IMG/VR virus record: IMGVR_UViG_3300025117_000601
Location: 26,939-90,938 of that record
DNA: 64,000 bases
Origin: a virus
Strand: one strand, 5' to 3'
Shown here in pieces: positions 1 through 64,000 of the stretch. Numbering within the stretch: position 1 is the first letter of the stretch; each line of letters starts with the position of its first letter. Below the pieces are notes generated by a model that ran no database searches, was not told where the DNA came from, and saw only the letters and a list, made by a program, of their open reading frames with translations. The position numbers and the translations under genes were made by a program.

Positions 1-18
1 AAATAAGGAGGCGGTTGA

Positions 19-678
19 GTGAAAAAAAAGATTACCTGGATGAAGTTCGTGGACCCTTTGGGCAGCAACCTAGATGACGTGGAAATGCCAGGCTTTGAAG
101 ATGACGAAGAATCTGAAATTATGTCTGACATGGAAGATGAAGGAATGTTTGCCAAACAAAACCTACAGGTCATGCAAACTCCATTTGGTGTGATGACTGT
201 GGGAGATCATTCCGTGGTATCTCGCCAATTCGATTTTTGGTGGTTATTCAGCAATTTCTCCATAACATCAGAAATCTTAAATATGATCGAGGCAGTTCCA
301 GGCGTGGAGATTATCGACAAATACTGCTTAACTCGCTATCGCATGAAAATAGGGTTTCCTATATCTGGGTTGTTCGATTCTGCCAAAGTGAAAGCTAATA
401 TTCAAGCTATTATTGATAATATTGACGCAGAAGTGGACACGATAAAAGATGATGAATTAGCTAATTTTTTACCACAAGAGATAATAGAGGAGGTGGGGGT
501 AGTACGAAATCAAATACGAGAATATAATTATTGGTCAATAGCAGTATTACCAAACGGACGAATCTCCCATGTCGAAGACAACGATCTTAGTGATAACTTT
601 TTACACAATACATTTATTTATAAATTAGCAACTCAGTTAGTGGACGGATATTTATTATCAAGTAGTGATTATCAATAG
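19..678 (+). CDS. Hypothetical acidic phage protein
   Basis: This 219-residue protein is not recognised. The GTG start at 19 is supported by an AAGGAGG Shine-Dalgarno site at 5-11. Residues 18-45 are strongly acidic (runs of D and E) and the rest looks like a mixed alpha/beta domain. It has no signal peptide or membrane segment. The end overlaps the start of the ClpP-like gene by 14 nt, so the two are probably translated together. By position it may belong to a head or structural module, but this is inference only. Confidence 0.7.
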   Translation: MKKKITWMKFVDPLGSNLDDVEMPGFEDDEESEIMSDMEDEGMFAKQNLQVMQTPFGVMTVGDHSVVSRQFDFWWLFSNFSITSEILNMIEAVPGVEIIDKYCLTRYRMKIGFPISGLFDSAKVKANIQAIIDNIDAEVDTIKDDELANFLPQEIIEEVGVVRNQIREYNYWSIAVLPNGRISHVEDNDLSDNFLHNTFIYKLATQLVDGYLLSSSDYQ

Positions 679-1387
679 TCAATTATCCACCAATTTGAAG
701 TTTCTTATGGGCAATAAAAAAACCGAAATTACCGATAGGATTACTAACTTACAGTATTATGGAATTGATGTAGATACTAGAGAATTATGGTTACATAGTT
801 ATCCAGATTCCACCCTACCAGAGGAGGATGAAGAGCCAGGAATTTGTTATAGGATAACCGCTACTTTTATTAAAAATTTATTCTTACTTGACCATCTTGG
901 TAATGATTCAATACTTATACACGTAATGTTATGTGGGGGGTCGTGGAATTTCGGCATAGCAATTTATGATGCCATTAGGGCGGTCAAGAGTAATACGATA
1001 GTGGTTGCCCATGCTTATGCGAGATCAATGTCCACGGTTATACCTCAAGCTGCCAACTTACGCCTAATTATGCCGAATGCCGATGTTCTAATTCATTTTG
1101 GTAGCGAACACTATTCGGGAAATTACATGACGGTACAGGCAGGGGTTGAGTGGGACAAATTACAAACAGAGACAATGCTGGATATCTACCAAGGGCGCTG
1201 CTCCAACGGTCGATTTTGGCAGGAAAATAATATAGGTAATATAAAAGAGTGGCTAAGACAGAAAATGGTGGAGAAACAGGACTACTATATGACGGCGGAA
1301 GAGGCGGTCAGAATGGGGTTCTTCGATGGGGTGGTCGGAGACAAAGGTATAGAAAATATAGGGAAGATTAGGAGGGTATTATCGTGA
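665..1387 (+). CDS. ClpP/crotonase-fold serine protease-like protein
   Basis: The protein resembles the ClpP peptidase family, which large phages often use as a head-maturation protease. About residues 80-105 hold a hydrophobic strand ending in a Gly-Gly-Ser turn followed by an IYDAI helix, matching the ClpP oxyanion-loop region. The segment ARSMST aligns with the ClpP active-site serine motif and LIHFG aligns with the catalytic-histidine motif MIH. A C-terminal TAEEAVRMGFFD matches the ClpP SAEEAxxxGLID tail. The expected Gly before the Ser is replaced, so activity is uncertain. The GTG at 665 overlaps the previous gene; ATG at 707 is an alternative start. Confidence 0.7.
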   Translation: MIINSQLSTNLKFLMGNKKTEITDRITNLQYYGIDVDTRELWLHSYPDSTLPEEDEEPGICYRITATFIKNLFLLDHLGNDSILIHVMLCGGSWNFGIAIYDAIRAVKSNTIVVAHAYARSMSTVIPQAANLRLIMPNADVLIHFGSEHYSGNYMTVQAGVEWDKLQTETMLDIYQGRCSNGRFWQENNIGNIKEWLRQKMVEKQDYYMTAEEAVRMGFFDGVVGDKGIENIGKIRRVLS

Positions 1388-1560
1388 GTGAAATACAACG
1401 TGGGGATTAACCAAACGACTAGTTTTCCCCCTACTTCCTCCTGCTAAAACCCTCTTTGTGGTGTATATTAAGGTGGAATTGGACAGTTGAGGCAGCTTAC
1501 GTTGCTCCAACACAACATCTGGACAACAGGATTGAATCTCAAAAGTGGAGATTTCATAAT

Positions 1561-2094
1561 ATGGCTACGACAACTGTAAAGGCTGGGGCGGTAAAGCAAA
1601 ATTGTGGGGTGGCGGCGCTTGCCAATGTGCCAGCAGACTCCCCAATTACCGATGGTCTAAACTTAACGGAAATGACTGGCAATAAAACCGTTGGTGGTGT
1701 AAAGGGTCCAGAGACCGATGCTACTATTGCGGCGGGAACTGATAGTAAAGGTGTTTATCAACCCCTAACGGGTGATTACGCAAAAACTAGAGCGGAACAA
1801 TACGTTGTGCAAGGGGCTACTACCAAAATTGCTGGACAAGCCTATGCGAATGGTGTTTTTACGAATGCCGATAAGGGGTTTGGGCGGTATCCACAACCAA
1901 TCGAGTCCCGTAGAACTATACATATTAGTGATTGGTCTTACATTACGGGTGCGGCTACTATTACTGGAGTTACCAACGATAGTTTTGGCTCAGACAATGC
2001 GGCTCGACCAACTCGCTCTATTCCTGGCGAGCTAGTAGTTATGCGTACTGGTAAAACCCCGACTCAAAGCGATTACGCTGAGAAAACGGGCTAA
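1561..2094 (+). CDS. Probable small phage structural protein
   Basis: This 177-residue protein is rich in Ala, Thr, Gly and Val, with few charged residues, the composition often seen in capsid decoration or tail proteins. The ATG at 1561 is preferred over an upstream in-frame start because GGAG lies about nine bases before it. No known domain was recognised. The 173 bases before it contain no convincing gene. Its place after a ClpP-like gene fits a head-gene context, but the role is inferred. Confidence 0.6.
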   Translation: MATTTVKAGAVKQNCGVAALANVPADSPITDGLNLTEMTGNKTVGGVKGPETDATIAAGTDSKGVYQPLTGDYAKTRAEQYVVQGATTKIAGQAYANGVFTNADKGFGRYPQPIESRRTIHISDWSYITGAATITGVTNDSFGSDNAARPTRSIPGELVVMRTGKTPTQSDYAEKTG

Positions 2095-2155
2095 CCATTA
2101 CAATTAACAATGGGGGCTGGTAATAGTGCCACGCCCCCCTAGCGGAGATAGAGCA

Positions 2156-2608
2156 ATGCAAGAGAACATCGGGCTAGGCGAGTTAATTGGAGTAATGTTG
2201 GCTGTTTTAGCAGTATTTGAAATATTAGCTAGAGTTATAGTATCACTAATTGACAAATTTATTGGTAAAGGACCAGAATCTCACAAAAAATGCGTGTTTA
2301 ACGATGCTGAAAGTCAAATAGAAGCAAGGAAGGGCATTGATGAAATAAGGGTAAAAATTAACGAAGTTCACAGTGTTATTGGGGCGGTTGATGAGGCGGG
2401 CACTCGATTAGTATATTTCCCGAGAGCTTTTTTACAACAACAATATCAATACCAAGAACGTCAAATAGACGTACAACTTGGTCTACAATCTAAGTTGTTA
2501 GATAGAATAGAAGAAATTAACCGTGGACAAGAAAGGTTGGCTAATCTACTGGATATAATGGGAAAGACGATAGAAAAATTAGTAGACAGGGTAGAAAAAC
2601 TATTATAG
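2156..2608 (+). CDS. Membrane-anchored coiled-coil protein
   Basis: The 150-residue product begins with a hydrophobic segment at about residues 8-32 that is likely to cross the membrane, followed by a long Gln/Glu/Leu-rich region typical of a coiled coil to the end. The ATG at 2156 is preceded by GGAG; an upstream in-frame start at 2126 would add ten residues before the membrane segment. Two similar short membrane plus coiled-coil proteins occur at 46109 and 46405. A holin-like or membrane-tethering role is possible, but nothing specific was recognised. Confidence 0.65.
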   Translation: MQENIGLGELIGVMLAVLAVFEILARVIVSLIDKFIGKGPESHKKCVFNDAESQIEARKGIDEIRVKINEVHSVIGAVDEAGTRLVYFPRAFLQQQYQYQERQIDVQLGLQSKLLDRIEEINRGQERLANLLDIMGKTIEKLVDRVEKLL

Positions 2609-2619
2609 AGAGGTGAAAA

Positions 2620-3156
2620 ATGTTCAGGACAATGCTTGTAATTTTGATGGCTTTGGTTTTAGTAGGCGTAGCATGGGGAGATGGATTACCCACTACTCCC
2701 AGTCAAACAATTATCAATAATGGAATTAAACCATTGGCGGAACCAACGCCTTTAGCTATACGAAAAGGACTTGTAGATCAACATAACCTTATTTATGAAC
2801 AACACAAGGTTTTATACAGTCACGAAGACGCGATGAAAATGGGGCTCAAAGAAAATAAGTATGTCTTTATTTATTTTCATTCTGAATATTGTTCTCCCTG
2901 TAGGAGAATAGAACAAACATTTAATAACCCGCAAGTTAAACAAGCATTACAAACCTATATTATTTACATAGTAGACGTAGATCGAGAGCCCGGTATACTT
3001 GAGATGTATAGACAAGCATTTCAAAATCATCCATTTAAGATTACAGGAATTCCCTTTTACGCATTAGTAAATCCGTACACCCGAAAATGCGAGAGATGGG
3101 GCGTCGGTTTTCGTTCAAGTTCGGAATTTTTGTACTGGCTCGCGTATAACAGATAA
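2620..3156 (+). CDS. Exported thioredoxin-fold protein
   Basis: An N-terminal signal peptide (about residues 1-21, hydrophobic core then a small-residue site after GVAWG) directs this 178-residue protein out of the cytoplasm. The mature part has a thioredoxin fold: the strand VFIYFHSEYCSPC carries a CxxC redox motif near residues 90-93, and GIPFYALV supplies the cis-proline motif. This pattern fits the thioredoxin_7/DsbD-gamma group. It could reduce or shuffle disulfides in the envelope. A clear RBS (GAGAGGTG) lies upstream and the gene follows the membrane coiled-coil gene by 11 nt. Confidence 0.8.
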   Translation: MFRTMLVILMALVLVGVAWGDGLPTTPSQTIINNGIKPLAEPTPLAIRKGLVDQHNLIYEQHKVLYSHEDAMKMGLKENKYVFIYFHSEYCSPCRRIEQTFNNPQVKQALQTYIIYIVDVDREPGILEMYRQAFQNHPFKITGIPFYALVNPYTRKCERWGVGFRSSSEFLYWLAYNR

Positions 3157-3158
3157 TG

Positions 3159-3275
3159 TGCCACTCCCCCATAAATAAAGACTGTGTACCCAGACAACGG
3201 TACGAGTAAAGGCGACAGCGGGGGACGCAAGTGACACGACCCTTAGTGGCAAATTAAAACTGTCGCCTCTTTTAT
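3159..3275 (+). ncRNA. Candidate structured RNA with pseudoknot pairing
   Basis: This non-coding stretch holds several perfect complementary segments. TGCCACT (3159-3165) pairs with AGTGGCA (3245-3251). CCCCC (3166-3170) can pair with GGGGG (3220-3224) inside it. GGCGACAG (3211-3218) pairs with CTGTCGCC (3260-3267), crossing the first helix, which is the layout of a pseudoknot. GTACC/GGTAC (3186-3190 with 3199-3203) forms an inner hairpin. The last helix is followed by a T-rich tract, so it may also end transcription. I match it to no known RNA family. Confidence 0.4.
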
Positions 3276-3295
3276 TAAATTATTACCTTATAGTT

Positions 3296-3650
3296 ATGCC
3301 TATTAAATATACAAAAACAGAAGCCAAAAATAAATCTCTACTATGTGGAATTGAGATGATTGGAGATTATTTTTTAGGTAACACTAAAACAGACTTTAAA
3401 TGTTCAAAATGCGGGAAGATATTCAAAACGAGACCTAATAGTGTTTGGCAGGGGAAAGTATTATCATGTGGACATTGTAATGATCCACAAACTTATTATT
3501 GATTTTTTTATCGTTAAAACAAATCAGTATGGACAATTAACTAAAACAATGTTAAATTATCCAGAAAAATATGAAGAATATATTTGCAATTTTGACCCTC
3601 CCAAAATGTATAATGGACAATTAAACGAAAAAATAAAAAATATTGTATAA
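3296..3650 (+). pseudogene. Decayed zinc-ribbon homing-endonuclease remnant
   Basis: The first 68 codons (3296-3502) encode an N-terminal helix with a GIEMIGDY motif and a zinc ribbon (CSKC about 20 residues before SCGHC). This closely resembles the start of the truncated gene at 12489. The expected nuclease part is missing. A second open stretch in another frame (3441-3650, 69 codons) follows with no break in spacing and could be a frameshifted continuation or unrelated sequence. I read it as a degenerate mobile endonuclease gene; a functional small zinc-ribbon protein cannot be excluded. Confidence 0.5.
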
Positions 3651-3655
3651 TAAAT

Positions 3656-3940
3656 ATGGCATCCATTCGCTTCCTAGTTGATAAACAGGTCAGAATTTTA
3701 GAAATGTCGATTAAAAACGGCAGTCTAACTTTAGATGAACGGGTAGCGGCTGTAAGAACCGGACAGATTTATCAAATAGATAGTTACGATAATGGTCCAG
3801 AAAATACTATAAATGTAGTTTTCGGTCAAAACTCACCATTAAGAGGTATAGTTTTAGGCATTTCTAAAGCGGATATAACATTAAATCCAGACGTTCAACC
3901 TGAACTAGCACAAAATCAAGGTGGATGTAAATCTTGCTAA
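3656..3940 (+). CDS. Hypothetical protein
   Basis: This 94-residue protein is not recognised. It is soluble, predicted mostly beta-rich in the middle, and ends in a Gly-rich segment with two cysteines (GGCKSC). The ATG lies five bases after the upstream open frame ends and has no strong Shine-Dalgarno. It is followed by another hypothetical gene after 23 bases. Confidence 0.55.
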   Translation: MASIRFLVDKQVRILEMSIKNGSLTLDERVAAVRTGQIYQIDSYDNGPENTINVVFGQNSPLRGIVLGISKADITLNPDVQPELAQNQGGCKSC

Positions 3941-3963
3941 CCAATAATAGAGGTATTATATAG

Positions 3964-4329
3964 ATGAATCACATCAGATTATTAACAAATGCCGTAATTC
4001 ATGCCCAGTACAAAACGGGCGATAAACACTTGAAGGTTCCCTCTGGTAGATTTCTCCCTGTACAAAAACTAGTCGAAAATCCCGATAACACGGTTACGGC
4101 ATACTTACAAGATGGGGGAATCGTGCATTCTTTAGATAAGTCTTGTTTTTCCGTTCAAGGACAATTAGTATATGAGAAAGCGACAACCCATGAAGGGGCA
4201 CAACGGGAACCGCCAACTCCAGTTCTTACCCACAACGAACCCGCCCTCTCTATTCCGGATGAATTACCCGCCCCCTTTTCTCCCGCCTTATCAGATGAAG
4301 ATTTTGAACAAACTGTAGATGATGAATAA
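3964..4329 (+). CDS. Hypothetical protein with Pro/Asp-rich tail
   Basis: The 121-residue product has an N-terminal half that looks like a small beta domain (residues 1-75) and a C-terminal low-complexity tail rich in Pro, Glu and Asp. AGAGGT upstream can serve as the ribosome-binding site. No family was recognised. The acidic disordered tail could bind a partner protein, but this is speculative. Confidence 0.6.
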   Translation: MNHIRLLTNAVIHAQYKTGDKHLKVPSGRFLPVQKLVENPDNTVTAYLQDGGIVHSLDKSCFSVQGQLVYEKATTHEGAQREPPTPVLTHNEPALSIPDELPAPFSPALSDEDFEQTVDDE

Positions 4330-4347
4330 AGGCTAGGAGTATCTAAA

Positions 4348-4599
4348 GTGGAATCTTTGGGGTGGATAGGATCAGTTTTGTTGGGTATATGCGGGATTTT
4401 TCAACTATGGCGGATACACACAACCAAGAGTGCGTCAGACCTATCTTATCTTTTCCTGCTATCATGGCTTTTGGGTGAAGTTTTTCTATTTTGGTATGTC
4501 ATATCTATGCAGGAAGTTAGTATATCGCTATTATTCAACTATTCATTTAATATAGTGATAGTAATACTCTTAATTATGGGAAGAATAATATATGAATGA
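4348..4599 (+). CDS. PQ-loop / SemiSWEET-like membrane protein
   Basis: The 83-residue product has three hydrophobic helices (about residues 5-20, 32-52 and 58-80). The first ends in the loop FQLWRIHTTKSASDLS, which matches the PQ-loop signature of SemiSWEET sugar transporters (PQ, a basic stretch, then S-x-D/G-L/I-S). SemiSWEETs are bacterial three-helix proteins that work as dimers to move sugars. The GTG start is supported by AGGAG eight bases upstream, and the end overlaps the next gene by 8 nt. Seeing this fold in a phage genome is uncommon. The substrate cannot be told from sequence. Confidence 0.65.
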   Translation: MESLGWIGSVLLGICGIFQLWRIHTTKSASDLSYLFLLSWLLGEVFLFWYVISMQEVSISLLFNYSFNIVIVILLIMGRIIYE

Positions 4600-4825
4600 T
4601 GTACAAGAGACGTTGAGAGCCATTTATGAAAACCCTAAAGAATTAGCCTCTAGGTATGCGGGCAAAATCAGTGGAAAGCGGGTGCGGCTGTGCAAAAAGT
4701 GTAACAATCGGGGATATTTAGAGTTTACCGCGCCCGCTGGAAAGACTATTATAGAACATACTATTGTGTGTGAATGCGTGTTGGCCAACATCAAAAGTGA
4801 GGCGTTGGAGTGTGGACATGGGTAA
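4592..4825 (+). CDS. Small zinc-finger-like protein
   Basis: This 77-residue protein contains CKKCNNRGYLEF and, about 25 residues later, CEC, an arrangement like a single DnaJ-type zinc repeat. A metal-binding role is likely; its partner is unknown. It overlaps the PQ-loop gene upstream and the small basic gene downstream (8 nt each), so all three are probably translated together. Confidence 0.55.
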   Translation: MNDVQETLRAIYENPKELASRYAGKISGKRVRLCKKCNNRGYLEFTAPAGKTIIEHTIVCECVLANIKSEALECGHG

Positions 4826-4952
4826 GACGGTGCGGCGGCGGGATAAGCAAACCCGCAAATTTCTGAAAGAGCGTAAGTTAAGCAGGAAAAAGCGCAGTGG
4901 ACAGTTTGAAGATTTATTCGTGAAACACAGGGATAGAAACAATGGTGGATAG
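4818..4952 (+). CDS. Small highly basic protein
   Basis: The 44-residue product is packed with Arg and Lys (RRRDKQTRKFLKERKLSRKK) and probably binds nucleic acid. The ATG at 4818 overlaps the end of the preceding gene, and its own end overlaps the dCMP deaminase start by 11 nt. The tight overlaps support it being a real gene despite its size. No family was recognised. Confidence 0.5.
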   Translation: MGKTVRRRDKQTRKFLKERKLSRKKRSGQFEDLFVKHRDRNNGG

Positions 4953-5547
4953 TATACTTTTTGGAGATTATCTAAGAGAATGGAGAAAATATCTTAGTGA
5001 AGAAGAAATTGTAAAATATACACCAGTCCTGAAAGAGTGGTTCGAGCATATACAACCAGTAGAAAGACCGTCTTGGGATGAATATTTTATGTCGTTGGCG
5101 ATTTTGGCTAGCTCAAGGTCGATGGATGCCCAAAGCAAATTTGGGTGTGTGCTAGTGAAAGATAAGAGAGTTTTAAGTATAGGATATAATTCTTCACCTG
5201 GGAAAATGGATGATTCACTACTGCCGAACCTAAGACCAACTAAATATAAATTTATGGTACACGCTGAATTAAACGCGCTCAATCTATGTAATAATAGACC
5301 AGATGGAGCAACGGCATATGTAACAGGAATTCCCTGCTCTGTTTGTTTGCGTAGCTTATATCAATCGGGAGTGCGAGAAATAGTTTGTTTGAATGTCCTA
5401 GCTAATATGCAGAAGGATGACCCAGAGGAAGAATTAACATTTAATACAATAGTTAAGATGGGCAAAATGAGCGTTAGATTTATTAGGTTGGATAAAGAGA
5501 AGTTATTAGGTGTTTTTACTAATTCTCTAAATAGGTTGGGAGTATAA
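4942..5547 (+). CDS. Deoxycytidylate deaminase-like enzyme
   Basis: The enzyme would convert dCMP to dUMP, feeding thymidylate synthesis during phage replication. The central domain has the zinc-binding motifs of the cytidine deaminase superfamily: VHAELNA near residues 111-117, with the catalytic Glu, and PCSVC near residue 132. An N-terminal extension of about 45 residues precedes the domain. At 201 residues it is slightly longer than phage T4 Cd. It lies immediately before the ribonucleotide reductase gene, forming a nucleotide-supply pair. Substrate choice (dCMP rather than another cytidine) is inferred from phage context. Confidence 0.8.
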   Translation: MVDSILFGDYLREWRKYLSEEEIVKYTPVLKEWFEHIQPVERPSWDEYFMSLAILASSRSMDAQSKFGCVLVKDKRVLSIGYNSSPGKMDDSLLPNLRPTKYKFMVHAELNALNLCNNRPDGATAYVTGIPCSVCLRSLYQSGVREIVCLNVLANMQKDDPEEELTFNTIVKMGKMSVRFIRLDKEKLLGVFTNSLNRLGV

Positions 5548-5548
5548 T

Positions 5549-5746
5549 ATGATTAGTTTTGATAATCCCCAGTTCTGCACATACGCCATCTCGCTTTGGG
5601 TGCGTGACGCCAACGGTAATGGTATTAGGAAGATCAGTTGTGAGAGCAATTCAGCAGATGAGATTTGCGGATTTTTTCAAAAGCATGGCGGCAGCTATTA
5701 CCGAAAAAGTAAGAAAAAGACTGACAAAAAAATAGAGAATAATTAA
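5549..5746 (+). CDS. Hypothetical small protein
   Basis: This 65-residue product lies between dCMP deaminase and ribonucleotide reductase. It has an N-terminal beta-type segment and a Lys-rich C-terminal tail. No known domain was found. The ATG follows the deaminase stop by one base, which suggests coupled translation. Confidence 0.5.
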   Translation: MISFDNPQFCTYAISLWVRDANGNGIRKISCESNSADEICGFFQKHGGSYYRKSKKKTDKKIENN

Positions 5747-5752
5747 ACAGCA

Positions 5753-7927
5753 ATGTCAATGAAGGCACTACAAAGCTATACCTATTATTCTAGGTATGCT
5801 TGTTATAACAAAGAAAATAAGAGACGGGAAACTTGGTTTGAAGCTGTTGACAGAATGATGGATATGCACCTACGAAAGTATCCAATTATAAAGGATGAAA
5901 TAGAATGGATTAGACCACTAATAAAAGAAAAAAGATTATTGGGATCACAAAGAGCTTTACAATACGGCGGTGCGCCAATAGAGAAAAAGAACGCTAGATT
6001 ATATAATTGCTCCTTTTCATATTGCGATAGACCTAGATTCTTTCAAGAAGCATTATGGATGTTATTATGTGGCTCTGGTGTCGGATTTTCTGTACAGAAG
6101 CACCACATAGATAAACTACCAAAAATTAAAGACCCAGCTACAAACATTGTAGAAACTTTTATTATTCCAGACTCTATAGAAGGATGGGCTGATGCTTTAG
6201 GTATACTTATTGCCACATATATGGAAAGCAAAGAATATACAGAGTGGTATGGTAAAACCGTAAAATTTGATTATTCTCAAATACGATCATTAGGGTCTAA
6301 GTTATCTTCTGGTGTTGGCAAAGCTCCAGGTCCAGAACCGCTACACAGATCATTAAATAAAATACGTGAATTATTAAATAAATGTATTTTGGAAGGACAA
6401 AAAAAATTAAAACCCATCAATGCTTACGATATAGTAATGCACTCTGCCGACGCAGTTTTAAGCGGTGGTGTTCGTAGGTCCGCCACTATTTGTTTATTTA
6501 GTATTGACGATCAGGAAATGATGTCGGCAAAAACAGGGAACTGGTTTTATGATAATCCACAAAGGAGTAGATCGAATAATTCAGTAATGCTATTGAGGCA
6601 GAATACTTCTAAAGAGGATTTTTTAAACATTATTGATAAGGTTAGAGAGTTTGGAGAACCAGGATTTATTTGGGTAGAAGATTTAGAATGCGGATTTAAC
6701 CCATGCGTCGAGGTTGGGTTATATGCGTATGATAGTGAAAATAGGTCGGGTTGGCAAGTTTGCAATTTATCTGAGATTAATGGGGGAAAAATAAAGTGCG
6801 AAGAAGATTTTGCGTTAGCCGCTAGAGGAGCAGCTATTTTAGGTACTTTACAAGCTGGATATACTAATTTTGAATACCTTGGAAGTATTTCGGAAGAAAT
6901 AATACGTAGAGAAGCATTATTGGGTGTGTCGATAACTGGTATGATGGATAATCCAGATATTATTTTTGACCCAGAAATTCAAAAACGAATGGCTAAATTG
7001 GTTGTTAAAACAAATAAGTGGGTGGCAAATAAGATAGGGATAAATCAGGCGGCGAGAACAACCTGTATTAAACCGGCGGGATCAACGTCTTGTGTATTGG
7101 GAACTTCCAGTGGTATACATCCACATCATGCCAGGCGTTATTTTAGAAGAGTGCAAGCTAATGCAATAGAGCCAGTTTTATCTTTTTTTAAGAAATACAA
7201 TTCCTATGCTGTAAGTAAGAGTGTGTGGTCGGCTAATAACACGGACGAAATTATTACTTTTTGTATCGAGGTTCCAGATGGAGCAAAAATAAAAAACCAA
7301 ATTTCTGCTATAGAATTACTGGAATACGTCAAGGAAACACAGAAAAATTGGGTATGCAATGGAAAAGTTCAAGAACTTTGCGCTAATGAAAATTTATCAC
7401 ATAACGTATCTAATACTATAAATGTAAGAGATGACGAATGGGATATCGTAGCAGATTATATATATAAAAATAGAAAGTGGTTTGCTGGAATATCTTTATT
7501 GCCATCATCTGGAGACCTTGATTACCCACAAGCGCCAATGGTAAAGGTTAAGCTACCAACAGAAATTTTGCGAATATATGGGGATTGCGCTTTGGTTGCA
7601 TCTGGATTAGTGGTTGATGGAATGCACTCGTTTGATAATAATTTATGGGCTGGTTGTGACGCAATATTAGGATTAGGTAGCGAACAAACCACAGAAGATA
7701 AATTAGATTGGATAAGGCGTGTCAAACGGTTTGCAGAAAGATATTTAGGTGGTGACACAAGAAAGGCAACCTATTTACTAAAAGATGTTAATAATTGGAA
7801 AACTTGGATGGATTTAAATAGAGAATACAAGGATGTGCCATATGAAGAATTTATTGAACAAGAGAATACCGTTGATTTACATGACACAATAGCGTGTGCC
7901 AACGGAGCTTGTGAGATACATATATAG
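5753..7927 (+). CDS. nrdJ: Class II (B12-dependent) ribonucleotide reductase
   Basis: This 724-residue single-chain enzyme reduces ribonucleotides to deoxyribonucleotides using adenosylcobalamin. It matches the monomeric class II reductases typified by the Lactobacillus leichmannii enzyme in length and motif order. Seen motifs include LYNCSF (Cys86, first active-site cysteine), SNNSV, NPCVEV (Cys318 for the thiyl radical, Glu320), VCNLSE (Cys337, redox partner), and a C-terminal CANGAC pair (Cys715, Cys720) that shuttles electrons from thioredoxin. The usual NPCGE reads NPCVE here. It needs no second subunit and no oxygen. It follows the dCMP deaminase gene and supplies dNTPs. Confidence 0.92.
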   Translation: MSMKALQSYTYYSRYACYNKENKRRETWFEAVDRMMDMHLRKYPIIKDEIEWIRPLIKEKRLLGSQRALQYGGAPIEKKNARLYNCSFSYCDRPRFFQEALWMLLCGSGVGFSVQKHHIDKLPKIKDPATNIVETFIIPDSIEGWADALGILIATYMESKEYTEWYGKTVKFDYSQIRSLGSKLSSGVGKAPGPEPLHRSLNKIRELLNKCILEGQKKLKPINAYDIVMHSADAVLSGGVRRSATICLFSIDDQEMMSAKTGNWFYDNPQRSRSNNSVMLLRQNTSKEDFLNIIDKVREFGEPGFIWVEDLECGFNPCVEVGLYAYDSENRSGWQVCNLSEINGGKIKCEEDFALAARGAAILGTLQAGYTNFEYLGSISEEIIRREALLGVSITGMMDNPDIIFDPEIQKRMAKLVVKTNKWVANKIGINQAARTTCIKPAGSTSCVLGTSSGIHPHHARRYFRRVQANAIEPVLSFFKKYNSYAVSKSVWSANNTDEIITFCIEVPDGAKIKNQISAIELLEYVKETQKNWVCNGKVQELCANENLSHNVSNTINVRDDEWDIVADYIYKNRKWFAGISLLPSSGDLDYPQAPMVKVKLPTEILRIYGDCALVASGLVVDGMHSFDNNLWAGCDAILGLGSEQTTEDKLDWIRRVKRFAERYLGGDTRKATYLLKDVNNWKTWMDLNREYKDVPYEEFIEQENTVDLHDTIACANGACEIHI

Positions 7928-7938
7928 GATATTATCAT

Positions 7939-8784
7939 TTGTGCACCCTTTACACTGGCAACTGCCTAGATATTTTTCCTGCTATACCAGATAAGTCAAT
8001 AAACGCCGTAATTACGGACCCACCCTATCCTGGCATAGTACGAAAATACGGTTGTATGGACGAAGCCGAATGGATGGAAATGATGAGGGGGGTAGTCCAA
8101 CAATGTAGGCGAGTTTTGACCGACAATGGTAGTGCAGTATTCATTTTACAACCAAATCAATCACACGTAGGAACAGTCCGAACTTGGCTCTGGGATTTTA
8201 TGGCGTGGACATCTAGGGAGTGGAACATGGTACAGGATGTATACTGGCACAACCCATCCCCTTTCCCAACCGTCCATTGTCAACGTAAATACGGTCTAAT
8301 GAGACAATCTATTAAGGTTTGTGTATGGTTAGGTCCACCAACTTGTTATAGAGATCAAGACGCCATCCTATTGCCTATTGCTGAAGCCACACTAAACGAT
8401 AAGAGGGTCAATAATAATAATTTAAAGTATTCTCCCCAAGGCGGAAGTATGAGATATGCCAGAGGATTAGCCACATGTAAAGAAAGGGGTGGCTCCACAC
8501 CAATCAATCTATTAACTATTTCTAACTCACAACCGCACCACGAGGGATGTAAAGGTCACGGCGCAAGTACGCCTCTTAAATTGTGTGAATGGTGGGTGAA
8601 ATACATAACCAAAAATGAAGATACTGTACTCGACCCATTTTCTGGGAGTGGTAGTGTTGGGGTTGCCGCCCTAAATTTGGGCAGGAAGTATATAGGTATA
8701 GATAGTTGTGTGGAATATACGGAAATAGCGGAAAATAGATTATCACTAACCCTCTTATCTTTAACTGGTGCCCACCCAAAATAG
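7939..8784 (+). CDS. DNA N4-cytosine/N6-adenine methyltransferase
   Basis: The protein carries DPPYPG (Asp27-Tyr30), the catalytic motif IV of amino-methyltransferases, and later DPFSGSGSVG (about residue 231), the SAM-binding motif I. The order, catalytic motif first, is that of the beta class. It has no nuclease partner next to it and so looks like an orphan phage methyltransferase, probably protecting phage DNA from restriction. It begins at a TTG 11 bases after the reductase gene. The middle region (residues 110-210) should hold target recognition. Confidence 0.85.
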   Translation: MCTLYTGNCLDIFPAIPDKSINAVITDPPYPGIVRKYGCMDEAEWMEMMRGVVQQCRRVLTDNGSAVFILQPNQSHVGTVRTWLWDFMAWTSREWNMVQDVYWHNPSPFPTVHCQRKYGLMRQSIKVCVWLGPPTCYRDQDAILLPIAEATLNDKRVNNNNLKYSPQGGSMRYARGLATCKERGGSTPINLLTISNSQPHHEGCKGHGASTPLKLCEWWVKYITKNEDTVLDPFSGSGSVGVAALNLGRKYIGIDSCVEYTEIAENRLSLTLLSLTGAHPK

Positions 8785-8800
8785 CAAAACATATCTAGCC

Positions 8801-9211
8801 ATGCCAACCTATTGTTATCAATGTTCGCTATGTGGACACTACCTAGAGGAATTTCAGTGGATGTGTGACCCCCCACTTATTTCCTGCCCATCCTGTCAAA
8901 AACAATCATTAGAGAGAGTTTTAACTATTCCCTATGTAGCCATTAAAAAGAGTGATGGCGAGATTACCATTGGACATTTAGCCAATAGAAATTCTCAAAG
9001 ATTTTCTGATGACCAGAAAGGCCACTTATTGAATAAAGACAAGTCGGATAAATCTGTCCCCGATAGGGAGTTACCAACTGGAATGTCGTGGGCGGAAAAA
9101 CAAACACTACAACCTACCCTTTTGGACAAATACCAAACGGCTTCGCATAAAGAAATAAATAAAATGACAGATAAGCAGAAGGATACCTATATTAAGACGG
9201 GAAATAAATAG
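8801..9211 (+). CDS. FmdB-type zinc-ribbon protein
   Basis: The N-terminus (MPTYCYQCSLCGHYLEEF) with CPSCQ about 30 residues later is the FmdB/CxxC_CxxC regulatory zinc-ribbon pattern, often found in small phage and bacterial proteins. The remaining 95 residues are hydrophilic and unlike known domains. An upstream in-frame start at 8768 would overlap the methyltransferase gene, but the family pattern starts exactly at the ATG at 8801. Function unknown. Confidence 0.65.
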   Translation: MPTYCYQCSLCGHYLEEFQWMCDPPLISCPSCQKQSLERVLTIPYVAIKKSDGEITIGHLANRNSQRFSDDQKGHLLNKDKSDKSVPDRELPTGMSWAEKQTLQPTLLDKYQTASHKEINKMTDKQKDTYIKTGNK

Positions 9212-9252
9212 ATAGAAACATAACCTTTATCATTAATTTAGGAGGATGTACT

Positions 9253-9642
9253 ATGGACGTTTCTGAACTATCACTATCAGAGTTGATTTTACTACAAGGT
9301 CAAATTGATAATACGATTCAGGTGTTAGTGGCGAATGACGGTCTTGAGGAGGAAATCGAATCACTACATGATGGGCTATTAGAAAACCAATACCTAACCA
9401 TTAAAGTGACCATTCCTGTTGATATTGTGGTATATGATACTAATGGCTGTTGTATTGACATTGTTGAAGACGTCGAAGTTATGGATAGTGTGATTGAGCA
9501 AGCTGAAAAACACAAGGACGTGAAAGCTGCAATTAGAAAAATAGTCCAACAAGAAAGCGGTTTAGACAAGAGTGTTGCTAAATTGGCTAAAAAGTATAGG
9601 GTTAGTGAAGAGTTTATTCTAAACAGAGTATATAGAGAATAA
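9253..9642 (+). CDS. Hypothetical acidic protein with C-terminal helix-turn-helix
   Basis: A strong AGGAGG site lies nine bases before the ATG. The 129-residue protein is acidic, with a central beta-rich part and a C-terminal segment (SVAKLAKKYRVSEEFI) that resembles a helix-turn-helix. It may bind DNA or act as a small regulator. No family was recognised. Confidence 0.6.
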   Translation: MDVSELSLSELILLQGQIDNTIQVLVANDGLEEEIESLHDGLLENQYLTIKVTIPVDIVVYDTNGCCIDIVEDVEVMDSVIEQAEKHKDVKAAIRKIVQQESGLDKSVAKLAKKYRVSEEFILNRVYRE

Positions 9643-9656
9643 ATGTGAGGTTTTTT

Positions 9657-9848
9657 ATGAAATTCATAGTGAATATAGGTATTGCCGCCTACACAGAAAC
9701 AGAGGGGCGGCACCCAAACTCCGCTAAAATTACGATTCCAGTGTGCGCGGATAAAACTGGTTTCACTATCGAGGTTGATTGTGGTGAAAAAGACACCGTT
9801 TCACAAATCCAAACTTTATTAGAAAAAATGAGGTTAGCCTGTGAATAA
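9657..9848 (+). CDS. Hypothetical small protein
   Basis: This 63-residue product looks like a small beta-hairpin plus helix and ends in a leucine-rich helix. It starts at ATG 9657, after GAGG, and overlaps the next gene by 8 nt. It has no recognisable motif. Confidence 0.5.
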   Translation: MKFIVNIGIAAYTETEGRHPNSAKITIPVCADKTGFTIEVDCGEKDTVSQIQTLLEKMRLACE

Positions 9849-10149
9849 CAACCGTGGGATTGGTTGGCAGAGCGCATTTGACGACGTTATATTCGCCGTA
9901 CAAAATGACGTGCCAGAGCCAGAATTAACCGTAATTAAATGTTCGGCGTGTGGACAAAAATTAATAGAGTTATTTGTGGTGGGAGACGGTCCCACTTCAC
10001 AGTTAATCGTGGAATGCCCATTCTGTGGGGACAGGTCTTTTAAAGTTAGTGTACGAGGAGCATTCAAGTTTGCCGCTTGCGATAACGTAGAGATTACAAA
10101 TATTCAGTATGGCGACAGTATAATTTTTAGTACAAAAACATCAAGTTAA
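9841..10149 (+). CDS. Small zinc-ribbon protein
   Basis: The 102-residue product contains CSACGQK near residue 40 and ECPFCGDRSF near residue 65, the two knuckles of a zinc ribbon. The rest is beta-rich. A GTG start overlaps the preceding gene. Such proteins often contact nucleic acid or RNA polymerase, but no specific role can be given here. Confidence 0.6.
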   Translation: MNNNRGIGWQSAFDDVIFAVQNDVPEPELTVIKCSACGQKLIELFVVGDGPTSQLIVECPFCGDRSFKVSVRGAFKFAACDNVEITNIQYGDSIIFSTKTSS

Positions 10150-10158
10150 GGAGTTATT

Positions 10159-10557
10159 ATGGGCGAACTAGGTTTACATATTATTGATAGCGGTAAACAT
10201 AATGGGGAAGTTACACAAGAATTAGTGGGATATTCTCCTGCTCAAATGGTAGGATTACCACCAGAACGGGTAGACGTTGACGATAGGGGGTGTTTTGCCA
10301 AGGAATTGACCACAATGAGTGATGGAGTAGTAAAATCATCGGTCTATTATTTGCGAATGGGAGTTGGCGGACACTTATTGGACCCTTGGAATATGCTTAA
10401 TAGTGGTTCTGAGCGTAGTTATGCTAAACATGCAGGAAAGGATAGTGATAAATTTGTTAAGGTAAATGAGCGGTGTTTTAAGTTTTATATGAGATATTTA
10501 ACTACTCGTAATAGTGCTAACTACTTAAATGCTGATAGAGAACTATTTACTGGTTAA
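10159..10557 (+). CDS. Hypothetical protein
   Basis: This 132-residue soluble protein is not recognised. AAGGAG lies eight bases before the ATG and supports the start. It has no membrane segment, cysteine cluster or repeat. It lies in a run of small unrecognised genes between the nucleotide and recombination modules. Confidence 0.6.
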   Translation: MGELGLHIIDSGKHNGEVTQELVGYSPAQMVGLPPERVDVDDRGCFAKELTTMSDGVVKSSVYYLRMGVGGHLLDPWNMLNSGSERSYAKHAGKDSDKFVKVNERCFKFYMRYLTTRNSANYLNADRELFTG

Positions 10558-10594
10558 CCACTAACATAAGTAATTAACTATAGGAGATATAATA

Positions 10595-11074
10595 ATGCGT
10601 AAACTAAGTAAGATCGAACAATTTTGGCTAGATGAAAACACTGGTAAACTAACCGCAGAGGAAATAGCAGGGGAATTAAAGGGGGTAAGTACAAAGAGTG
10701 TGGAAAAGTATTTGGAAAAGTTAGGTTTACAGAATTTGGAGGTCGAGACCCCAACACCTCAACCAGTGGTGGTGAAAAACGACCAATTTGACCTATCTCC
10801 AGGTGATGAACTTATCATAGAGGATAATTACAAGAATGGTTTGCCGATTCCCACTATTGCCAAACAAATAAATAAAGCAGAAGAAGCCGTTAAAATGTTT
10901 ATTGCTAGTAAACTTAGGGGGGCTGGTCGTGAGTTTTATGGGGGAAAAGGACAAATCTCTAATCGACGAGTCGCTACCGTGATGACCGAAAGAGGAAGTG
11001 AACATTCGGATATAGTGGGAGATAGCGGCGGTCCCCAAAAGACAAGTAATCGTATTCATAAAATTAGAGGATAA
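10595..11074 (+). CDS. Helix-turn-helix-containing hypothetical protein
   Basis: The N-terminal 45 residues (TAEEIAGELKGVSTKSVEKY) look like a helix-turn-helix, and a second similar unit occurs at about residues 80-108 (PIPTIAKQINKAEEAVKMFI). The C-terminal part is Gly/Arg-rich and probably disordered. TAGGAG supports the ATG. A DNA-binding or terminase-small-subunit-like role is possible but not shown. Confidence 0.55.
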   Translation: MRKLSKIEQFWLDENTGKLTAEEIAGELKGVSTKSVEKYLEKLGLQNLEVETPTPQPVVVKNDQFDLSPGDELIIEDNYKNGLPIPTIAKQINKAEEAVKMFIASKLRGAGREFYGGKGQISNRRVATVMTERGSEHSDIVGDSGGPQKTSNRIHKIRG

Positions 11075-11077
11075 ATT

Positions 11078-11245
11078 ATGCCAGTAGATAACCATTTACC
11101 AGTTAATGACGGTACATGGGCACCAACTGTTAATATACCTATACCACCCATTTTTGTGTCCTATCCAAGTGAAGAAATCACAAAATTGGACACCATTATT
11201 CAATTATTGAACAGGATTATCGAGTTAATGCAAATGGGAAAGTAA
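11078..11245 (+). CDS. Small hypothetical protein
   Basis: This 55-residue reading frame starts three bases after the preceding stop. The first half is Pro-rich and the second half forms an amphipathic Leu/Ile helix. It is one of two small genes filling the 317-base space before 11392. Its tight spacing supports expression, but the role is unknown. Confidence 0.45.
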   Translation: MPVDNHLPVNDGTWAPTVNIPIPPIFVSYPSEEITKLDTIIQLLNRIIELMQMGK

Positions 11246-11251
11246 TATAAT

Positions 11252-11392
11252 ATGTATAAGATTATTGAAATAGTATTACTTATCTTAGCTTGCATATGTA
11301 CTTTTTTATCTGGCTATATGGGTCATACCAATTTATTTGTGGGCGGTTTAATTTTATCAATTCCATATATCGTTAATATGAACAATAAATAA
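11252..11392 (+). CDS. Small membrane protein
   Basis: The 46-residue product is almost entirely hydrophobic, with two probable membrane helices (about residues 3-20 and 27-42). Its TAA stop shares a base with the ATG of the next gene (TAATG), which suggests coupled translation. Function unknown. Confidence 0.5.
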   Translation: MYKIIEIVLLILACICTFLSGYMGHTNLFVGGLILSIPYIVNMNNK

Positions 11393-11859
11393 TGATAATA
11401 TGCACTAATCCAAATGACCCCTTCTTACTAGATAAGGACACCACAATATGGATAGCCACTCTTTCAGATAACACTCAAATTTTCCAGGATGACAATCGAC
11501 CAGAGTTAAACGAGCCCTCAGCTTGGCGCAGACTCAAAACCTATTTAGGGCAGGAAGGTTTACATATAGTGGGGGTTCACTTTAGGTTTCGCTCACATGT
11601 GGTTTCCCTGCCATCATCTCCCCAAAATGAATATTATTGGAGTAAGGGGGTCGGGGCGGCGTGTGGAGGTCGATCTTCTAACTTCTTTATTTATGGAAGG
11701 CGAGAGGGGGACGTACTAATACGCGACTGGTATTCCGTGCCCGCTATTGTACGATCCCCCCATCTACAACAAACTAATCCTATTGCCGACTTTATCAATC
11801 ACCCAAACTACATACCAATAATACCGATAAGGATATCTTTATGCCAGTCAAATCAATGA
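11392..11859 (+). CDS. Hypothetical protein
   Basis: This 155-residue protein is not recognised. It is beta-rich with several aromatic residues and conserved-looking Gly/Asn turns, such as GVGAACGGRSSN. It overlaps the preceding membrane peptide by one base and the next gene by 19 nt. Confidence 0.6.
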   Translation: MIICTNPNDPFLLDKDTTIWIATLSDNTQIFQDDNRPELNEPSAWRRLKTYLGQEGLHIVGVHFRFRSHVVSLPSSPQNEYYWSKGVGAACGGRSSNFFIYGRREGDVLIRDWYSVPAIVRSPHLQQTNPIADFINHPNYIPIIPIRISLCQSNQ

Positions 11860-12062
11860 TAGATAAAATATGTGAAACTCAAAATAAATTAGCTGCTGGG
11901 GTTGACGATGATGATACCAGAGTGCAAAAATTAGGTAGACTTATTCAACAGTACAGAGAAATTACAGATAATGATTACAGCGTTGTAATAGAAGGATTGT
12001 CAAATCGGGAAACTTGGCTTTTCGACCACATTTTAACACTATTCAAAGTTCCACTGTACTAG
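11841..12062 (+). CDS. Hypothetical small helical protein
   Basis: The 73-residue product is probably all-helical and acidic. It starts inside the end of the previous gene. No family was recognised. Confidence 0.5.
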   Translation: MPVKSMIDKICETQNKLAAGVDDDDTRVQKLGRLIQQYREITDNDYSVVIEGLSNRETWLFDHILTLFKVPLY

Positions 12063-12069
12063 GGTTGAA

Positions 12070-12489
12070 ATGGCGGATCATCGTACCGATAAATGCTGTT
12101 ATCGTAGTTCGTATAGTGATTCCGACCTATATATCACTCCCTTGCAATATATTACAGAGATTTTCTTTGAGCGTACAGCTAAGGGGGCGTTACCTAATGA
12201 GTTCTGGCGGTTGCCGCAATACAAAAAAGAGTGGGGTAGGAGAGCTAAGGAGGTAGCAGCACTACTGAAGAAATATATACCAGAGGCTATCATTCAAGGC
12301 TTGAGAGACCCACGCCTAAAAAATCTACAGAGCCTCCACGCCAAGGCTAGTTTTTCGTACAAAAAAGTGTTCGACGAGTATGAGAATAGATTAAAAGTGC
12401 AGGAAAAGTTAGATGTGGAAGAGGTTAAGCCAGTCAGCGGGGAAACTAGACAGCCGTTTAGACAAAGTTCAGTATTTGATTTATTATAA
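12070..12489 (+). CDS. Hypothetical protein upstream of recA
   Basis: This 139-residue, largely helical protein has a basic middle (residues 45-85) that could contact DNA. A GGTTGA site precedes the ATG. It ends exactly where the truncated homing-endonuclease gene begins (TAATG overlap). No known family. Confidence 0.55.
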   Translation: MADHRTDKCCYRSSYSDSDLYITPLQYITEIFFERTAKGALPNEFWRLPQYKKEWGRRAKEVAALLKKYIPEAIIQGLRDPRLKNLQSLHAKASFSYKKVFDEYENRLKVQEKLDVEEVKPVSGETRQPFRQSSVFDLL

Positions 12490-12776
12490 TGCCTAAAAAA
12501 TTAACCCAAGAAGAAGCAGAAAAAAGGAGTTTAGGGGTTGGAATTGAGATGGTGGGAGAGTATACTAACAGTAGTACAAATTGTAAATTTCGATGCCCAT
12601 GTGGAAAATTGTTTCTCGCCCAACCAAGTAATATATGGAACAAACACACTAAGTCATGCGGGTGTAATATAACCTGTAAGGGTAAAAATAATTTCAATTT
12701 TAAAGGATATGAAGAAATACGCGGTAGTCAAATTAGGATGATAAAACAACACGCGAAAGGAAGAATTAGGAAATAA
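12489..12776 (+). pseudogene. Truncated HNH homing endonuclease (nuclease domain missing)
   Basis: The 95-residue product begins like the remnant at 3296 (GIEMVGEY), then has a zinc-ribbon part (CPCGKL and SCGCN). It ends with FKGYEEIRGSQIRMIK, which matches FKGY/WKGYGEISGDQWSGIK just before the HNH domain of the intact endonuclease at 24894. The protein stops at the point where the HNH catalytic region should start. It is therefore a decayed mobile endonuclease, inserted directly upstream of recA. It may still bind DNA. Confidence 0.65.
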
Positions 12777-12782
12777 CAAATA

Positions 12783-13790
12783 ATGAAAAAGCAAAAAGCT
12801 GAAGAAAATATGCCAAGTCAAGAAGTAGATAATACGCAGAGAGTATTAGACACCATTACAAAAACATACGGTGATGACGTATTATATTCTGGTAGTCATT
12901 TAATAGAAAATCCACCACCGATTTTAAGCTGGTCGCCAGCCCTTGATATAGCTCTTGGGGGAGGGGTGCCGCCAGGGATTGTTTGTCTCTGTTCCCGGCC
13001 AAAATTAGGCAAAACTTCTAGTGCGATTTCCCTAGCTCGCAACGCACAAAAGGCTGGGTTATTTGTGTTAATTTGTGATATTGAAGGGCGGTTAGCCCCA
13101 AGAGATTTAGATATAGATGGTTTAGATCATTCAAAACTACAAATTATTAGTTCGTCTGCTACAAATATGTTATCGGACGAAAGTTTTTTGGGTGCAGCTA
13201 GAGAAGTAATTTTTTCGATACCAAAGTCTTTTATTATATTAGATTCAATAAGTCAGTTATTAAGTAACGCTCGTCGTGATAATAATTTATCAGATAAGTT
13301 TAGGGCACCCGAGGCGATGGTTTTAGCTGCCTTTTTTAGACAAATTACACCAATACTTAATAAGCAAAATAGTTATGTTGTTGCTATTACACACCAAATT
13401 GCCAATCTTGGTAACAGTCAAGCCATTTGGGCGGAATCGGGCGGTACAAAGGTTCAGTATTGTCTCTCCACGAAAATTAAGGGGATTTCTAGCGAAGCCT
13501 TTCCAAAGAATGATAAACCACTAGGACTCAAGATTAAATGGCAGGTAATGGCGTCTCCGCTCGGACCTCCTGGTATTATAACGGAATCATTCCTGCGGTT
13601 TGGACATGGGCTTGACAAAGTTTTAGAGATACTAGATTTGGGATTGAACGTAGGTGTCATTCAGGCTAGCGGTAGCTGGTATGTGTATGACGACATTAAA
13701 GCCCAGGGGCAAGAAAAATTCAGAACGGCACTTATTGAAAGCGGTAGGGTTGACGAATTACATAGTAAAATAAAAGAAATTCTATTATAA
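12783..13790 (+). CDS. RecA/UvsX-type recombinase
   Basis: The 335-residue ATPase belongs to the RecA superfamily. Its Walker A is SRPKLGKTS (residues 71-79), a variant of GPESSGKT, and Walker B is SFIILDSIS. A sequence VVAITHQIANLG matches the RecA strand 5/motif C region. It would form filaments on single-stranded DNA and drive strand exchange for recombination-dependent replication and repair. Loss of the canonical Glu-Ser-Ser in the P-loop recalls phage UvsX proteins. It overlaps the downstream nuclease gene by one base and lies in the replication module. Confidence 0.85.
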   Translation: MKKQKAEENMPSQEVDNTQRVLDTITKTYGDDVLYSGSHLIENPPPILSWSPALDIALGGGVPPGIVCLCSRPKLGKTSSAISLARNAQKAGLFVLICDIEGRLAPRDLDIDGLDHSKLQIISSSATNMLSDESFLGAAREVIFSIPKSFIILDSISQLLSNARRDNNLSDKFRAPEAMVLAAFFRQITPILNKQNSYVVAITHQIANLGNSQAIWAESGGTKVQYCLSTKIKGISSEAFPKNDKPLGLKIKWQVMASPLGPPGIITESFLRFGHGLDKVLEILDLGLNVGVIQASGSWYVYDDIKAQGQEKFRTALIESGRVDELHSKIKEILL

Positions 13791-14191
13791 TGCAAGTTAT
13801 AGATTTTGATGGTGTAGCCTATAAATTCCCCCCACTGGGACATACTAGCGATAAATATGTAAACAAACACAAGTCGGAATTACACACAAAATGCCGCACA
13901 CTCCTACAAACCATTTTCCCCGCCCGAGTCTTTTTGGAAGAGGTTCCGATACCGGGTCTGAAATTGTACGTTGATTTTTTCCTAATTTTCAGTAGTACAG
14001 TAATAGAAGTTCAGGGGCGGCAACATCTTGAGTACACCCCTCACTTTCACGCTAACAAACTTGAATTTTATAGGGCTAGGCAGAGAGACGAATTGAAGCG
14101 CCGCTGGTGTGAGTTAAATAACATCGGAATGGTCGAACTATTATATAATGAAGATATTAGTGTTTGGAAGTCTAAAATATTGGGATCGTGA
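13790..14191 (+). CDS. Vsr-like / PD-(D/E)XK nuclease next to recA
   Basis: The 133-residue protein has VDFFL followed by IEVQGRQH, the same catalytic arrangement (D, then E-x-Q, then H) as the nuclease domain of the homing endonucleases in this window (DFYL ... IECQGIQH). It lacks their zinc ribbons. ATG overlaps the recA stop, and its TGA overlaps the following ATG. It may be a recombination or repair endonuclease acting with the recombinase, or a domesticated homing nuclease. Confidence 0.65.
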   Translation: MQVIDFDGVAYKFPPLGHTSDKYVNKHKSELHTKCRTLLQTIFPARVFLEEVPIPGLKLYVDFFLIFSSTVIEVQGRQHLEYTPHFHANKLEFYRARQRDELKRRWCELNNIGMVELLYNEDISVWKSKILGS

Positions 14192-14367
14192 TGGATGAAA
14201 TTATAATTTGCAAGCGTGAAGGTAAATTTGTAGTTGAATGTTATAATGGTGGTAAAAAGGTAGCTGAAAAATCGTTCTTTGAAGTTGATTTTGATAATTA
14301 TGAAGTTATTAATTTTAAGGGGTTTACTGCTGAATTACCGTTAACGGTTTGGCATTACAAATATTAG
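14191..14367 (+). CDS. Small hypothetical protein
   Basis: This 58-residue reading frame overlaps the nuclease stop (TGATG). It appears to be a small beta-rich protein (alternating hydrophobic residues, no cysteine motif). Coupled translation supports it as a gene. Function unknown. Confidence 0.45.
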   Translation: MDEIIICKREGKFVVECYNGGKKVAEKSFFEVDFDNYEVINFKGFTAELPLTVWHYKY

Positions 14368-14382
14368 GGGTATTAATAAATT

Positions 14383-14853
14383 ATGAGCCTAGAAGATCGT
14401 CTACTAGAATTAGAGAATATACGAGCCGCCCTATTTGCGCAGTTAGGTATTGGTGAGTTAAAGCCCAAATCAGAGGTTCAAAAATATTTAACTTTAGGCG
14501 AGTCTGAGTTAAAAGCAATAACCCCAGAGTCGTGTGTTATAGGAGCGCACTTATTAGCGTCAGAATCTACCTACATACAAACCCAAATAAACCGCCACCA
14601 AAGAATATATAATTGGGCGAACCGCAACCTATCTCAAATAATAGCCAAAGTAGTAGACAATTACGGCACCCAATACACGCCATACGAGATAAAAAAGGCA
14701 CGAGCTATAAACGATGATATGGCACTGCATAAATTTGCACAATTAGCGTCCGACACTGAACTCGTGTTAGACTCTTTAGCTTTCATACCTCAAAATTTGA
14801 AATTTCAGGCTCAAACATTACTATCACTAGCACAGTCTAAGCAGAGGCAATAA
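14383..14853 (+). CDS. Helical protein, possible recombination mediator
   Basis: This 156-residue helical protein lies between recA/nuclease and the helicase. Its middle (STYIQTQINRHQRIYNWANR) and length are loosely like the phage UvsY recombination mediators, which load the recombinase on SSB-coated DNA. The gene position supports this, but the similarity is by eye and weak. It could equally be an unrelated helicase-loader type protein. Confidence 0.5.
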   Translation: MSLEDRLLELENIRAALFAQLGIGELKPKSEVQKYLTLGESELKAITPESCVIGAHLLASESTYIQTQINRHQRIYNWANRNLSQIIAKVVDNYGTQYTPYEIKKARAINDDMALHKFAQLASDTELVLDSLAFIPQNLKFQAQTLLSLAQSKQRQ

Positions 14854-14855
14854 TA

Positions 14856-15062
14856 ATGAACAAAGAACAAATACGAGACAGTCTATATGAATTAGCAAAA
14901 CATTTTGCTATAGAAATAAATTTTACAGACAGTTTCGATATAAAAGACGAAAGACTTATTTATATAAATGGGTGGGTAACATCTAGTGAATTATTTTCTT
15001 TGGCTAAAAAATTAGAGGAATTAGAATTAGAACAAACTATACTGGTAAGTAATAATGAGTAA
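14856..15062 (+). CDS. Small protein of a three-member phage family
   Basis: The 68-residue product is similar to that at 15257 and more weakly to that at 49560. All share a short helix, then two beta strands with a (I/L)xGxxxSxEL-like motif (here INGWVTSSELFSLA), then a helix ending in a leucine-glutamate stretch. This indicates gene duplication within the phage. Function unknown. Confidence 0.55.
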   Translation: MNKEQIRDSLYELAKHFAIEINFTDSFDIKDERLIYINGWVTSSELFSLAKKLEELELEQTILVSNNE

Positions 15063-15264
15063 ATATATCGAAATGAATTTAGTTAAAGTGGACGACAATG
15101 GTAGTGTTAATTATTATGCCGTATTTGATAAAACTTTTGACGGTATGATGATGACTAAATCCGCACTATCATATACCGATGATGAAAAAGTGCGGAATAT
15201 AAAAATGCAATATATTGGTAATGTTTTGGTTGAACAAGCTATATTTGGAGACGATGATGAGTAA
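15055..15264 (+). CDS. Hypothetical small protein
   Basis: The 69-residue acidic protein lies between two members of a paralogous pair and overlaps both. It looks beta-rich at the N-terminus. No motif was recognised. Confidence 0.5.
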   Translation: MSKYIEMNLVKVDDNGSVNYYAVFDKTFDGMMMTKSALSYTDDEKVRNIKMQYIGNVLVEQAIFGDDDE

Positions 15265-15433
15265 GAAAAAGCACATACAAAACATTAAAGACATAGCAGA
15301 AGATTATAATATATATGTTGGTTTTGGTCCGTATAAGGAACTTTTTATTAGTGGATGGTGTACGTCTTTTGAATTACAAATTATATGTGATGAATTACTC
15401 CAGTTAGAACAAATTATGCAGGAGAAACAATAA
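15257..15433 (+). CDS. Small protein paralogous to the one at 14856
   Basis: The 58-residue product carries ISGWCTSFELQIICDELLQLE, matching the other member's INGWVTSSELFSLAKKLEELE. GGAG lies eight bases before the ATG at 15257; a second ATG at 15254 is possible. The stop overlaps the next ATG. Function unknown. Confidence 0.5.
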   Translation: MSKKKHIQNIKDIAEDYNIYVGFGPYKELFISGWCTSFELQIICDELLQLEQIMQEKQ

Positions 15434-15930
15434 TGAAATTACCAGATGTTTTAGAACAAGCCATTTTAACCACAAATTGGCAACTAGTAAGCGATGTTTT
15501 ATTTGCGGTTAATGGTAAGCGTGTTTTGCCCCCAAAGCCTAAGAGCGAAGCTGAAGAATTAGCCGATTTAGACATCCCCAATACTATAGTAGAGGTGGAA
15601 GACGATGATGAAGACGACAGTGTTCTTCCCATTAGGCGCGCCCCCATGAAGAAAAAACGTGGTAGGAATAGTTTTGTTGATGATTTCTCCCTTGCTACTA
15701 AAGACCTAACGGAAAACGACCCCCAATTAGTCAAGATGTACAAACCAGTTCCATCCGAACGTCGCCCAGAGACTCAATTGTTAGAATTACAATGTACACA
15801 ATGTCATCAGACCGTCCAAGTTCCACCATCCCTTGCTTCTAGTCGCTCATTCGACCCCTCCAACGAAAACGATGAGAGGGCGTTATTTAGGTGCGATAAG
15901 TGCTCTAAATTAGGTGGTGGTAAAAAGTAA
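15433..15930 (+). CDS. Acidic protein with C-terminal zinc ribbon
   Basis: This 165-residue protein has an acidic linker (residues 48-62), a basic patch (MKKKRGR) and a C-terminal zinc ribbon (CTQC about 30 residues before CDKC). It precedes the helicase gene by one base, so it may be an accessory replication factor. The mix of acidic and basic low-complexity segments suggests a flexible adaptor. No family was recognised. Confidence 0.55.
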   Translation: MKLPDVLEQAILTTNWQLVSDVLFAVNGKRVLPPKPKSEAEELADLDIPNTIVEVEDDDEDDSVLPIRRAPMKKKRGRNSFVDDFSLATKDLTENDPQLVKMYKPVPSERRPETQLLELQCTQCHQTVQVPPSLASSRSFDPSNENDERALFRCDKCSKLGGGKK

Positions 15931-15931
15931 T

Positions 15932-17320
15932 ATGGACAAACTAAGTGACGTTAGCGCTGAAGGCGCGGTGTTAGCTGGTACTTTTAAGTATGGGTCTGAC
16001 ATATATTACGACATTTGTGATGTACTACAACCAGACACCTTCACCGACGAAACGAACGTAGTTCTGTGGAAATGTTTTGTATACCTATTGGACGAACAGA
16101 AGTTAGAGAGATTAGATCAAGCCTCTGTAATGACGACATTGTCTAGTTTGGGCTATCAGTGGGTAGTGGACCGCGATATCAACCATTTGCGTAGCGTATT
16201 CCAACGTGATATATTGGCGGAAAATGTCAAAAGACTTGCTATTAGAATACGCAAATTACATATTACGAGATTGCTATTATCACAAGTTAGGGGAGTTAGT
16301 AAAGAGTTAGAATTAGTCACTGGTGAAGAAAGCATTGAAGACATATTAAATATTCCAGAGTTAGTAGTGTTTTCCTTTAATCAGGAATTATATGGTAATA
16401 TAAGTAATGAACCAATAAAAATTGGCGATAAAGCTAAAGATTATATAGAATATGTGGTAAACAACCCAGTGCCGATGGTCGGCTTAGATATAGGATTACC
16501 TAAATATAACTATGCTATAGGGTCTGGAGTTAGAAGGGGGGGGATCACATTAATTGGTGCCCGTCCCGGAATCGGAAAAAGTATGCTATGTGCCAATGTA
16601 GCTATAAACGTGGCATTAAAAGGAACTCCAGTTTTAATCGTTGACACGGAAATGTCGTATGTAGACATCTTACCAAGAATGTTGGCTAATCTTACATTTG
16701 ATTGTCCCATGCGGGCTACAATTACGGAAATCGAGCAAGGGTCATTTACTGATCTTCCTGCTAAAAATAAATCTGTTAATGAAGCCTCTGCTAAACTACA
16801 AGAACTGCCAATTAAGTTTATGTCTGTAGTAGGACAATCGTTTCAAAATGTTCTTAGTATTATTAGAAGGTGGATTTATAAAGAGGTTGGATTTACCAAC
16901 GGTATTACTAATCAGTGTTTAATTATATATGATTATTTTCACCTGACGGATACTGAGAAATTAGATAGTGGAGTTCAAGAACACCAACTTCTAGGATATT
17001 ACATTGATAAATTACATATTTTAGCTGCTAAATATAGTGTACCGATATTCTGTACTACTCAATTGAATAGGGATGGTATTAAAGAATTACATGGCGGGAT
17101 TATAGCGTCTAGTGATCGTATCCTGAATACAGTACAGTCGTTTAGTGTTTTAAGAATGAAGAGTGATGATGAATTAGCACTAGAGGATAAAGATAGCGAT
17201 GGAGCGTACACGAGTGGTAATGCACAAATTGTTATATTAAAAAGTAGATATTCGGATGGATGTGACGGTAAAATAAGTATACAAAAATATGGTAAATATG
17301 GGAAAATAGTGGAGGTATAA
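15932..17320 (+). CDS. DnaB-type replicative helicase
   Basis: The 462-residue protein has the DnaB layout: an N-terminal helical domain (residues 1-105), a linker, and a RecA-like motor. Walker A is GARPGIGKS (residues 209-217), followed by VLIVDTEMS and a Walker B region ending IIYDYFHL. TQLNRD near residue 376 matches the DnaB H4/Q motif. It would unwind DNA as a hexameric ring at the phage fork. The ATG at 15932 is preferred to a start inside the previous gene. The primase gene follows 1.6 kb later, separated by a homing endonuclease and a methyltransferase. Confidence 0.88.
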   Translation: MDKLSDVSAEGAVLAGTFKYGSDIYYDICDVLQPDTFTDETNVVLWKCFVYLLDEQKLERLDQASVMTTLSSLGYQWVVDRDINHLRSVFQRDILAENVKRLAIRIRKLHITRLLLSQVRGVSKELELVTGEESIEDILNIPELVVFSFNQELYGNISNEPIKIGDKAKDYIEYVVNNPVPMVGLDIGLPKYNYAIGSGVRRGGITLIGARPGIGKSMLCANVAINVALKGTPVLIVDTEMSYVDILPRMLANLTFDCPMRATITEIEQGSFTDLPAKNKSVNEASAKLQELPIKFMSVVGQSFQNVLSIIRRWIYKEVGFTNGITNQCLIIYDYFHLTDTEKLDSGVQEHQLLGYYIDKLHILAAKYSVPIFCTTQLNRDGIKELHGGIIASSDRILNTVQSFSVLRMKSDDELALEDKDSDGAYTSGNAQIVILKSRYSDGCDGKISIQKYGKYGKIVEV

Positions 17321-17326
17321 TAATGT

Positions 17327-18277
17327 ATGCGTAAAAGACGCAATTCCATTGCTGAAAATACTGAAATGATGAAGTTTTGGGATAATGAATTGAATACAAA
17401 AAACCCAAACACGGTATTACAATGTAGTAATCTAAAGATGAATTGGAAATGTGAACTAGGACACCGTTGGGTCAGTCCACCATCAAGCGTGTTCAGTGGG
17501 CATTACTGCCCATATTGTTCAAATCAAAAGGTTTTAATTGGATTCAATGATTTATCTACTACACATCCACATTTAGCTGAATTGTTTTCGAGAGACAGCA
17601 AATTACGACCAGAAGACGTAACACATGGAAGTAATAAGTTTATAATATGTGTCTGTGAAAATGGACACGAATATAAAACAACACCGAATAGTTTAACACA
17701 AGGCAGAAGATGTGGTGTTTGTACTGGTAAACAAATTATCATTGGCGTTAATGACTTGACTACGACTTATCCCGAATTATGCAAAGAATGGTCTTCTAAA
17801 AATAAATTTGGTCCAGAAACAGTAACAGCGGGGTCAAATAAGAAAGTTATATGGGAAGATGAATTTGGGCATGAGTGGATATCAATCGTATTAAATAGGA
17901 TCAATGGTAGATCGTGCCCAAAGTGTTCTTGTAGTAAAATGGAAAAAATTACATATAGTTTACTAGATGCTAAATCAGCGGAATATATATTTCAACATAA
18001 GTTTTCAGATTGTAAAGATCAAGCTTTATTAGTATTCGATTTTTATCTTCCAAAATATAACTGTTGTATTGAATGTCAAGGTATTCAGCATTACGAGGAT
18101 GAGTTTGTCAAAAAATTTAATCAAACAACTTACTACAGTGAAAAATTATCTAATATTAGAAGGAAATATAACATCAAAAGAGAATATTGTGTAAAAAATG
18201 GAATCAAACTTATAGAAATAAAATATACAGAAATTAACAATATCGAAGAAATATTAAAAAGAGAGATTGGAATTTAA
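17327..18277 (+). CDS. Free-standing zinc-ribbon/Vsr-like homing endonuclease
   Basis: The 316-residue protein has three tandem zinc-ribbon repeats of about 65 residues (W..E..., GH.W, CPYC or CGVC/CPKC, then LIGFNDL-type linkers) at residues 1-205. A C-terminal Vsr-like nuclease follows, with FDFYLP (about residue 240) and IECQGIQH (about 250). It ends in a conserved tail, IKLIEIKYTEINNIEEIL. Repeats probably read DNA and the C-terminus cuts. The gene is inserted between helicase and methyltransferase genes, with GGAGGT upstream. It has no N-terminal helix-turn-helix, unlike the copies at 49724 and 60045. Confidence 0.8.
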   Translation: MRKRRNSIAENTEMMKFWDNELNTKNPNTVLQCSNLKMNWKCELGHRWVSPPSSVFSGHYCPYCSNQKVLIGFNDLSTTHPHLAELFSRDSKLRPEDVTHGSNKFIICVCENGHEYKTTPNSLTQGRRCGVCTGKQIIIGVNDLTTTYPELCKEWSSKNKFGPETVTAGSNKKVIWEDEFGHEWISIVLNRINGRSCPKCSCSKMEKITYSLLDAKSAEYIFQHKFSDCKDQALLVFDFYLPKYNCCIECQGIQHYEDEFVKKFNQTTYYSEKLSNIRRKYNIKREYCVKNGIKLIEIKYTEINNIEEILKREIGI

Positions 18278-18278
18278 T

Positions 18279-18938
18279 ATGGACATTAAACTGTGGCAGG
18301 GCGACTGTTTGGTACAAATGAAAAAAATACCAGATAAAAGTATTAACTTAATCCTAACAGACATTCCTTACAACGAAGTAAATAGAAAATCTAATGGGCT
18401 ACGCAATTTAGACAAAGGTGCGGCTGACGTTTTAACATTTAACTTACATGATTTTTTAGTACAGTGCAACAGGGTTTGTAGCGGCACTATATATATATTT
18501 TGTGGAACAGAGCAAGTAAGTGAGATTAGAAAAACGCTAGCGCAATTTGGATTATCTACTCGACATTGCGTGTGGGAAAAAATTTCGCCTTCGCCAATGA
18601 ATGGACAATATATTTGGTTATCATCTATCGAGAATTGTATATTTGCTAAAAACAAGGGGGCAACATTCAACGAGCATTGTAAAAGTAGTGTGTGGAGATT
18701 TTCTAGTAGTAGGAATAAACAACACCCTACAGAAAAACCAATTAAATTATTTGAGTATTTAGTTAGTACATCTAGTAATAGTGGTGATTTAGTTTTAGAC
18801 CCATGTATGGGTGGAGGTACTAGTGGGGTAGCTTGCAAAAAATTAGGCAGGAGGTTTATAGGGGTTGAACTAGATCAAGCATACTTTGATGCCGCAAAAC
18901 AAAGAATAGACAACACACAATACAATAACGGGAATTGA
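18279..18938 (+). CDS. DNA amino-methyltransferase
   Basis: This 219-residue protein has DIPYNEVN near residue 32 (motif IV, a DPPY variant with Ile) and DPCMGGGTSGVA near residue 176 (SAM-binding motif I), giving the beta-class order. TEKP before motif I is also typical. It starts at ATG 18279 right after the homing endonuclease; a TTG at 18267 is an alternative. It is an orphan methyltransferase placed between helicase and primase. Confidence 0.8.
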   Translation: MDIKLWQGDCLVQMKKIPDKSINLILTDIPYNEVNRKSNGLRNLDKGAADVLTFNLHDFLVQCNRVCSGTIYIFCGTEQVSEIRKTLAQFGLSTRHCVWEKISPSPMNGQYIWLSSIENCIFAKNKGATFNEHCKSSVWRFSSSRNKQHPTEKPIKLFEYLVSTSSNSGDLVLDPCMGGGTSGVACKKLGRRFIGVELDQAYFDAAKQRIDNTQYNNGN

Positions 18939-18971
18939 CTTTTAGTTAAATTAGGATGGGAATTAAATAAT

Positions 18972-20054
18972 GTGGATTACTTCCAGGAAAGACTTAACGA
19001 ATTAAACGAATTATGTTGTGATAGAATTGATGATTTGCTTATTAGGTTGGGAGTAGAGTATAAAAGAATAGGTAGAAGAATAGTAGGATGTTGCCCACTT
19101 CATAATAGTGATAATAATTCTGGATGGAATTTATATGACTCAGGCAATAGTCGTCGCGGGAACTATGTATGCTATTCCGCGCAATGTGAAAAAAAGTTCG
19201 GAAATAACATAATAGGATTAACTAGGGGTATTTTAACAAGAAAAAGTCGAGGCGATATATCATTTAATACGTCGGTATTATATCTGTGTGAATTTCTCGG
19301 CTATAAATCCCTACAGGAAATTCCCCTACCAGATAAACAAACATTAAAACGACGAAAAGATGACTCTATATATACAAGGTTAAATGTGGTGCCAGAACAT
19401 GAAGTCAAGGGGTGGGCGAGGTCACAAATACGCTCCAAGTTAGAAATTCCAGCCCCCTATTATCTAGCGCGGGGATATAGCAGGGAAATCCTAGATAAGT
19501 ATGATATTGGGTATTCCGCGAAATTGAATAAAGTTATCGTGCCGTGTTATGATAATGATTACAAAAGGTGTATCGGTTGGATGGAGCGGGCGATAGATGG
19601 TGGCCTACCAAAATGGAAGTGTTCGGACGGATTTGAGAAAAGTAATTATTTGTATAACTATTGGTTCGCCCGTGAGAGACTTTATAGTAAATCTAATAGA
19701 GAGGACACCATTGTCATCGTGGAAGGAATAGGGGATGTTTTACGACTAGAGCAGTGTGGAATACATAATAGTATTGCATTACTTGGTATAAATCTTAGTA
19801 ATTGTCAACAATCTATAATTGAAATGAGTAGGGCTCTGAATTTAATTATGCTTTTAGATAATGACGCGGCTGGAATTATTGCGTCTGAGCAAATAAAGAA
19901 AAAACTTGGAAGACAATTTAGATTATATTTTTTGAATGAGAAAATACAAGGTGGTAAAGACATAGGTGAGTGCTTAAATACAGACGAGATCACAAATGAA
20001 ATTAAACAAATTATTATAACTATTAAAAATAAATACAACTATGACAAAACATGA
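18972..20054 (+). CDS. DnaG-type primase with TOPRIM domain
   Basis: This 360-residue enzyme would make RNA primers at the phage fork. A CHC2-like zinc-binding region lies at residues 40-72 (CCPLH, then CYSAQC). A TOPRIM domain follows, with IVIVEGIGDVL near residue 251 (catalytic Glu) and LLDNDAAG near residue 295 (DxD metal site). It is shorter than bacterial DnaG and lacks the helicase-binding tail. The GTG start at 18972 follows an AGGATGGG site. Its end overlaps the next homing-endonuclease gene by 14 nt. Confidence 0.85.
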   Translation: MDYFQERLNELNELCCDRIDDLLIRLGVEYKRIGRRIVGCCPLHNSDNNSGWNLYDSGNSRRGNYVCYSAQCEKKFGNNIIGLTRGILTRKSRGDISFNTSVLYLCEFLGYKSLQEIPLPDKQTLKRRKDDSIYTRLNVVPEHEVKGWARSQIRSKLEIPAPYYLARGYSREILDKYDIGYSAKLNKVIVPCYDNDYKRCIGWMERAIDGGLPKWKCSDGFEKSNYLYNYWFARERLYSKSNREDTIVIVEGIGDVLRLEQCGIHNSIALLGINLSNCQQSIIEMSRALNLIMLLDNDAAGIIASEQIKKKLGRQFRLYFLNEKIQGGKDIGECLNTDEITNEIKQIIITIKNKYNYDKT

Positions 20055-21288
20055 ACAAATAATAAAAAATAATAAAATAATGTCATTTTGGGATTTTGAA
20101 AGAAATACATTAGACCCAAATACTACAACGTGTCGCAGTAGAAAAATAATGTGTTGTAAATGCCGCTTAGGGCATATATGGGATGCTCCTGTATATAGTG
20201 TGGCAAGATATAAAGGTATTGGTTGTCCATATTGTTTAAATCATAAAGTTTTAAAAGGGTTCAACGATTTACAAACAACACATCCGGACATAGCTTCAGA
20301 ATTTCATCCGGTAAAAAACATTGGTAAATCACCAGATATGTTTACACGCAACTCTAGAGAGAAAATATGGTGGCTTGGTAAATGTGGACATGAATGGCTA
20401 GCATCAATATATACAAGAACTCATGGACGTAATTGTCATTATTGTAACTCACACAAAATTTTAATTGGCTTCAACGATTTACCAACGGTAAGACATGATA
20501 TAGTTTTACAATGGCACCCAACGAAAAATGGTGATTTAAAACCAGAGAATTTTGCACAATTTAGTTGCTCAAGAATATGGTGGATGGATGAATTTATGCA
20601 CGAGTGGGTTGCGACAATTCAGTCTAGAAGTCGTGGTAAGAAATGCCCATATTGTTCCAATAAAAAAATATTGATTGGTTTTAATGACTTAGCTACAACA
20701 CACCCTAAACTTGCCGATGAATGGTCAGATAAAAACACAATTAAATCAACAGATGTTACATATGGATACTCTAAAGACATTATATGGGAATGTCATTTGT
20801 GTGGATTTGGGTGGATTACAACAGTAAATAGTAGAACAAATAACTACAAACCAACCGGGTGCCCACGGTGTAATGCAAGTAAATTAGAAAAAGAAACGTC
20901 TAATATCTTGCAACGTTGTGGATATATATTAATAGATAGAAATGATTATGAACCACATAAATATTCTAAATTAAAAATATATATGCAAGAAAAGGGTTTT
21001 GATAATTGCAAAAACAAGAAACGGTTGCGATTTGATTTTTGGCTGCCAAACGAAAATACACTTATAGAATGTCAGGGCATACAGCATTATAAAAAAGAAT
21101 GTTTGAGAAAAATTGGTGAGAATGACACCATATTTAACGTAGAAAAATTGGATAAAATTATTAAACACGATAAAATAAAAAAGCGTTTTTGTAAAAAAGA
21201 AAGAATAAAACTTATAGAGATAAAATACGATCAAATTGACCGCATTGAAGAAATACTAATTAAAGAACTAGGTTTAACTGAAAGGTAA
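20041..21288 (+). CDS. Free-standing zinc-ribbon/Vsr-like homing endonuclease
   Basis: The 415-residue protein carries four zinc-ribbon repeats (residues 1-285, each with a CxxC pair such as CPYC or CHYC, GHEW-like motif and GFNDL linker). The C-terminal nuclease has FDFWLP and IECQGIQH, then the tail IKLIEIKYDQIDRIEEIL. It is the longest copy in the window. It begins within the primase gene and sits between primase and dNMP kinase, a typical homing position next to conserved replication genes. Confidence 0.8.
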   Translation: MTKHEQIIKNNKIMSFWDFERNTLDPNTTTCRSRKIMCCKCRLGHIWDAPVYSVARYKGIGCPYCLNHKVLKGFNDLQTTHPDIASEFHPVKNIGKSPDMFTRNSREKIWWLGKCGHEWLASIYTRTHGRNCHYCNSHKILIGFNDLPTVRHDIVLQWHPTKNGDLKPENFAQFSCSRIWWMDEFMHEWVATIQSRSRGKKCPYCSNKKILIGFNDLATTHPKLADEWSDKNTIKSTDVTYGYSKDIIWECHLCGFGWITTVNSRTNNYKPTGCPRCNASKLEKETSNILQRCGYILIDRNDYEPHKYSKLKIYMQEKGFDNCKNKKRLRFDFWLPNENTLIECQGIQHYKKECLRKIGENDTIFNVEKLDKIIKHDKIKKRFCKKERIKLIEIKYDQIDRIEEILIKELGLTER

Positions 21289-21292
21289 AATA

Positions 21293-22087
21293 ATGACTAA
21301 GATTCTTGGTCTAAGTGGAAGGAAACAAGCCGGTAAGTCATCGGCATCATCATGTTTGGTGGCCGCCTCCCTCGGTGGGGTTGGCTTTGACTGTAAAGTA
21401 GACGAACAAGGTAAATTATTAGTATACAGCGATGATATTCAAGGATATGGAATGCTCGACTTAGATAGTAGAAGGGCTGATGTCAAAGGGTTTCTTGAGC
21501 AGGAAGTGTGGGGTATGATTAAGTTGTATAGTTTTGCCGATTCTCTCAAAGAATTTTGTGTGAATATGTTTAATTTAAGCGAACGACAGGCGTGGGGGAC
21601 AGATGCCCAAAAGAACTCGCTCACTAATGTTCGTTGGGAAAATATACCTGGAGTTATTTGTGATAAAAAGTTATACGAACAATTAAAAGAGGTTAATACA
21701 GATGTAGATAATTATCTGTATTACCATATTAGAGGTAAGATGACGGGGAGGGAGGTGCTTCAATTTTTCGGCACAAATGTATGCAGGAAAATCTATGGGG
21801 ATTGTTGGGTAAATGCCACACTAAAGCGCATTATGGTTGAGCAACCCGCGTTTGCCGTCATTATTGATTTGCGATTTCCCAACGAGGTAGATGGTGTAAA
21901 GGTGGCTGGTGGAAAAGTCATTAGATTAACTCGGGCACCATTTACTGATGATGAACATGAAAGTGAAAAAGCATTAGATCACTATACTGGATTTGATTTT
22001 GTGCTTGATAATTCTAATATGGACATATGTACCCAAGCAAAAGAAATAGAAGAATTATTACTAGAATGGGGATGGATTACCAAATGA
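21293..22087 (+). CDS. Deoxynucleoside monophosphate kinase
   Basis: The protein has an N-terminal P-loop (GLSGRKQAGKS, residues 5-15) and resembles phage T4 gene 1 type dNMP kinases. The segment GREVLQFFGTNVCR and the later IIDLRFPNE (Walker B-like DxRFxxE) are typical of that family. It would phosphorylate dNMPs to dNDPs for phage DNA synthesis. At 264 residues it is in the usual range. It follows the primase and the homing gene, and its stop overlaps the next ATG. Confidence 0.78.
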   Translation: MTKILGLSGRKQAGKSSASSCLVAASLGGVGFDCKVDEQGKLLVYSDDIQGYGMLDLDSRRADVKGFLEQEVWGMIKLYSFADSLKEFCVNMFNLSERQAWGTDAQKNSLTNVRWENIPGVICDKKLYEQLKEVNTDVDNYLYYHIRGKMTGREVLQFFGTNVCRKIYGDCWVNATLKRIMVEQPAFAVIIDLRFPNEVDGVKVAGGKVIRLTRAPFTDDEHESEKALDHYTGFDFVLDNSNMDICTQAKEIEELLLEWGWITK

Positions 22088-22326
22088 GAATATTTTATAA
22101 ATTAAGGGTTATTATTAAAAAATTAGCATGTAAACACATGTTATTAATAGAATTTTGTCATACTTGTGGTAGAAAACAACCGTTAGTTTGGACATCTTCA
22201 GATGAATTATGGGAAGAATTGACTGGTGGACCTAATGGTATATTGTGTCCAGAGTGTTTTGATAAATTAGCAACAAGTAAAAAGGTTTTTATATACTGGA
22301 AAGCCGAGTTTAGATATAGGTTTTAA
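22084..22326 (+). CDS. Small zinc-finger-like protein
   Basis: The 80-residue product has CHTCGRKQ near residue 25 and CPECFDK near residue 56, a probable single zinc site. The ATG overlaps the kinase stop (ATGA). The N-terminus is basic. Function unknown. Confidence 0.5.
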   Translation: MRIFYKLRVIIKKLACKHMLLIEFCHTCGRKQPLVWTSSDELWEELTGGPNGILCPECFDKLATSKKVFIYWKAEFRYRF

Positions 22327-22328
22327 TA

Positions 22329-22472
22329 GTGCGCAAGTTTTGGTTATCATGTAATAAGTTCACTATTTTTATAAACATTGACGATAATAATATAATCACA
22401 GATGCCTCGCCTATCGTGAAAAATTTGTTGGGCAAAACGCTACGAATTTGCGGAAGTGGATGGAAAAGATAG
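22329..22472 (+). CDS. Small hypothetical protein
   Basis: A 47-codon frame with a GTG start two bases after the preceding stop encodes a short protein of alternating hydrophobic and polar residues, ending in a basic segment. It fills most of the space before the RecB-like nuclease gene. It is kept because of spacing and coding-like composition, but evidence is thin. Confidence 0.3.
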   Translation: MRKFWLSCNKFTIFINIDDNNIITDASPIVKNLLGKTLRICGSGWKR

Positions 22473-22503
22473 GGGGCTTAATAATAAAAGAGTTAAAATA
22501 ATA

Positions 22504-23490
22504 ATGGATATAAACTATTTTCGCTCGTCTAGCTATAATTGTTATGAAATGTGTCCACAGCAATACTTTCTTAGCTATGTATTGGCTGTGCCACAAGACA
22601 CGAACCACAAAGCAAGTTTAGGAAGCTGTACGCATAAGATACTGGAGTGTTTAGGGAATATAAAGTTAGAATTACAGCATGAAAAACATAGTGGGGAAAT
22701 TACCGATGATAGTTTAGGTATTATATCATGGAGTGAAGACGCATTTTATACCGATGATTTTACCTATATGTTAGTGGATAAATCGTTCGATTACTTTTCT
22801 ACTCACTCTGAAAACATATGGACGGAAACCGACAAAAAGGACATTTGGAATTGGTGTAAGATTGTCCTTAATGATAAAAACTTTGACCCCAGATATCGCA
22901 CTATTGTTGAAGCCGAACAGTATTTTGATGTGCCACTAGAGTTACCGTGGGCTAAATTACCCAATGGAGATTACCTACGTCTAAAAGGCACAATTGATCT
23001 AGTGACACAAGTAGATAAAACTATCGAAGTTATAGATTGGAAGACCTCACAAAAAAGGATGAATTGGTCAAACTTTACCGAAAAAACATATGCTGATTTC
23101 CAAAAAGACCCACAATTATTATTGTATTTTCGTGCGATTAGTAAATTATATCCAGACAAAACTATACTAATAACAGTGTATTATATTAGGCACGGGGGCG
23201 GATTTACTTTAGCATTTACCGACAAAGATATAGGGTTGATTGAGCATTTATTAGAACAGCAATTCCTCAACATAACTTCCTGCCAAAATCCCAGCCTGAA
23301 AGATGGCGGAAACGGTCGATTTTGTAAATACATATGTTCATATGGGAAGAACCGATCTAAATACGACCCATCCATGAGTGAATGTCAATTTTTCCATAGG
23401 GAAGTAAACACGGTTGGGATTGACGCCGTGGTTAGACGCTACACAGATAATTCCCATTCGCTAGATCATTACGAAGAACCAGGAAAGTAG
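22504..23490 (+). CDS. RecB/Cas4-like PD-(D/E)XK nuclease
   Basis: This 328-residue protein looks like a single-domain RecB-family exonuclease. The N-terminal SSSYNCYEMCPQQYFLSY matches the start of PDDEXK_1 domains. The core shows GTIDLVT followed by IEVIDWKT, giving the D...ExK-type catalytic set (about residues 167-181), and QLLLYFRAI is the downstream QxxxY motif. Cysteines near the start and end (FCKYIC ... C) could hold an iron-sulfur cluster as in Cas4 and AddB. It likely processes DNA ends for RecA-dependent recombination. Confidence 0.75.
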   Translation: MDINYFRSSSYNCYEMCPQQYFLSYVLAVPQDTNHKASLGSCTHKILECLGNIKLELQHEKHSGEITDDSLGIISWSEDAFYTDDFTYMLVDKSFDYFSTHSENIWTETDKKDIWNWCKIVLNDKNFDPRYRTIVEAEQYFDVPLELPWAKLPNGDYLRLKGTIDLVTQVDKTIEVIDWKTSQKRMNWSNFTEKTYADFQKDPQLLLYFRAISKLYPDKTILITVYYIRHGGGFTLAFTDKDIGLIEHLLEQQFLNITSCQNPSLKDGGNGRFCKYICSYGKNRSKYDPSMSECQFFHREVNTVGIDAVVRRYTDNSHSLDHYEEPGK

Positions 23491-23524
23491 TGTGAGATAG
23501 CAAAGGAAAGGTTGGAGAAAGAAA

Positions 23525-24073
23525 ATGCCATATAAAAAATGTAAAAGTTGTGGTAAAGAAAATGGAGTTCGCACCAAAATGTGTGAATGTGGTAAACCAT
23601 TCCATATACCACTTCCCACTGGAGATAAGGGCGTAGCTGGTCATATAGGATATCCGCCAGAGGGAACGGTTAAGCCACCACCACCACCACCACCTCCACC
23701 ATTTGAATTACAAATTATATGTAATGACAAGACGATAAATTCTGGTAAGATAGTAGGGGGCAGAAAACCGCCGAAACCAGATAGAGAAGTAGGTGGGGGC
23801 AAGCCTCCAAAACCCGACAAAATAGTGATAGGTGTTGGGTCTTCGACCTGGGAACGTCCTAAAGGGATGCCCGAACCATTCGAGCCAGAACCAATCCCAC
23901 GAGACAGACAGCTTTCCAAAGAGGAAGTGTGTCGGTATGTAGAATTTGAGGGGTTGGGTTTTTGCATATATACATTAGTGCCAGCCTCTAAAATTGAGGA
24001 CGAAAAGTTACGCTCACTATGGATGTTAGCGCGAAAGTCAATGCAGGAAATAATAGGGTATTTGTATGACTGA
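23525..24073 (+). CDS. Zinc-ribbon protein with polyproline tract
   Basis: The 182-residue protein starts with a zinc ribbon (CKSCG, then CECG) and has a run of nine prolines near residues 51-59, coded mainly by CCA and CCT/CCACC repeats. PKPD-type Pro/Lys/Gly repeats follow to residue 100, then a small C-terminal helical domain. A polyproline run would normally need elongation factor P. GGTTGGAG lies upstream. The function is unknown. Confidence 0.6.
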   Translation: MPYKKCKSCGKENGVRTKMCECGKPFHIPLPTGDKGVAGHIGYPPEGTVKPPPPPPPPPFELQIICNDKTINSGKIVGGRKPPKPDREVGGGKPPKPDKIVIGVGSSTWERPKGMPEPFEPEPIPRDRQLSKEEVCRYVEFEGLGFCIYTLVPASKIEDEKLRSLWMLARKSMQEIIGYLYD

Positions 24074-24167
24074 ACAGCAACAACAACCAGAAGCGGTCAT
24101 TGCTGTTAAGCATGAAGATTGTGGTGGGTGTGGAATTATGATCTGGTTTATACTATTTGTTATATAA
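24066..24167 (+). CDS. Small membrane peptide
   Basis: This 33-codon frame overlaps the previous gene's end by 8 nt. It begins with a Gln-rich stretch and ends with one hydrophobic helix of about 12 residues after a CGGCG motif. The overlap pattern suggests translation with its neighbours. Function unknown. Confidence 0.35.
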   Translation: MTEQQQQPEAVIAVKHEDCGGCGIMIWFILFVI

Positions 24168-24324
24168 GTTAATCGCGCATATTGAGCCAGAATTTGAAGA
24201 TGCCAAGGGGTTATGCACAATTTTATGGCTGGGTGCTCCAGTTACGATTTTTGTATTAGTATTTATGTTAATAATAGTAATTTTAGGGAATTATGTATTA
24301 CCAGTAGTGGAGAACTTACTATAA
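24157..24324 (+). CDS. Small membrane protein
   Basis: A TTG start inside the preceding peptide gene opens a 55-residue frame with one long hydrophobic segment (about residues 18-45). It occupies the remaining space before the gene at 24355. The non-ATG start makes it uncertain, but composition and overlap fit the dense gene packing here. Confidence 0.35.
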   Translation: MLYKLIAHIEPEFEDAKGLCTILWLGAPVTIFVLVFMLIIVILGNYVLPVVENLL

Positions 24325-24354
24325 CCCAACGCTAGCTAAGGAGGTGGTAACATA

Positions 24355-24663
24355 ATGTTTGGTAAAGACTACATTATCGACTATCAAGATGGGGAAATCA
24401 GCGTTCTTAAAGATATAATAAAAAGACTAGAAAAGAAAATTAGAGAACTTAATCTAACACTAAACCCCATATATTGTCCAATGTGTGGGTCGTGCGGCGA
24501 AGAGGGGTGTTGTGGAAAAGATCGTTGTTTATATCCACAAGATAAGCCTGAGACGATTAGAGAGTTGGATAGGTGTAGAGCTAAATTGGATGGCAGGAAA
24601 AATACTATTAAAAGATTGTTGAAACATAGGTGTTGTCTAATAGGCAAAAGGCGGTTAGTATGA
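24355..24663 (+). CDS. Cysteine-rich small protein
   Basis: A near-perfect AAGGAGGTG site lies eight bases before the ATG, the strongest ribosome-binding site in the area, suggesting high expression. The 102-residue product has a helical N-terminus and a central cluster of seven cysteines (CPMCGSCGEEGCCG and nearby) that likely binds metal, followed by a basic helix. No known family. Confidence 0.6.
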   Translation: MFGKDYIIDYQDGEISVLKDIIKRLEKKIRELNLTLNPIYCPMCGSCGEEGCCGKDRCLYPQDKPETIRELDRCRAKLDGRKNTIKRLLKHRCCLIGKRRLV

Positions 24664-24860
24664 AGTACGACATTTATTTTACACTGCAATCTCCAGTAAA
24701 GACAATCGAATTACCAAATGTTGAAAATCCGGTGGAATCAGAAAATCTACTTACCGTACTGCAAACGATAACGGAAAATTTCCCCCAGATTGGTTTCGGC
24801 GTGGAGGTTGTTGGAATAAGGGTGGCGGTTTACAGGACAAACGACAGTTATGCGCACTAG
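24660..24860 (+). CDS. Hypothetical small protein
   Basis: The 66-residue product begins at an ATG overlapping the previous stop (ATGA). It looks like a small beta-rich protein with no cysteine. No function can be given. Confidence 0.45.
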   Translation: MKYDIYFTLQSPVKTIELPNVENPVESENLLTVLQTITENFPQIGFGVEVVGIRVAVYRTNDSYAH

Positions 24861-24893
24861 CTATTACAATAACATTTTCCGAGTGGCTTGGTG

Positions 24894-26090
24894 ATGGGTA
24901 AATCAAAATACGACGATATATTAACAAAGGAGTTTTTGGAAGAAGAATATATCAATAAAAATCTAGCAGCTAAAACCGTTGGGTTAAATATAGGATGCTC
25001 TGCCGGCATCGTGCTAAAATTTGTAAAAAAATTCAAGCTAAAAAAGACACATTGTAAACAATATTGCAAGCACTGTGACAAAATAACAAAAGAATATTTG
25101 CACAAAGAATATATTACAAATTGTAGGAGTCCACACGACATAGCTAAAGAAATGGATGTTGATGCGCACATAATTTATACTTATTTAAAAATATACGGCA
25201 TCAAACAACAAGATAGAACCGGGCAGATTGGACCAAATCAACGGTTTAATAATTTGGTTACAATTGAAGTAGTTGGTAAAACAAAAAATGGGACATTCGT
25301 TTGGCTTTGCAGGTGCGATTGCGGGAATTTGACAAAAGTATCCACATCACAATTAAAAAATGGAACTATTAAATCGTGTGGATGTAATCGTCACAAAAAG
25401 GGGGAACAACACCATAAATGGAAGGGGTATGGCGAAATTTCTGGGGATCAATGGTCAGGTATTAAATTTTGTGCTAAAAATAGAAACATAAATTTTGATA
25501 TTAAAATTGAAGATTGCTGGGAATTATATTTGTCGCAAAACAAAACATGCGCCATTTCTGGATTAGAAATAGGTTTTGCTGATAACACAGCCTCTCTCGA
25601 TAGAATAAATAGTGACTATAGTTATATGGAGTCTAATATTCAATGGGTCCACAAAGATATTAACAAAATAAAATTCAATTTACAACAAGACAAATTTATT
25701 GGTATGTGTGCATTAGTAACAAATCCAATAAAAACACGATATAATATACCAGACAATATATACATACACAAGTCGTTTATTAAAAGTATTAAGCATAACG
25801 CCAAAAAGCGAGATTTAGAATACTCTATTAACACGGACTATTTAATATCCTTATACAAACAACAAGGTGGAGCGTGTGCGTATACTGGTATATGTATTAC
25901 GCTACCAATTAGTGGTACAATGTATCGTAGTAGACTATTTACGGCTTCATTGGATAGAATTGATAGTAAAAATGGATACGTGGAAAATAATTTACAGTGG
26001 GTTTACAGATATATTAATGTGAGTAAAAGAGATTTTTCGGAATATAGGTATTTAGAATTATGTAAAATGGTAGCCGAATACAATAAATAA
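24894..26090 (+). CDS. Homing endonuclease with two tandem HNH domains
   Basis: The 398-residue protein has two N-terminal helix-turn-helix units (residues 5-45 and 60-100), a zinc ribbon (CRCDCGN ... SCGCN near 140-165), and then two related HNH-type domains. The first carries CAISGLEIGF, ASLDRINSDYSY and NIQWVH; the second carries CAYTGICITL, ASLDRIDSKNGY and NLQWVY. Each keeps the SLDRI-N-Q-W core. It has no intron around it, so it is free-standing. It sits directly upstream of the polymerase gene, the probable conserved target region. GTG at 24888 is an alternative start. Confidence 0.8.
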   Translation: MGKSKYDDILTKEFLEEEYINKNLAAKTVGLNIGCSAGIVLKFVKKFKLKKTHCKQYCKHCDKITKEYLHKEYITNCRSPHDIAKEMDVDAHIIYTYLKIYGIKQQDRTGQIGPNQRFNNLVTIEVVGKTKNGTFVWLCRCDCGNLTKVSTSQLKNGTIKSCGCNRHKKGEQHHKWKGYGEISGDQWSGIKFCAKNRNINFDIKIEDCWELYLSQNKTCAISGLEIGFADNTASLDRINSDYSYMESNIQWVHKDINKIKFNLQQDKFIGMCALVTNPIKTRYNIPDNIYIHKSFIKSIKHNAKKRDLEYSINTDYLISLYKQQGGACAYTGICITLPISGTMYRSRLFTASLDRIDSKNGYVENNLQWVYRYINVSKRDFSEYRYLELCKMVAEYNK

Positions 26091-26107
26091 ATAGTGTTAA
26101 TATAATA

Positions 26108-28033
26108 ATGAAACAAATAGCTATTTTGCATGCTCATAGTGATTTTAGTTTGCTAGATTCTATCGCCAAACCCAAACAAATCTACAAGCGATGCCAAGAA
26201 ATTGGAGCTTCAGCTTGTGCGATAACCGACCACGGCACCATCTGTGGCAGCGTTCAGTTTAATACTATATTCAAAGATATTAAACCCATAATTGGTGTGG
26301 AGGCATATTGTTGTAATAATGTTAGTAACAAAGACAATAGGGATTTCGCCCATCTGGTTGTGTTAGCCAAAAATTACGATGGATATATAGACCTATGTAA
26401 ACTTACTTCAGCATCTAACTTACCAGAAAATTTCTACTATAAGCCAAGGGTTGATCTAAATTTACTGAGAGCGTATTGTAGGGGAAACTGGATAGCGTTT
26501 TCGGGACACGCTGGCTCCCACCTATTTAATTCCATATTTGATAATCTTCCTGCCGTTTACAATGCTAGCCTGGAAAGTTCAATCAAAAAGTTGGTATCAC
26601 CAGATGCGGTTGCTCGCACATCAAAATTAGCGTTAGAACTACAGGACATTTTCGGCGTTGGCAATTTCTACATTGAAATCCAACTTATCGACGAGTGTAA
26701 TATAGCAGGGAAAGTAGGGGTAGAAGTATTGAGAGAGGTTTCCCGCAAGGTTGGCATTCCATGTGTGGCGACCCCAGATTCCCATTATTGTTATAGAAAA
26801 GACGCCGTTAACCAGCGTGTACTATTATGCACCAACATGCACACCACCCTACGGGAAGTCCAAAATAAGATGGTGCGGGGCGAAGATGTGGGAATGGGGG
26901 CTTTTTTTCGCACCGACTCTTACCACATTCCAGAATATAGCGAAATGGTGGCGGCTGGAAATACAGAGGGGGAACTAGAAAACACATTAAGGATAGCGGA
27001 CGCCTGTGAGCGGTACGACTTAACTCGCCCCCCTTCTCCTGCTAAATTTCCCACACCGAACGGCATTTCTCCCGAAGAATATTTAACCGAGTTATGTAGG
27101 CAAGGTTACAAGGATAAATTACCACTAATTAAAAAGGTAATGGAAAAGAAGGGATTAACTAAGGAGGATTACGGAAATAGGTTTAGGCATGAATTAGAAG
27201 TAATTAAGGAGGCTGGTTTAAGTGACTACTTTCTAACAGTTAGAGATATTGTACAATATGCTATTAATGATGGACAACTTGTTGGTCCAGCTAGAGGATC
27301 ATCAGCAGGAAGTCTAATAGCTTATTTGTGTGGAATTACAAAACTTTGTCCGTTAGAATATAATTTATTGTTTGAGAGGTTCTACAATAAAGCTCGTAAG
27401 GGGGCGATGCCGGACATCGACTCAGACTACATGACTGGAGAGCATGGTCGGGATAAAGTAATACAATATATTAGATATAGATATGGTAGGGATAAAGTAA
27501 GCAATATTGCGACATATGGTAGGATGCAAGGTAGATCGGTATTAAAAGATGTCCTAAGATCATTTGAGGCTTGTTCGTTCGAGGAGATGGGGAGAATTAC
27601 GGAATTTATTAGCGATGAGGGCAGTATATCAGAAAAACTTTTGGAAATGAGGGAGGCAGACAAAGAAAGCGGCGGCGACGGCGAAGCTAGTATTATTGAT
27701 TACTGTTTAGATACTTATCCAAAAGAGTTAAGTGAGTGGTGCTATAAAGACGATGATGGTAATTTACAAGGTCCATTAGCTAAAAAATTCCAAGTCGCAG
27801 TATCTTTAGAGGGGACTAAACGATCTCAAGGGAAACATGCTGGTGGAGTTGTTATTTCAGATCATCCACTATCTGAACTAGTTCCAATGATTAGAGACAA
27901 GGATGGTAATGAACTAATAGCTGGACTAGAAATGTCAGATATTGAAAAAAGAGGTTTAATAAAGCTAGATATCCTTGGTGTTAACGCCCTTAATAAACTT
28001 AGGTCTATAGAAAGGTTGGTTAATGAATTATAA
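26108..28033 (+). CDS. dnaE-N: DNA polymerase III alpha, N-terminal part (PHP, palm, thumb)
   Basis: The 641-residue product is the first half of a bacterial-type DnaE. The PHP domain at residues 1-280 keeps HAHSD (His8, His10) and TDHG (Asp41, His42). The palm has PDIDSD (Asp436, Asp438), and KLDILG holds the third catalytic aspartate at Asp621. The chain stops 20 residues later, just before the fingers domain. Fingers, beta-binding and OB parts are encoded at 28705, after a DnaQ gene. The stop overlaps that gene's start by 11 nt. The active polymerase should need both halves. Confidence 0.9.
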   Translation: MKQIAILHAHSDFSLLDSIAKPKQIYKRCQEIGASACAITDHGTICGSVQFNTIFKDIKPIIGVEAYCCNNVSNKDNRDFAHLVVLAKNYDGYIDLCKLTSASNLPENFYYKPRVDLNLLRAYCRGNWIAFSGHAGSHLFNSIFDNLPAVYNASLESSIKKLVSPDAVARTSKLALELQDIFGVGNFYIEIQLIDECNIAGKVGVEVLREVSRKVGIPCVATPDSHYCYRKDAVNQRVLLCTNMHTTLREVQNKMVRGEDVGMGAFFRTDSYHIPEYSEMVAAGNTEGELENTLRIADACERYDLTRPPSPAKFPTPNGISPEEYLTELCRQGYKDKLPLIKKVMEKKGLTKEDYGNRFRHELEVIKEAGLSDYFLTVRDIVQYAINDGQLVGPARGSSAGSLIAYLCGITKLCPLEYNLLFERFYNKARKGAMPDIDSDYMTGEHGRDKVIQYIRYRYGRDKVSNIATYGRMQGRSVLKDVLRSFEACSFEEMGRITEFISDEGSISEKLLEMREADKESGGDGEASIIDYCLDTYPKELSEWCYKDDDGNLQGPLAKKFQVAVSLEGTKRSQGKHAGGVVISDHPLSELVPMIRDKDGNELIAGLEMSDIEKRGLIKLDILGVNALNKLRSIERLVNEL

Positions 28034-28712
28034 TACATTTTGCGTTTTTGATTTCGAGACAGGTGGAAGAAACCCACATACCTGCGAAATATTACAAATT
28101 GGGGCAATTATGGTTTGTGAGCGAACACTAACCAGACTGTCTAGTTTTACATCATTTGTTAAACCTCATAATATGGACACTGTAGAGGATGACGCTCTAA
28201 AAGTAAATGGTATAAGCAGGGAAATGCTGGATGGATTGAGTGAAGCCTTTTATCCAGAGGTTATTTGGGCAAAGTTTTCAGCGTGGGTAAATAAATACAA
28301 TAAGAGTAAGGGGGCTCCATCTCCATATAATGCCCCTATTCAGTGTGGATTTAATACAATAAATTTCGATATGACAATTTTGCGACGTTATTGTAAACTA
28401 TATGGACCTTGGGATTTAAAAAATGAAGACCAAAAATTGTTTAATCAAGTGTATAAAATAGACGTTATGGATTTGGTATGGTTGTGGTTCGAGCATTCTA
28501 ATGCAGTGGAGAATTTGCGATTGACGACCATCGCCAAACATTTGGGGGTGGAAGAACGGCGATTAGAAAAAGCCCACGACGCTTTAGTAGATTGTGAATA
28601 CTGCGCTGACATTATAATTGAGTATTTACGCAGAAGTAGGCTTAAATTACCAAGTATGAATTATATGAAGGATATGTTGAAGCCTAAATCAAACGAGGTT
28701 GTCAATGAGTAA
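28023..28712 (+). CDS. dnaQ: DnaQ-type 3'-5' proofreading exonuclease between the dnaE halves
   Basis: The 229-residue protein is a DEDDh exonuclease. Exo I is VFDFETGG (Asp10, Glu12), Exo II is in GFNTINFDMTIL, and Exo III is AHDALVDCEYC near residue 186. It resembles the epsilon subunit that proofreads for DNA polymerase III. Its ATG lies inside the end of the N-terminal polymerase gene, and its stop overlaps the start of the C-terminal gene by 8 nt (ATGAGTAA). The three genes are therefore likely translated in fixed ratio. No clear beta-clamp-binding motif was noticed by eye. Confidence 0.9.
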   Translation: MNYNTFCVFDFETGGRNPHTCEILQIGAIMVCERTLTRLSSFTSFVKPHNMDTVEDDALKVNGISREMLDGLSEAFYPEVIWAKFSAWVNKYNKSKGAPSPYNAPIQCGFNTINFDMTILRRYCKLYGPWDLKNEDQKLFNQVYKIDVMDLVWLWFEHSNAVENLRLTTIAKHLGVEERRLEKAHDALVDCEYCADIIIEYLRRSRLKLPSMNYMKDMLKPKSNEVVNE

Positions 28713-30450
28713 ATTTTGTATTGAAAATATTCCATTAGATGATACAGATACCTACAAACTGTTAGGTGAAGGTAGAACATATGGAATTTTTCAGTTAGAG
28801 TCGCCATTAGGTCGCCACTGGTCAAAACAATTGTTACCAACTAGCATAAGTGATTTAGGCGCTTTAATCGCCATCTTACGCCCTGGTGCATTAAAGGCTT
28901 TATCAACAGATTTTCAAGGAAAAGATATAAATAATGATAGAGATTTAGTAGAAATGGCTGTCTGTAAAGACATAGTAAAACGCAATGGTAATAATTATAT
29001 TTTTGATAGAAAAACATTTGATGATGAAAATTCTTTATTGGAAGATAGTGGCAGACGAGAAAAAATTACTAAAAAAGTAACGACAGCCTACACCAAAAGT
29101 ATGACTCAAAGGTTTTGTGACCGCAAGAATAATAGGGAAGAAACAACGTATATAGATAAGTCTCTTGAACCAATATTAAAAGATACTTATGGTCAATTGA
29201 TATATCAAGAGGGTGCTTTACAAATAGCTAGAGATATTGCTGGGTTTACATTAGAGGACGGAGAATTGCTTAGAAAAAGTATTGGAAAAAAGCTGCCTAA
29301 ATTAATGGCTGAATTAAAGGATAAATTTATTGAAGGTTGTTTGCGTGTTAATAAAGTTAATAAAGAAATAGCAGAAGAAATATTTGGATGGATACAAGAG
29401 TCTCAAAAATATTCGTTCAACCAATCACATAGTATATCATATTCAATAACCACATATCATACAGCATATTGTAAAACACATTACCCCTTGCAATTCTATT
29501 GCGCATACCTCCAAGGTTCCGCTGGTAAAATCGACAAGCACGAAGAAGTAAAGGCTTTATATGCGGACGCTAAACAATCGGGAATCGAGGTTAAATTACC
29601 AGATTTACGCCACAAACAGGTACTAGCCTATATTAAGAACGACAAAGTATATTTTGGGCTATCTGATATAAAATTCGTGGGCGTTTCCGCCCTAAATAGT
29701 ATTTTACAATCAATAACCGAAATAGAAAATAAATTAGAGCAGGAAGTGTGCAACTGGTCGTGGACAAATTATTTAATACACTTTTCCGACAATATAGCCA
29801 GTGACACAAATAAAGCCCTAATTAGTGCGGGCGCTCTTGACTACCTTGGCGTACAACGTCAACAAATGCTCTACGAATATGACACTTGGAATTTGCTGAC
29901 TAAAAAAGAGAAACAATACATTAAAGAGGGCAGACAATATACCGATTTGTCAAATGCCCTTTTATTTTGTTCCCCCACTAAGAAAAATGGCGGTGGGTGC
30001 AACGGACAATCTAGGTCTAGCAAATTAACTGGATTTATTCAGCAGTTAGCCCACCCTGAACATTCCTTGCAAGATACTCCTGATAAACTAGCATGGTTAG
30101 AAGAGAAATATTTAGGAGTGTCGTTAAGTTTTCGTAGATCGGACGTTGGTGCCCCCGAGAGTAACTTTAGTTGTGCCGAGTTCAACGACGGCGGCGGGAA
30201 AGAGTACGTTGTAATGGCGGTTGAAGTGGAAAATGTTAAAAAAATTAAGACAAAGAATGGGGATAATCCAGGGGAGGACATGGCGATCTACACGGTTTCC
30301 GACAAAAGCGGTCAATTAGAGGGATGTGTCTGTTTTCCCGATGCCTGGCGAGAATTTGGGGCCATCATCTATGTTGGCAATTCATTGAAAATGCAGGGAA
30401 ATAGGGGGCGGAAGGGGGGGTTTATTCTGGAAAAATGCTGGGAAATCTAG
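28705..30450 (+). CDS. dnaE-C: DNA polymerase III alpha, C-terminal part (fingers, OB)
   Basis: The 581-residue product starts at IPLDDTDTY, the usual point after the DnaE palm, and continues with GIFQLES, LRPGAL and IYQEGALQIA of the fingers domain. FNQSHS marks the conserved tract where cyanobacterial split inteins sit, but no intein is present. A helix-hairpin-helix-like segment (SDIKFVGVSAL) and a C-terminal OB fold (about residues 500-575) follow. Together with the N-terminal part it rebuilds a full alpha subunit with little missing. A TTG six bases upstream is an alternative start. Confidence 0.88.
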   Translation: MSKFCIENIPLDDTDTYKLLGEGRTYGIFQLESPLGRHWSKQLLPTSISDLGALIAILRPGALKALSTDFQGKDINNDRDLVEMAVCKDIVKRNGNNYIFDRKTFDDENSLLEDSGRREKITKKVTTAYTKSMTQRFCDRKNNREETTYIDKSLEPILKDTYGQLIYQEGALQIARDIAGFTLEDGELLRKSIGKKLPKLMAELKDKFIEGCLRVNKVNKEIAEEIFGWIQESQKYSFNQSHSISYSITTYHTAYCKTHYPLQFYCAYLQGSAGKIDKHEEVKALYADAKQSGIEVKLPDLRHKQVLAYIKNDKVYFGLSDIKFVGVSALNSILQSITEIENKLEQEVCNWSWTNYLIHFSDNIASDTNKALISAGALDYLGVQRQQMLYEYDTWNLLTKKEKQYIKEGRQYTDLSNALLFCSPTKKNGGGCNGQSRSSKLTGFIQQLAHPEHSLQDTPDKLAWLEEKYLGVSLSFRRSDVGAPESNFSCAEFNDGGGKEYVVMAVEVENVKKIKTKNGDNPGEDMAIYTVSDKSGQLEGCVCFPDAWREFGAIIYVGNSLKMQGNRGRKGGFILEKCWEI

Positions 30451-30480
30451 CCCAACGGGGGGTTTTCCGCAAAATCCACA

Positions 30481-30509
30481 TTGACTATACCGTCCGCAAA
30501 CGCTATAAT
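30481..30509 (+). promoter_or_regulatory. Sigma70-type promoter
   Basis: TTGACT (30481-30486) and TATAAT (30504-30509) are separated by 17 bases, matching the bacterial consensus very closely. It lies in the 70-base gap after the polymerase operon and before the gene at 30521/30554. Start of transcription would be near 30516, which leaves almost no leader if translation starts at GTG 30521, or about 38 bases if it starts at ATG 30554. It is the clearest host-type promoter in the window. Confidence 0.75.
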
Positions 30510-30553
30510 ACTGGTAGATTGTGGTGAATAATACTGATATATTGGAAGTGCCA

Positions 30554-31015
30554 ATGGACGAACTATTATTAGTGCGGGAATTTCTTAAAGAAAATGACTA
30601 TTGTATTATAGCAGAGATTACCGATCACGGTTGTATAGTTGTTTTTCCAGTTAGCTTGGATATGGACGATGAATTTTATGAATATGTAATTGAGGACGGC
30701 AAGTTAAATGGAGTGGAATACCCAAAGTACGCAATCCGCCCATTTATTCTCTCTGCCATATTCCGCCGTGCTACCCTAATGATGTATGACCCCGACGCCA
30801 TATCTTTTAATGTTGACGATGATGAAGTGTGTGAGGGGCGTTTTATGGACTCTATTCTTATTGATTTAACCGATGAAGAATTAACTAAGGAAGCCTCTCT
30901 GGTTTGGTTAATAACAGAATGTGTACGGGATGGTTTTACTAGAGCTAACTATAAAACTGCTAAGAAGCGTAAAATTGTAGAGGGGTACAACATAATAAAA
31001 GAATTGTTCGTCTAG
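30554..31015 (+). CDS. Hypothetical acidic protein behind a strong promoter
   Basis: The product (153 residues from ATG 30554, with GGAAG upstream; 164 residues from GTG 30521) is acidic, with an N-terminal beta-rich part and a helical end. It is not recognised. It is the first gene after the promoter at 30481 and precedes SSB. If the promoter is host-type, it may be an early gene acting on the host, but this is inference. Confidence 0.6.
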   Translation: MDELLLVREFLKENDYCIIAEITDHGCIVVFPVSLDMDDEFYEYVIEDGKLNGVEYPKYAIRPFILSAIFRRATLMMYDPDAISFNVDDDEVCEGRFMDSILIDLTDEELTKEASLVWLITECVRDGFTRANYKTAKKRKIVEGYNIIKELFV

Positions 31016-31069
31016 TTCATATCGTAGAGTTTGGCATTATTTATTTATTATAACTTGGGAGGCTTGATA

Positions 31070-31423
31070 ATGAACAAATGTCATTTTATTGGTCGTTTTA
31101 CACTGGACCCAGAAGTAGAGAAGATCGTCAACGATAATGATAGGGAAACCTCAGTGGTGAACTTCACGTTGGCAATAAACAGGCGGTTTCGCAAAAATAA
31201 TGGTGAAATTGGTAAAAACGTTGTATATCTAGACTTTGAGGCTTGGGATAGTGGGGCCGAGGTAATATGTAAAAACTTTAGGGCTGGTGACGCTATTATA
31301 GTCCATGCGTCCGCCAGAAGTACCCCCATTGAAGCATACGACGGCAGTAATGTTAATAAGGTGACTTTCAGAGTAGAAGAATTTAGTTTTCCCAGTGAAC
31401 AAAATCTTGTTACAAGAGATTAG
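31070..31423 (+). CDS. ssb: Single-stranded DNA-binding protein
   Basis: The 117-residue protein has the bacterial SSB OB-fold pattern. It starts with CHFIGRFTLDPEV, has VNFTLAINRR, then a KNGEIGKNVVYLDFEAWD segment and a closing KVTFRVEEFSF. The usual acidic C-terminal tail ending in DDDIPF is absent, so contacts with host repair proteins may differ. GGGAGG before ATG 31070 decides the start over an upstream GTG or ATG. It coats single-stranded DNA at the phage fork. Confidence 0.85.
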   Translation: MNKCHFIGRFTLDPEVEKIVNDNDRETSVVNFTLAINRRFRKNNGEIGKNVVYLDFEAWDSGAEVICKNFRAGDAIIVHASARSTPIEAYDGSNVNKVTFRVEEFSFPSEQNLVTRD

Positions 31424-31443
31424 TTATAGATAAATCTATTATT

Positions 31444-33147
31444 ATGGGCGATAAATTAAATATACTTTGGGTGGGCGAATTCTCGTTATTGAACACGGGC
31501 TACTCGGTCTACGCGAGAGAATTATTATCCAGATTATATCAAACAAACAAGTTTCACCTAAATGAACTAGCATGTTACGGCGAGCCAGGCGACCCTAAAC
31601 AATTTGATGTACCGTGGACTGTTTACGGCAATTTACCACCAAGATATTTTTTACCACCAAACGAGCAAGAAGAACAAACATATAAAAGTAATCCAATAAA
31701 TCAATTCGGAGAATGGAGGTTTAATGAGGTGGCGTTAGACTGTAGGGCAGATGTAGTTATTTCTGTAACTGATCCGTGGATGAATTCATATCAGGGTCTT
31801 TCACCCTACCGTCGTCTTTTCCATCAAGTTATGATGCCCACACTGGATTCCGTACACCAATCTGAGCATATGTTAGCTCAATATATACAAGCTGATGGTT
31901 TGCTGGCTTATGAGAATTTTGGCAGGGAGGTTATAGAAAATGAGAGCGGAGGAACCTGTAAAGTGTTTGATATTGCTCCTATGGGCGCAAACGAACTTTT
32001 TAAGCCAGTGTTAAATAAGAGGGAGCATAAACAGATACTTGGACTAGACCCCACCAGTATTGTAATTGGCACGACAATGAGGAACCAGAAGAGGAAACTC
32101 TTCCCTGACCTTATACAAAGTTTTGCTGTATTAGTTGATAAAAATAAGGATATAGCCAATAATTTATATTTATACTTACACACTTCATATCCAGACCTTT
32201 CCTGCTTTAATATTCCACAGTTAATAAGAGAAAGTGGGGTCGGAAATAAGATATACTTTACTTATATATGTAAACATTGTGGATATTTTCAACCGACACT
32301 CTGGAGAGATTGTCGTGCGTATTGTCCAAGATGTGGTAAATTTGCGTTAGGAATGGCAGACACGCAGAAGGGAGCGACAACCGAACAGTTAGCCGCTGTA
32401 TATAATTTGTTTGATGTTTATGTACAATATAGTTTAGTAGAAGGCTTTGGTGCCCCGATGGTCGAGGCGGCATCTTGCGGAGTTCCTGTTTTTGGTCCAA
32501 ACTATTCCGCCACAGCAAGCGTTGTTAGCAGGTTAGGAGGAACGCTTATTGACATCGACAGATATTTCTATGAACCAGAAACGTCATTTACCAGAAGTTA
32601 TCCATCGAATAATAACTTAATTGCTAAACTATCAGATTTTATCCATCTCCCAGAGCAAATTCGTTTGCGTAAAGGTCGCCAATCCCACCTTCTTGCTAAA
32701 CAACACTATGACTGGGATAAGACGGCGGAAACGTGGATGAGATACCTAGATAATGTAAAAGTGGAAAATAAATGGGGTTTACCCCCCCGTTTACACCAAC
32801 CCAATCTTAACGTCCCACAATTACCCTCTATCGAAATGTTCTTACAATGGTGTATAGCTAATGTGTTGGGAGAACCCGAAAAGGGCGACTCGTATTTTGC
32901 AACAAAACTAGCCCGCGATCTCAACTATGGAGCCACAATATATAACGCGGGCGGTCCCTGTGCCGATGATATGTCTCACACAAGCGAAATACCCACCTAT
33001 AAACCATTCGGACCCAAAGAGCTAGTTAATTATTTAGCATTTTTGTGCGAACGCCGTAATAGATATGAACTTATGAGGGTGAATTACGACAAAGTGGAAA
33101 AGCCAGCGTTTATTCAGTTGAAAAAGGTTGACGATAAAAACCTATAA
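31444..33147 (+). CDS. GT4-type glycosyltransferase with inserted zinc ribbon
   Basis: The 567-residue protein has a GT-B fold. Its C-terminal Rossmann half carries EGFGAPMVEAASCGVPV, the E-x7-E nucleotide-sugar motif. The start GEFSLLNTGYSVYARELL is the usual N-terminal GT4 Gly-rich loop. Between the halves, at about residues 278-300, is a zinc ribbon (CKHCG ... YCPRCG), an unusual insertion. A C-terminal extension of about 110 residues follows. It opens the glycan island. Sugar donor and target are unknown. Confidence 0.82.
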   Translation: MGDKLNILWVGEFSLLNTGYSVYARELLSRLYQTNKFHLNELACYGEPGDPKQFDVPWTVYGNLPPRYFLPPNEQEEQTYKSNPINQFGEWRFNEVALDCRADVVISVTDPWMNSYQGLSPYRRLFHQVMMPTLDSVHQSEHMLAQYIQADGLLAYENFGREVIENESGGTCKVFDIAPMGANELFKPVLNKREHKQILGLDPTSIVIGTTMRNQKRKLFPDLIQSFAVLVDKNKDIANNLYLYLHTSYPDLSCFNIPQLIRESGVGNKIYFTYICKHCGYFQPTLWRDCRAYCPRCGKFALGMADTQKGATTEQLAAVYNLFDVYVQYSLVEGFGAPMVEAASCGVPVFGPNYSATASVVSRLGGTLIDIDRYFYEPETSFTRSYPSNNNLIAKLSDFIHLPEQIRLRKGRQSHLLAKQHYDWDKTAETWMRYLDNVKVENKWGLPPRLHQPNLNVPQLPSIEMFLQWCIANVLGEPEKGDSYFATKLARDLNYGATIYNAGGPCADDMSHTSEIPTYKPFGPKELVNYLAFLCERRNRYELMRVNYDKVEKPAFIQLKKVDDKNL

Positions 33148-33156
33148 AAAAGGAGA

Positions 33157-33357
33157 GTGTTTATGCTTATTCAGTGGTACAAATTTGATGAAACAGCCCG
33201 TATTTTTGAGCACGATAACTCAATGATGTTGTGTGAATTTCCTTATGTAAAATCAGTAGATGTTCTCAATAATAAAATACTACAGTTGGGGGTCCGTCGT
33301 CGTGGAAAGTGGCAAAAGACCGAATGGGGTTACGAGGCTAAATTGCGCAAGAAATAA
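33157..33357 (+). CDS. Hypothetical small protein
   Basis: The 66-residue product is basic toward its end and probably beta-rich. AGGAGAG lies just before the ATG. No motif is recognised. Confidence 0.5.
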   Translation: MFMLIQWYKFDETARIFEHDNSMMLCEFPYVKSVDVLNNKILQLGVRRRGKWQKTEWGYEAKLRKK

Positions 33358-33370
33358 GTAGGAGATATAT

Positions 33371-33754
33371 ATGGGAATTGTTAATAAGTTGAAAACTCTA
33401 GTTTTCCGCACAACCAAACCCCAAAACCCGACTACCTTAACCGAGTGTTTCCCTGCTTTACTAACCCTACTAGACGACAGCACCGTCAACCAAATAAGGG
33501 ATTGTACAGAGGACGAAATGCCCTCGTGGCACTTTTCTTTGGGAATGTGGTTAAGAAATAATTGGGGGTTGTGGCAAGATTCTCCGCTTAAACGGTGGTT
33601 TGAGTCAAAAGGAATTTATCACGCAGACGATATGAGTGGGATTATTTTAGACTCATTTTGGCGTCACTTACATGGAAAACCAATCGAGTTAGAATCACAA
33701 ATTAAGTATTATCAAGATTATTGGGATAGGCAGGAGAAGTCTAGTGCTGACTAA
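33371..33754 (+). CDS. Hypothetical protein (DUF6794-like pattern)
   Basis: The 127-residue soluble protein has a central pattern MPSWHFSLGMWLRNNWGLW followed by a helical region with a WRHLHGKPI motif. This recalls small bacterial proteins that predict a tryptophan-rich fold near toxin or Ser/Thr systems, although I am not certain. TAGGAG supports the ATG. It overlaps the next gene by 11 nt. Confidence 0.5.
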   Translation: MGIVNKLKTLVFRTTKPQNPTTLTECFPALLTLLDDSTVNQIRDCTEDEMPSWHFSLGMWLRNNWGLWQDSPLKRWFESKGIYHADDMSGIILDSFWRHLHGKPIELESQIKYYQDYWDRQEKSSAD

Positions 33755-33947
33755 AGAGGAAGCCGAAAACTGGGTGTGGGATAAAATCGAAAACGGAATG
33801 TCGTCGGTGAGGAAAGAGTATAGGGAAAAATTTGGAATAGGCGAAATAGCCGAAGATATGTGGGACAAAAACACAACATTTCAATACGGCATTGAGTACG
33901 GTATGTTAATCGCTATAGCTAAAATTTATGGAGAACTAATTAAATGA
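33744..33947 (+). CDS. Hypothetical small protein
   Basis: The 67-residue helical product starts at a GTG inside the previous gene and ends overlapping the next ATG (ATGA). No function was recognised. Confidence 0.45.
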   Translation: MLTKEEAENWVWDKIENGMSSVRKEYREKFGIGEIAEDMWDKNTTFQYGIEYGMLIAIAKIYGELIK

Positions 33948-34201
33948 AAAAAATTAGTATTGTGCTACTCGAACGCGATATTCACCCAAAAGGGTACACC
34001 CTATTATCTCTTCCGACAGAAAAAGACATATGGGAAAAGATATTTGAGGTGTGTGTTAAAGAAAATTACCAATATTTACATCATTTTGTATTAGAGGGGT
34101 GGGAAGAAGACGAGTCTTTACCAAAATACGAATCCCCAAGCGGACCTATACCTTGTGGTAAATACACTTATTATGTTGAAATTTATGCGCAGGAGAAATA
34201 A
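33944..34201 (+). CDS. Hypothetical small protein
   Basis: The 85-residue product is translationally coupled to the gene before it. It has no cysteines in a metal-binding pattern and no membrane segment. The function is unknown. Confidence 0.45.
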   Translation: MKKISIVLLERDIHPKGYTLLSLPTEKDIWEKIFEVCVKENYQYLHHFVLEGWEEDESLPKYESPSGPIPCGKYTYYVEIYAQEK

Positions 34202-34202
34202 G

Positions 34203-34571
34203 ATGAGTAATAAAAAGAGAATTTATACCTGCTGCCCACATGAAGGTTGTGGCGGCTTTCAAGAAACCCTATCTTTTCTACATAGATTTGGCATTGAGGC
34301 GGCTCCACAACTAGATGATGACGGACACTACCTAGAGTTTTCCCTGCCAAAAAAGTGGTCGTTAGCCAAACGGCGTAATTTTAATATAAAACTAAACGAC
34401 CGTATTAAGATAGGGGATGATGATGGACTTTTGTGTGATATGTGTAAAACATATATGTTTAATGGTTTAATAACCTTTAAATGTGAATGTGGTAATGAGT
34501 TCACGGCCTGTAATGAATGTTTTGAAAAGAAAACCGTTCGTTGTATAAATTGTGGTGGAGGAATGGAATGA
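34203..34571 (+). CDS. Zinc-ribbon-rich small protein
   Basis: The 122-residue protein has an N-terminal CCPHEGCGG motif and a C-terminal block of cysteine pairs (CDMCK, CECGN, CNECF, CINCGG) that likely bind two zinc ions, similar to a RING or double-ribbon layout. Starting at ATG 34203 with AGGAG upstream avoids overlap with the preceding gene. Function unknown; it overlaps the next glycosyltransferase by 4 nt. Confidence 0.55.
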   Translation: MSNKKRIYTCCPHEGCGGFQETLSFLHRFGIEAAPQLDDDGHYLEFSLPKKWSLAKRRNFNIKLNDRIKIGDDDGLLCDMCKTYMFNGLITFKCECGNEFTACNECFEKKTVRCINCGGGME

Positions 34572-35713
34572 AGGTTCTATTTATTGGTGTCTATAGAGAT
34601 AATACGGGCTACGCACACGCATCCCAGAGCTATCTATTGGCTATGGACGCGGCTGGTATTGAGGTAGTGCCACGATGCCTTAAACTTAACAATGTACAAG
34701 GTGAAGTGCCAGCCCGTATACTTGAATTAGAAAAACAGTCAGATAAAGACTGTAATGTGTGTATTCAATGTTGTTTGCCCCATCAATGGGATTATAGTGG
34801 ACACTTCTCCAAAAATGTTGGCATCTTCTTTTGGGAAACTAGCCATTTCAGAAATTCACCGTGGGCAGAACATATCAACTTAATGGACGAGGTTTGGGTG
34901 TGTTGTGAGCAAAACGTGTTCGCCGCCCGCAATAGTAATGTAAATGTACCAACACACATAATTCCCATTCCTTGCGACATAAATAAGTACCACCAACAAT
35001 ATGAGCGGTTAAACATACCAGAGTCAAACGACAAATTTGTCTTTTATTATATAGGTGAGGCCAACACTCGTAAAAACCTTCCTGCTTTACTAAAGGCTTT
35101 CCATTCAGAATTTCACCCGCACGAGAATGTAGTATTGTGTTTAAAGGTTAATATGCCCGGAATGTCGCCACAGGACTGTGCAAAAAATGTGCAGGAAATG
35201 TGTATGAGGGTGAAGTCTGGATTAAAAATTTATTCCAATCTAGAAAACTATCATAAAGATGTAATCATTACCGCGAACATGACAGAATTGGAAATTATGA
35301 GATTACACCATACTTGTGATTGTTATGTACAGCCATCATTCGGGGAAGCATGGGGTCAACCCTCGTTTGACGCAATGGCAATGGGTAAGACTCCACTCAT
35401 TACCTCCAAAACTGGAATGTGCGACTGGGTGGAGAAAATAGATGATGATCCAGACCAAACCCCAATAACTGGCGGAATTGTAGTACCATCCCACGAAGTG
35501 CCCGTATTTGGTATGGTAGACACCTTTGATAATCTTTACTGCGGAAATGAAAAATGGCAGGAGATTTCAGTGGTTGAATTACGACGGCATATGCGTAGTA
35601 TATATGAAAAACCTGAATACAGAGAGCAGCTATCCAATAATGGCGTAGATTTAGCACATGATTATAGTTATGAGAAGATTGGACAGAAAATCAAGGATAT
35701 ACTAACGGTGTAG
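34568..35713 (+). CDS. GT4-type glycosyltransferase
   Basis: The 381-residue protein has a GT-B fold: an N-terminal half starting with MKVLFIGVYRDNTGYAHAS and a C-terminal half with FYYIGEANTRKNLPALLKAF (the loop that begins the second Rossmann domain) and QPSFGEAWGQPSFDAMAMG (donor-binding motif region). It transfers a sugar from a nucleotide donor to an unknown acceptor. It is coupled to the small zinc protein gene by ATGA overlap. Confidence 0.82.
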   Translation: MKVLFIGVYRDNTGYAHASQSYLLAMDAAGIEVVPRCLKLNNVQGEVPARILELEKQSDKDCNVCIQCCLPHQWDYSGHFSKNVGIFFWETSHFRNSPWAEHINLMDEVWVCCEQNVFAARNSNVNVPTHIIPIPCDINKYHQQYERLNIPESNDKFVFYYIGEANTRKNLPALLKAFHSEFHPHENVVLCLKVNMPGMSPQDCAKNVQEMCMRVKSGLKIYSNLENYHKDVIITANMTELEIMRLHHTCDCYVQPSFGEAWGQPSFDAMAMGKTPLITSKTGMCDWVEKIDDDPDQTPITGGIVVPSHEVPVFGMVDTFDNLYCGNEKWQEISVVELRRHMRSIYEKPEYREQLSNNGVDLAHDYSYEKIGQKIKDILTV

Positions 35714-35716
35714 AAT

Positions 35717-36046
35717 ATGAAAAAGATATATTTAGCTACCCCTTATTCTGATTCAGACCCAGCCGTAATGGAGGCTAGATTTGAAGCCGTAACCCGCAAG
35801 GCTGGACAAATTATAAACTGGGGCTATATAGTTTATTCCCCAGTTACTTCTTGCCATCCAGTAGCGGTTAGGTGTTCGCTCCCAAGAGGATTTGATTATT
35901 GGCAACAATTTGACGAAACATTTATCGAATGGTGCGACGAATTATGGGTATTACAATTAGATGGTTGGCGAGAATCGGTTGGGGTAAAGGCGGAAGTAAA
36001 AATAGCAGAAAAACTACACAAACCAGCGGTATACATAAATGTGTGA
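35717..36046 (+). CDS. DUF1937 nucleoside deoxyribosyltransferase-like protein
   Basis: The 109-residue protein matches DUF1937: YLATPYSDSDPAVMEARFEA at the start, a central SPVTSCHPVA, and CDELWVLQLDGWRESVGVKAE near the end. This family is related to nucleoside 2-deoxyribosyltransferases (SLOG-like fold) and occurs in many phages. It may act on nucleotides or modified nucleosides, but the reaction is unproven. It overlaps the next methyltransferase gene by 8 nt. Confidence 0.75.
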   Translation: MKKIYLATPYSDSDPAVMEARFEAVTRKAGQIINWGYIVYSPVTSCHPVAVRCSLPRGFDYWQQFDETFIEWCDELWVLQLDGWRESVGVKAEVKIAEKLHKPAVYINV

Positions 36047-36620
36047 TAATTTGTTGAATATTTTTTCCGAAGGCTGGGAAAGTGGCATTTCGGACGGAAC
36101 GGCTTGCGGATATGGCTCTACTAAAGAACACACTCGTAATATAGTGGCTAAATTAGATAAATTATTTAGTATATATGAAGAATGTGGAGAAGTATTAGTT
36201 ATAAATGATGCTGGAGCGGGAGATTGCCATTGGATAAAGGAATTAGTAGATAAATACGATAAATATGTAGACTATTTGGGTTATGATTATCACCCAAGAT
36301 TGCCCAATATAATTAAATTGGATTTTTGCACTGAGTTAATGAGGCCGTGTAATGTTATTTTATGTCGAGATGTTTTTCAGCACTTACCAAATAGTATGAT
36401 TATTTCGGCATTAAAAAACTTTAGACAAACCGCTAAATGGTTAATATCTACAACCTTTACTAATGATGATATAAATAACTATGATAGACCATATACCCCA
36501 GTAATGAAACACTCTAAGATGGATTTAAGACTGTTGCCGTTCGGGTTGGGCGAACCGCAAGGGTGGATTGAGGAAACCTACACATCGAAGTTTTTGGCCG
36601 TATGGGTGTTACAACCATGA
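36039..36620 (+). CDS. Class I SAM-dependent methyltransferase
   Basis: The 193-residue protein has VINDAGAGDCHWI near residue 55 (motif I, glycine-rich SAM loop) followed by an acidic strand end (YLGYDYH) and ILCRDVFQHLP, a common motif of Rossmann methyltransferases. Such genes in phage glycan islands often methylate sugars. The acceptor is unknown. It overlaps its neighbours on both sides. Confidence 0.7.
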   Translation: MCDNLLNIFSEGWESGISDGTACGYGSTKEHTRNIVAKLDKLFSIYEECGEVLVINDAGAGDCHWIKELVDKYDKYVDYLGYDYHPRLPNIIKLDFCTELMRPCNVILCRDVFQHLPNSMIISALKNFRQTAKWLISTTFTNDDINNYDRPYTPVMKHSKMDLRLLPFGLGEPQGWIEETYTSKFLAVWVLQP

Positions 36621-37018
36621 AAAATTATACGCAAGAAGAACTAGACCATATTAAAAAAGAATTGTCACAAGGCTTAAACCCTTGGGGATTCGACCAATTA
36701 GCCCGAGTTCAATTTTATTTAGAAGTCCAGTGCGGGATGTTGGATGATCCAGAAGATAAAAAGCCAGAATGGTCAAAACTGCCAGAAGAATACTTGTGTT
36801 ATGGGGATAGAGTAAAGATAATTTGGCAGGGAAGTTATGAAGGTATGGAAGATTACGGATATATAACGGCAATTCCTAGTTATGAAGATTCTTGGGACAT
36901 GGCTGGTTTGATACACATACCGCAGCCTTGGTGCGAAAAGGGCGGGGCGGAACCAGAGTGGATAACATTATGGGAGTTGGTCACTAATTCTTATGTACAA
37001 AAGATTGTGAAGTTATGA
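36617..37018 (+). CDS. Hypothetical protein
   Basis: The 133-residue protein starts at an ATG overlapping the preceding stop. It has an N-terminal helical part and a central beta-rich part with several Trp/Tyr residues (KIIWQGSYEGMEDYGYI), suggesting a small SH3-like barrel. No family was recognised. Confidence 0.5.
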   Translation: MKNYTQEELDHIKKELSQGLNPWGFDQLARVQFYLEVQCGMLDDPEDKKPEWSKLPEEYLCYGDRVKIIWQGSYEGMEDYGYITAIPSYEDSWDMAGLIHIPQPWCEKGGAEPEWITLWELVTNSYVQKIVKL

Positions 37019-37326
37019 CAGACCACCTTAAAATTTGTGCAGACAAATCTTGTAGAATAAAAAGCGTAGATGTTATTCCACCCCCTCTTCGTTGGGAGTA
37101 TGGCAACAAGGGCGAGTATCCAGAATATCCGCTATTCCCAGTGGTGACAGATATTATTGTAAGATACTTGTGTGGCTTAGTTAGAATATATAATGGTTTT
37201 AATGCCAATATAACAATGATAGCCGCTACGCCCCCTTTTGATTGGGAAAAACTTTTAGAAAAAGAAGAATTTGTTCTACAAAAAACAAAATTTGTACTAT
37301 CACAAGAATATTATAAATCAGCATAA
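37015..37326 (+). CDS. Hypothetical protein
   Basis: The 103-residue product overlaps its neighbours by four bases and one base. It has no motif that I recognise. Its position suggests translation together with the next glycosyltransferase. Confidence 0.45.
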   Translation: MTDHLKICADKSCRIKSVDVIPPPLRWEYGNKGEYPEYPLFPVVTDIIVRYLCGLVRIYNGFNANITMIAATPPFDWEKLLEKEEFVLQKTKFVLSQEYYKSA

Positions 37327-38345
37327 TGGCTAATTCACTACAAACAATAATTAGAGGGGCTACCCGTAAAGACGATGCCCCACTCAATATAATAAGTTTT
37401 TGTACTCACGAGGCTTACCAAAATAACCTAGCTTATACAAACTCTCGGTTTTATCTTTTTAGAGCCCCAGACCAAGGAGTCAAGGAATGGGATAGTACAT
37501 ATAGACCAGTTCCAAACGGAACCATTCTCTTGAACCCAACCCTCAAGGGTAAACAGTTATTGGATTATGTAGACTACGACTTGGTTTTGGAACAAAATAA
37601 GGGGTGTCAATATAATATTGCAAAACAAATTTCCACCCAATTACAAATCCCCCTAATTTCCCTAACTCACTTCCTGCCTCCTCCGACATACAAACCATCA
37701 AACTTCCGCCAATATAAACTAGCCAAAGCGGATTACAACGTATTTATTACGGATTATAATAGGAGAGCGTGGGGTTATAAGCAGGAAGAATCGGTGGTAA
37801 TATATCACGGTATCGACACTGAATTTTTCAAACCAGATGAAAGTATAGAGAGACAGGACCACGCCTTAGTAGTAGTGAACGATTTTATTGGACGAGGCAC
37901 ATTTGTAGGGTTTGAGCCGTTCTGTCAAATTACTGGCTATCCTAATAATAGTTTTGTTAAATTTAAGGCTTTGGGGAATACACCTGGATTTTCCACACCA
38001 GCTAAAGATCACAACGAGTTATTGATGAGTTATAGACAATGCGGCGTCTTTCTGAATACGTCGTTAATTTCGCCAATTCCAATGGTTCTTTTAGAGTCAG
38101 CCTCTTGTGGATGCCCCATAGTGTCCAGCCTAAATTGTGCAATCCCAAATATTTTTACGCACAAACATGATGCTCTACTATCAAATAATCCAGACGAATT
38201 ACGCTCTTATTGTCAACAGTTATTACAAGATAAGGATATGGCAAGGGAATTAGGGGAGAATGCTAGAAAGACCATATTGGAGAAATTTACGCTAGAACGA
38301 TTTGTTAATGACTGGAATAGCTTATTTAGGAGGGCGGTTTCCTAA
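37326..38345 (+). CDS. Glycosyltransferase, GT-B fold
   Basis: The 339-residue protein shows VVIYHGIDTEFFKPDE, the link between the two GT-B domains, and VLLESASCGCPIVSS, the donor-binding motif of GT4 enzymes. The closing region LGENARKTILEKFTLERF is typical of the GT4 C-terminus. It likely extends a phage- or host-directed glycan. Sugar and target are unknown. Confidence 0.82.
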   Translation: MANSLQTIIRGATRKDDAPLNIISFCTHEAYQNNLAYTNSRFYLFRAPDQGVKEWDSTYRPVPNGTILLNPTLKGKQLLDYVDYDLVLEQNKGCQYNIAKQISTQLQIPLISLTHFLPPPTYKPSNFRQYKLAKADYNVFITDYNRRAWGYKQEESVVIYHGIDTEFFKPDESIERQDHALVVVNDFIGRGTFVGFEPFCQITGYPNNSFVKFKALGNTPGFSTPAKDHNELLMSYRQCGVFLNTSLISPIPMVLLESASCGCPIVSSLNCAIPNIFTHKHDALLSNNPDELRSYCQQLLQDKDMARELGENARKTILEKFTLERFVNDWNSLFRRAVS

Positions 38346-38398
38346 TGGGAAGTTTTGTATATGACTATTACTACATTACTAATTACAAGGAATATAAT

Positions 38399-38608
38399 AT
38401 GAGCGTAGCCGAAAAACTAGCCCAATTGAAAGAAATTCTGGAGTTTTATGCTAACGGAGATAATCTAAAGGTGTTTAGTGGTATATTCCCGTTCACCAAA
38501 GTTATCGAAGATATTGATGAGGGAGAGGCGGCGGAAGATGGTTTATTGTTAGTGGAAGAGATTATAGAAATGTTAGGCGTAGACCAAGTTGATGATCCTG
38601 ATTATTAG
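38399..38608 (+). CDS. Hypothetical small acidic protein
   Basis: The 69-residue product is acidic and helical. AAGGA eight bases before ATG 38399 supports this start over an in-frame ATG at 38345 that overlaps the previous gene. No motif recognised. Confidence 0.5.
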   Translation: MSVAEKLAQLKEILEFYANGDNLKVFSGIFPFTKVIEDIDEGEAAEDGLLLVEEIIEMLGVDQVDDPDY

Positions 38609-38633
38609 TGGAATTTGCGGACTATTAGTATGA

Positions 38634-38906
38634 AACCATATCTTAGCCGCTGGTAAAAATTTCGCCTCATTCGACAGACCATTTTTGCTTAAATTACCAA
38701 AATTTAGTGAGTATATTACATTTAACCACAGATCAATCGACCCAGCAATGTTCTATTATAATCCAGCCGTTGATAAGGATGGACCGCCATCGACTAAGGT
38801 TTGTATGGAAAGAACGGGAATTGCAGGAGAAGTAGCCCATAATGCAATAGACGATGCGTTAGTTGTGTGTAAACTAATCAGACACCACTTTAATATACCA
38901 TTTTAG
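38634..38906 (+). pseudogene. N-terminally truncated DEDDh exonuclease
   Basis: This open stretch encodes the last two thirds of a DnaQ/RNase T-like exonuclease. AAGKNFASFDRPFL is the Exo II region, SIDPAMFYY follows, and HNAIDDALVVCKLI is the Exo III region. The Exo I motif with its DxE pair is missing, and a TGA at 38631 closes the frame. No good start codon precedes the Exo II region. I read it as a broken second exonuclease gene; an intact DnaQ lies at 28023. Confidence 0.65.
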
Positions 38907-38917
38907 GGGTTTAAAAT

Positions 38918-39046
38918 ATGAAATTATACATAAATCAATACATAATAGATGTGAACGAAAATGACGAAGAAGCACTACTAGAAATACATGATGAATTACA
39001 AACTTCTATAGAGGAAGTAGAAGACGCATTGGAGTATCTAAGATGA
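38918..39046 (+). CDS. Small acidic hypothetical protein
   Basis: The 42-residue frame begins 11 bases after the preceding stop, with GGGGT upstream. It is acidic and probably one helix after a short strand. Its TGA overlaps the next ATG, which supports coupled translation. Function unknown. Confidence 0.4.
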   Translation: MKLYINQYIIDVNENDEEALLEIHDELQTSIEEVEDALEYLR

Positions 39047-39522
39047 AAATTAACCTTATGTATGGCGTAGCGGGTTTTCCACTTGATAACTACCTTAATA
39101 TTAGTCCGTTTGGAGAGGCGTCGGAATCACTCACTATTGGTAGCGTTCAAAATTTGGACGAATTTGTAGATAACGGCGAAGCTACAGAAATAATTGCAGA
39201 TAATGTCCTAGAGTATGTACCCACCCCTAATGTTCCTACCACCCTATCTAATTGGGTGTCAAAACTAAAAATAGGTGGAAAACTGGTGATTTCATTTATG
39301 GATGCTACCTTGACCGCCAAAGATTTCGCAAATTATCGCGTCTCACTTGAGGAATTTAATAACCGCATTCACGGCTCACAGGAAAAGCCATATTTGATTA
39401 AACGGTCTTCTATTACGGTTGTTGACCTATGCAAGCATGTAGTAGAAACCCATAATATGCGGATTATAAAAAAGCGAATAAACGATGGTAAAGGAACAGT
39501 AGAATTTGAGAGGGTAGCATAA
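39043..39522 (+). CDS. Methyltransferase-like protein lacking a clear SAM loop
   Basis: The 159-residue protein matches the second half of class I methyltransferases: IIADNVLEYVP, then LSNWVSKLKIGGKLVISFMD. The N-terminal glycine-rich SAM motif is not visible; instead it begins with a short YLNISPFG strand. This resembles small phage proteins annotated as predicted methyltransferases. Activity is uncertain. It overlaps both neighbours. Confidence 0.55.
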   Translation: MKINLMYGVAGFPLDNYLNISPFGEASESLTIGSVQNLDEFVDNGEATEIIADNVLEYVPTPNVPTTLSNWVSKLKIGGKLVISFMDATLTAKDFANYRVSLEEFNNRIHGSQEKPYLIKRSSITVVDLCKHVVETHNMRIIKKRINDGKGTVEFERVA

Positions 39523-39797
39523 TGCCATATAAGCAAGTTTGTATTGATCCCCCAAAAGTTTTAGAAGAACTACCCAAAAAAGCGGATTGGGTAAGTTCTG
39601 ATAAGACAAAGGCGTACTTTAAGGAAAACAACAAGATAGTGTATTACTATTATTGCCAATATTGTAAGGGGTGGATAAATGGAGTGCCAAATAAATATGA
39701 AGAAAATACGCTTGCTCCACTAGCTGGAAGAATTGGTATAGTTGAACACTGTATTAGGTGTGGTGTGGAAATAGATTTTTCAGGAATGTGCTCTTAG
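39522..39797 (+). CDS. Small zinc-ribbon protein
   Basis: The 91-residue product has CQYCKGW near residue 45 and CIRCGVE near residue 77, a zinc ribbon interrupted by a 30-residue loop. ATG shares a base with the preceding stop. Function unknown. Confidence 0.5.
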   Translation: MPYKQVCIDPPKVLEELPKKADWVSSDKTKAYFKENNKIVYYYYCQYCKGWINGVPNKYEENTLAPLAGRIGIVEHCIRCGVEIDFSGMCS

Positions 39798-39807
39798 AGA
39801 GAATAAT

Positions 39808-40635
39808 ATGAAAAGGCAAACTTCGTGCAAAAGTTGTGTATGGGCACTGTATGAAAATAATACACAAACCTCCTGCCAAATGTCCATGCTAGATAAGTTT
39901 AAGGACGCTGGCATCAGCATTGTTGAGGCTTACGACAACGACGAAAATAAGAACGAATTTTACGTCATTGACGGTATATGTATGTTTGGGCGAGGTAAGA
40001 GATGGTTGGAAAAGAATGGGCAGGGAAAGTCAGTGAGGGAGATATGGGCGATTATCAGGCGGGAAATCACATTATCTATAGAAGTTGTGGTTTATGTGAG
40101 CAAAACGGCTAGTTTTTCCGATATAGTTCAAACGGTAAACTCACTATATTGGCAAACTTTACACCCAACCAGCTTAATATTTGTTCATCATCCACCCTGC
40201 AAAATTAAACCACATGAATACCGCAACTATTTCATTGGCAGACCGTCAGAAAACGGCAATAAACCCATACCCTATTACATGGAATTTCCCTTGGAAATAG
40301 ACGCCAGCGAGGGGGGCTACCCTAAAATGGTAGATCGTAATAGGTGTGTGGATATTGCCGTGAAAAAGTGTAGAACCCAAAATATAGTGGTGGTTAATGC
40401 GGGGTATGTTCTTCCGCCTCACTACCTAGCGAAAATAGACTCAATTATAAATGACAATTTGAAAGACATTTTAGTGGTTAAACCCGTAGATGGAGAAAAC
40501 GGTCTCTTTTTAAGAAAGGCTTTGCACGAACTAATAGGTGGTAGCCGAGAAAAACCCTTTTTGCAGAAGGTGACTGATACGATAGAAGGAGATGAGGAGA
40601 GTAAAAAGTTTGTTGTAGAGGGGGCTAATCTGTGA
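39808..40635 (+). CDS. Cysteine-rich head fused to GT2-like domain
   Basis: Residues 1-60 carry four cysteines (CKSC, C near 22, C near 58) that may bind metal. From about residue 90, the strand IEVVVYVSKTASFSDIVQTVNSLYWQ resembles the start of a family 2 glycosyltransferase, and NIVVVNAGYVLPPHYLAKI resembles the region around its DxD strand, although the DxD itself is not seen. It directly precedes an intact GT2 gene, overlapping by four bases. It may be inactive or an accessory glycosyltransferase-like protein. Confidence 0.5.
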   Translation: MKRQTSCKSCVWALYENNTQTSCQMSMLDKFKDAGISIVEAYDNDENKNEFYVIDGICMFGRGKRWLEKNGQGKSVREIWAIIRREITLSIEVVVYVSKTASFSDIVQTVNSLYWQTLHPTSLIFVHHPPCKIKPHEYRNYFIGRPSENGNKPIPYYMEFPLEIDASEGGYPKMVDRNRCVDIAVKKCRTQNIVVVNAGYVLPPHYLAKIDSIINDNLKDILVVKPVDGENGLFLRKALHELIGGSREKPFLQKVTDTIEGDEESKKFVVEGANL

Positions 40636-41402
40636 GCGAAAAACAATTACCAGTGGTTGCGGTTATAGTGCCATTGCACAATCACGAAAATTTTATCGAA
40701 CGGGCAATTCGTAGTGCCGCCGAACAAGATTATCCAGCTAAATTTATTGTGGTTATAGACGACGGCTCTACTGATAATTCATATTCTGTAGTATATAGTT
40801 TATTGGAAAATAGGCAGGAGAAAAGTAATGAAGGGGGCGTTATAATAAGTGGAGACGTCTCTAATACTAGAGTTTTCCTGCTAAAACACGACTTGGCACT
40901 AGGACCGTCAGCGGCTCGCAATTCTGCTATTGAGTTTGCGTGGAAAACAGCACATCTTTTTTCGATGATGGATGCAGACGACTATTATCTACCCACAAAA
41001 ATTAGCAAGTCAGTAGCTAAATTCTTGGAATACCCAAATGAAATAGGTATAGTATATACAAACGCAATTATTCATAGTGAGATAACTGGCGTAGATATCG
41101 AAGAGTTTCGTGAAGCATATGATGACCGCAGATTATGCCAGGAGTGTATTATCTCGAATACTGCAATGATCTCTAGGTTGGCATTCGAGCGATGTGGGTT
41201 ATATGACAAAACTTATCGCACTGCTGAAGATTGGAATCTATATTTAAGGATATGCGAAAAATTTATAGCGGTTAATATACCAGAATGTTTACACGTATAT
41301 TCTGTGACTGGTGTTAACGCGAGTAATATTGTTAATCAGGAAGTATGGCAAAAGAATTGGGCTAGAATAGGACAATATTTACAACAAAGAGGCAGACATT
41401 AA
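40632..41402 (+). CDS. Family 2 glycosyltransferase
   Basis: The 256-residue protein has a classic GT-A fold: VAVIVPLHNHENFIERAIRS at the start, VVIDDGSTDNS for the nucleotide-binding Asp, FSMMDADDYYLP for the DxD metal site, and TAEDWNLYLRI for the ED catalytic base motif. It starts at a GTG overlapping the previous gene. It probably adds a sugar to the glycan made by this island. Confidence 0.87.
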   Translation: MSEKQLPVVAVIVPLHNHENFIERAIRSAAEQDYPAKFIVVIDDGSTDNSYSVVYSLLENRQEKSNEGGVIISGDVSNTRVFLLKHDLALGPSAARNSAIEFAWKTAHLFSMMDADDYYLPTKISKSVAKFLEYPNEIGIVYTNAIIHSEITGVDIEEFREAYDDRRLCQECIISNTAMISRLAFERCGLYDKTYRTAEDWNLYLRICEKFIAVNIPECLHVYSVTGVNASNIVNQEVWQKNWARIGQYLQQRGRH

Positions 41403-41514
41403 TTTAAGGGATGTAAACATGGACTGCCTCAGCCGTTAGCTTTAGTTGTATTCGGTAGGGGGTGCGGAATTATGAGTTTGTTTTATTTATCTGAATAAAG
41501 GTTGGTATCGCCAA

Positions 41515-41904
41515 ATGAGAGTCATAATCGCTGGTTCCCGCACGATCAACAATTATAATACAGTTAAAAGGGCTATCTCAGATAGCGGCTTTGACATTAC
41601 CACTGTTATATCAGGTGGAGCAAATGGTGTAGATAAAATAGGTGAAATATGGGCAGAAGAAAATGAAATACCGATTGTGGAGAAACTAGCTAGATGGGAT
41701 GACGTGGGTGTGAAAGGTGCGGTTATTAAGACTAACAAATATGGGAAAAAATACAATGCTAAAGCTGGTATTACCCGCAATGAAGAAATGGCTAAAGTTG
41801 CCGATGCCTTAATAGCGGTTTGGGATGGAGAAAGTGTAGGAACCGCCAACATGATAGAGACGGCGCAAAAATACGACCTACAAATCTATATTCATTATGT
41901 ATAG
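41515..41904 (+). CDS. SLOG-family (DUF2493/YspA-like) nucleotide-binding protein
   Basis: The 129-residue protein begins with VIIAGSRTINN and has VISGGANGVDKIGEIWAEE, the two signature loops of the DUF2493/YspA group in the SLOG superfamily, and ends with DALIAVWDGESVGTANMI. Members bind nucleotides or sugar-nucleotide ligands; some process them. It precedes a nucleotidyltransferase gene by three bases. It may relate to signalling or nucleotide processing. Confidence 0.75.
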   Translation: MRVIIAGSRTINNYNTVKRAISDSGFDITTVISGGANGVDKIGEIWAEENEIPIVEKLARWDDVGVKGAVIKTNKYGKKYNAKAGITRNEEMAKVADALIAVWDGESVGTANMIETAQKYDLQIYIHYV

Positions 41905-41907
41905 CGT

Positions 41908-42633
41908 GTGTATCGCCCAATGACCAGTTTAGCTAAACGCAATATAACTAGCACAAGAAAACAGAAGGTTATAGATGAACATGTCGCGTTCGTTATTCCA
42001 TCGGCTGGTATTGGATATAGACTCAAAGCTGTGGGTCCAAAGTCCCTTATTAGGTTAGATGGTGGTTTAACAATATTAGAACACCAACTATTAACTATAT
42101 TAAGGGTGTACCCCAATTCGGAAATTTTGTATGTGGTAGGTTTTGAGAACTATAAATTTAACGAATATAAGAAAAAGTATCCAATACGACTAATTTATAA
42201 TTCATTATATGATAAGACTAATGTACTATATAGTATTGGGTTGGGAGTACAGGCGACCACGTTAAGAAAAATAGTGGTGGTGTACGGTGACTTAGTGTTT
42301 AATTCGCCCACTATTACTAATATTCACGCTGGCGGCTCTAAAGTCGTTATAGACACTAGACAACAAATTAGCAAGGAAAAGGTGGGGGTAGTATTAAATA
42401 AGGGGGTGGTGACTAATTTCGCCTATGGGGTGGAGCCAAAGTGGGCGCAAATTGCTTATTTAACTGGATTAGAGTTAGATTTGTTTGAAGAAACCGCTCT
42501 CGATAACAAAAAACGGGGATGGTATGGACATGAAAGCCTGAATTACGTCATAGATAATGGTGGAAAATTAACAATATTTGAGTCGCCAGATATAGAAATA
42601 AGTGAAATTCGATCTAAAAAGGATATACCTTGA
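41908..42633 (+). CDS. Sugar-type nucleotidyltransferase
   Basis: The 241-residue protein has VIPSAGIGYRLKAVGPKSLI, matching the NTP-transferase signature (G-x-G-x-R followed by P-K-S/P-L). A central VVVYGDLVF carries the conserved GD. It likely activates a sugar or related phosphate to a nucleotide-linked form for the neighbouring glycosyltransferases. ATG 41920 is an alternative to the GTG at 41908. The closest overall pattern is the choline/sugar-1-phosphate transferase group. Confidence 0.72.
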   Translation: MYRPMTSLAKRNITSTRKQKVIDEHVAFVIPSAGIGYRLKAVGPKSLIRLDGGLTILEHQLLTILRVYPNSEILYVVGFENYKFNEYKKKYPIRLIYNSLYDKTNVLYSIGLGVQATTLRKIVVVYGDLVFNSPTITNIHAGGSKVVIDTRQQISKEKVGVVLNKGVVTNFAYGVEPKWAQIAYLTGLELDLFEETALDNKKRGWYGHESLNYVIDNGGKLTIFESPDIEISEIRSKKDIP

Positions 42634-43619
42634 AAGTCCTCATCCGACATGAAACCAACGCGAGCCATTATATTTATTCTGGAATAGCGGCTGAACTGCA
42701 AAAACGTGGTAATACAGTAGCGTTTTGGTGTCCAGAACAAAAGTCTTGTTTTGACATCTTTAATGAGTTTAACCCAGACGTTTATTTAGGACAAGGCTAT
42801 AATCTTGATAGGGCTCAAATAAAAAATCTCAACACTAGACCTTCCTGCAAAATATTCTTAAAGTGTGGGAATTATGGATCGTTAGATAGTGAAATCGACA
42901 CCAAAGAATATCCAGTTTTGATGGCGACAGATAACGAGAGAAAGGCGGTCGATAGTATTGTCAATAAAGACCGTATCTGTATATTCAACTTTAACCCGAA
43001 TACCGATAAGTGGAATGACGCGGTAATCGGAAAGTGGAGGGGGTTAGTGCCAACGATTTTTGGTTTAGCCCCAGCCGCCGATACTTCGGTTTTCTACCCA
43101 GAACCCAAGAACGACAAATTAAGGTGTGATCTTGTAATTTGTTCAGCTATATGGGAATATAAACAAAGAACTATAAGTAAGTATATTTTCCCACTGTGTT
43201 ATCCACTAGGCAAATACAACATAAGAATATTTGGAAGTTCACATTGGTCACAACCACAATATATAGGAGCAATATCGGATAGTACATTAAGAGGAGTCCT
43301 AAGTAGTGCAAAATTAGGATTACATGTAAGCGAACCTCATCTACAAAGATGGGGTTATGAGGTAATTTCCCGAATCCCCAATACGCTCGCTTGTGGAACC
43401 CTCTGTATTTCTGATTACGTCGCCGCCTTAGACGACTATTATCCCAACCTAAACTTCCCTGCCGCAAAAACTCCCGAAGAATATAAAGACATGATCGATT
43501 ATTATTTAGTACACGATGAGGAAAGGATTAAATTGGCAGGAGAATTACATAAGTATACTTTAGAGCATCACACATACGAAAATCGGGTTGACGAAATTTT
43601 CACAATATTGGAGATTTAA
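42630..43619 (+). CDS. CgeB-like glycosyltransferase
   Basis: This 329-residue GT-B protein resembles the CgeB group: FGLAPAADTSVFYPE between the domains, NIRIFGSSHW, then GLHVSEPHLQRWGYEVISRIPNTLACGTLCISDYV as donor region (viewed in parts). It overlaps the nucleotidyltransferase gene by four bases, so the two probably act in one pathway. Sugar and acceptor are unknown. Confidence 0.75.
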   Translation: MKVLIRHETNASHYIYSGIAAELQKRGNTVAFWCPEQKSCFDIFNEFNPDVYLGQGYNLDRAQIKNLNTRPSCKIFLKCGNYGSLDSEIDTKEYPVLMATDNERKAVDSIVNKDRICIFNFNPNTDKWNDAVIGKWRGLVPTIFGLAPAADTSVFYPEPKNDKLRCDLVICSAIWEYKQRTISKYIFPLCYPLGKYNIRIFGSSHWSQPQYIGAISDSTLRGVLSSAKLGLHVSEPHLQRWGYEVISRIPNTLACGTLCISDYVAALDDYYPNLNFPAAKTPEEYKDMIDYYLVHDEERIKLAGELHKYTLEHHTYENRVDEIFTILEI

Positions 43620-43627
43620 GAGATCGA

Positions 43628-43867
43628 ATGAATAATAAACCAACACTATACGATTTAGAGCAAACAATTGCCCGCTTAAAGATTGAGAATCAGTTATTAG
43701 CCGATGAGGTAATACATTTGAGACCACTTAAAGAAAAGTGGATTGATTCCTGTGGTAAAATTCAGGATTCTATTCAGCAATACGGGTTTGGTAAGTGGGG
43801 GGCTGATATTTTCGATATTGCGTGCGACATTATGAAAAGATACGCCGATTTGGAGAATAGAGTATGA
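43628..43867 (+). CDS. Small coiled-coil protein
   Basis: The 79-residue product starts with a Leu/Ile heptad-like helix (about residues 5-35) and has no other feature. It lies between two glycan genes and overlaps the next by four bases. Function unknown. Confidence 0.5.
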   Translation: MNNKPTLYDLEQTIARLKIENQLLADEVIHLRPLKEKWIDSCGKIQDSIQQYGFGKWGADIFDIACDIMKRYADLENRV

Positions 43868-44856
43868 AAACCGTCGTAGTAACAGGCTCGGAAGGATTCT
43901 TGGGCAAGTACGTTTGTCAAGCATTTTTAGATGCTGGATGGGACACTATTGGAATAGATAATAGGTTTAAATATGGACATAATGAAGATAGATGTGTTAG
44001 AGGGGTTAGTTATGAATATAAGGACGTAAGATATACAGGGTTTGAGTGGTTAGTTAGAAATAGAAAACCAAATGTAGTAGTAGACCTAGCCTCAATAGTG
44101 GGAGGCGCTCAATTTTTATATGGTAATCATCTGAATGGTCGGCATAGCGTTTATTGGGATTTATCTAATAACATAGATATGCACAAAAGGGTAATCGAGG
44201 CGTGTATACTGGCAGGGAGCTGTGTGTTTGAGGGAAAGCCGAATTCTCACCCTCGTCTTATTACCATTTCTTCCTCTGCTATATACGAAAGAGTAAATGT
44301 ATATTCAACTCCAGAATATAAAATCGACGACATTCCAACTCCTACTCATTGGTATGGATTATATAAATATATGTGTGAGAGACTAACCACGATGTCTGGG
44401 TTGGATTATACTATATTGAGACTATTTAATTGTGCTGGATTGGGCGACGACGATTTACGTAGCTCACACGTTATTCCACAACTAATTCGCAATTTTAAAG
44501 CGGGGGATTTTACTGTTTATGGAGATGGTAGCGAAACCCGTACATTTACACATTGTACGGATGTGGCAAACGCAATAGTAAAAGTAGCTGACGACGATAG
44601 CTTTATCAGTAAGGTGGTTAATATAGCGAACTCGCAAAACATAACTAGTATAGGCGATTTAGCAGTAAAAATATTGCAGAAAGTATTAAGAAATAAATCC
44701 CCGAAGGTTGCTAATCAATTAACCTACATAGCAGACAGACGACTTTCACCAATTATCAGGAGTGAAGCAAATAATACAATGTCTGTTAGTTTAGGTATAG
44801 AATATAAGGTTGGGTTAGACGAAATTATTAAAGAATCCGTCCCGTACTATAATTAG
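43864..44856 (+). CDS. NAD-dependent sugar epimerase/dehydratase
   Basis: The 330-residue extended short-chain dehydrogenase has VVTGSEGFLGKYV (GxxGxxG NAD-binding loop), VVDLASIVGGAQF, TISSSAIYE, and the catalytic YGLYK (Y-x3-K). The substrate is likely a nucleotide sugar. Some features recall GDP-mannose 3,5-epimerase, but the exact reaction is not settled. It is followed by a GDP-fucose-synthase-like gene after 10 bases. Confidence 0.82.
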   Translation: MKTVVVTGSEGFLGKYVCQAFLDAGWDTIGIDNRFKYGHNEDRCVRGVSYEYKDVRYTGFEWLVRNRKPNVVVDLASIVGGAQFLYGNHLNGRHSVYWDLSNNIDMHKRVIEACILAGSCVFEGKPNSHPRLITISSSAIYERVNVYSTPEYKIDDIPTPTHWYGLYKYMCERLTTMSGLDYTILRLFNCAGLGDDDLRSSHVIPQLIRNFKAGDFTVYGDGSETRTFTHCTDVANAIVKVADDDSFISKVVNIANSQNITSIGDLAVKILQKVLRNKSPKVANQLTYIADRRLSPIIRSEANNTMSVSLGIEYKVGLDEIIKESVPYYN

Positions 44857-44866
44857 GAGTCTATTC

Positions 44867-45835
44867 ATGGTTGAAATTCAAAAATCCGATCTAATTATGA
44901 TTACTGGCGGAACTGGATTTCTAGGTCATGCTGTCTGTAAAACCCTTCGCAATGATGGATACACTAACCTATTACCATTGGATTCTCGCCAATACGATCT
45001 AAGATTTACTGAGGATGCGTCTCTATGTATGAAAGCATTTCAAGAAACAAAAATTGTAGCACATCTTGGGGCAGTCGTAGGCGGCATAAACGGAAATCGT
45101 ATGTCTCCAGGGCGTTTTTTCCACGATAATATGATTATGGGATTAAATGTTATAGAACAAGCTAGACTATCATGTAAAGACTTAAAAAAGTTTATATTGA
45201 TTAGTACAACATGTGCCTACCCCAGAGATTGTCCTACGCCGTTTATTGAAGAAAATCTGTGGAATGGGCGACCAGAATTTACGAACTGGGGATACGCGGA
45301 AAGTAAGCGCGCTTTAATGTGTATGTTGGAAATGTATAGATTACAGTATGGATTTCCTGGTATCACACTTATACCGACAAATTTGTATGGAAATGGTGAT
45401 TCGTTAAATGTTGAAACTAATCACGTAATTCCTGCCATAATCATTAAATTTCTTAAAGCAAAAAGGGATGAATCGCCAACCGTAGAATTATGGGGTGACG
45501 GTTCCCCCACTAGAGAATTCCTTTATGTGGATGATTGTGCTCGTGGAATAGTGGAAGCCATGAAGTATTACGATAAGCCAGAGCCAGTAAATCTTGGAAA
45601 TGGTATTGAAATCTCTATCTATGATTTAGCCCACATGATAAAGTATAAGATTGGTTATGCGGGAGAAATAGTGTGGAATAAGGATATGCCTAATGGACAA
45701 CCAAGACGATGTTTAGATGTCCATAGGGCGTTTAACGAATTTGGGTTCACAGCGGAAACCAGCCTAAGTGAAGGCTTGGATATTACTATTGAGGATATTA
45801 AAGATAGATTAACACTTCAAGAGGTGGTATTATGA
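44867..45835 (+). CDS. GDP-L-fucose synthase-like epimerase/reductase
   Basis: The 322-residue protein matches GDP-fucose synthases along its length: ITGGTGFLGHAV (NADP loop), AHLGAVVGGINGN, LISTTCAYP, YAESKRAL (catalytic Tyr and Lys), PTNLYGNGDSLN and SPTREFLYVDDCA. It would turn GDP-4-keto-6-deoxymannose into GDP-fucose. No GDP-mannose dehydratase is seen in the window, so the precursor may come from the host. AGGAGT precedes the ATG. Confidence 0.8.
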   Translation: MVEIQKSDLIMITGGTGFLGHAVCKTLRNDGYTNLLPLDSRQYDLRFTEDASLCMKAFQETKIVAHLGAVVGGINGNRMSPGRFFHDNMIMGLNVIEQARLSCKDLKKFILISTTCAYPRDCPTPFIEENLWNGRPEFTNWGYAESKRALMCMLEMYRLQYGFPGITLIPTNLYGNGDSLNVETNHVIPAIIIKFLKAKRDESPTVELWGDGSPTREFLYVDDCARGIVEAMKYYDKPEPVNLGNGIEISIYDLAHMIKYKIGYAGEIVWNKDMPNGQPRRCLDVHRAFNEFGFTAETSLSEGLDITIEDIKDRLTLQEVVL

Positions 45836-46086
45836 AATTGATTACTGTACAATGCGTTCGTTGTGGAAAGTGGTTAAATAGCATGACAAACGGAGATTTA
45901 GATGCCAGCCATGATATGTGGAGCAATGGGGCGACGGTTGTTATGGATGTTGGTTACGGGTCCGATTTTGACGAATCTAGACTTCTTATTGCCCTATGTG
46001 ATGACTGTATAAAAGAACAATTAAAGGAAGGTATAATTAAGAAAATGGATAAAACCTTCTGTAAACTTTGTGGACACGAAATGTAA
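45832..46086 (+). CDS. Small zinc-binding protein
   Basis: The 84-residue product has three cysteine pairs (CVRCGK near 9, CDDC near 62, CKLCG near 77), so it probably binds at least one zinc ion. The ATG overlaps the preceding stop. Function unknown. Confidence 0.5.
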   Translation: MKLITVQCVRCGKWLNSMTNGDLDASHDMWSNGATVVMDVGYGSDFDESRLLIALCDDCIKEQLKEGIIKKMDKTFCKLCGHEM

Positions 46087-46108
46087 TATTATTTTTGGAG
46101 GTGGAATT

Positions 46109-46405
46109 GTGAAATACTTTTATTTTGTGGGAATGGTGTTCTTGGTGTGCGCGATTGGAGAAACAGAACGACAGTTTGGACGGATTTCCGACTCGATTGA
46201 CGCTCATAGGCAAGAAGTTTCTAGGTTAAAGATGAAGGCGGAACAAATAAACTATAACTTAGAATGTATTTACGGTGAGGCTCACAAAATAGATAATGTT
46301 CTAACGCTGTTGGATGACGATGTGTGGTCGTTAAAAGCAACGTTGCATGGAGACATTGAAAAACTTAACAACACAATATCTGGATTAAAATTTGGAGGTG
46401 GTTAG
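46109..46405 (+). CDS. Membrane-anchored coiled-coil protein
   Basis: The 98-residue product has a hydrophobic N-terminus (residues 3-15) and a long helical region with heptad-like spacing. The GTG at 46109 is well supported by GGAGGTG upstream. Its stop shares a base with the next GTG (TAGTG). It resembles its downstream neighbour in layout. Confidence 0.55.
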   Translation: MKYFYFVGMVFLVCAIGETERQFGRISDSIDAHRQEVSRLKMKAEQINYNLECIYGEAHKIDNVLTLLDDDVWSLKATLHGDIEKLNNTISGLKFGGG

Positions 46406-46623
46406 TGAGTGATGTACTGAAAATCGCCGCTCTGGTTATTTTTCTGTTTGTGGGGACCGGCGTAGTAGAAGCAATTAACAATTTAGCAGGAGAGTTAAGT
46501 AAGTGTAATGAGCAAATGGCTGGTTTAAATTATATGACAATCGAGATGGATAAGAATATGAGGGAATTGAAAGAAACTATGGACAAATTGAACAATATTC
46601 CTAAACCACCCTTTCTCAAATAG
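46405..46623 (+). CDS. Membrane-anchored coiled-coil protein
   Basis: The 72-residue product has an N-terminal membrane helix (about residues 5-20) and a helical tail. GGAGGTGG precedes the GTG. It may pair with the gene before it, since the two are coupled. A spanin role was considered but there is no lipobox. Confidence 0.5.
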   Translation: MSDVLKIAALVIFLFVGTGVVEAINNLAGELSKCNEQMAGLNYMTIEMDKNMRELKETMDKLNNIPKPPFLK

Positions 46624-46635
46624 TAGAGATTTGTT

Positions 46636-47403
46636 GTGATTAAATTATTTTGCGGAAATTACAAAAGTGTTATTTTAGGGCAAAATTTTGATTTAATTTT
46701 CACATCCCCACCCTATAATATAGGTAGTCAATCTCCTAAAAAAATTACTAATCGTAAGTTTGGCGGATACGACTCAAAATCTTGGGGAGCAATCGAGGAT
46801 TACCCAGATTCCATCAACGAAGATGAATACCAGCAACAACAACAGGATTTCTTGCTGTGGTGTGCCGCCCATATTAAAGATAGCGGAAATATAATATATA
46901 ATCATAAACTAAGACGCAAAAATGGTATATTGATTGACCCAATTAGTTGGTTCCCCAATACCCTATATGAGCACGACCGAATAATTTGGGATAGAAAAAG
47001 TACACATAATCATTGCACTAAGTTTACATACGACCATTATGAATATCTGTATTGTTTGAGAAAGATTGGTAGCGAAAATCACTATTTTAAAAATCAACCA
47101 TTTTTATGGCAGGAAAATAATAGTAAAGGAGTGGGGAATGTGTGGGGATTAAGTAAGGAGTATGGGAATAATCACAATGCCCCCTTTCCCCTGCTATTAG
47201 CTCGTCAGGTTATCAGAATGTGGTGTCCGTCAAACGGGTTAGTGTGCGACCCGTATAGTGGTTCTGGTACAACTATGATAGGTTGTTATCTTGAAAATAG
47301 GGACTTTATAGGAGCGGAAATATTACAAAAATATTATAAATACAGCCTAGAGAGGTTATCTTGTATAAAAAAAACCAATTCGACAGAGATGGTAAGTGTT
47401 TGA
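46636..47403 (+). CDS. DNA amino-methyltransferase (beta class)
   Basis: The 255-residue protein has TSPPYNIGS near residues 28-36 (motif IV, SPPY) and CDPYSGSGTTMIG near residue 205 (motif I, SAM loop). The SPPY form is common among N4-cytosine methyltransferases. Its end overlaps the downstream nuclease-like gene by 43 bases. This suggests that the two are functionally linked, possibly as a restriction-modification-like pair. Confidence 0.83.
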   Translation: MIKLFCGNYKSVILGQNFDLIFTSPPYNIGSQSPKKITNRKFGGYDSKSWGAIEDYPDSINEDEYQQQQQDFLLWCAAHIKDSGNIIYNHKLRRKNGILIDPISWFPNTLYEHDRIIWDRKSTHNHCTKFTYDHYEYLYCLRKIGSENHYFKNQPFLWQENNSKGVGNVWGLSKEYGNNHNAPFPLLLARQVIRMWCPSNGLVCDPYSGSGTTMIGCYLENRDFIGAEILQKYYKYSLERLSCIKKTNSTEMVSV

Positions 47404-47885
47404 AAAGCGGTAATGATGCTGTTGTTAAATTTAAGCGAATTGCAAAAAAGACTGGATTACAATTTAGGGATTCTTCTTTTAATGACGACGTTAATAAACA
47501 CATAGATATTTGGGTAGATAATAAAAGTTATGATATTAAATCGGCTAAAAAACGTAATAGAAGTGATAAACAAAAAGATTATGACTCGATATGGATAGAA
47601 TTACACGGGGTTAGACCTAATGATGGGGGGTGGTTGTATGATGGTAATGCCGACTTTATAGCGTTTGAGACTAGGGGTGGCTTTATTATATTTGACAGAT
47701 TAAAATTATTGAAGTATGTAGACGGTGTACAAAAAAAGATAAGATTAAAAGACGGCGTTCATTCTTCTAGTACATCCAAAAAATTAAATAGAATTTATTC
47801 CCGAAGGGATAGACCAGACGAAATTATTTGCTTTGCGTTAGAAGAATTAAAGGAAAATGTAGAATATGAGGAACGGCGTGAGTAA
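47361..47885 (+). CDS. Predicted PD-(D/E)XK nuclease overlapping a methyltransferase
   Basis: The 174-residue protein shows HIDIWVDNKSYDIKSAKK, a strand-turn-strand with the D ... D-x-K pattern of restriction-like nucleases. A later basic region (RIYSRRDRPDE) could bind DNA. Start is a TTG inside the methyltransferase gene. It is flanked by two methyltransferases in overlapping frames. Whether it is a restriction enzyme, a repair nuclease or a phage-specific endonuclease is unknown. Confidence 0.55.
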   Translation: MYKKNQFDRDGKCLKSGNDAVVKFKRIAKKTGLQFRDSSFNDDVNKHIDIWVDNKSYDIKSAKKRNRSDKQKDYDSIWIELHGVRPNDGGWLYDGNADFIAFETRGGFIIFDRLKLLKYVDGVQKKIRLKDGVHSSSTSKKLNRIYSRRDRPDEIICFALEELKENVEYEERRE

Positions 47886-48477
47886 TATATATACGGCAAT
47901 AGTCGCTAATAATGACACTGTAATTAAAAACGCTGTTGATTTATATATCAAAGAAGGGGTTAAAATTGCGGATGTGACATACGGCAAAGGTGTATTTTGG
48001 CGATTAGTAGACATATCTAAATACGACTTTCACCCCTCCGATATATTAACACTACCAGATTCCCCCTGTGATTTTCGCAACTTACCCTATGAAAATGAGA
48101 CATTTGATCTAGTTGTATTTGACCCACCATACGCCCACAATCCAGGTAGAATGCTGGTTAATAACAATTATAAAAACGCGGAAACAACCAAGGGGTTTTA
48201 TCACAACGACATAATACAGTTGTACTACGAGGGTATTAACGAGGCAAAACGTATATTAAAATATAATGGTTTTTTGTTTGTCAAATGTAAAGATGAAATT
48301 GAATCCTCTAAACAAAAAATGAGCCATATCGAAATTCACGATTACTGTACAAGCAACGGTTTTGAAGTAATTGATTTATTCGTAGTTGTGCAAAAAGTTA
48401 ATCCAGTGGTACAATTCGCACAACAACACGCCAGAAAAAATCATTCTTATTTATGGGTATTCCAAAAACAGGATTAG
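47866..48477 (+). CDS. Small DNA methyltransferase-like protein
   Basis: The 203-residue protein contains VFDPPYAHNPGR (DPPY motif) near residue 83, preceded by VTYGKGVFWR in place of a classical motif I. Its size and order suggest a compact amino-methyltransferase of the type found in many phages. It starts within the end of the nuclease gene and completes a cluster of three overlapping genes. Confidence 0.7.
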   Translation: MRNGVSNIYTAIVANNDTVIKNAVDLYIKEGVKIADVTYGKGVFWRLVDISKYDFHPSDILTLPDSPCDFRNLPYENETFDLVVFDPPYAHNPGRMLVNNNYKNAETTKGFYHNDIIQLYYEGINEAKRILKYNGFLFVKCKDEIESSKQKMSHIEIHDYCTSNGFEVIDLFVVVQKVNPVVQFAQQHARKNHSYLWVFQKQD

Positions 48478-48482
48478 GTTGA

Positions 48483-48740
48483 ATGTTAGTATACATGCTT
48501 AGAGAAGCCGAAAATGGTCAGTATTACAAAAAGAGTGGGGCTATACCAAAGTGGGTAGAGCAGGAAAAGGGGACTGTTTGGCAAACTAAACAAGGGGTGA
48601 CTGGGGCTTTAGTGTATGCAAAACAACGGTGCTCTTACGCCCATTATGAAATCGTGGCTTTTGGCTTAATAGAGGTGGGAATATTAGAGAGATCGACAAA
48701 ACCTAGTAATGGTAGATTTAATTGGGATATTGGAGAATAA
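48483..48740 (+). CDS. Hypothetical small protein
   Basis: The 85-residue product is soluble, with a Trp/Tyr-containing beta-rich pattern. It has no known motif. It begins five bases after the methyltransferase gene ends. Confidence 0.5.
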   Translation: MLVYMLREAENGQYYKKSGAIPKWVEQEKGTVWQTKQGVTGALVYAKQRCSYAHYEIVAFGLIEVGILERSTKPSNGRFNWDIGE

Positions 48741-48747
48741 AACAAAA

Positions 48748-49557
48748 ATGTTTTCACTATTAGTATTTTCAAAAGACAGAGCCGCACAGTTAGATTTATT
48801 ACTAAACTCTATAGCTAGAAATACACACTCTATCGGCACCGTCTCTGTATTATGGAAGGCTTCTACGCCAGAGTTTGAGACTGCCTACAAGATTTTGCAG
48901 GAAGAAAGACCAGATGTTATATGGATTAAGGAGTTTGATTTTAAGAGAAATGTGTATTATATGCTGGAGTGGGCAAGTGAATATTTTGCGTTTGCCACCG
49001 ATGATGATATTCTATATAGAGAGTTCAACGTAGACGGCGATGAATTAGAGCATTTATTTAATAGTCATAACATAGCGTGTTTATCTATGCGATTAGGTTG
49101 GAACTGTACTGTCCAATATAATTATAGCGGTGAAAAAAGTGTATTTCCAAGATCGGTAATAAGAAGTGGTCAATTCTATATATGGGATCATAGATATGTT
49201 GGGAGAGGTAATTTTGCCTATAAATGGAGTGTCGATGGACATATTATGTCTAAAACATCATTTATACCAGTATTAAATACTATCGAGTTTGTCGGTCCTA
49301 ATGAGATGGAAGGTAAATTGAGTATGAAAATGAGTATGGGACCACCGAATATGTCGTGTGTAGAACACTCAGTTATTGTTAATACTCCAACTAACAGAGT
49401 TCAAAACGCGGCGGCTAATAGGGCTGGAGAAGTGTACGGTAAAACCGCCGATGAATTAAATAAGTTATTTTTGCAGGGGAAAAGAATAGTATACGACAAG
49501 ATTGATTTCAGCGGAATTTGTGGGTGTCACCAAGAACTTTTATTAACACTGGAATAG
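48748..49557 (+). CDS. GT-A-type glycosyltransferase
   Basis: The 269-residue protein begins with a strand-helix FSLLVFSKDRAAQLDLLLNS and has YFAFATDDDILYRE, a DxD-like metal site of GT-A enzymes, near residue 86. The C-terminal half has FVGPNEMEG and several conserved-looking Asn/Asp. I prefer ATG 48748 because it begins right at the first strand, though the ribosome site GGAG is a bit far. Donor sugar is unknown. Confidence 0.7.
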   Translation: MFSLLVFSKDRAAQLDLLLNSIARNTHSIGTVSVLWKASTPEFETAYKILQEERPDVIWIKEFDFKRNVYYMLEWASEYFAFATDDDILYREFNVDGDELEHLFNSHNIACLSMRLGWNCTVQYNYSGEKSVFPRSVIRSGQFYIWDHRYVGRGNFAYKWSVDGHIMSKTSFIPVLNTIEFVGPNEMEGKLSMKMSMGPPNMSCVEHSVIVNTPTNRVQNAAANRAGEVYGKTADELNKLFLQGKRIVYDKIDFSGICGCHQELLLTLE

Positions 49558-49559
49558 AA

Positions 49560-49733
49560 ATGGCTAGTATAAAAGAATCAGAAGAAGCACTAAATAAACT
49601 TATTGCCGATGGATTAGCTTATATTTATATTAGAAAAGATTATTCTGTAAGTCTAGATGGGAATTTTAAGGCTGAAGAATTAAGACTAATAGCAAACGCA
49701 TTAAATAACCTAGAAAAAAATAGATGTGGGTAG
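49560..49733 (+). CDS. Small protein, third member of a phage family
   Basis: The 57-residue product has SVSLDGNFKAEELRLIANALNNLE, which matches the C-terminal half of the proteins at 14856 and 15257. It follows the glycosyltransferase by two bases and overlaps the next homing-endonuclease gene. Function unknown. Confidence 0.5.
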   Translation: MASIKESEEALNKLIADGLAYIYIRKDYSVSLDGNFKAEELRLIANALNNLEKNRCG

Positions 49734-50851
49734 ATATTTTAACAAAAGAATTTTTAACAAAAGAAATTCTTATAAACAACAAAGATTCTTTAGTAATAGC
49801 TACAGAGATTGGGTGTTCTGTAGATACAGTATGGAGACAGTGTAGAAAATTTAATATAACGAAGAAATTGTTTATTAGCGATATTAACCCAGAATGGTTG
49901 GCGTTATGGGATAACGATAAAAACACAAACATGGATATCTCAAAATTAACTTGTGGGTCAGAGCAAGAGGCGTGGTTTAAATGTGTTAATGGTCATTCTT
50001 GGATACAAAAAATTAACCAAATCAACAGAGGTAGTCAGTGTCCATACTGTACACATAAAAGAGTGGATATTGGAAAAACAGATATGGAAACACTATTTCC
50101 AGATATAACAACAATATGGAATTACAATAAAAATTACCCAACATTACCAAGTGATATATTCCCGTATAGTATAAAAAAATATTGGTGGAGGTGTCTACTA
50201 GGACACGAATGGATTGCTCACCCAGGTAAGCTAATAGGGTATTATAAAAAAACTAAAAAATGGGGATGTCCGTATTGTTCAAACAGAAGGGTTTTAGTTG
50301 GATTTAATGACATTCAAACCCAAAGACCAGACCTAGCAATAGAATGGGATTACGAAAGAAATATTGGTTTTGGACCAGAAGATGTAACGGTTGGTAGTAA
50401 TCTAATAGTAAACTGGGTAGATGAATTTGGGCATAGGTGGAGAACAAGAATTACTCATAGAATTCAAGATGGTACTAATTGTCCAATATGCAATGAAAGC
50501 AAATTAGAAAAACGAACAAGGAATACATTAGAAAAGTATAAAGTTAAATATGAACGTCAAAAAAGATTTGATGGGTGTAAAGACATTATTGCTTTGCCGT
50601 TTGATTTTTATTTGCCAGACTACAACATATTGATTGAATGTCAGGGAATTCAACACTTTGCTACCGATCATAAAATATCAAAAAAATTTGCTAAATCAAC
50701 CATGTTTTCGCCAAACGATTTATTAAAGTTAAAACTACACGACGAAATTAAATTATTATTTTGTATAGATAGGCAAATAAGATTTATAAGAATATCATAT
50801 TTAGAAATGGAAAATATAGAAGAAATATTAGTTAAGGAGCTATGTTTATAA
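49724..50851 (+). CDS. Zinc-ribbon/Vsr-like homing endonuclease with N-terminal HTH
   Basis: The 375-residue protein has an N-terminal helix-turn-helix (DILTKEFL ... EIGCSVDTVWRQC, residues 4-40), three zinc-ribbon repeats (CPYCT, CPYCS, CPICN; residues 50-250) and a Vsr-like nuclease (FDFYLPD, then IECQGIQHF). It closes with IRISYLEMENIEEIL. The HTH is related to that of the copy at 60045 and to the HNH enzyme at 24894. It is inserted among glycan genes, between a small gene and a methyltransferase. Confidence 0.8.
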   Translation: MWVDILTKEFLTKEILINNKDSLVIATEIGCSVDTVWRQCRKFNITKKLFISDINPEWLALWDNDKNTNMDISKLTCGSEQEAWFKCVNGHSWIQKINQINRGSQCPYCTHKRVDIGKTDMETLFPDITTIWNYNKNYPTLPSDIFPYSIKKYWWRCLLGHEWIAHPGKLIGYYKKTKKWGCPYCSNRRVLVGFNDIQTQRPDLAIEWDYERNIGFGPEDVTVGSNLIVNWVDEFGHRWRTRITHRIQDGTNCPICNESKLEKRTRNTLEKYKVKYERQKRFDGCKDIIALPFDFYLPDYNILIECQGIQHFATDHKISKKFAKSTMFSPNDLLKLKLHDEIKLLFCIDRQIRFIRISYLEMENIEEILVKELCL

Positions 50852-50852
50852 T

Positions 50853-51422
50853 ATGCAGCCTTCTATTTTTGATCCAAAATGTCCACATTCTACGCATTTC
50901 CCTCTACTTAAATACTTATTAGAACAAAGCAATGGTTTCGTAATCGAAATCGGATCAGGATATTCGAGTACGCCGCTATGTTATGAGATCGCCCATCAAA
51001 AGAATGGGTTTTGTTTATCACTAGAAAACGATAAATTCTTTTATAATAAATTTTTAGTAGATAATGACGCCAATTTTAAGATAGAGTCTGTTAAGGAATG
51101 GGTTTCGCATTTTCAGTCGCCAGAAATGGTTGACCTACCTAAATCGAGGGATTGGTTCGTATGCCTAGTGGATAACGCACCTTGGGTGGCAAGATTAACG
51201 GCCATTGAATATGTTAAAAACTTCGTTCCATACATTCTCCTGCATGACTGTGATTTTTACACAAGAGAAAAGTTAGTTGATGATTGGGGAAAATACTTTA
51301 AATATTATCGAATATATAACGTACACAGTAAACCATATAAATCTGGACCGCCGACATTACTTGGGTCTAATTTAGTGGAAAACCTAGAATTCAAAATTGA
51401 AGGTATGTATATCGAGCCATGA
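50853..51422 (+). CDS. Class I SAM-dependent methyltransferase
   Basis: The 189-residue protein has FVIEIGSGYSSTPL (SAM loop) near residue 28 and LSLENDKFF, in which the acidic residue would bind the ribose. VCLVDNAPWVARL and YILLHDCDFY follow in the positions of later strands. It is paralogous to the next gene. The target is unknown; a sugar is plausible because of context. Confidence 0.7.
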   Translation: MQPSIFDPKCPHSTHFPLLKYLLEQSNGFVIEIGSGYSSTPLCYEIAHQKNGFCLSLENDKFFYNKFLVDNDANFKIESVKEWVSHFQSPEMVDLPKSRDWFVCLVDNAPWVARLTAIEYVKNFVPYILLHDCDFYTREKLVDDWGKYFKYYRIYNVHSKPYKSGPPTLLGSNLVENLEFKIEGMYIEP

Positions 51423-51967
51423 TACCTATAACTCCCGCTAATAATAATCCGTTTGGTTCCCATCAGGCGGTATTAAATGCCGTAGTAGCGTCTCCCCTAG
51501 TTGGCAATAGAGTTTTAGAGTTTGGTTTGGGTGGATTTAGCACTGGTATTTTGTATAAAAAGGCTAGGCAGGGAAATGAGGGGTTGTTATTATCGTTCGA
51601 GACTGATATAAAATATGTCAAACAGTTTGAGTCATATCAGGATATTTGGTTTACTATTTTTCATGTTCAACATGGATGGAATTGGGTGTTCGATAATCAT
51701 CCCGCTATGAAAGAGCGGTGGAATTTGGTGTTTGTGGACCAACATCCGTACCCCCCCAGAGTTGAAACTATAAATAGGTTAAAGGATCAAGCCGACTATA
51801 TTATATTACACGACGCTGTTCATCTAATAGGATATCCAAAAAAAGAGAGAGAATATACCGATTATTTTAAGTATGCGCAAGAGTATCCCGTGGGGGGAAG
51901 TGACCCCAGAACATTCCCCAATACTATTATTGGTAGTAATTTTCACGTTTGCGAGTTTAAAATATGA
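51419..51967 (+). CDS. Class I SAM-dependent methyltransferase paralogue
   Basis: The 182-residue protein has VLEFGLGGFSTGIL (SAM loop), LLSFETDIKYV, LVFVDQHPYPPRV and YIILHDAVHL, the same series as in the upstream gene. The two overlap by four bases and form a tandem pair from gene duplication. Acceptor unknown. Confidence 0.7.
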   Translation: MIPITPANNNPFGSHQAVLNAVVASPLVGNRVLEFGLGGFSTGILYKKARQGNEGLLLSFETDIKYVKQFESYQDIWFTIFHVQHGWNWVFDNHPAMKERWNLVFVDQHPYPPRVETINRLKDQADYIILHDAVHLIGYPKKEREYTDYFKYAQEYPVGGSDPRTFPNTIIGSNFHVCEFKI

Positions 51968-52698
51968 CGACAACATACGACCTATTTATACCAGCCGCCC
52001 CCAAGGACTACTCAAAAGTCCCCTATAGTATTTCCTCTGCTAAAAAATATTTAATACCACAACCAGAGAACATATATGTTGTGTCGCCATCGCCAATACT
52101 AATGGATGGCGTAAGAAATTATAATGACGATTATGTATTAGACCTAGATTTGTCGTTATGTAAGCATAGAAGACCTCCGTGGTTAAAAATTATGTTTACA
52201 AAATTATTCCAAGATATAACCAAAAACAATCAATATTTTGTGATTGACGCCGACGCCATATTTCTAAAGCCATTTCCGCTGTTCTCCAATGATGATAAGC
52301 CAATTTTTTTCTTTGCTTGGGAACAGGATCATCAACCATATTTTAATCTGATGAAAAAGCTATATGGATATGGCAAATTACGCAAGAGCTTTATTTGTGA
52401 GATGATGATGTTCCAAAGAGATATATGCAGGGAATTATTATTGGGGATGTCTATCGAAGATTTTTGGGCTATAGTATGTGGAATAATAGGTGACGGAAGT
52501 AAATACCTCTTTGATGACTATGACTTTTATGGTAACTATTGTATGTATCATTATCCTACACTATACGACCACAAAGATATATCGTTAAATATGAGTGGTG
52601 GTAGAGATAAATATTATACGGCAGAGGAAATACAACGAGCAATAGACGAACAATCTAGAAGCGAGGCTTCGGTTATGACTTTACATACGTGGCTATAA
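51964..52698 (+). CDS. Glycosyltransferase-like protein (GT-A, DUF6492-type)
   Basis: The 244-residue protein starts with YDLFIPAAPKDYSKV and has YFVIDADAIFLKP, a DxD site near residue 92. The pattern is like bacterial DUF6492 glycosyltransferases. It ends at HTWL; an open stretch in another frame runs on immediately after. It overlaps the preceding gene by four bases. Confidence 0.7.
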   Translation: MTTTYDLFIPAAPKDYSKVPYSISSAKKYLIPQPENIYVVSPSPILMDGVRNYNDDYVLDLDLSLCKHRRPPWLKIMFTKLFQDITKNNQYFVIDADAIFLKPFPLFSNDDKPIFFFAWEQDHQPYFNLMKKLYGYGKLRKSFICEMMMFQRDICRELLLGMSIEDFWAIVCGIIGDGSKYLFDDYDFYGNYCMYHYPTLYDHKDISLNMSGGRDKYYTAEEIQRAIDEQSRSEASVMTLHTWL

Positions 52699-52963
52699 CC
52701 AATGGGGATGTGCCGATGGTGAAGACGTTACACCAGTAAATTTATCACAATTAGAACAAGCTATATTAGATTGTGGGGAAGGGGAATATCTAAGTTCTGG
52801 TTTATTTGCCGCCAGACAAAGGAAAATGCGACCACAAGGGGCTTATTATCAACAATGTGTTCCGTTAGAATTATATCACTTATTTGATGAATGCGGACCC
52901 GAAAGAGAGGTTGGGTTTGGAAATCCAAAACCACAACATAAAGACAAAAGTAAAGAATTATAG
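52679..52963 (+). pseudogene. Open coding-like stretch without a good start
   Basis: In a frame shifted by +1 from the preceding glycosyltransferase, codons from 52679 to the TAG at 52961 stay open (about 94 codons). Composition is coding-like, with a Cys/Gly/Pro-containing C-terminal half (RKMRPQGAYYQQC and FDECGPEREVGFGNP in it). The first ATG is at 52826, giving 45 residues. It may be a frameshifted extension, a fragment left after deletion, or a short gene. This is the main content of the 333-base gap before 53032. Confidence 0.4.
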
Positions 52964-53031
52964 ATTGACGAGAATATTATACATGGGATTGGATACGATA
53001 TACCTGGGACGCCATATAAAAGAGAAATGTA

Positions 53032-53616
53032 GTGCCATCACAATTTAACGAAGACCTAATCTTACAAAACCTATTCTGTGACAGGGGCGGCGGCACTTAC
53101 TTAGATGTTGGTGGTGGTCCCCCGATTGTTTCCTCGAATACGTTTTCGCTATACGAAAAAGGGTGGAACGGTTTGGTCATCGAACCCCAATCCGAATACG
53201 CCAAGCAATATAAAGAAATAAGACCGCGAGATATAGTACTTACAATCGCCGCCTCCAACAAAAGCGGAAAAACCACGCTCTATGACCATAGTATGTGGGC
53301 GACACTAGAGAAACCGTCAAAACGCCGCTTTAGCGAATTAGTGGAAAACCCAGTTGACGCCTATACATTAAACGACATATTAGATAACTTTCCTGCTATA
53401 CGTGATAACTGTCAATTATGTGATATAGACGTAGAACATCATGAAAAGTGTGTGATTGAGGGCATAGACATTAGTAAATTTAGACCAGAGGTATTTTTAG
53501 TGGAGGCGTTTGAATACAAGCAGTGGGAGAACATATTACTAGATAATGGTTATAAATATTATATGGCGAGTTCGCCCGTGCCAGTAAATAGGTTTTATCT
53601 AAGAGAGGATTTATAG
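53032..53616 (+). CDS. FkbM-like methyltransferase
   Basis: The 194-residue protein matches the FkbM family: YLDVGGGPPIVSSNTF (SAM region), SLYEKGWNGLVIEPQ (acidic ribose-binding strand), VLTIAASNKSG, and FLVEAFEYKQWENIL near the end. FkbM enzymes O-methylate sugars and polyketides. It starts at GTG 53032. It is the first of four FkbM-type genes in a row. Confidence 0.72.
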   Translation: MPSQFNEDLILQNLFCDRGGGTYLDVGGGPPIVSSNTFSLYEKGWNGLVIEPQSEYAKQYKEIRPRDIVLTIAASNKSGKTTLYDHSMWATLEKPSKRRFSELVENPVDAYTLNDILDNFPAIRDNCQLCDIDVEHHEKCVIEGIDISKFRPEVFLVEAFEYKQWENILLDNGYKYYMASSPVPVNRFYLREDL

Positions 53617-53639
53617 ATGAAGATTGAATGTGAAGTTGG

Positions 53640-54272
53640 GTGGAATATACTTTGAAAAACACATATTCGAGTAATGGGCAAGACCTGTGGATATTAGATC
53701 GAGTTGGTCCTAGTGGGTATTTTATTGAGGTGGGAGCCTCGGATGGAATTTCCGCGAGTAATTGCTATCTTTTGGAACAAAAAGGGTGGAGCGGCGTAGC
53801 CATAGATCCCTACACACCCAATTACCCCCTGCTTATTCAAAATAGGAAGTGCGAAATATGTTGCGCCGTAATCGACAGCGAAGAAAGAACGACTGACTTC
53901 TTATGCCAAACTAAATCATTAAGCGGACATTATGGATTATCTGGAATTACAGACCACTTTCCGTCCTCTCAACATAAGCAGTCAATTATTGATAAGTATG
54001 GCGGGGTCTTACAAAAAGTCCAAACCCACACACTAACTAATGTGTTACGACTGTGTAATGCACCATCCCACATAGATTATCTCTCAATTGACACAGAAGG
54101 GGGAGATTATAATGTGCTTTTAGGATTGAATTTCGATGAGTTTTCTGTATCATATATTAGCGTGGAATGTGCGAATCCTCAAAAATTTATTGATTTACTT
54201 GAGCCACACAAATTTAGATTGATTTATGACTTTAAACCGTGGCCGGATAAGATGTTCGGCAGGGAGAATTAG
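53640..54272 (+). CDS. FkbM-family methyltransferase
   Basis: The 210-residue protein begins with YSSNGQDLWILDRV and has FIEVGASDGISASNCYLLE (SAM loop), GWSGVAIDPYTPN, and IDYLSIDTEGGDYNVLLGL, the strong FkbM D-x-E-G motif. It begins at a GTG and is followed without gap by another FkbM-like gene. Likely methylates a sugar hydroxyl. Confidence 0.82.
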   Translation: MEYTLKNTYSSNGQDLWILDRVGPSGYFIEVGASDGISASNCYLLEQKGWSGVAIDPYTPNYPLLIQNRKCEICCAVIDSEERTTDFLCQTKSLSGHYGLSGITDHFPSSQHKQSIIDKYGGVLQKVQTHTLTNVLRLCNAPSHIDYLSIDTEGGDYNVLLGLNFDEFSVSYISVECANPQKFIDLLEPHKFRLIYDFKPWPDKMFGREN

Positions 54273-54866
54273 GTGTCAAATAGCCAATTTAACGAATTCG
54301 AGATTATACGAGAGCTACTTCCCAATATTGATGATGGGGTATATGTAGATGTTGGGGCGGGCGACCCAATTAAATTTTCAAATACTTATGATTTGTATAA
54401 TTTAGGTTGGTACGGACTGTGTATTGACTTACAATCACAATTCGTGAATGAGCATAGGCAAAAACGCCCTAGAGATATTTGCGTGTGTACCGCCCTATCT
54501 AATTATGTTGGTACAACAGAGGTATTTGGTGGAGGACACCATTGCACTATAGAAAAGGGCTACTTAAAAAATACCAATGTAAAAGTGTCAGTAACTACGT
54601 TTGATAAGGTTAGAGAACAGTACGAAGAATTATGTGCGAAATGTCTACTTTGCTCAATTGACGTAGATTACCATGAAGATAAATTTTTTCAAGGTATGAA
54701 TCTGTCATTATTTCACCCCAAGTTATTTATAGTGGAGTCGGTCAAGAAATATAAAGATGGTGCCGACGCCGAAGAGTTATGGGAAAATAAGCTGTTTGAA
54801 AACGATTATAAATTAATTAAAATTAGTAATATTGCAATTAATTACTTTTATATAAAAGCATATTAA
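54273..54866 (+). CDS. FkbM-like methyltransferase
   Basis: The 197-residue protein is close in pattern to that at 53032 (QFNEFEII, YVDVGAGDPIKFSNTY, WYGLCIDLQ, FIVESVKKYKDG). GTG at 54273 follows the previous stop directly, with GGGAG nearby as ribosome site. It is probably a tandem duplicate. Confidence 0.72.
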   Translation: MSNSQFNEFEIIRELLPNIDDGVYVDVGAGDPIKFSNTYDLYNLGWYGLCIDLQSQFVNEHRQKRPRDICVCTALSNYVGTTEVFGGGHHCTIEKGYLKNTNVKVSVTTFDKVREQYEELCAKCLLCSIDVDYHEDKFFQGMNLSLFHPKLFIVESVKKYKDGADAEELWENKLFENDYKLIKISNIAINYFYIKAY

Positions 54867-54869
54867 ATT

Positions 54870-55523
54870 ATGAGCAAAAATAACACCTATCTTTCCCCAC
54901 TATTTTTAGAAAACATTAACAAAAGCGAGGTCTCAACCATCATTGAGTGCGGGGCGGCGGACGGAGAGGACACCGTAGGAATTTATAACCACTATAACGC
55001 AAATGTGTACGCTTTTGAATGCGATCCAACTCTCCTGCTAATTTTACGCAAAAAGGCTGACTCTCGCATACACGTAATTGAAAACGGATTGTGGAGCGAG
55101 GAGTGTAGCAGGGAATTCCTATGTGTGGATAGAGATAAAAGTGTTAATAAAACGATGGGTATTTCATCAATGTATAAGTGGGCGAATTTGCCTGGTGAAA
55201 ATGCCCGCAATCCACTATATCTAATACAAACGCCAATTCTAGTACAATGTACCGCGATTGATGCTTTTTGTGAAAAAAATGATGTACACCCAGATATGTT
55301 GTGATTGGATGCTCAGGGAAGTTAGTTAGAAATATTAAGGGGGGCTGTTAAAACTTTAACCTATGTTAAATATATCATTACAGAAGTTAACTACAAACCA
55401 CAGTATGAAGGTGGTTGTAATTTTGGGCAAATTAAAGAATTTCTATTGAAGAATAATCTTAAAATAAGAGTGGACATACCCCTGTGTGGATTATTCGGTA
55501 ACGCACTATTTACTAGGGGATAA
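54870..55523 (+). pseudogene. FkbM methyltransferase broken by two stop codons
   Basis: Codons 1-144 encode the first part of an FkbM protein (TIIECGAADGED, VYAFECDPT, CTAIDAF). A TGA at 55302-55304 and a TAG at 55323-55325 interrupt the highly conserved D-x-L-x-L-D-x-Q-G-x-E-L-x-I-L-x-G-A region. Beyond them the same frame stays open to TAA at 55521, with KYIITEVNYKP and GQIKEFLLKNNLKI typical of FkbM C-termini. Except for the two stops, the gene looks complete. Either it is a recent pseudogene or it is read through. Confidence 0.75.
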
Positions 55524-55524
55524 A

Positions 55525-56415
55525 ATGAACGTCATTCTTACTCATGTTGGTTCAAATATACAAAGTTATTCTAAATATGGATGGCATCAATTACGTGTAT
55601 TTAATCCAAATATTGATATATATTTTATAGGGCAATCTCAATCGTTATTAGATAATAAAGATGATTTAAGAAAATATAATATTATACCAATTGAGGCAGA
55701 ACAGTTTAATAATAATCAACTGATTAAAGAATTTAGAAGACTACAATGGTATGACGCCTGGGGTTCTCCAAACACGGTTTTCCCTAGTCCAAAAAACTTT
55801 GTTACAGGGACAAGTTTGAGATTATATACATTAAATGCGTTTTTGGAGCAAGCTAATTTAATAGATAGTATTCATTTAGAAAATGATATAATGATTTTTG
55901 CCGACCTATACAACCTAATGGTAAAAATAAAGAATATCTATAATAAGTTTACTTGCACTGAAATACAAGACCATTACTCGTGTTGCGGGTTTACATATAT
56001 ACCACACCAAAAGCATTTAAATGATGTTTGCGTGTTTATGCTTAAACTATTAGAGTTAGGTGATAGTGGTATAAAAAATAAGTACAAATTTATTCCAATG
56101 GTACATGAAATGTTATTGATTTCTTTATGGGAAGATAAGATGCTCTTTCCCATATTGCCCACCGACCAATATTATGAAGAATTGGGGTGTTTGGTTGACG
56201 GATGTAGCGTTGGTCAGTTTTTGGGTGGCACGAATTGTTTTGGTCAGGGCGAAGGGTATGTGTCTAGCGAGCATTTTGTTGGTCGTAAAATAATGGACGG
56301 TACATATAAACCAGTGATATTGGAAAAACTACCCTATCTGGTTGATAAAGAGGGTAAATTACACAAACTAGCAAATTTGCATATACACTCAAAGAAATTA
56401 GAAAATTTTTGTTAG
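55525..56415 (+). CDS. Glycosyltransferase-like protein
   Basis: The 296-residue protein is a paralogue of the next large gene. Shared features are a start of the type MNVILTHVGSN/MKIVLTSVGNY, HLENDIMIF (an acidic site in DxD position), GQFLGGTNCFGQGEGY and a closing LANLHIHSKKL. Start is ATG 55525, one base after the end of the broken FkbM gene, rather than the upstream in-frame ATG in the FkbM remnant. Function is likely sugar transfer. Confidence 0.65.
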   Translation: MNVILTHVGSNIQSYSKYGWHQLRVFNPNIDIYFIGQSQSLLDNKDDLRKYNIIPIEAEQFNNNQLIKEFRRLQWYDAWGSPNTVFPSPKNFVTGTSLRLYTLNAFLEQANLIDSIHLENDIMIFADLYNLMVKIKNIYNKFTCTEIQDHYSCCGFTYIPHQKHLNDVCVFMLKLLELGDSGIKNKYKFIPMVHEMLLISLWEDKMLFPILPTDQYYEELGCLVDGCSVGQFLGGTNCFGQGEGYVSSEHFVGRKIMDGTYKPVILEKLPYLVDKEGKLHKLANLHIHSKKLENFC

Positions 56416-56475
56416 ATAATTAACGAAATTAACAAAATAGAAGAAATACTAAAACAAGCATTAAATATACCATGA
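56416..56475 (+). pseudogene. C-terminal scar of a homing endonuclease
   Basis: Directly after the glycosyltransferase stop, in the same frame, 56416-56475 reads IINEINKIEEILKQALNIP and then TGA. This matches the conserved tail of the zinc-ribbon/Vsr-like endonucleases here (for example YTEINNIEEILKREI at 17327). The rest of the endonuclease gene is missing. The next gene's ATG overlaps its last codon. Confidence 0.65.
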
Positions 56476-57338
56476 AAATCGTACTCACCAGTGTGGGAAA
56501 TTATCCCCCTCCGTATTTGCACCACTGTTTATCGCAAATTCGCCATTACGATAAAGATATAGAGGTAGTATTATTAACAGATCAGCTAATAAAATATAAT
56601 GAGTGGGCAAAATATGATGTAGAATTAAAACTGGTTTGTGGACGGTGGTTAGACTCTATAAAAGAAGTTTCTCCGCACAAAGGATTAAAATCACCAAACG
56701 GGTATGAAGAAAATGACTGGTTATTTGGTACTTGCGCCCGCATTTTCGCTATAGCGGATTACCTAGAGGGGAACGATCAAAGTCTTTATCATTTAGAGTC
56801 GGACGTTTTGTTGTATACATCCCTGTCTGAGTTAGACCATAATTTTAGACAACTTACTCAATTTTCCTGCTTACGAGCCACGTTATCACATATAAGCCTT
56901 GCTTTCTCATACATCCCTAGTTATAGATCAATAGTTGGTGTTTGCGAACACATCTTGAGTGAGTATTCTAAAAGTGAAGAGTTTTTACTAAAAAAATATG
57001 AGACCACCCCAACCGAGATGGTTATATTGTCAAAATTTAATGATTTATACATACTACCTTCCTGCAATACAGATTTTGGATATGGTCAGTTTGGAGCCTA
57101 CGATCCCGCCGCGATTGGTCAATTCCTAGCAGGACGCCACGGACACGAGAATGATGAAAGCTGGTGTGAAGACAGACATTTTCTAGGAGCAAAATTTAAG
57201 TCAAAAGAATGGACGCCTGTTTTTCAGGATGGGGAACCATTTATTAGGGATAACACTGGCGGTTTATTGTACAAACTCAATTCTCTTCATATGCACGAAA
57301 AATCTAAAATGAGTCTATTTTTAAGTGGAGATAAATAA
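56472..57338 (+). CDS. Glycosyltransferase-like protein
   Basis: The 288-residue protein has LYHLESDVLLYTSL, the acidic site in the GT-A position, near residue 115. GQFLAGRHGHEN and LLYKLNSLHMHEK match the paralogue at 55525. It starts just after the endonuclease scar. Donor and acceptor are unknown. Confidence 0.65.
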   Translation: MKIVLTSVGNYPPPYLHHCLSQIRHYDKDIEVVLLTDQLIKYNEWAKYDVELKLVCGRWLDSIKEVSPHKGLKSPNGYEENDWLFGTCARIFAIADYLEGNDQSLYHLESDVLLYTSLSELDHNFRQLTQFSCLRATLSHISLAFSYIPSYRSIVGVCEHILSEYSKSEEFLLKKYETTPTEMVILSKFNDLYILPSCNTDFGYGQFGAYDPAAIGQFLAGRHGHENDESWCEDRHFLGAKFKSKEWTPVFQDGEPFIRDNTGGLLYKLNSLHMHEKSKMSLFLSGDK

Positions 57339-57339
57339 T

Positions 57340-58011
57340 ATGGGAACGTTCATTGATGTTTATATGGAACAGTATTACAATATTCTAAACCAATTACCAG
57401 ATAGACAACGAGGTGATTCATTTTTGAAAATGTTTGAATTTTTGTGTCAACAACCTAATCAGCAAGATGGACTAACTATAATTGAGACCGGAAGCCTGAG
57501 ACCAGGAGGTTATGATATGCCGGGGGATGGGCAGAGCACTCTTTTATTCGACCATTTTTGCCGATGGCATAACTCGACTAGGCAAAAGCCATTTAAACAC
57601 ACAGAGTTATTTTCGATAGATATTAATTCTAATACTACACAACACGCCCACTCAAAGACAAGCGAATATACAAAATGTATAAATGATGATTCTATTAACT
57701 TTTTGTGGAATTTTCAAAGAACACCGAGCCTTGTTTACTTAGATAGCGCGGATATTAACTTTCATAATCCAATGGAGTCAAGCATCCATCACCTAAAAGA
57801 ATTTGCCTGTGTAATGAGATTATTAGGGCTACCACATAATCATCAGACATTGATTTGTGTTGATGACAACTGGTTCTCAGACCAAGACGGACGTATACCT
57901 AAAAATATCAAACCATCAGACGTTGGGAAGGGTAAACTAATCAAGGAGCTATTTGCCTCAATAGGCATAAAAGCGACACACGATAATTATCAGTTAATTT
58001 ATATTATATAA
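57340..58011 (+). CDS. Class I SAM-dependent methyltransferase
   Basis: The 223-residue protein has LTIIETGSLRPGGYDMPGDGQST near residue 50, an E-x-G-x-x-R loop in the place of motif I, followed by LFSIDINS and LVYLDSADINF. TLICVDDNWF is a later strand. This pattern occurs in phage and bacterial methyltransferase-24-like proteins. GGAG lies upstream of ATG 57340. Confidence 0.65.
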   Translation: MGTFIDVYMEQYYNILNQLPDRQRGDSFLKMFEFLCQQPNQQDGLTIIETGSLRPGGYDMPGDGQSTLLFDHFCRWHNSTRQKPFKHTELFSIDINSNTTQHAHSKTSEYTKCINDDSINFLWNFQRTPSLVYLDSADINFHNPMESSIHHLKEFACVMRLLGLPHNHQTLICVDDNWFSDQDGRIPKNIKPSDVGKGKLIKELFASIGIKATHDNYQLIYII

Positions 58012-58016
58012 CTAAC

Positions 58017-58706
58017 ATGGAATTGTACTTTTATTATATGCAAAGATCGGGTAGTCACGCCATTGTAAATTGGTTAGCTAATTGTATACACTTAACTACT
58101 AACGAAACAGTCAGATTACATAATGTAGGGACAAAACATGATTATGGAAAAGGTAATTTCAAACATTTTCTTAAAGTACACGAGAATATACCGCCACCAT
58201 CAAAGACCAAAAAAACCACAATTGTAATAATTAGAGATGTCTTCAATTGGGCAGCAAGCATCAGACAGTGCGACCTACAAAAATTTAAAAAAATCGAAAC
58301 ACCCAGAGAGAACTTTCCACTTGGGATTACTATTACTGAAAAGGTTGGGACTACGCATAACCCGATACAAACCGCTCAAAAATATATCGAGATTGCCCAT
58401 TCACAAAGCAAGAAAATCATTATCTTATTTAATAAGTGGTTTTTAGAAGAAGATTATCGCCAAAATATATGTTCACAATTAAATATAGACTATTTTGAGG
58501 ATGGATTAGATTGCGTTCCGTACTTTGGTGGAGGTGGAAGTTCGTTCGATGGTACAACTATGGATGGAAATGGCAGGAAGATGTTAGTAATAGAAAGGTG
58601 GCGGAATTTCGTAGATGACGACATATACATGAATTTTTTGCGCGGAAATCCACGTTTAATAGAAGTGTCTAATTCACTGTTTAATTTTTGCCCAATCTCG
58701 CTATGA
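58017..58706 (+). CDS. Sulfotransferase-like protein
   Basis: The 229-residue protein has QRSGSHAIVNWL (residues 9-20), matching the 5'-phosphosulfate-binding loop of PAPS-dependent sulfotransferases, and VIIRDVFNWAAS (about 70-81), matching their 3'-phosphate-binding motif R-D-x-x-x-x-x-x-S. It could add sulfate to a glycan made by this island. The low-confidence part is the acceptor. No APS kinase is seen nearby, so PAPS would come from the host. Confidence 0.65.
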   Translation: MELYFYYMQRSGSHAIVNWLANCIHLTTNETVRLHNVGTKHDYGKGNFKHFLKVHENIPPPSKTKKTTIVIIRDVFNWAASIRQCDLQKFKKIETPRENFPLGITITEKVGTTHNPIQTAQKYIEIAHSQSKKIIILFNKWFLEEDYRQNICSQLNIDYFEDGLDCVPYFGGGGSSFDGTTMDGNGRKMLVIERWRNFVDDDIYMNFLRGNPRLIEVSNSLFNFCPISL

Positions 58707-59350
58707 TTTCAGTAATAATTCCCTGCTTAGATAAGCATGTTTACCTTTTACCCGAGTTATTTGTGGCTTACGAAAACCAAACCGTTCGCCCTGATGAACT
58801 AATAGTGGTGGTTTCGGGCGACTTCAACACAAGTGAAATTTCCTGCTTAAATACCACGATCCCCCTAATAGTGTCCGTTTCAAAACAACGATTGTATGCG
58901 GGTGCCGCCAGACAGCGTGGCGTTGATATTTCCAATGGTGAGATAATTATATTTAATGACGCTGACGATATTCCGCATAGACAGAGGGTGGAGATAACCC
59001 ATTATTTTTTCAATAAATTTAACACTGTACATTTAAACGGACTGTGGAAAAGTGGTGATTTCAAATTCACCTACAATATACCCAGAATACCATTTATATT
59101 AGCAGAGGAAATAATAGAGAGAAGTATACTTAATTATAAGCCGTATGGGGGGTGGCTAGCGGCAAACGTTCACGCGGGCAACGTAGCGGTATCTAGAGAA
59201 GTTTTCGATAAGGTGGCGTGGACCAACAGTCAAAAGGGACAGGATATGGTGTTCTGTTTAGACTTACTACATACATTTAATAGGTCAATTATTGTGTTGG
59301 CAAATCTTATCAGATATAGAATTGAGTTATCGTCATGGGGGGTTGTGTGA
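58703..59350 (+). CDS. Family 2 glycosyltransferase
   Basis: The 215-residue GT-A protein begins with ISVIIPCLDKHVYLLPELF and has AAGARQRG-like YAGAARQRGVD, then IIIFNDADDIPH, the DxD site. Start ATG 58703 overlaps the sulfotransferase stop. It is shorter than typical GT2 enzymes, ending soon after the acceptor-binding part. Confidence 0.8.
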   Translation: MISVIIPCLDKHVYLLPELFVAYENQTVRPDELIVVVSGDFNTSEISCLNTTIPLIVSVSKQRLYAGAARQRGVDISNGEIIIFNDADDIPHRQRVEITHYFFNKFNTVHLNGLWKSGDFKFTYNIPRIPFILAEEIIERSILNYKPYGGWLAANVHAGNVAVSREVFDKVAWTNSQKGQDMVFCLDLLHTFNRSIIVLANLIRYRIELSSWGVV

Positions 59351-60042
59351 TTAAATTAAATAGTGATGATATCTATTATATTTATAATATGTTTGTGGAG
59401 CCATACCATAAACAATTGGGTAAATACGAGGATTTCTTCTGGTGGCTACAAAACTATAATAATAAAAAGTGGAATTGGGAAGGTAAAGACTTTCCTAGAG
59501 TTATAGCGTTATTAGAGTTCGCCAGTTATGTAAAAAAATATAATTTAGTTAGTAAAAAGGTTTTAACATTTAATGGAATTCACGACCCAGAATTAGAGTA
59601 TCTTCCACATAACTCTGGTGTGGATTACTTGTACGATAAACGAACTGAAGAAAACGATCTACATATTTGGAACCCGCCAATACATGACTTTGATTTTTGT
59701 TTATTAAATCAGACATTGGAACACGTTTATGATCCCATACTTTGTTTACAAAATATACATACACATCTCCTGCCTAATTCATATATTTGGATAACCACAC
59801 CTACAATTTCCATCCCTCACGAAACTCCACTACATTATTATAGTTATACGCCAACTGGACTTGGAGCAGTTATTATGTCTGCGGGGTTAAAAATTGTGGA
59901 GTGTGGCTGGTGGGGGAATCGTGAGTATCTTGATAAACTTTTAAATATAGGATGGATTGATTATACAAATCTATGTATTGAGCCATTAAAAAATGATCCT
60001 AGATTTTCAGTAATAACATGGGTGCTAGCGAAAAAAATATAA
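59335..60042 (+). CDS. Class I SAM-dependent methyltransferase
   Basis: The 235-residue protein has DFDFCLLNQTLEHVYDPILCL near residue 118, a hallmark of methyltransferase_11/23-type enzymes (L-x-x-x-LEHV-x-DP), and YIWITTPTISIPHETPLHYYSYTP after it. The glycine-rich loop is replaced by VLTFNGIHDPEL, so SAM binding may be atypical. It lies immediately before a homing endonuclease. Confidence 0.7.
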   Translation: MGGCVIKLNSDDIYYIYNMFVEPYHKQLGKYEDFFWWLQNYNNKKWNWEGKDFPRVIALLEFASYVKKYNLVSKKVLTFNGIHDPELEYLPHNSGVDYLYDKRTEENDLHIWNPPIHDFDFCLLNQTLEHVYDPILCLQNIHTHLLPNSYIWITTPTISIPHETPLHYYSYTPTGLGAVIMSAGLKIVECGWWGNREYLDKLLNIGWIDYTNLCIEPLKNDPRFSVITWVLAKKI

Positions 60043-60044
60043 AA

Positions 60045-61196
60045 ATGTATAAGTACAACAATATATTAACGAAAGAATTACTAGAAAAAATGTATATTGC
60101 GGACCAATTAAAACCAAAACAAATAGCTAAACTAGTAGGATGTAATATAAAAACAGTAAATTATTGGTTATATAAACACAAGGTTGTGGATAAAAAAGGC
60201 CACAAATTAATTGTTGGCGTAAATGATTTTAGTACATTAAGACCGGATTTAGCTCAACAATGGCATCCAGAAAAAAACGGTAATAAACAGCCAAAAGATT
60301 TTACTATTGGAAGCGATAAAAAAATATGGTGGGTTGATGAATTAGGGCATGAGTGGTTGGCTGATATAAACCGTAGAGTAAATAGGGGGAGCGGCTGTCC
60401 TTATTGTGCTGGCAAACGAGTATTAATTGGTTTTAATGATTTAATTACAACACACCCACAACTTTGTAAACAATGGTCCCCTAAAAACCAATTTGGACCA
60501 GAAATGGTTAGTAAGGGCAGCAAAAAAATTGTAATTTGGGTTGACGAAATTGGGCATGAGTGGAAAGCTTCTGTTTTAAGCAGAACGCATGGAAATGGTT
60601 GCCCTTATTGTGCTAGTAATATAGTTTTGGTAGGTTTTAATGATTTAGCCACAAAAAGACCTGATTTAATTAAAGAATGGAATTATGAAAAAAACATAAA
60701 TATATTGCCAACACAATTTACACAATGTAGCGGTAAAAAGGTGTGGTGGAAATGTTTGAAGTGTGGAAATGAATGGGTATCAACTATTAGTAATAGATTT
60801 AATGGCTGTGGGTGCCCAAGATGTAGCAAGAGTCAATTAGAAAAAAGCACACATCTTGTTTTAGATAAACTTTTTATTAAATGTGAACCACAATATACCT
60901 CAACTAGATGTAAATATAAAAAATCGCTTCCATTTGATTTTTATTTACCAGAATACAATTGTTGCATAGAATGTCAAGGAATTCAACATTATCCAAAAGA
61001 ATTTAAGAAATCACATTTCGCTCAACTAGATTGGACTACAAACGACCAATTAATTGCTCAAAATAAAAGAGATAAAATCAAGCGTAATTTCTGCAAAAAG
61101 AATAAAATTAAACTAATTTATATAAAATACGACGAAATTGACAAAATAGAAGAAATACTAATTAGAGAGTTAAATTTACAAGGAGAAAAGTTATGA
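60045..61196 (+). CDS. Zinc-ribbon/Vsr-like homing endonuclease with N-terminal HTH
   Basis: The 383-residue protein has an N-terminal helix-turn-helix (NILTKELLEKMY ... VGCNIKTVNYWLYK), zinc ribbons with CPYCA, CPYCA and CPRCS, each with GHEW-type and GFNDL motifs, and a nuclease with FDFYLPEYN and IECQGIQHY. It closes with KLIYIKYDEIDKIEEIL. ATG 60045 comes two bases after the methyltransferase stop. It appears intact. Confidence 0.8.
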   Translation: MYKYNNILTKELLEKMYIADQLKPKQIAKLVGCNIKTVNYWLYKHKVVDKKGHKLIVGVNDFSTLRPDLAQQWHPEKNGNKQPKDFTIGSDKKIWWVDELGHEWLADINRRVNRGSGCPYCAGKRVLIGFNDLITTHPQLCKQWSPKNQFGPEMVSKGSKKIVIWVDEIGHEWKASVLSRTHGNGCPYCASNIVLVGFNDLATKRPDLIKEWNYEKNINILPTQFTQCSGKKVWWKCLKCGNEWVSTISNRFNGCGCPRCSKSQLEKSTHLVLDKLFIKCEPQYTSTRCKYKKSLPFDFYLPEYNCCIECQGIQHYPKEFKKSHFAQLDWTTNDQLIAQNKRDKIKRNFCKKNKIKLIYIKYDEIDKIEEILIRELNLQGEKL

Positions 61197-61315
61197 CCTT
61201 ACTAGAATTGGTGATAGTATTTTCAATTGGCTTATTTGTTGGATGGAATTTTATACCACAACCGCAGTTTATTAAAGATTGGTTTGAAAATATAAAAAAT
61301 CATTACTTAAAATAG
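61193..61315 (+). CDS. Small membrane protein
   Basis: AAGGAG lies eight bases before this 40-codon frame. The product has one hydrophobic helix (residues 3-20) then a short polar tail. The ribosome site is embedded in the end of the endonuclease gene. Function unknown. Confidence 0.5.
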   Translation: MTLLELVIVFSIGLFVGWNFIPQPQFIKDWFENIKNHYLK

Positions 61316-61324
61316 GAGTAGTAA

Positions 61325-61768
61325 ATGAAGTATTTATATATTATAATGGTCTTGTTGATTAGTTGTGGATGTGAGCAAGATAGTCCGCGTGTTACTCAAA
61401 CCGTCGATCAAAACCAGACAGCAATAATAACGAGATCAAAAATTCCGCCTGATTATCTTGATGTTTACAATTGGTCAGAATGGGCGAAGCCTCCATTATG
61501 TTTAATCCAATTTGAAAAGGGTGAAGGCAATGATTTTATATGCAGTAGAAATATAATCACAATTGATGACGGTGGCATAGTATTAAATGTAGATGGAAAA
61601 GAAAGTATATATCACAAGTCATTTTCTTTAACACCATATAGGGGCGACCATAGATATCCGTGTCCAACGTTTAATGTTTGGCATCATTACCCAAATGGTA
61701 ACGATTGCACATCAGAAAAATGTCCTAACTGTGGGAAAACAATTTGTGGGACAGTGTTTTATCATTAA
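61325..61768 (+). CDS. Predicted lipoprotein
   Basis: The 147-residue product starts with a type II signal peptide: a hydrophobic stretch ending LLISCGC, with a lipobox (L-I-S-C) at Cys14. The mature part is polar and ends with a C-x-x-C-containing segment (CPNCGKTICG). TAGGAGTAG precedes the ATG. It may sit on the envelope, as do superinfection-exclusion lipoproteins, but this is only inference. Confidence 0.6.
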   Translation: MKYLYIIMVLLISCGCEQDSPRVTQTVDQNQTAIITRSKIPPDYLDVYNWSEWAKPPLCLIQFEKGEGNDFICSRNIITIDDGGIVLNVDGKESIYHKSFSLTPYRGDHRYPCPTFNVWHHYPNGNDCTSEKCPNCGKTICGTVFYH

Positions 61769-61779
61769 CGGAGAAAAAT

Positions 61780-62127
61780 ATGAAATATAAATATAAGTAT
61801 ACTGGCATAATTCTTAAGGTTGTAGACGGTGATACGATTGATGTCGATCTTGACCTTGGGTTTCGTATCTGGGTACGAGACCGCTTTCGACTATATGGCA
61901 TCAACGCGCCCGAAATGAGCACTCCAGAGGGTGTGAAAGCTAAGAAGGAATTAGAAAAACTATTGCCAGTGGGCAAATTGGTTAACATAGATAGTCGCAA
62001 GGATAAGAAGGAGAAATATGGAAGATGGCTAGCTATTATTAAGTGTGGAAGTATAAATGTTAATAAACATATGTTGGAGAGTGGAAACGCTGTAGAATTT
62101 ATGCTAGGGAAAGAGGAACATCTATAA
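61780..62127 (+). CDS. Staphylococcal nuclease-like (SNase) protein
   Basis: The 115-residue protein has VVDGDTIDVDLDLGF (metal-binding Asp residues), RFRLYGINAPEM (the R-x-x-G-x-x-x-P-E motif) and KEKYGRWLA (catalytic Arg region), all in SNase order. It lacks a signal peptide, so it would act inside the cell, perhaps degrading host DNA or RNA. It follows a lipoprotein gene and overlaps the next ATG by one base. Confidence 0.82.
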   Translation: MKYKYKYTGIILKVVDGDTIDVDLDLGFRIWVRDRFRLYGINAPEMSTPEGVKAKKELEKLLPVGKLVNIDSRKDKKEKYGRWLAIIKCGSINVNKHMLESGNAVEFMLGKEEHL

Positions 62128-62573
62128 TGAATTTTCAGACAAGAGAAAAAGAATGTGAACTAATGGTATCTTTATTACCAAAAGACATAAAAACAGTATT
62201 AGAACCAACACCAGGGAAAGGAAACTTGGTGCGAGTATTGAAAAAACACGGATATGATGTAGTTGCACCAAATAATTTTTGGGATATTGATGGAAGATTT
62301 GATGCCGTTGTAATGAATCCACCATTTAGTCCAATGAAAGTTGGTTATGAAATACTATACAAGGTTATGGAAATGACAGATGTAATTATAGCACTTATGC
62401 CGTGGTTAACAATAATAAATTCAAAAAAGAGAACTAAAGACATTTATAATTTTGGTGTCAAATCTATACATAATTTACCAAGAGACGCTTTTAAGGGCTC
62501 TCGGGTACAAACATGTATATTAAATATGGAAAATGGATATAATGGTAAAACATATATAGAACTTATTGTGTAA
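62127..62573 (+). CDS. DNA N6-adenine methyltransferase-like protein
   Basis: The 148-residue protein has VLEPTPGKGNLVRVL (SAM loop; motif I) near residue 25 and VVMNPPFSPMK (NPPF motif IV), in the gamma-class order. It lacks a recognisable target-recognition domain, and the chain is short. It could methylate DNA in a complex or without strong specificity, or methylate RNA. Confidence 0.7.
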   Translation: MNFQTREKECELMVSLLPKDIKTVLEPTPGKGNLVRVLKKHGYDVVAPNNFWDIDGRFDAVVMNPPFSPMKVGYEILYKVMEMTDVIIALMPWLTIINSKKRTKDIYNFGVKSIHNLPRDAFKGSRVQTCILNMENGYNGKTYIELIV

Positions 62574-62591
62574 TATGATGGGGGTAATATA

Positions 62592-63392
62592 GTGAAATTA
62601 ATACAAGGAACGCTATTTAAAGAGTTAGCTCAACAGTATTCGCACACAAGACGAGGTTTTCGATTAGAATATGCACATACCCATGATACTAAAGACTTAT
62701 TTGATAATATAAGGAAAGATAGCGAGAATTTGTATGTGTGTATTACCCATAATAGTGATGGTTGTGTAATTCGTGGTAGTAATAGACCATACGATATTGA
62801 TCCACTGGAGATGCCGCGAAATGTGGTTAAATTGTATTCTCAAAACGTATGTTATAATGATGATAGAATTATTCCCCTCGGTATTTTCCTCGAAAACAGT
62901 TATTGCTTCCCGTCCATAAATAAGCTAGAACAAATTAGCAGGAAAAGGAACAGTATAAATTTAGATGGGGACAGACCTAATCTCGTTTATATGAATTTTA
63001 ACCCTACCACTAATCCTGCAACTAGAACACCAGTATATGAATACTTTAAACAATTTGATTGGGTTACTGTTGACTGCCACCCTAATGGATTTCGGTATGA
63101 GTCATTTTTAGACAATTTGGCAACTCACAGATACGTCCTCTGTCCCCCTGGTAATGGCGCAAGCTGTCACCGTGAATTCGAGGCGAGTTACCTTGGTTGT
63201 ATACCTATTATGCTTTCCTGCATAAATAATCGTGAGTTTGAAGAAAACATGCCAATAGTAGCCATTAACGACTGGAGAGAGGTGGATGAACGCTATTTGG
63301 AAAGTTTTTATGTAGGCGTTAATTTAAGCGAATTATATGATAACGATATGTTAGACTTTAATTACTGGAAAGAGCGGATATTAAATACATAG
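62592..63392 (+). CDS. Exostosin-like glycosyltransferase
   Basis: The 266-residue protein has HRYVLCPPGNGASCHREFEASYLGCIPIML in its C-terminal third (read in parts), which corresponds to the exostosin/GT47-type F-x-L-x-P-G-x-x-x-D/R-x-E-A donor motif. It resembles bacterial proteins that join surface sugars. It starts at GTG 62592. Donor and acceptor are unknown. Confidence 0.65.
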   Translation: MKLIQGTLFKELAQQYSHTRRGFRLEYAHTHDTKDLFDNIRKDSENLYVCITHNSDGCVIRGSNRPYDIDPLEMPRNVVKLYSQNVCYNDDRIIPLGIFLENSYCFPSINKLEQISRKRNSINLDGDRPNLVYMNFNPTTNPATRTPVYEYFKQFDWVTVDCHPNGFRYESFLDNLATHRYVLCPPGNGASCHREFEASYLGCIPIMLSCINNREFEENMPIVAINDWREVDERYLESFYVGVNLSELYDNDMLDFNYWKERILNT

Positions 63393-63401
63393 AAATTACT
63401 A

Positions 63402-63712
63402 ATGGCAACACTTAAAAAAACTTTAACAAAAAAATTTCTTTATCAAAAATATATAATAGAACAACTGTCATCATATCAGATAGCAAAGAGTGTTGGGTGT
63501 GATAGAAAAACAGTATCTAGGTATTTGAAAAAATACTTTTTGAGACAAAAATATTTACATGATAACCTATCAACTATAGAAATAGCCACAAGTGTTGGTT
63601 GTTCTACAAGAACAGTATTAGACTACATAAAAAAATTGAGATAAAATTAATATATATAAAATATACAAAAATAGATCAAATAGAGGATATTTTAAATAAT
63701 AACTTAATATAG
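63402..63712 (+). pseudogene. Collapsed homing endonuclease: HTH head and C-terminal tail
   Basis: Codons 63402-63644 encode two copies of the helix-turn-helix found at the start of the endonucleases (LTKKFLYQKYI ... SVGCDRKTV and the repeat SVGCSTRTV). From 63635, in another frame, IEIKLIYIKYTKIDQIEDIL follows to a TAG at 63710. That is the family's C-terminal tail. All zinc ribbons and the nuclease core are missing, and the join is out of frame. The 80-residue HTH protein might still be made. Confidence 0.7.
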
Positions 63713-63721
63713 GGAATAAAT

Positions 63722-64000
63722 ATGATTGAGTTGAATTTTGCAATAGATAGTTTAGATAAGTCACAGTGCTCTTTTTATCTAATAAATGAGTTATGTAAAC
63801 ATAAAAATAAAATTTCGCCGTTAATCTTTGTATCAAATATTACAATCCTACCATTTGCGCCCCCCTGCCCCGTCCTGCACGCCGCTGAAGCATGGGGGCA
63901 GGAAGGAATTATGATTACGACCACGCCAGCCACCACCTTTAAGTGTTTTAAATTTCCTAGATTAACAAGACGAATTTTTTACCTTTGGGATTTGTACTAT
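63722..64000 (+). CDS. Partial gene at window end, possible glycan-related protein
   Basis: From ATG 63722 the frame stays open to the end of the window (93 codons). The start MIELNFAIDSLDKS has the look of a GT-B N-terminal strand, but no diagnostic motif is reached. Its middle passes through an unusually GC-rich hairpin (63864-63902). Annotation as a glycosyltransferase-like protein is tentative. Confidence 0.4.
   Translation, partial: MIELNFAIDSLDKSQCSFYLINELCKHKNKISPLIFVSNITILPFAPPCPVLHAAEAWGQEGIMITTTPATTFKCFKFPRLTRRIFYLWDLYY
63864..63902 (+). repeat. GC-rich inverted repeat within partial gene
   Basis: CCTGCCCC (63864-63871) and GGGGCAGG (63895-63902) are perfect 8-base inverted repeats flanking a 23-base loop. 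Within 40 bases there are two CCTGC and one GCAGG copies of the short motif seen across the window. The local GC content is far above the surrounding AT-rich DNA. Confidence 0.55.

Follow-up and report, generated by a model that had tools for sequence, protein, structure and literature searches.

The closest described counterparts of the gene studied here are the FkbM (PF05050) proteins of Synechococcus phages S-H68 (QBP05882.1) and S-SRM01 (QPX48273.1). Both have the same conserved motif and fall into the same length class, and the S-SRM01 copy likewise sits between transferase genes. These two copies are open, whereas the gene described here contains two internal stops, and its identity to them is only 24-28%.

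In-frame TAG or TGA codons inside otherwise good genes are also a feature of stop-recoding phages, as far as the accessible parts of the reports on crAss-like phages with code 15 (PMC9523058) and on phages with codes 4 and 25 (PMC10746230) go. In those parts, it was an increase in coding density that identified the code-15 phages, whose suppressor tRNAs are marked (PMC9523058); similar statements on coding density and suppressor tRNAs are made for the code 4 and 25 phages (PMC10746230). Recoding phages, as described there, gain density under the altered code and frequently encode release factors or suppressor tRNAs (PMC9523058, PMC10746230), whereas in the present record density falls and no such gene was found. 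With the ordinary nonsense pseudogene the gene shares premature stops, an open remaining frame, intact copies in relatives, and a lack of recoding machinery. Compared with an ordinary pseudogene that has drifted for long it is somewhat cleaner, having two nonsense codons and zero frameshifts. No description of such an interrupted gene was found in the accessible parts of the literature on phages, FkbM proteins, stop recoding, and premature stops.

Source Record and Gene Neighborhood

The window is a stretch of 64,000 nucleotides (G000:C1:26939-90938) from a linear IMG/VR virus record of 90,938 bases, which is possibly a fragment. Translations and database matches place a DnaE-like polymerase, a DnaB-like helicase, a ribonucleotide reductase, and many transferase-like genes on one strand, and this gene content is, as judged from sequence, that of a tailed phage. 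Another contig, IMGVR_UViG_3300025073_000391 (25,393 bases), is 100% identical to window positions 8876-34268 with no mismatch or gap, which means that more than one assembly of this virus exists.

The polymerase is split (26108-30450): ORFs 26108-28033 and 28699-30450 are separated by a DnaQ-like exonuclease ORF at 28023-28712. The same order with all three parts occurs in 29 of the 36 viral loci that hold a relative of the first part; six of the remaining loci have the first part only and one has the first two, several of them near the end of the locus. By its recurrence in these loci, the arrangement is apparently a conserved split polymerase of a phage group. Reading of the translations further showed that four ORFs (17327-18277, 20041-21288, 49724-50851, and 60018-61196) share zinc-ribbon-like repeats and a C-terminal ECQGIQH segment. 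That segment looks like an endonuclease core, and the four ORFs are possibly a dispersed family of mobile endonucleases.

The gene of interest is the last of a tandem of four FkbM-like ORFs (53032-55523, plus strand). Its three intact neighbors (53032-53616, 53640-54272, and 54273-54866; together 53032 to 54866, plus strand) resemble PF05050 with 53.0, 49.3, and 20.8 bits, respectively, the score of the third (54273-54866) lying below the PF05050 cut-off of 22.7. The starts at 53640, 54273, and 54870 share one frame, and the gaps from stop to next start are 0 and 3 bases. A PF05050 search of the whole record gave three places over the cut-off, namely two open ones and the interrupted gene, the latter flagged with '1 TGA, 1 TAG'. 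The surrounding sugar- and methyl-transferase-like genes most likely form a phage glycan-modification cluster.

An FkbM Frame Interrupted by TGA and TAG

The interrupted FkbM-family methyltransferase gene occupies 54870-55523 on the plus strand and comprises 217 codons plus TAA, with a PF05050 match across both stops. Only the first part is actually open: the ORF at 54870-55304 encodes 144 amino acids, the predicted SAM-binding N-terminal half. It ends at an in-frame TGA (codon 145, 55302-55304), which is followed by six sense codons, LDAQGS (55305-55322), that form the core of the conserved motif, in which D147, Q149, and G150 are invariant. An in-frame TAG (codon 152, 55323-55325) comes next, and after it the frame runs on for 65 codons plus TAA (55326-55523), a residual stretch that has no family match on its own and holds no listed ORF of at least 80 amino acids. 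The TAA is at 55521-55523, and the ATG of the next gene is at 55525, one base on. The coordinates in the preliminary description, a TGA and a TAG six codons apart in a frame that continues to a TAA one base before the next gene, were thus confirmed.

Its statement that the frame is maintained past both stops also held up, in that codon use and conserved C-terminal residues carry on to the end. Under a codon model of the phage, the sequence after the stops scores -3.81 per codon when read in frame, whereas the other two frames, both of which hold many stops, score -4.40 and -4.93; because the model favors this frame and the alternatives are rich in stops, we regard the post-stop frame as coding-like.

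The family assignment was borne out as well. PF05050 aligns to the read-through protein over positions 1-169 of its 173, scoring 53.8 bits (curated cut-off 22.7), which is at the level of the intact neighbors, and a DNA-level match with 42.8 bits crosses both stops (G000:C1:81883-82392 in the coordinates of the record, '1 TGA, 1 TAG'). Neither part matches the family by itself: in profile searches, PF05050 was found neither in the 144-residue product, which is what translation under code 11 would yield, nor in the 65-residue tail. The 144-residue product has a match to RrnaAD below the threshold (17.4 bits, cut-off 24).

A model of the read-through protein, built with 13 sequences, was confident (pLDDT 88.6, pTM 0.88). 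It has strands at residues 23-27, 45-49, and 67-70, beta-4 at 143-146, a helix at 152-157, and more strands up to residue 216. With beta-4 in that position, the stop at 145 would remove most of this predicted strand and everything downstream of it. Most of the closest solved folds in Foldseek were SAM-dependent methyltransferases; the TM-scores were modest (near 0.5), and a sequence search of solved structures returned nothing convincing.

The Stop Sites in Related Sequences

Searches for close relatives found only distant ones. Pattern searches of viral contigs returned two stretches for the gene and three for its neighbor, none of them a relative; a near-DNA search with 50853-60042 gave no match in phage records, and a plasmid search gave two distant hits only. 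In a search of genome contigs (80 kept), the best segments were 21-41% identical. The gene itself had no match in 20 RNR-sharing phage records. An RNR-bearing phage (G001) was considered as a relative and rejected; apart from the RNR protein, in which it is 76% identical, it has too little in common with the record, and PF05050 found no match in it.

The comparison of the two stop sites is based on a scan of viral contigs with a three-sequence alignment, from which the best 80 of 139 loci were kept. These loci, together with PF05050 matches in phage records and two phage records, gave 67 aligned places that cover both columns. The TAG column, which lies outside the scan pattern, is Glu in 67 of 67, as had been proposed from the sequence alone. 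The TGA column was expected to hold Trp or Lys; it is Asn in 38 places, Trp in 28, and Cys in one, a spread that is biased since the scan pattern partly fixes this column. Lys occurs at none of the 67 places.

No stop was found in the aligned stretch of any of the 67 places, nor an internal stop in any of 62 PF05050 matches in other phage records, of which 51 come from 40 records picked for variety among the 80 loci and 11 from 20 other phage records. The premature stops therefore stand in a frame that homologs keep open. In a filtered six-frame scan, 59 and 66 homologous loci cross the two in-frame stops, whereas the other flagged places in the record are crossed by at most six loci each (292 of the 909 100-base bins were reached); we read those other places as alignments overrunning the ends of genes. 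On this comparison, the break is apparently peculiar to this copy of the gene. In the comparison with relatives, as suggested in the preliminary description, neither stop is shared by any of them, and the relatives are distant.

A Probable Recently Inactivated Gene

We conclude, with a probability of about 0.73, that this is a recently inactivated FkbM-type SAM-dependent methyltransferase gene, a pseudogenized member of a tandem array within a glycan-modification cluster of the phage. With the two nonsense codons, the polypeptide would end at residue 144, partway through beta-4 of the Rossmann-like fold; both the conserved LDxQGxE motif and the fold's C-terminal half would be missing from the product. 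From what is generally known about the loss of such a motif, the truncated protein would be expected to have no FkbM activity. The downstream genes would stay open, with starts of their own. A redundant role for the lost copy is plausible, as three neighbors resemble the same family.

The age of the break can be dated only loosely. The lack of a frameshift and the intact motif suggest that it is recent. Among the 1,935 single changes possible in the gene, 97 (about 5.0%) are nonsense, and therefore two nonsense changes would be accompanied, on average, by neutral changes numbering in the tens. For a drifting gene, a load of two nonsense changes, with the motif still intact and no frameshift, is light, and this counts against the pseudogene reading. 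In a leave-one-out comparison, the profile score of the gene was 145.7 bits, at the low end of, but within, the range of 13 intact relatives (143.0-243.1), and it matched 20 of 32 conserved columns (intact relatives, 20 of 34 up to 29 of 31). Such a low-end score is compatible with a gene that has drifted somewhat and also with one that is simply divergent. The earlier remark that there is no other decay is accurate for indels and further stops, of which there are none; missense decay is beyond what relatives this distant can reveal.

The proximity of the two stops had been presented as a notable sign. Two random nonsense changes in this gene would fall within seven codons with P = 0.06, and we do not find the clustering persuasive. 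A patch copied in from elsewhere in the record was considered and rejected: no other 50-base stretch has at least 32 matches to 55291-55340.

A Possible Sequencing, Assembly, or Strain-Mixture Artefact

Next in rank after inactivation is an artefact, in which the gene is intact and one or both stops are wrong calls or come from a minority strain. Both explanations fit the sequence; we consider an artefact possible, though distinctly less likely than a genuine break, which presupposes correct base calls. The sequence comes from a metagenomic contig, a search of viral contigs found no second one over this gene, and the frame is otherwise intact; a single poor read in a stretch of low coverage could, on general grounds, give two clustered wrong bases. 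On the other hand, the contig that is identical over 25,393 bases indicates that base errors are rare in that part of the record, if the assemblies are independent, although it stops short of this gene. Random errors are seldom nonsense (about 5% each), so two of them without a frameshift would need luck, and no equally strong interruption was flagged elsewhere in the testable third of the record.

Read-Through and Other Improbable Routes to a Functional Product

The preliminary description left the choice between a very recent pseudogene and a recoding site. The first of these gained support, and the second did not: both codons are regular terminators, code 11 gives the densest coding, and no recoding machinery was found in the record. 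Programmed read-through or recoding, with TGA and TAG decoded as amino acids and a full-length enzyme made, would account for the frame, codon use, and conserved C-terminal residues that persist after the stops, and for the location of both stops inside a conserved motif whose remainder is kept. It would require the decoding of two different stop codons within seven codons, and no relative shares these stops; we regard it as very unlikely.

TGA and TAG are both normal terminators in this phage. The 145 non-overlapping ORFs of at least 60 codons on the plus strand end in TAA (75), TAG (37), or TGA (33, including the TGA of this gene). Among ORFs followed by another ORF start at -8 to +5 bases, 25 end in TAA, 12 in TGA, and 7 in TAG. 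Nearby, the ORFs 53032-53616 and 53640-54272 end in TAG, 51419-51967 in TGA, and the gene that follows the interrupted one (ending at 56415) in TAG. ORF coverage is 0.932 under code 11 and drops once either stop is read, to 0.909 with TGA read, 0.898 with TAG read, and 0.866 with both. A genome-wide change of code was rejected on this terminator use and coding density. The base after each of the two stops is T, which also often follows the terminators of the phage itself (11 of 32 for TGA, 10 of 37 for TAG).

The suppressor tRNAs that were to be looked for elsewhere in the genome did not turn up: ARAGORN found no tRNA gene in all 90,938 bases, a result that covers the phage record and not its host; suppression by the host is a slim possibility to which nothing in the data points. 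The record, possibly a fragment, also contains no Rfam match, no release factor of the RF-1 family, and no Trp or Tyr synthetase gene, all of which argues against recoding; a suppressor or release factor encoded by the phage was accordingly rejected as far as this record goes. A full-length enzyme whose synthesis depends on a host, or on a stress state, that suppresses both TGA and TAG within seven codons of the motif seems more improbable still. If read-through were true, it would make the gene a rare case of dual-stop recoding in a phage without an alternative code.

Even less credible is a 144-residue N-terminal half that functions in its own right. Strands beta-1 to beta-3, predicted to bind SAM, are retained in this half, which also has the weak resemblance to RrnaAD, but it is without the conserved motif, and a tail that had long been unused would not be expected to survive. 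Least probable of all is the removal of the stretch between the stops by ribosomal bypassing or splicing: two stops flanking a short segment may look, on the surface, like the borders of a removable insert, but no Rfam intron family matched, and the alignment contradicts the idea, since each residue of LDAQGS has its counterpart in the invariant motif of the relatives, so that loss of the segment would destroy the enzyme.

Read as a recently inactivated pseudogene, the locus would be one more broken accessory gene, of an ordinary kind and consistent with the turnover of such genes in phages.
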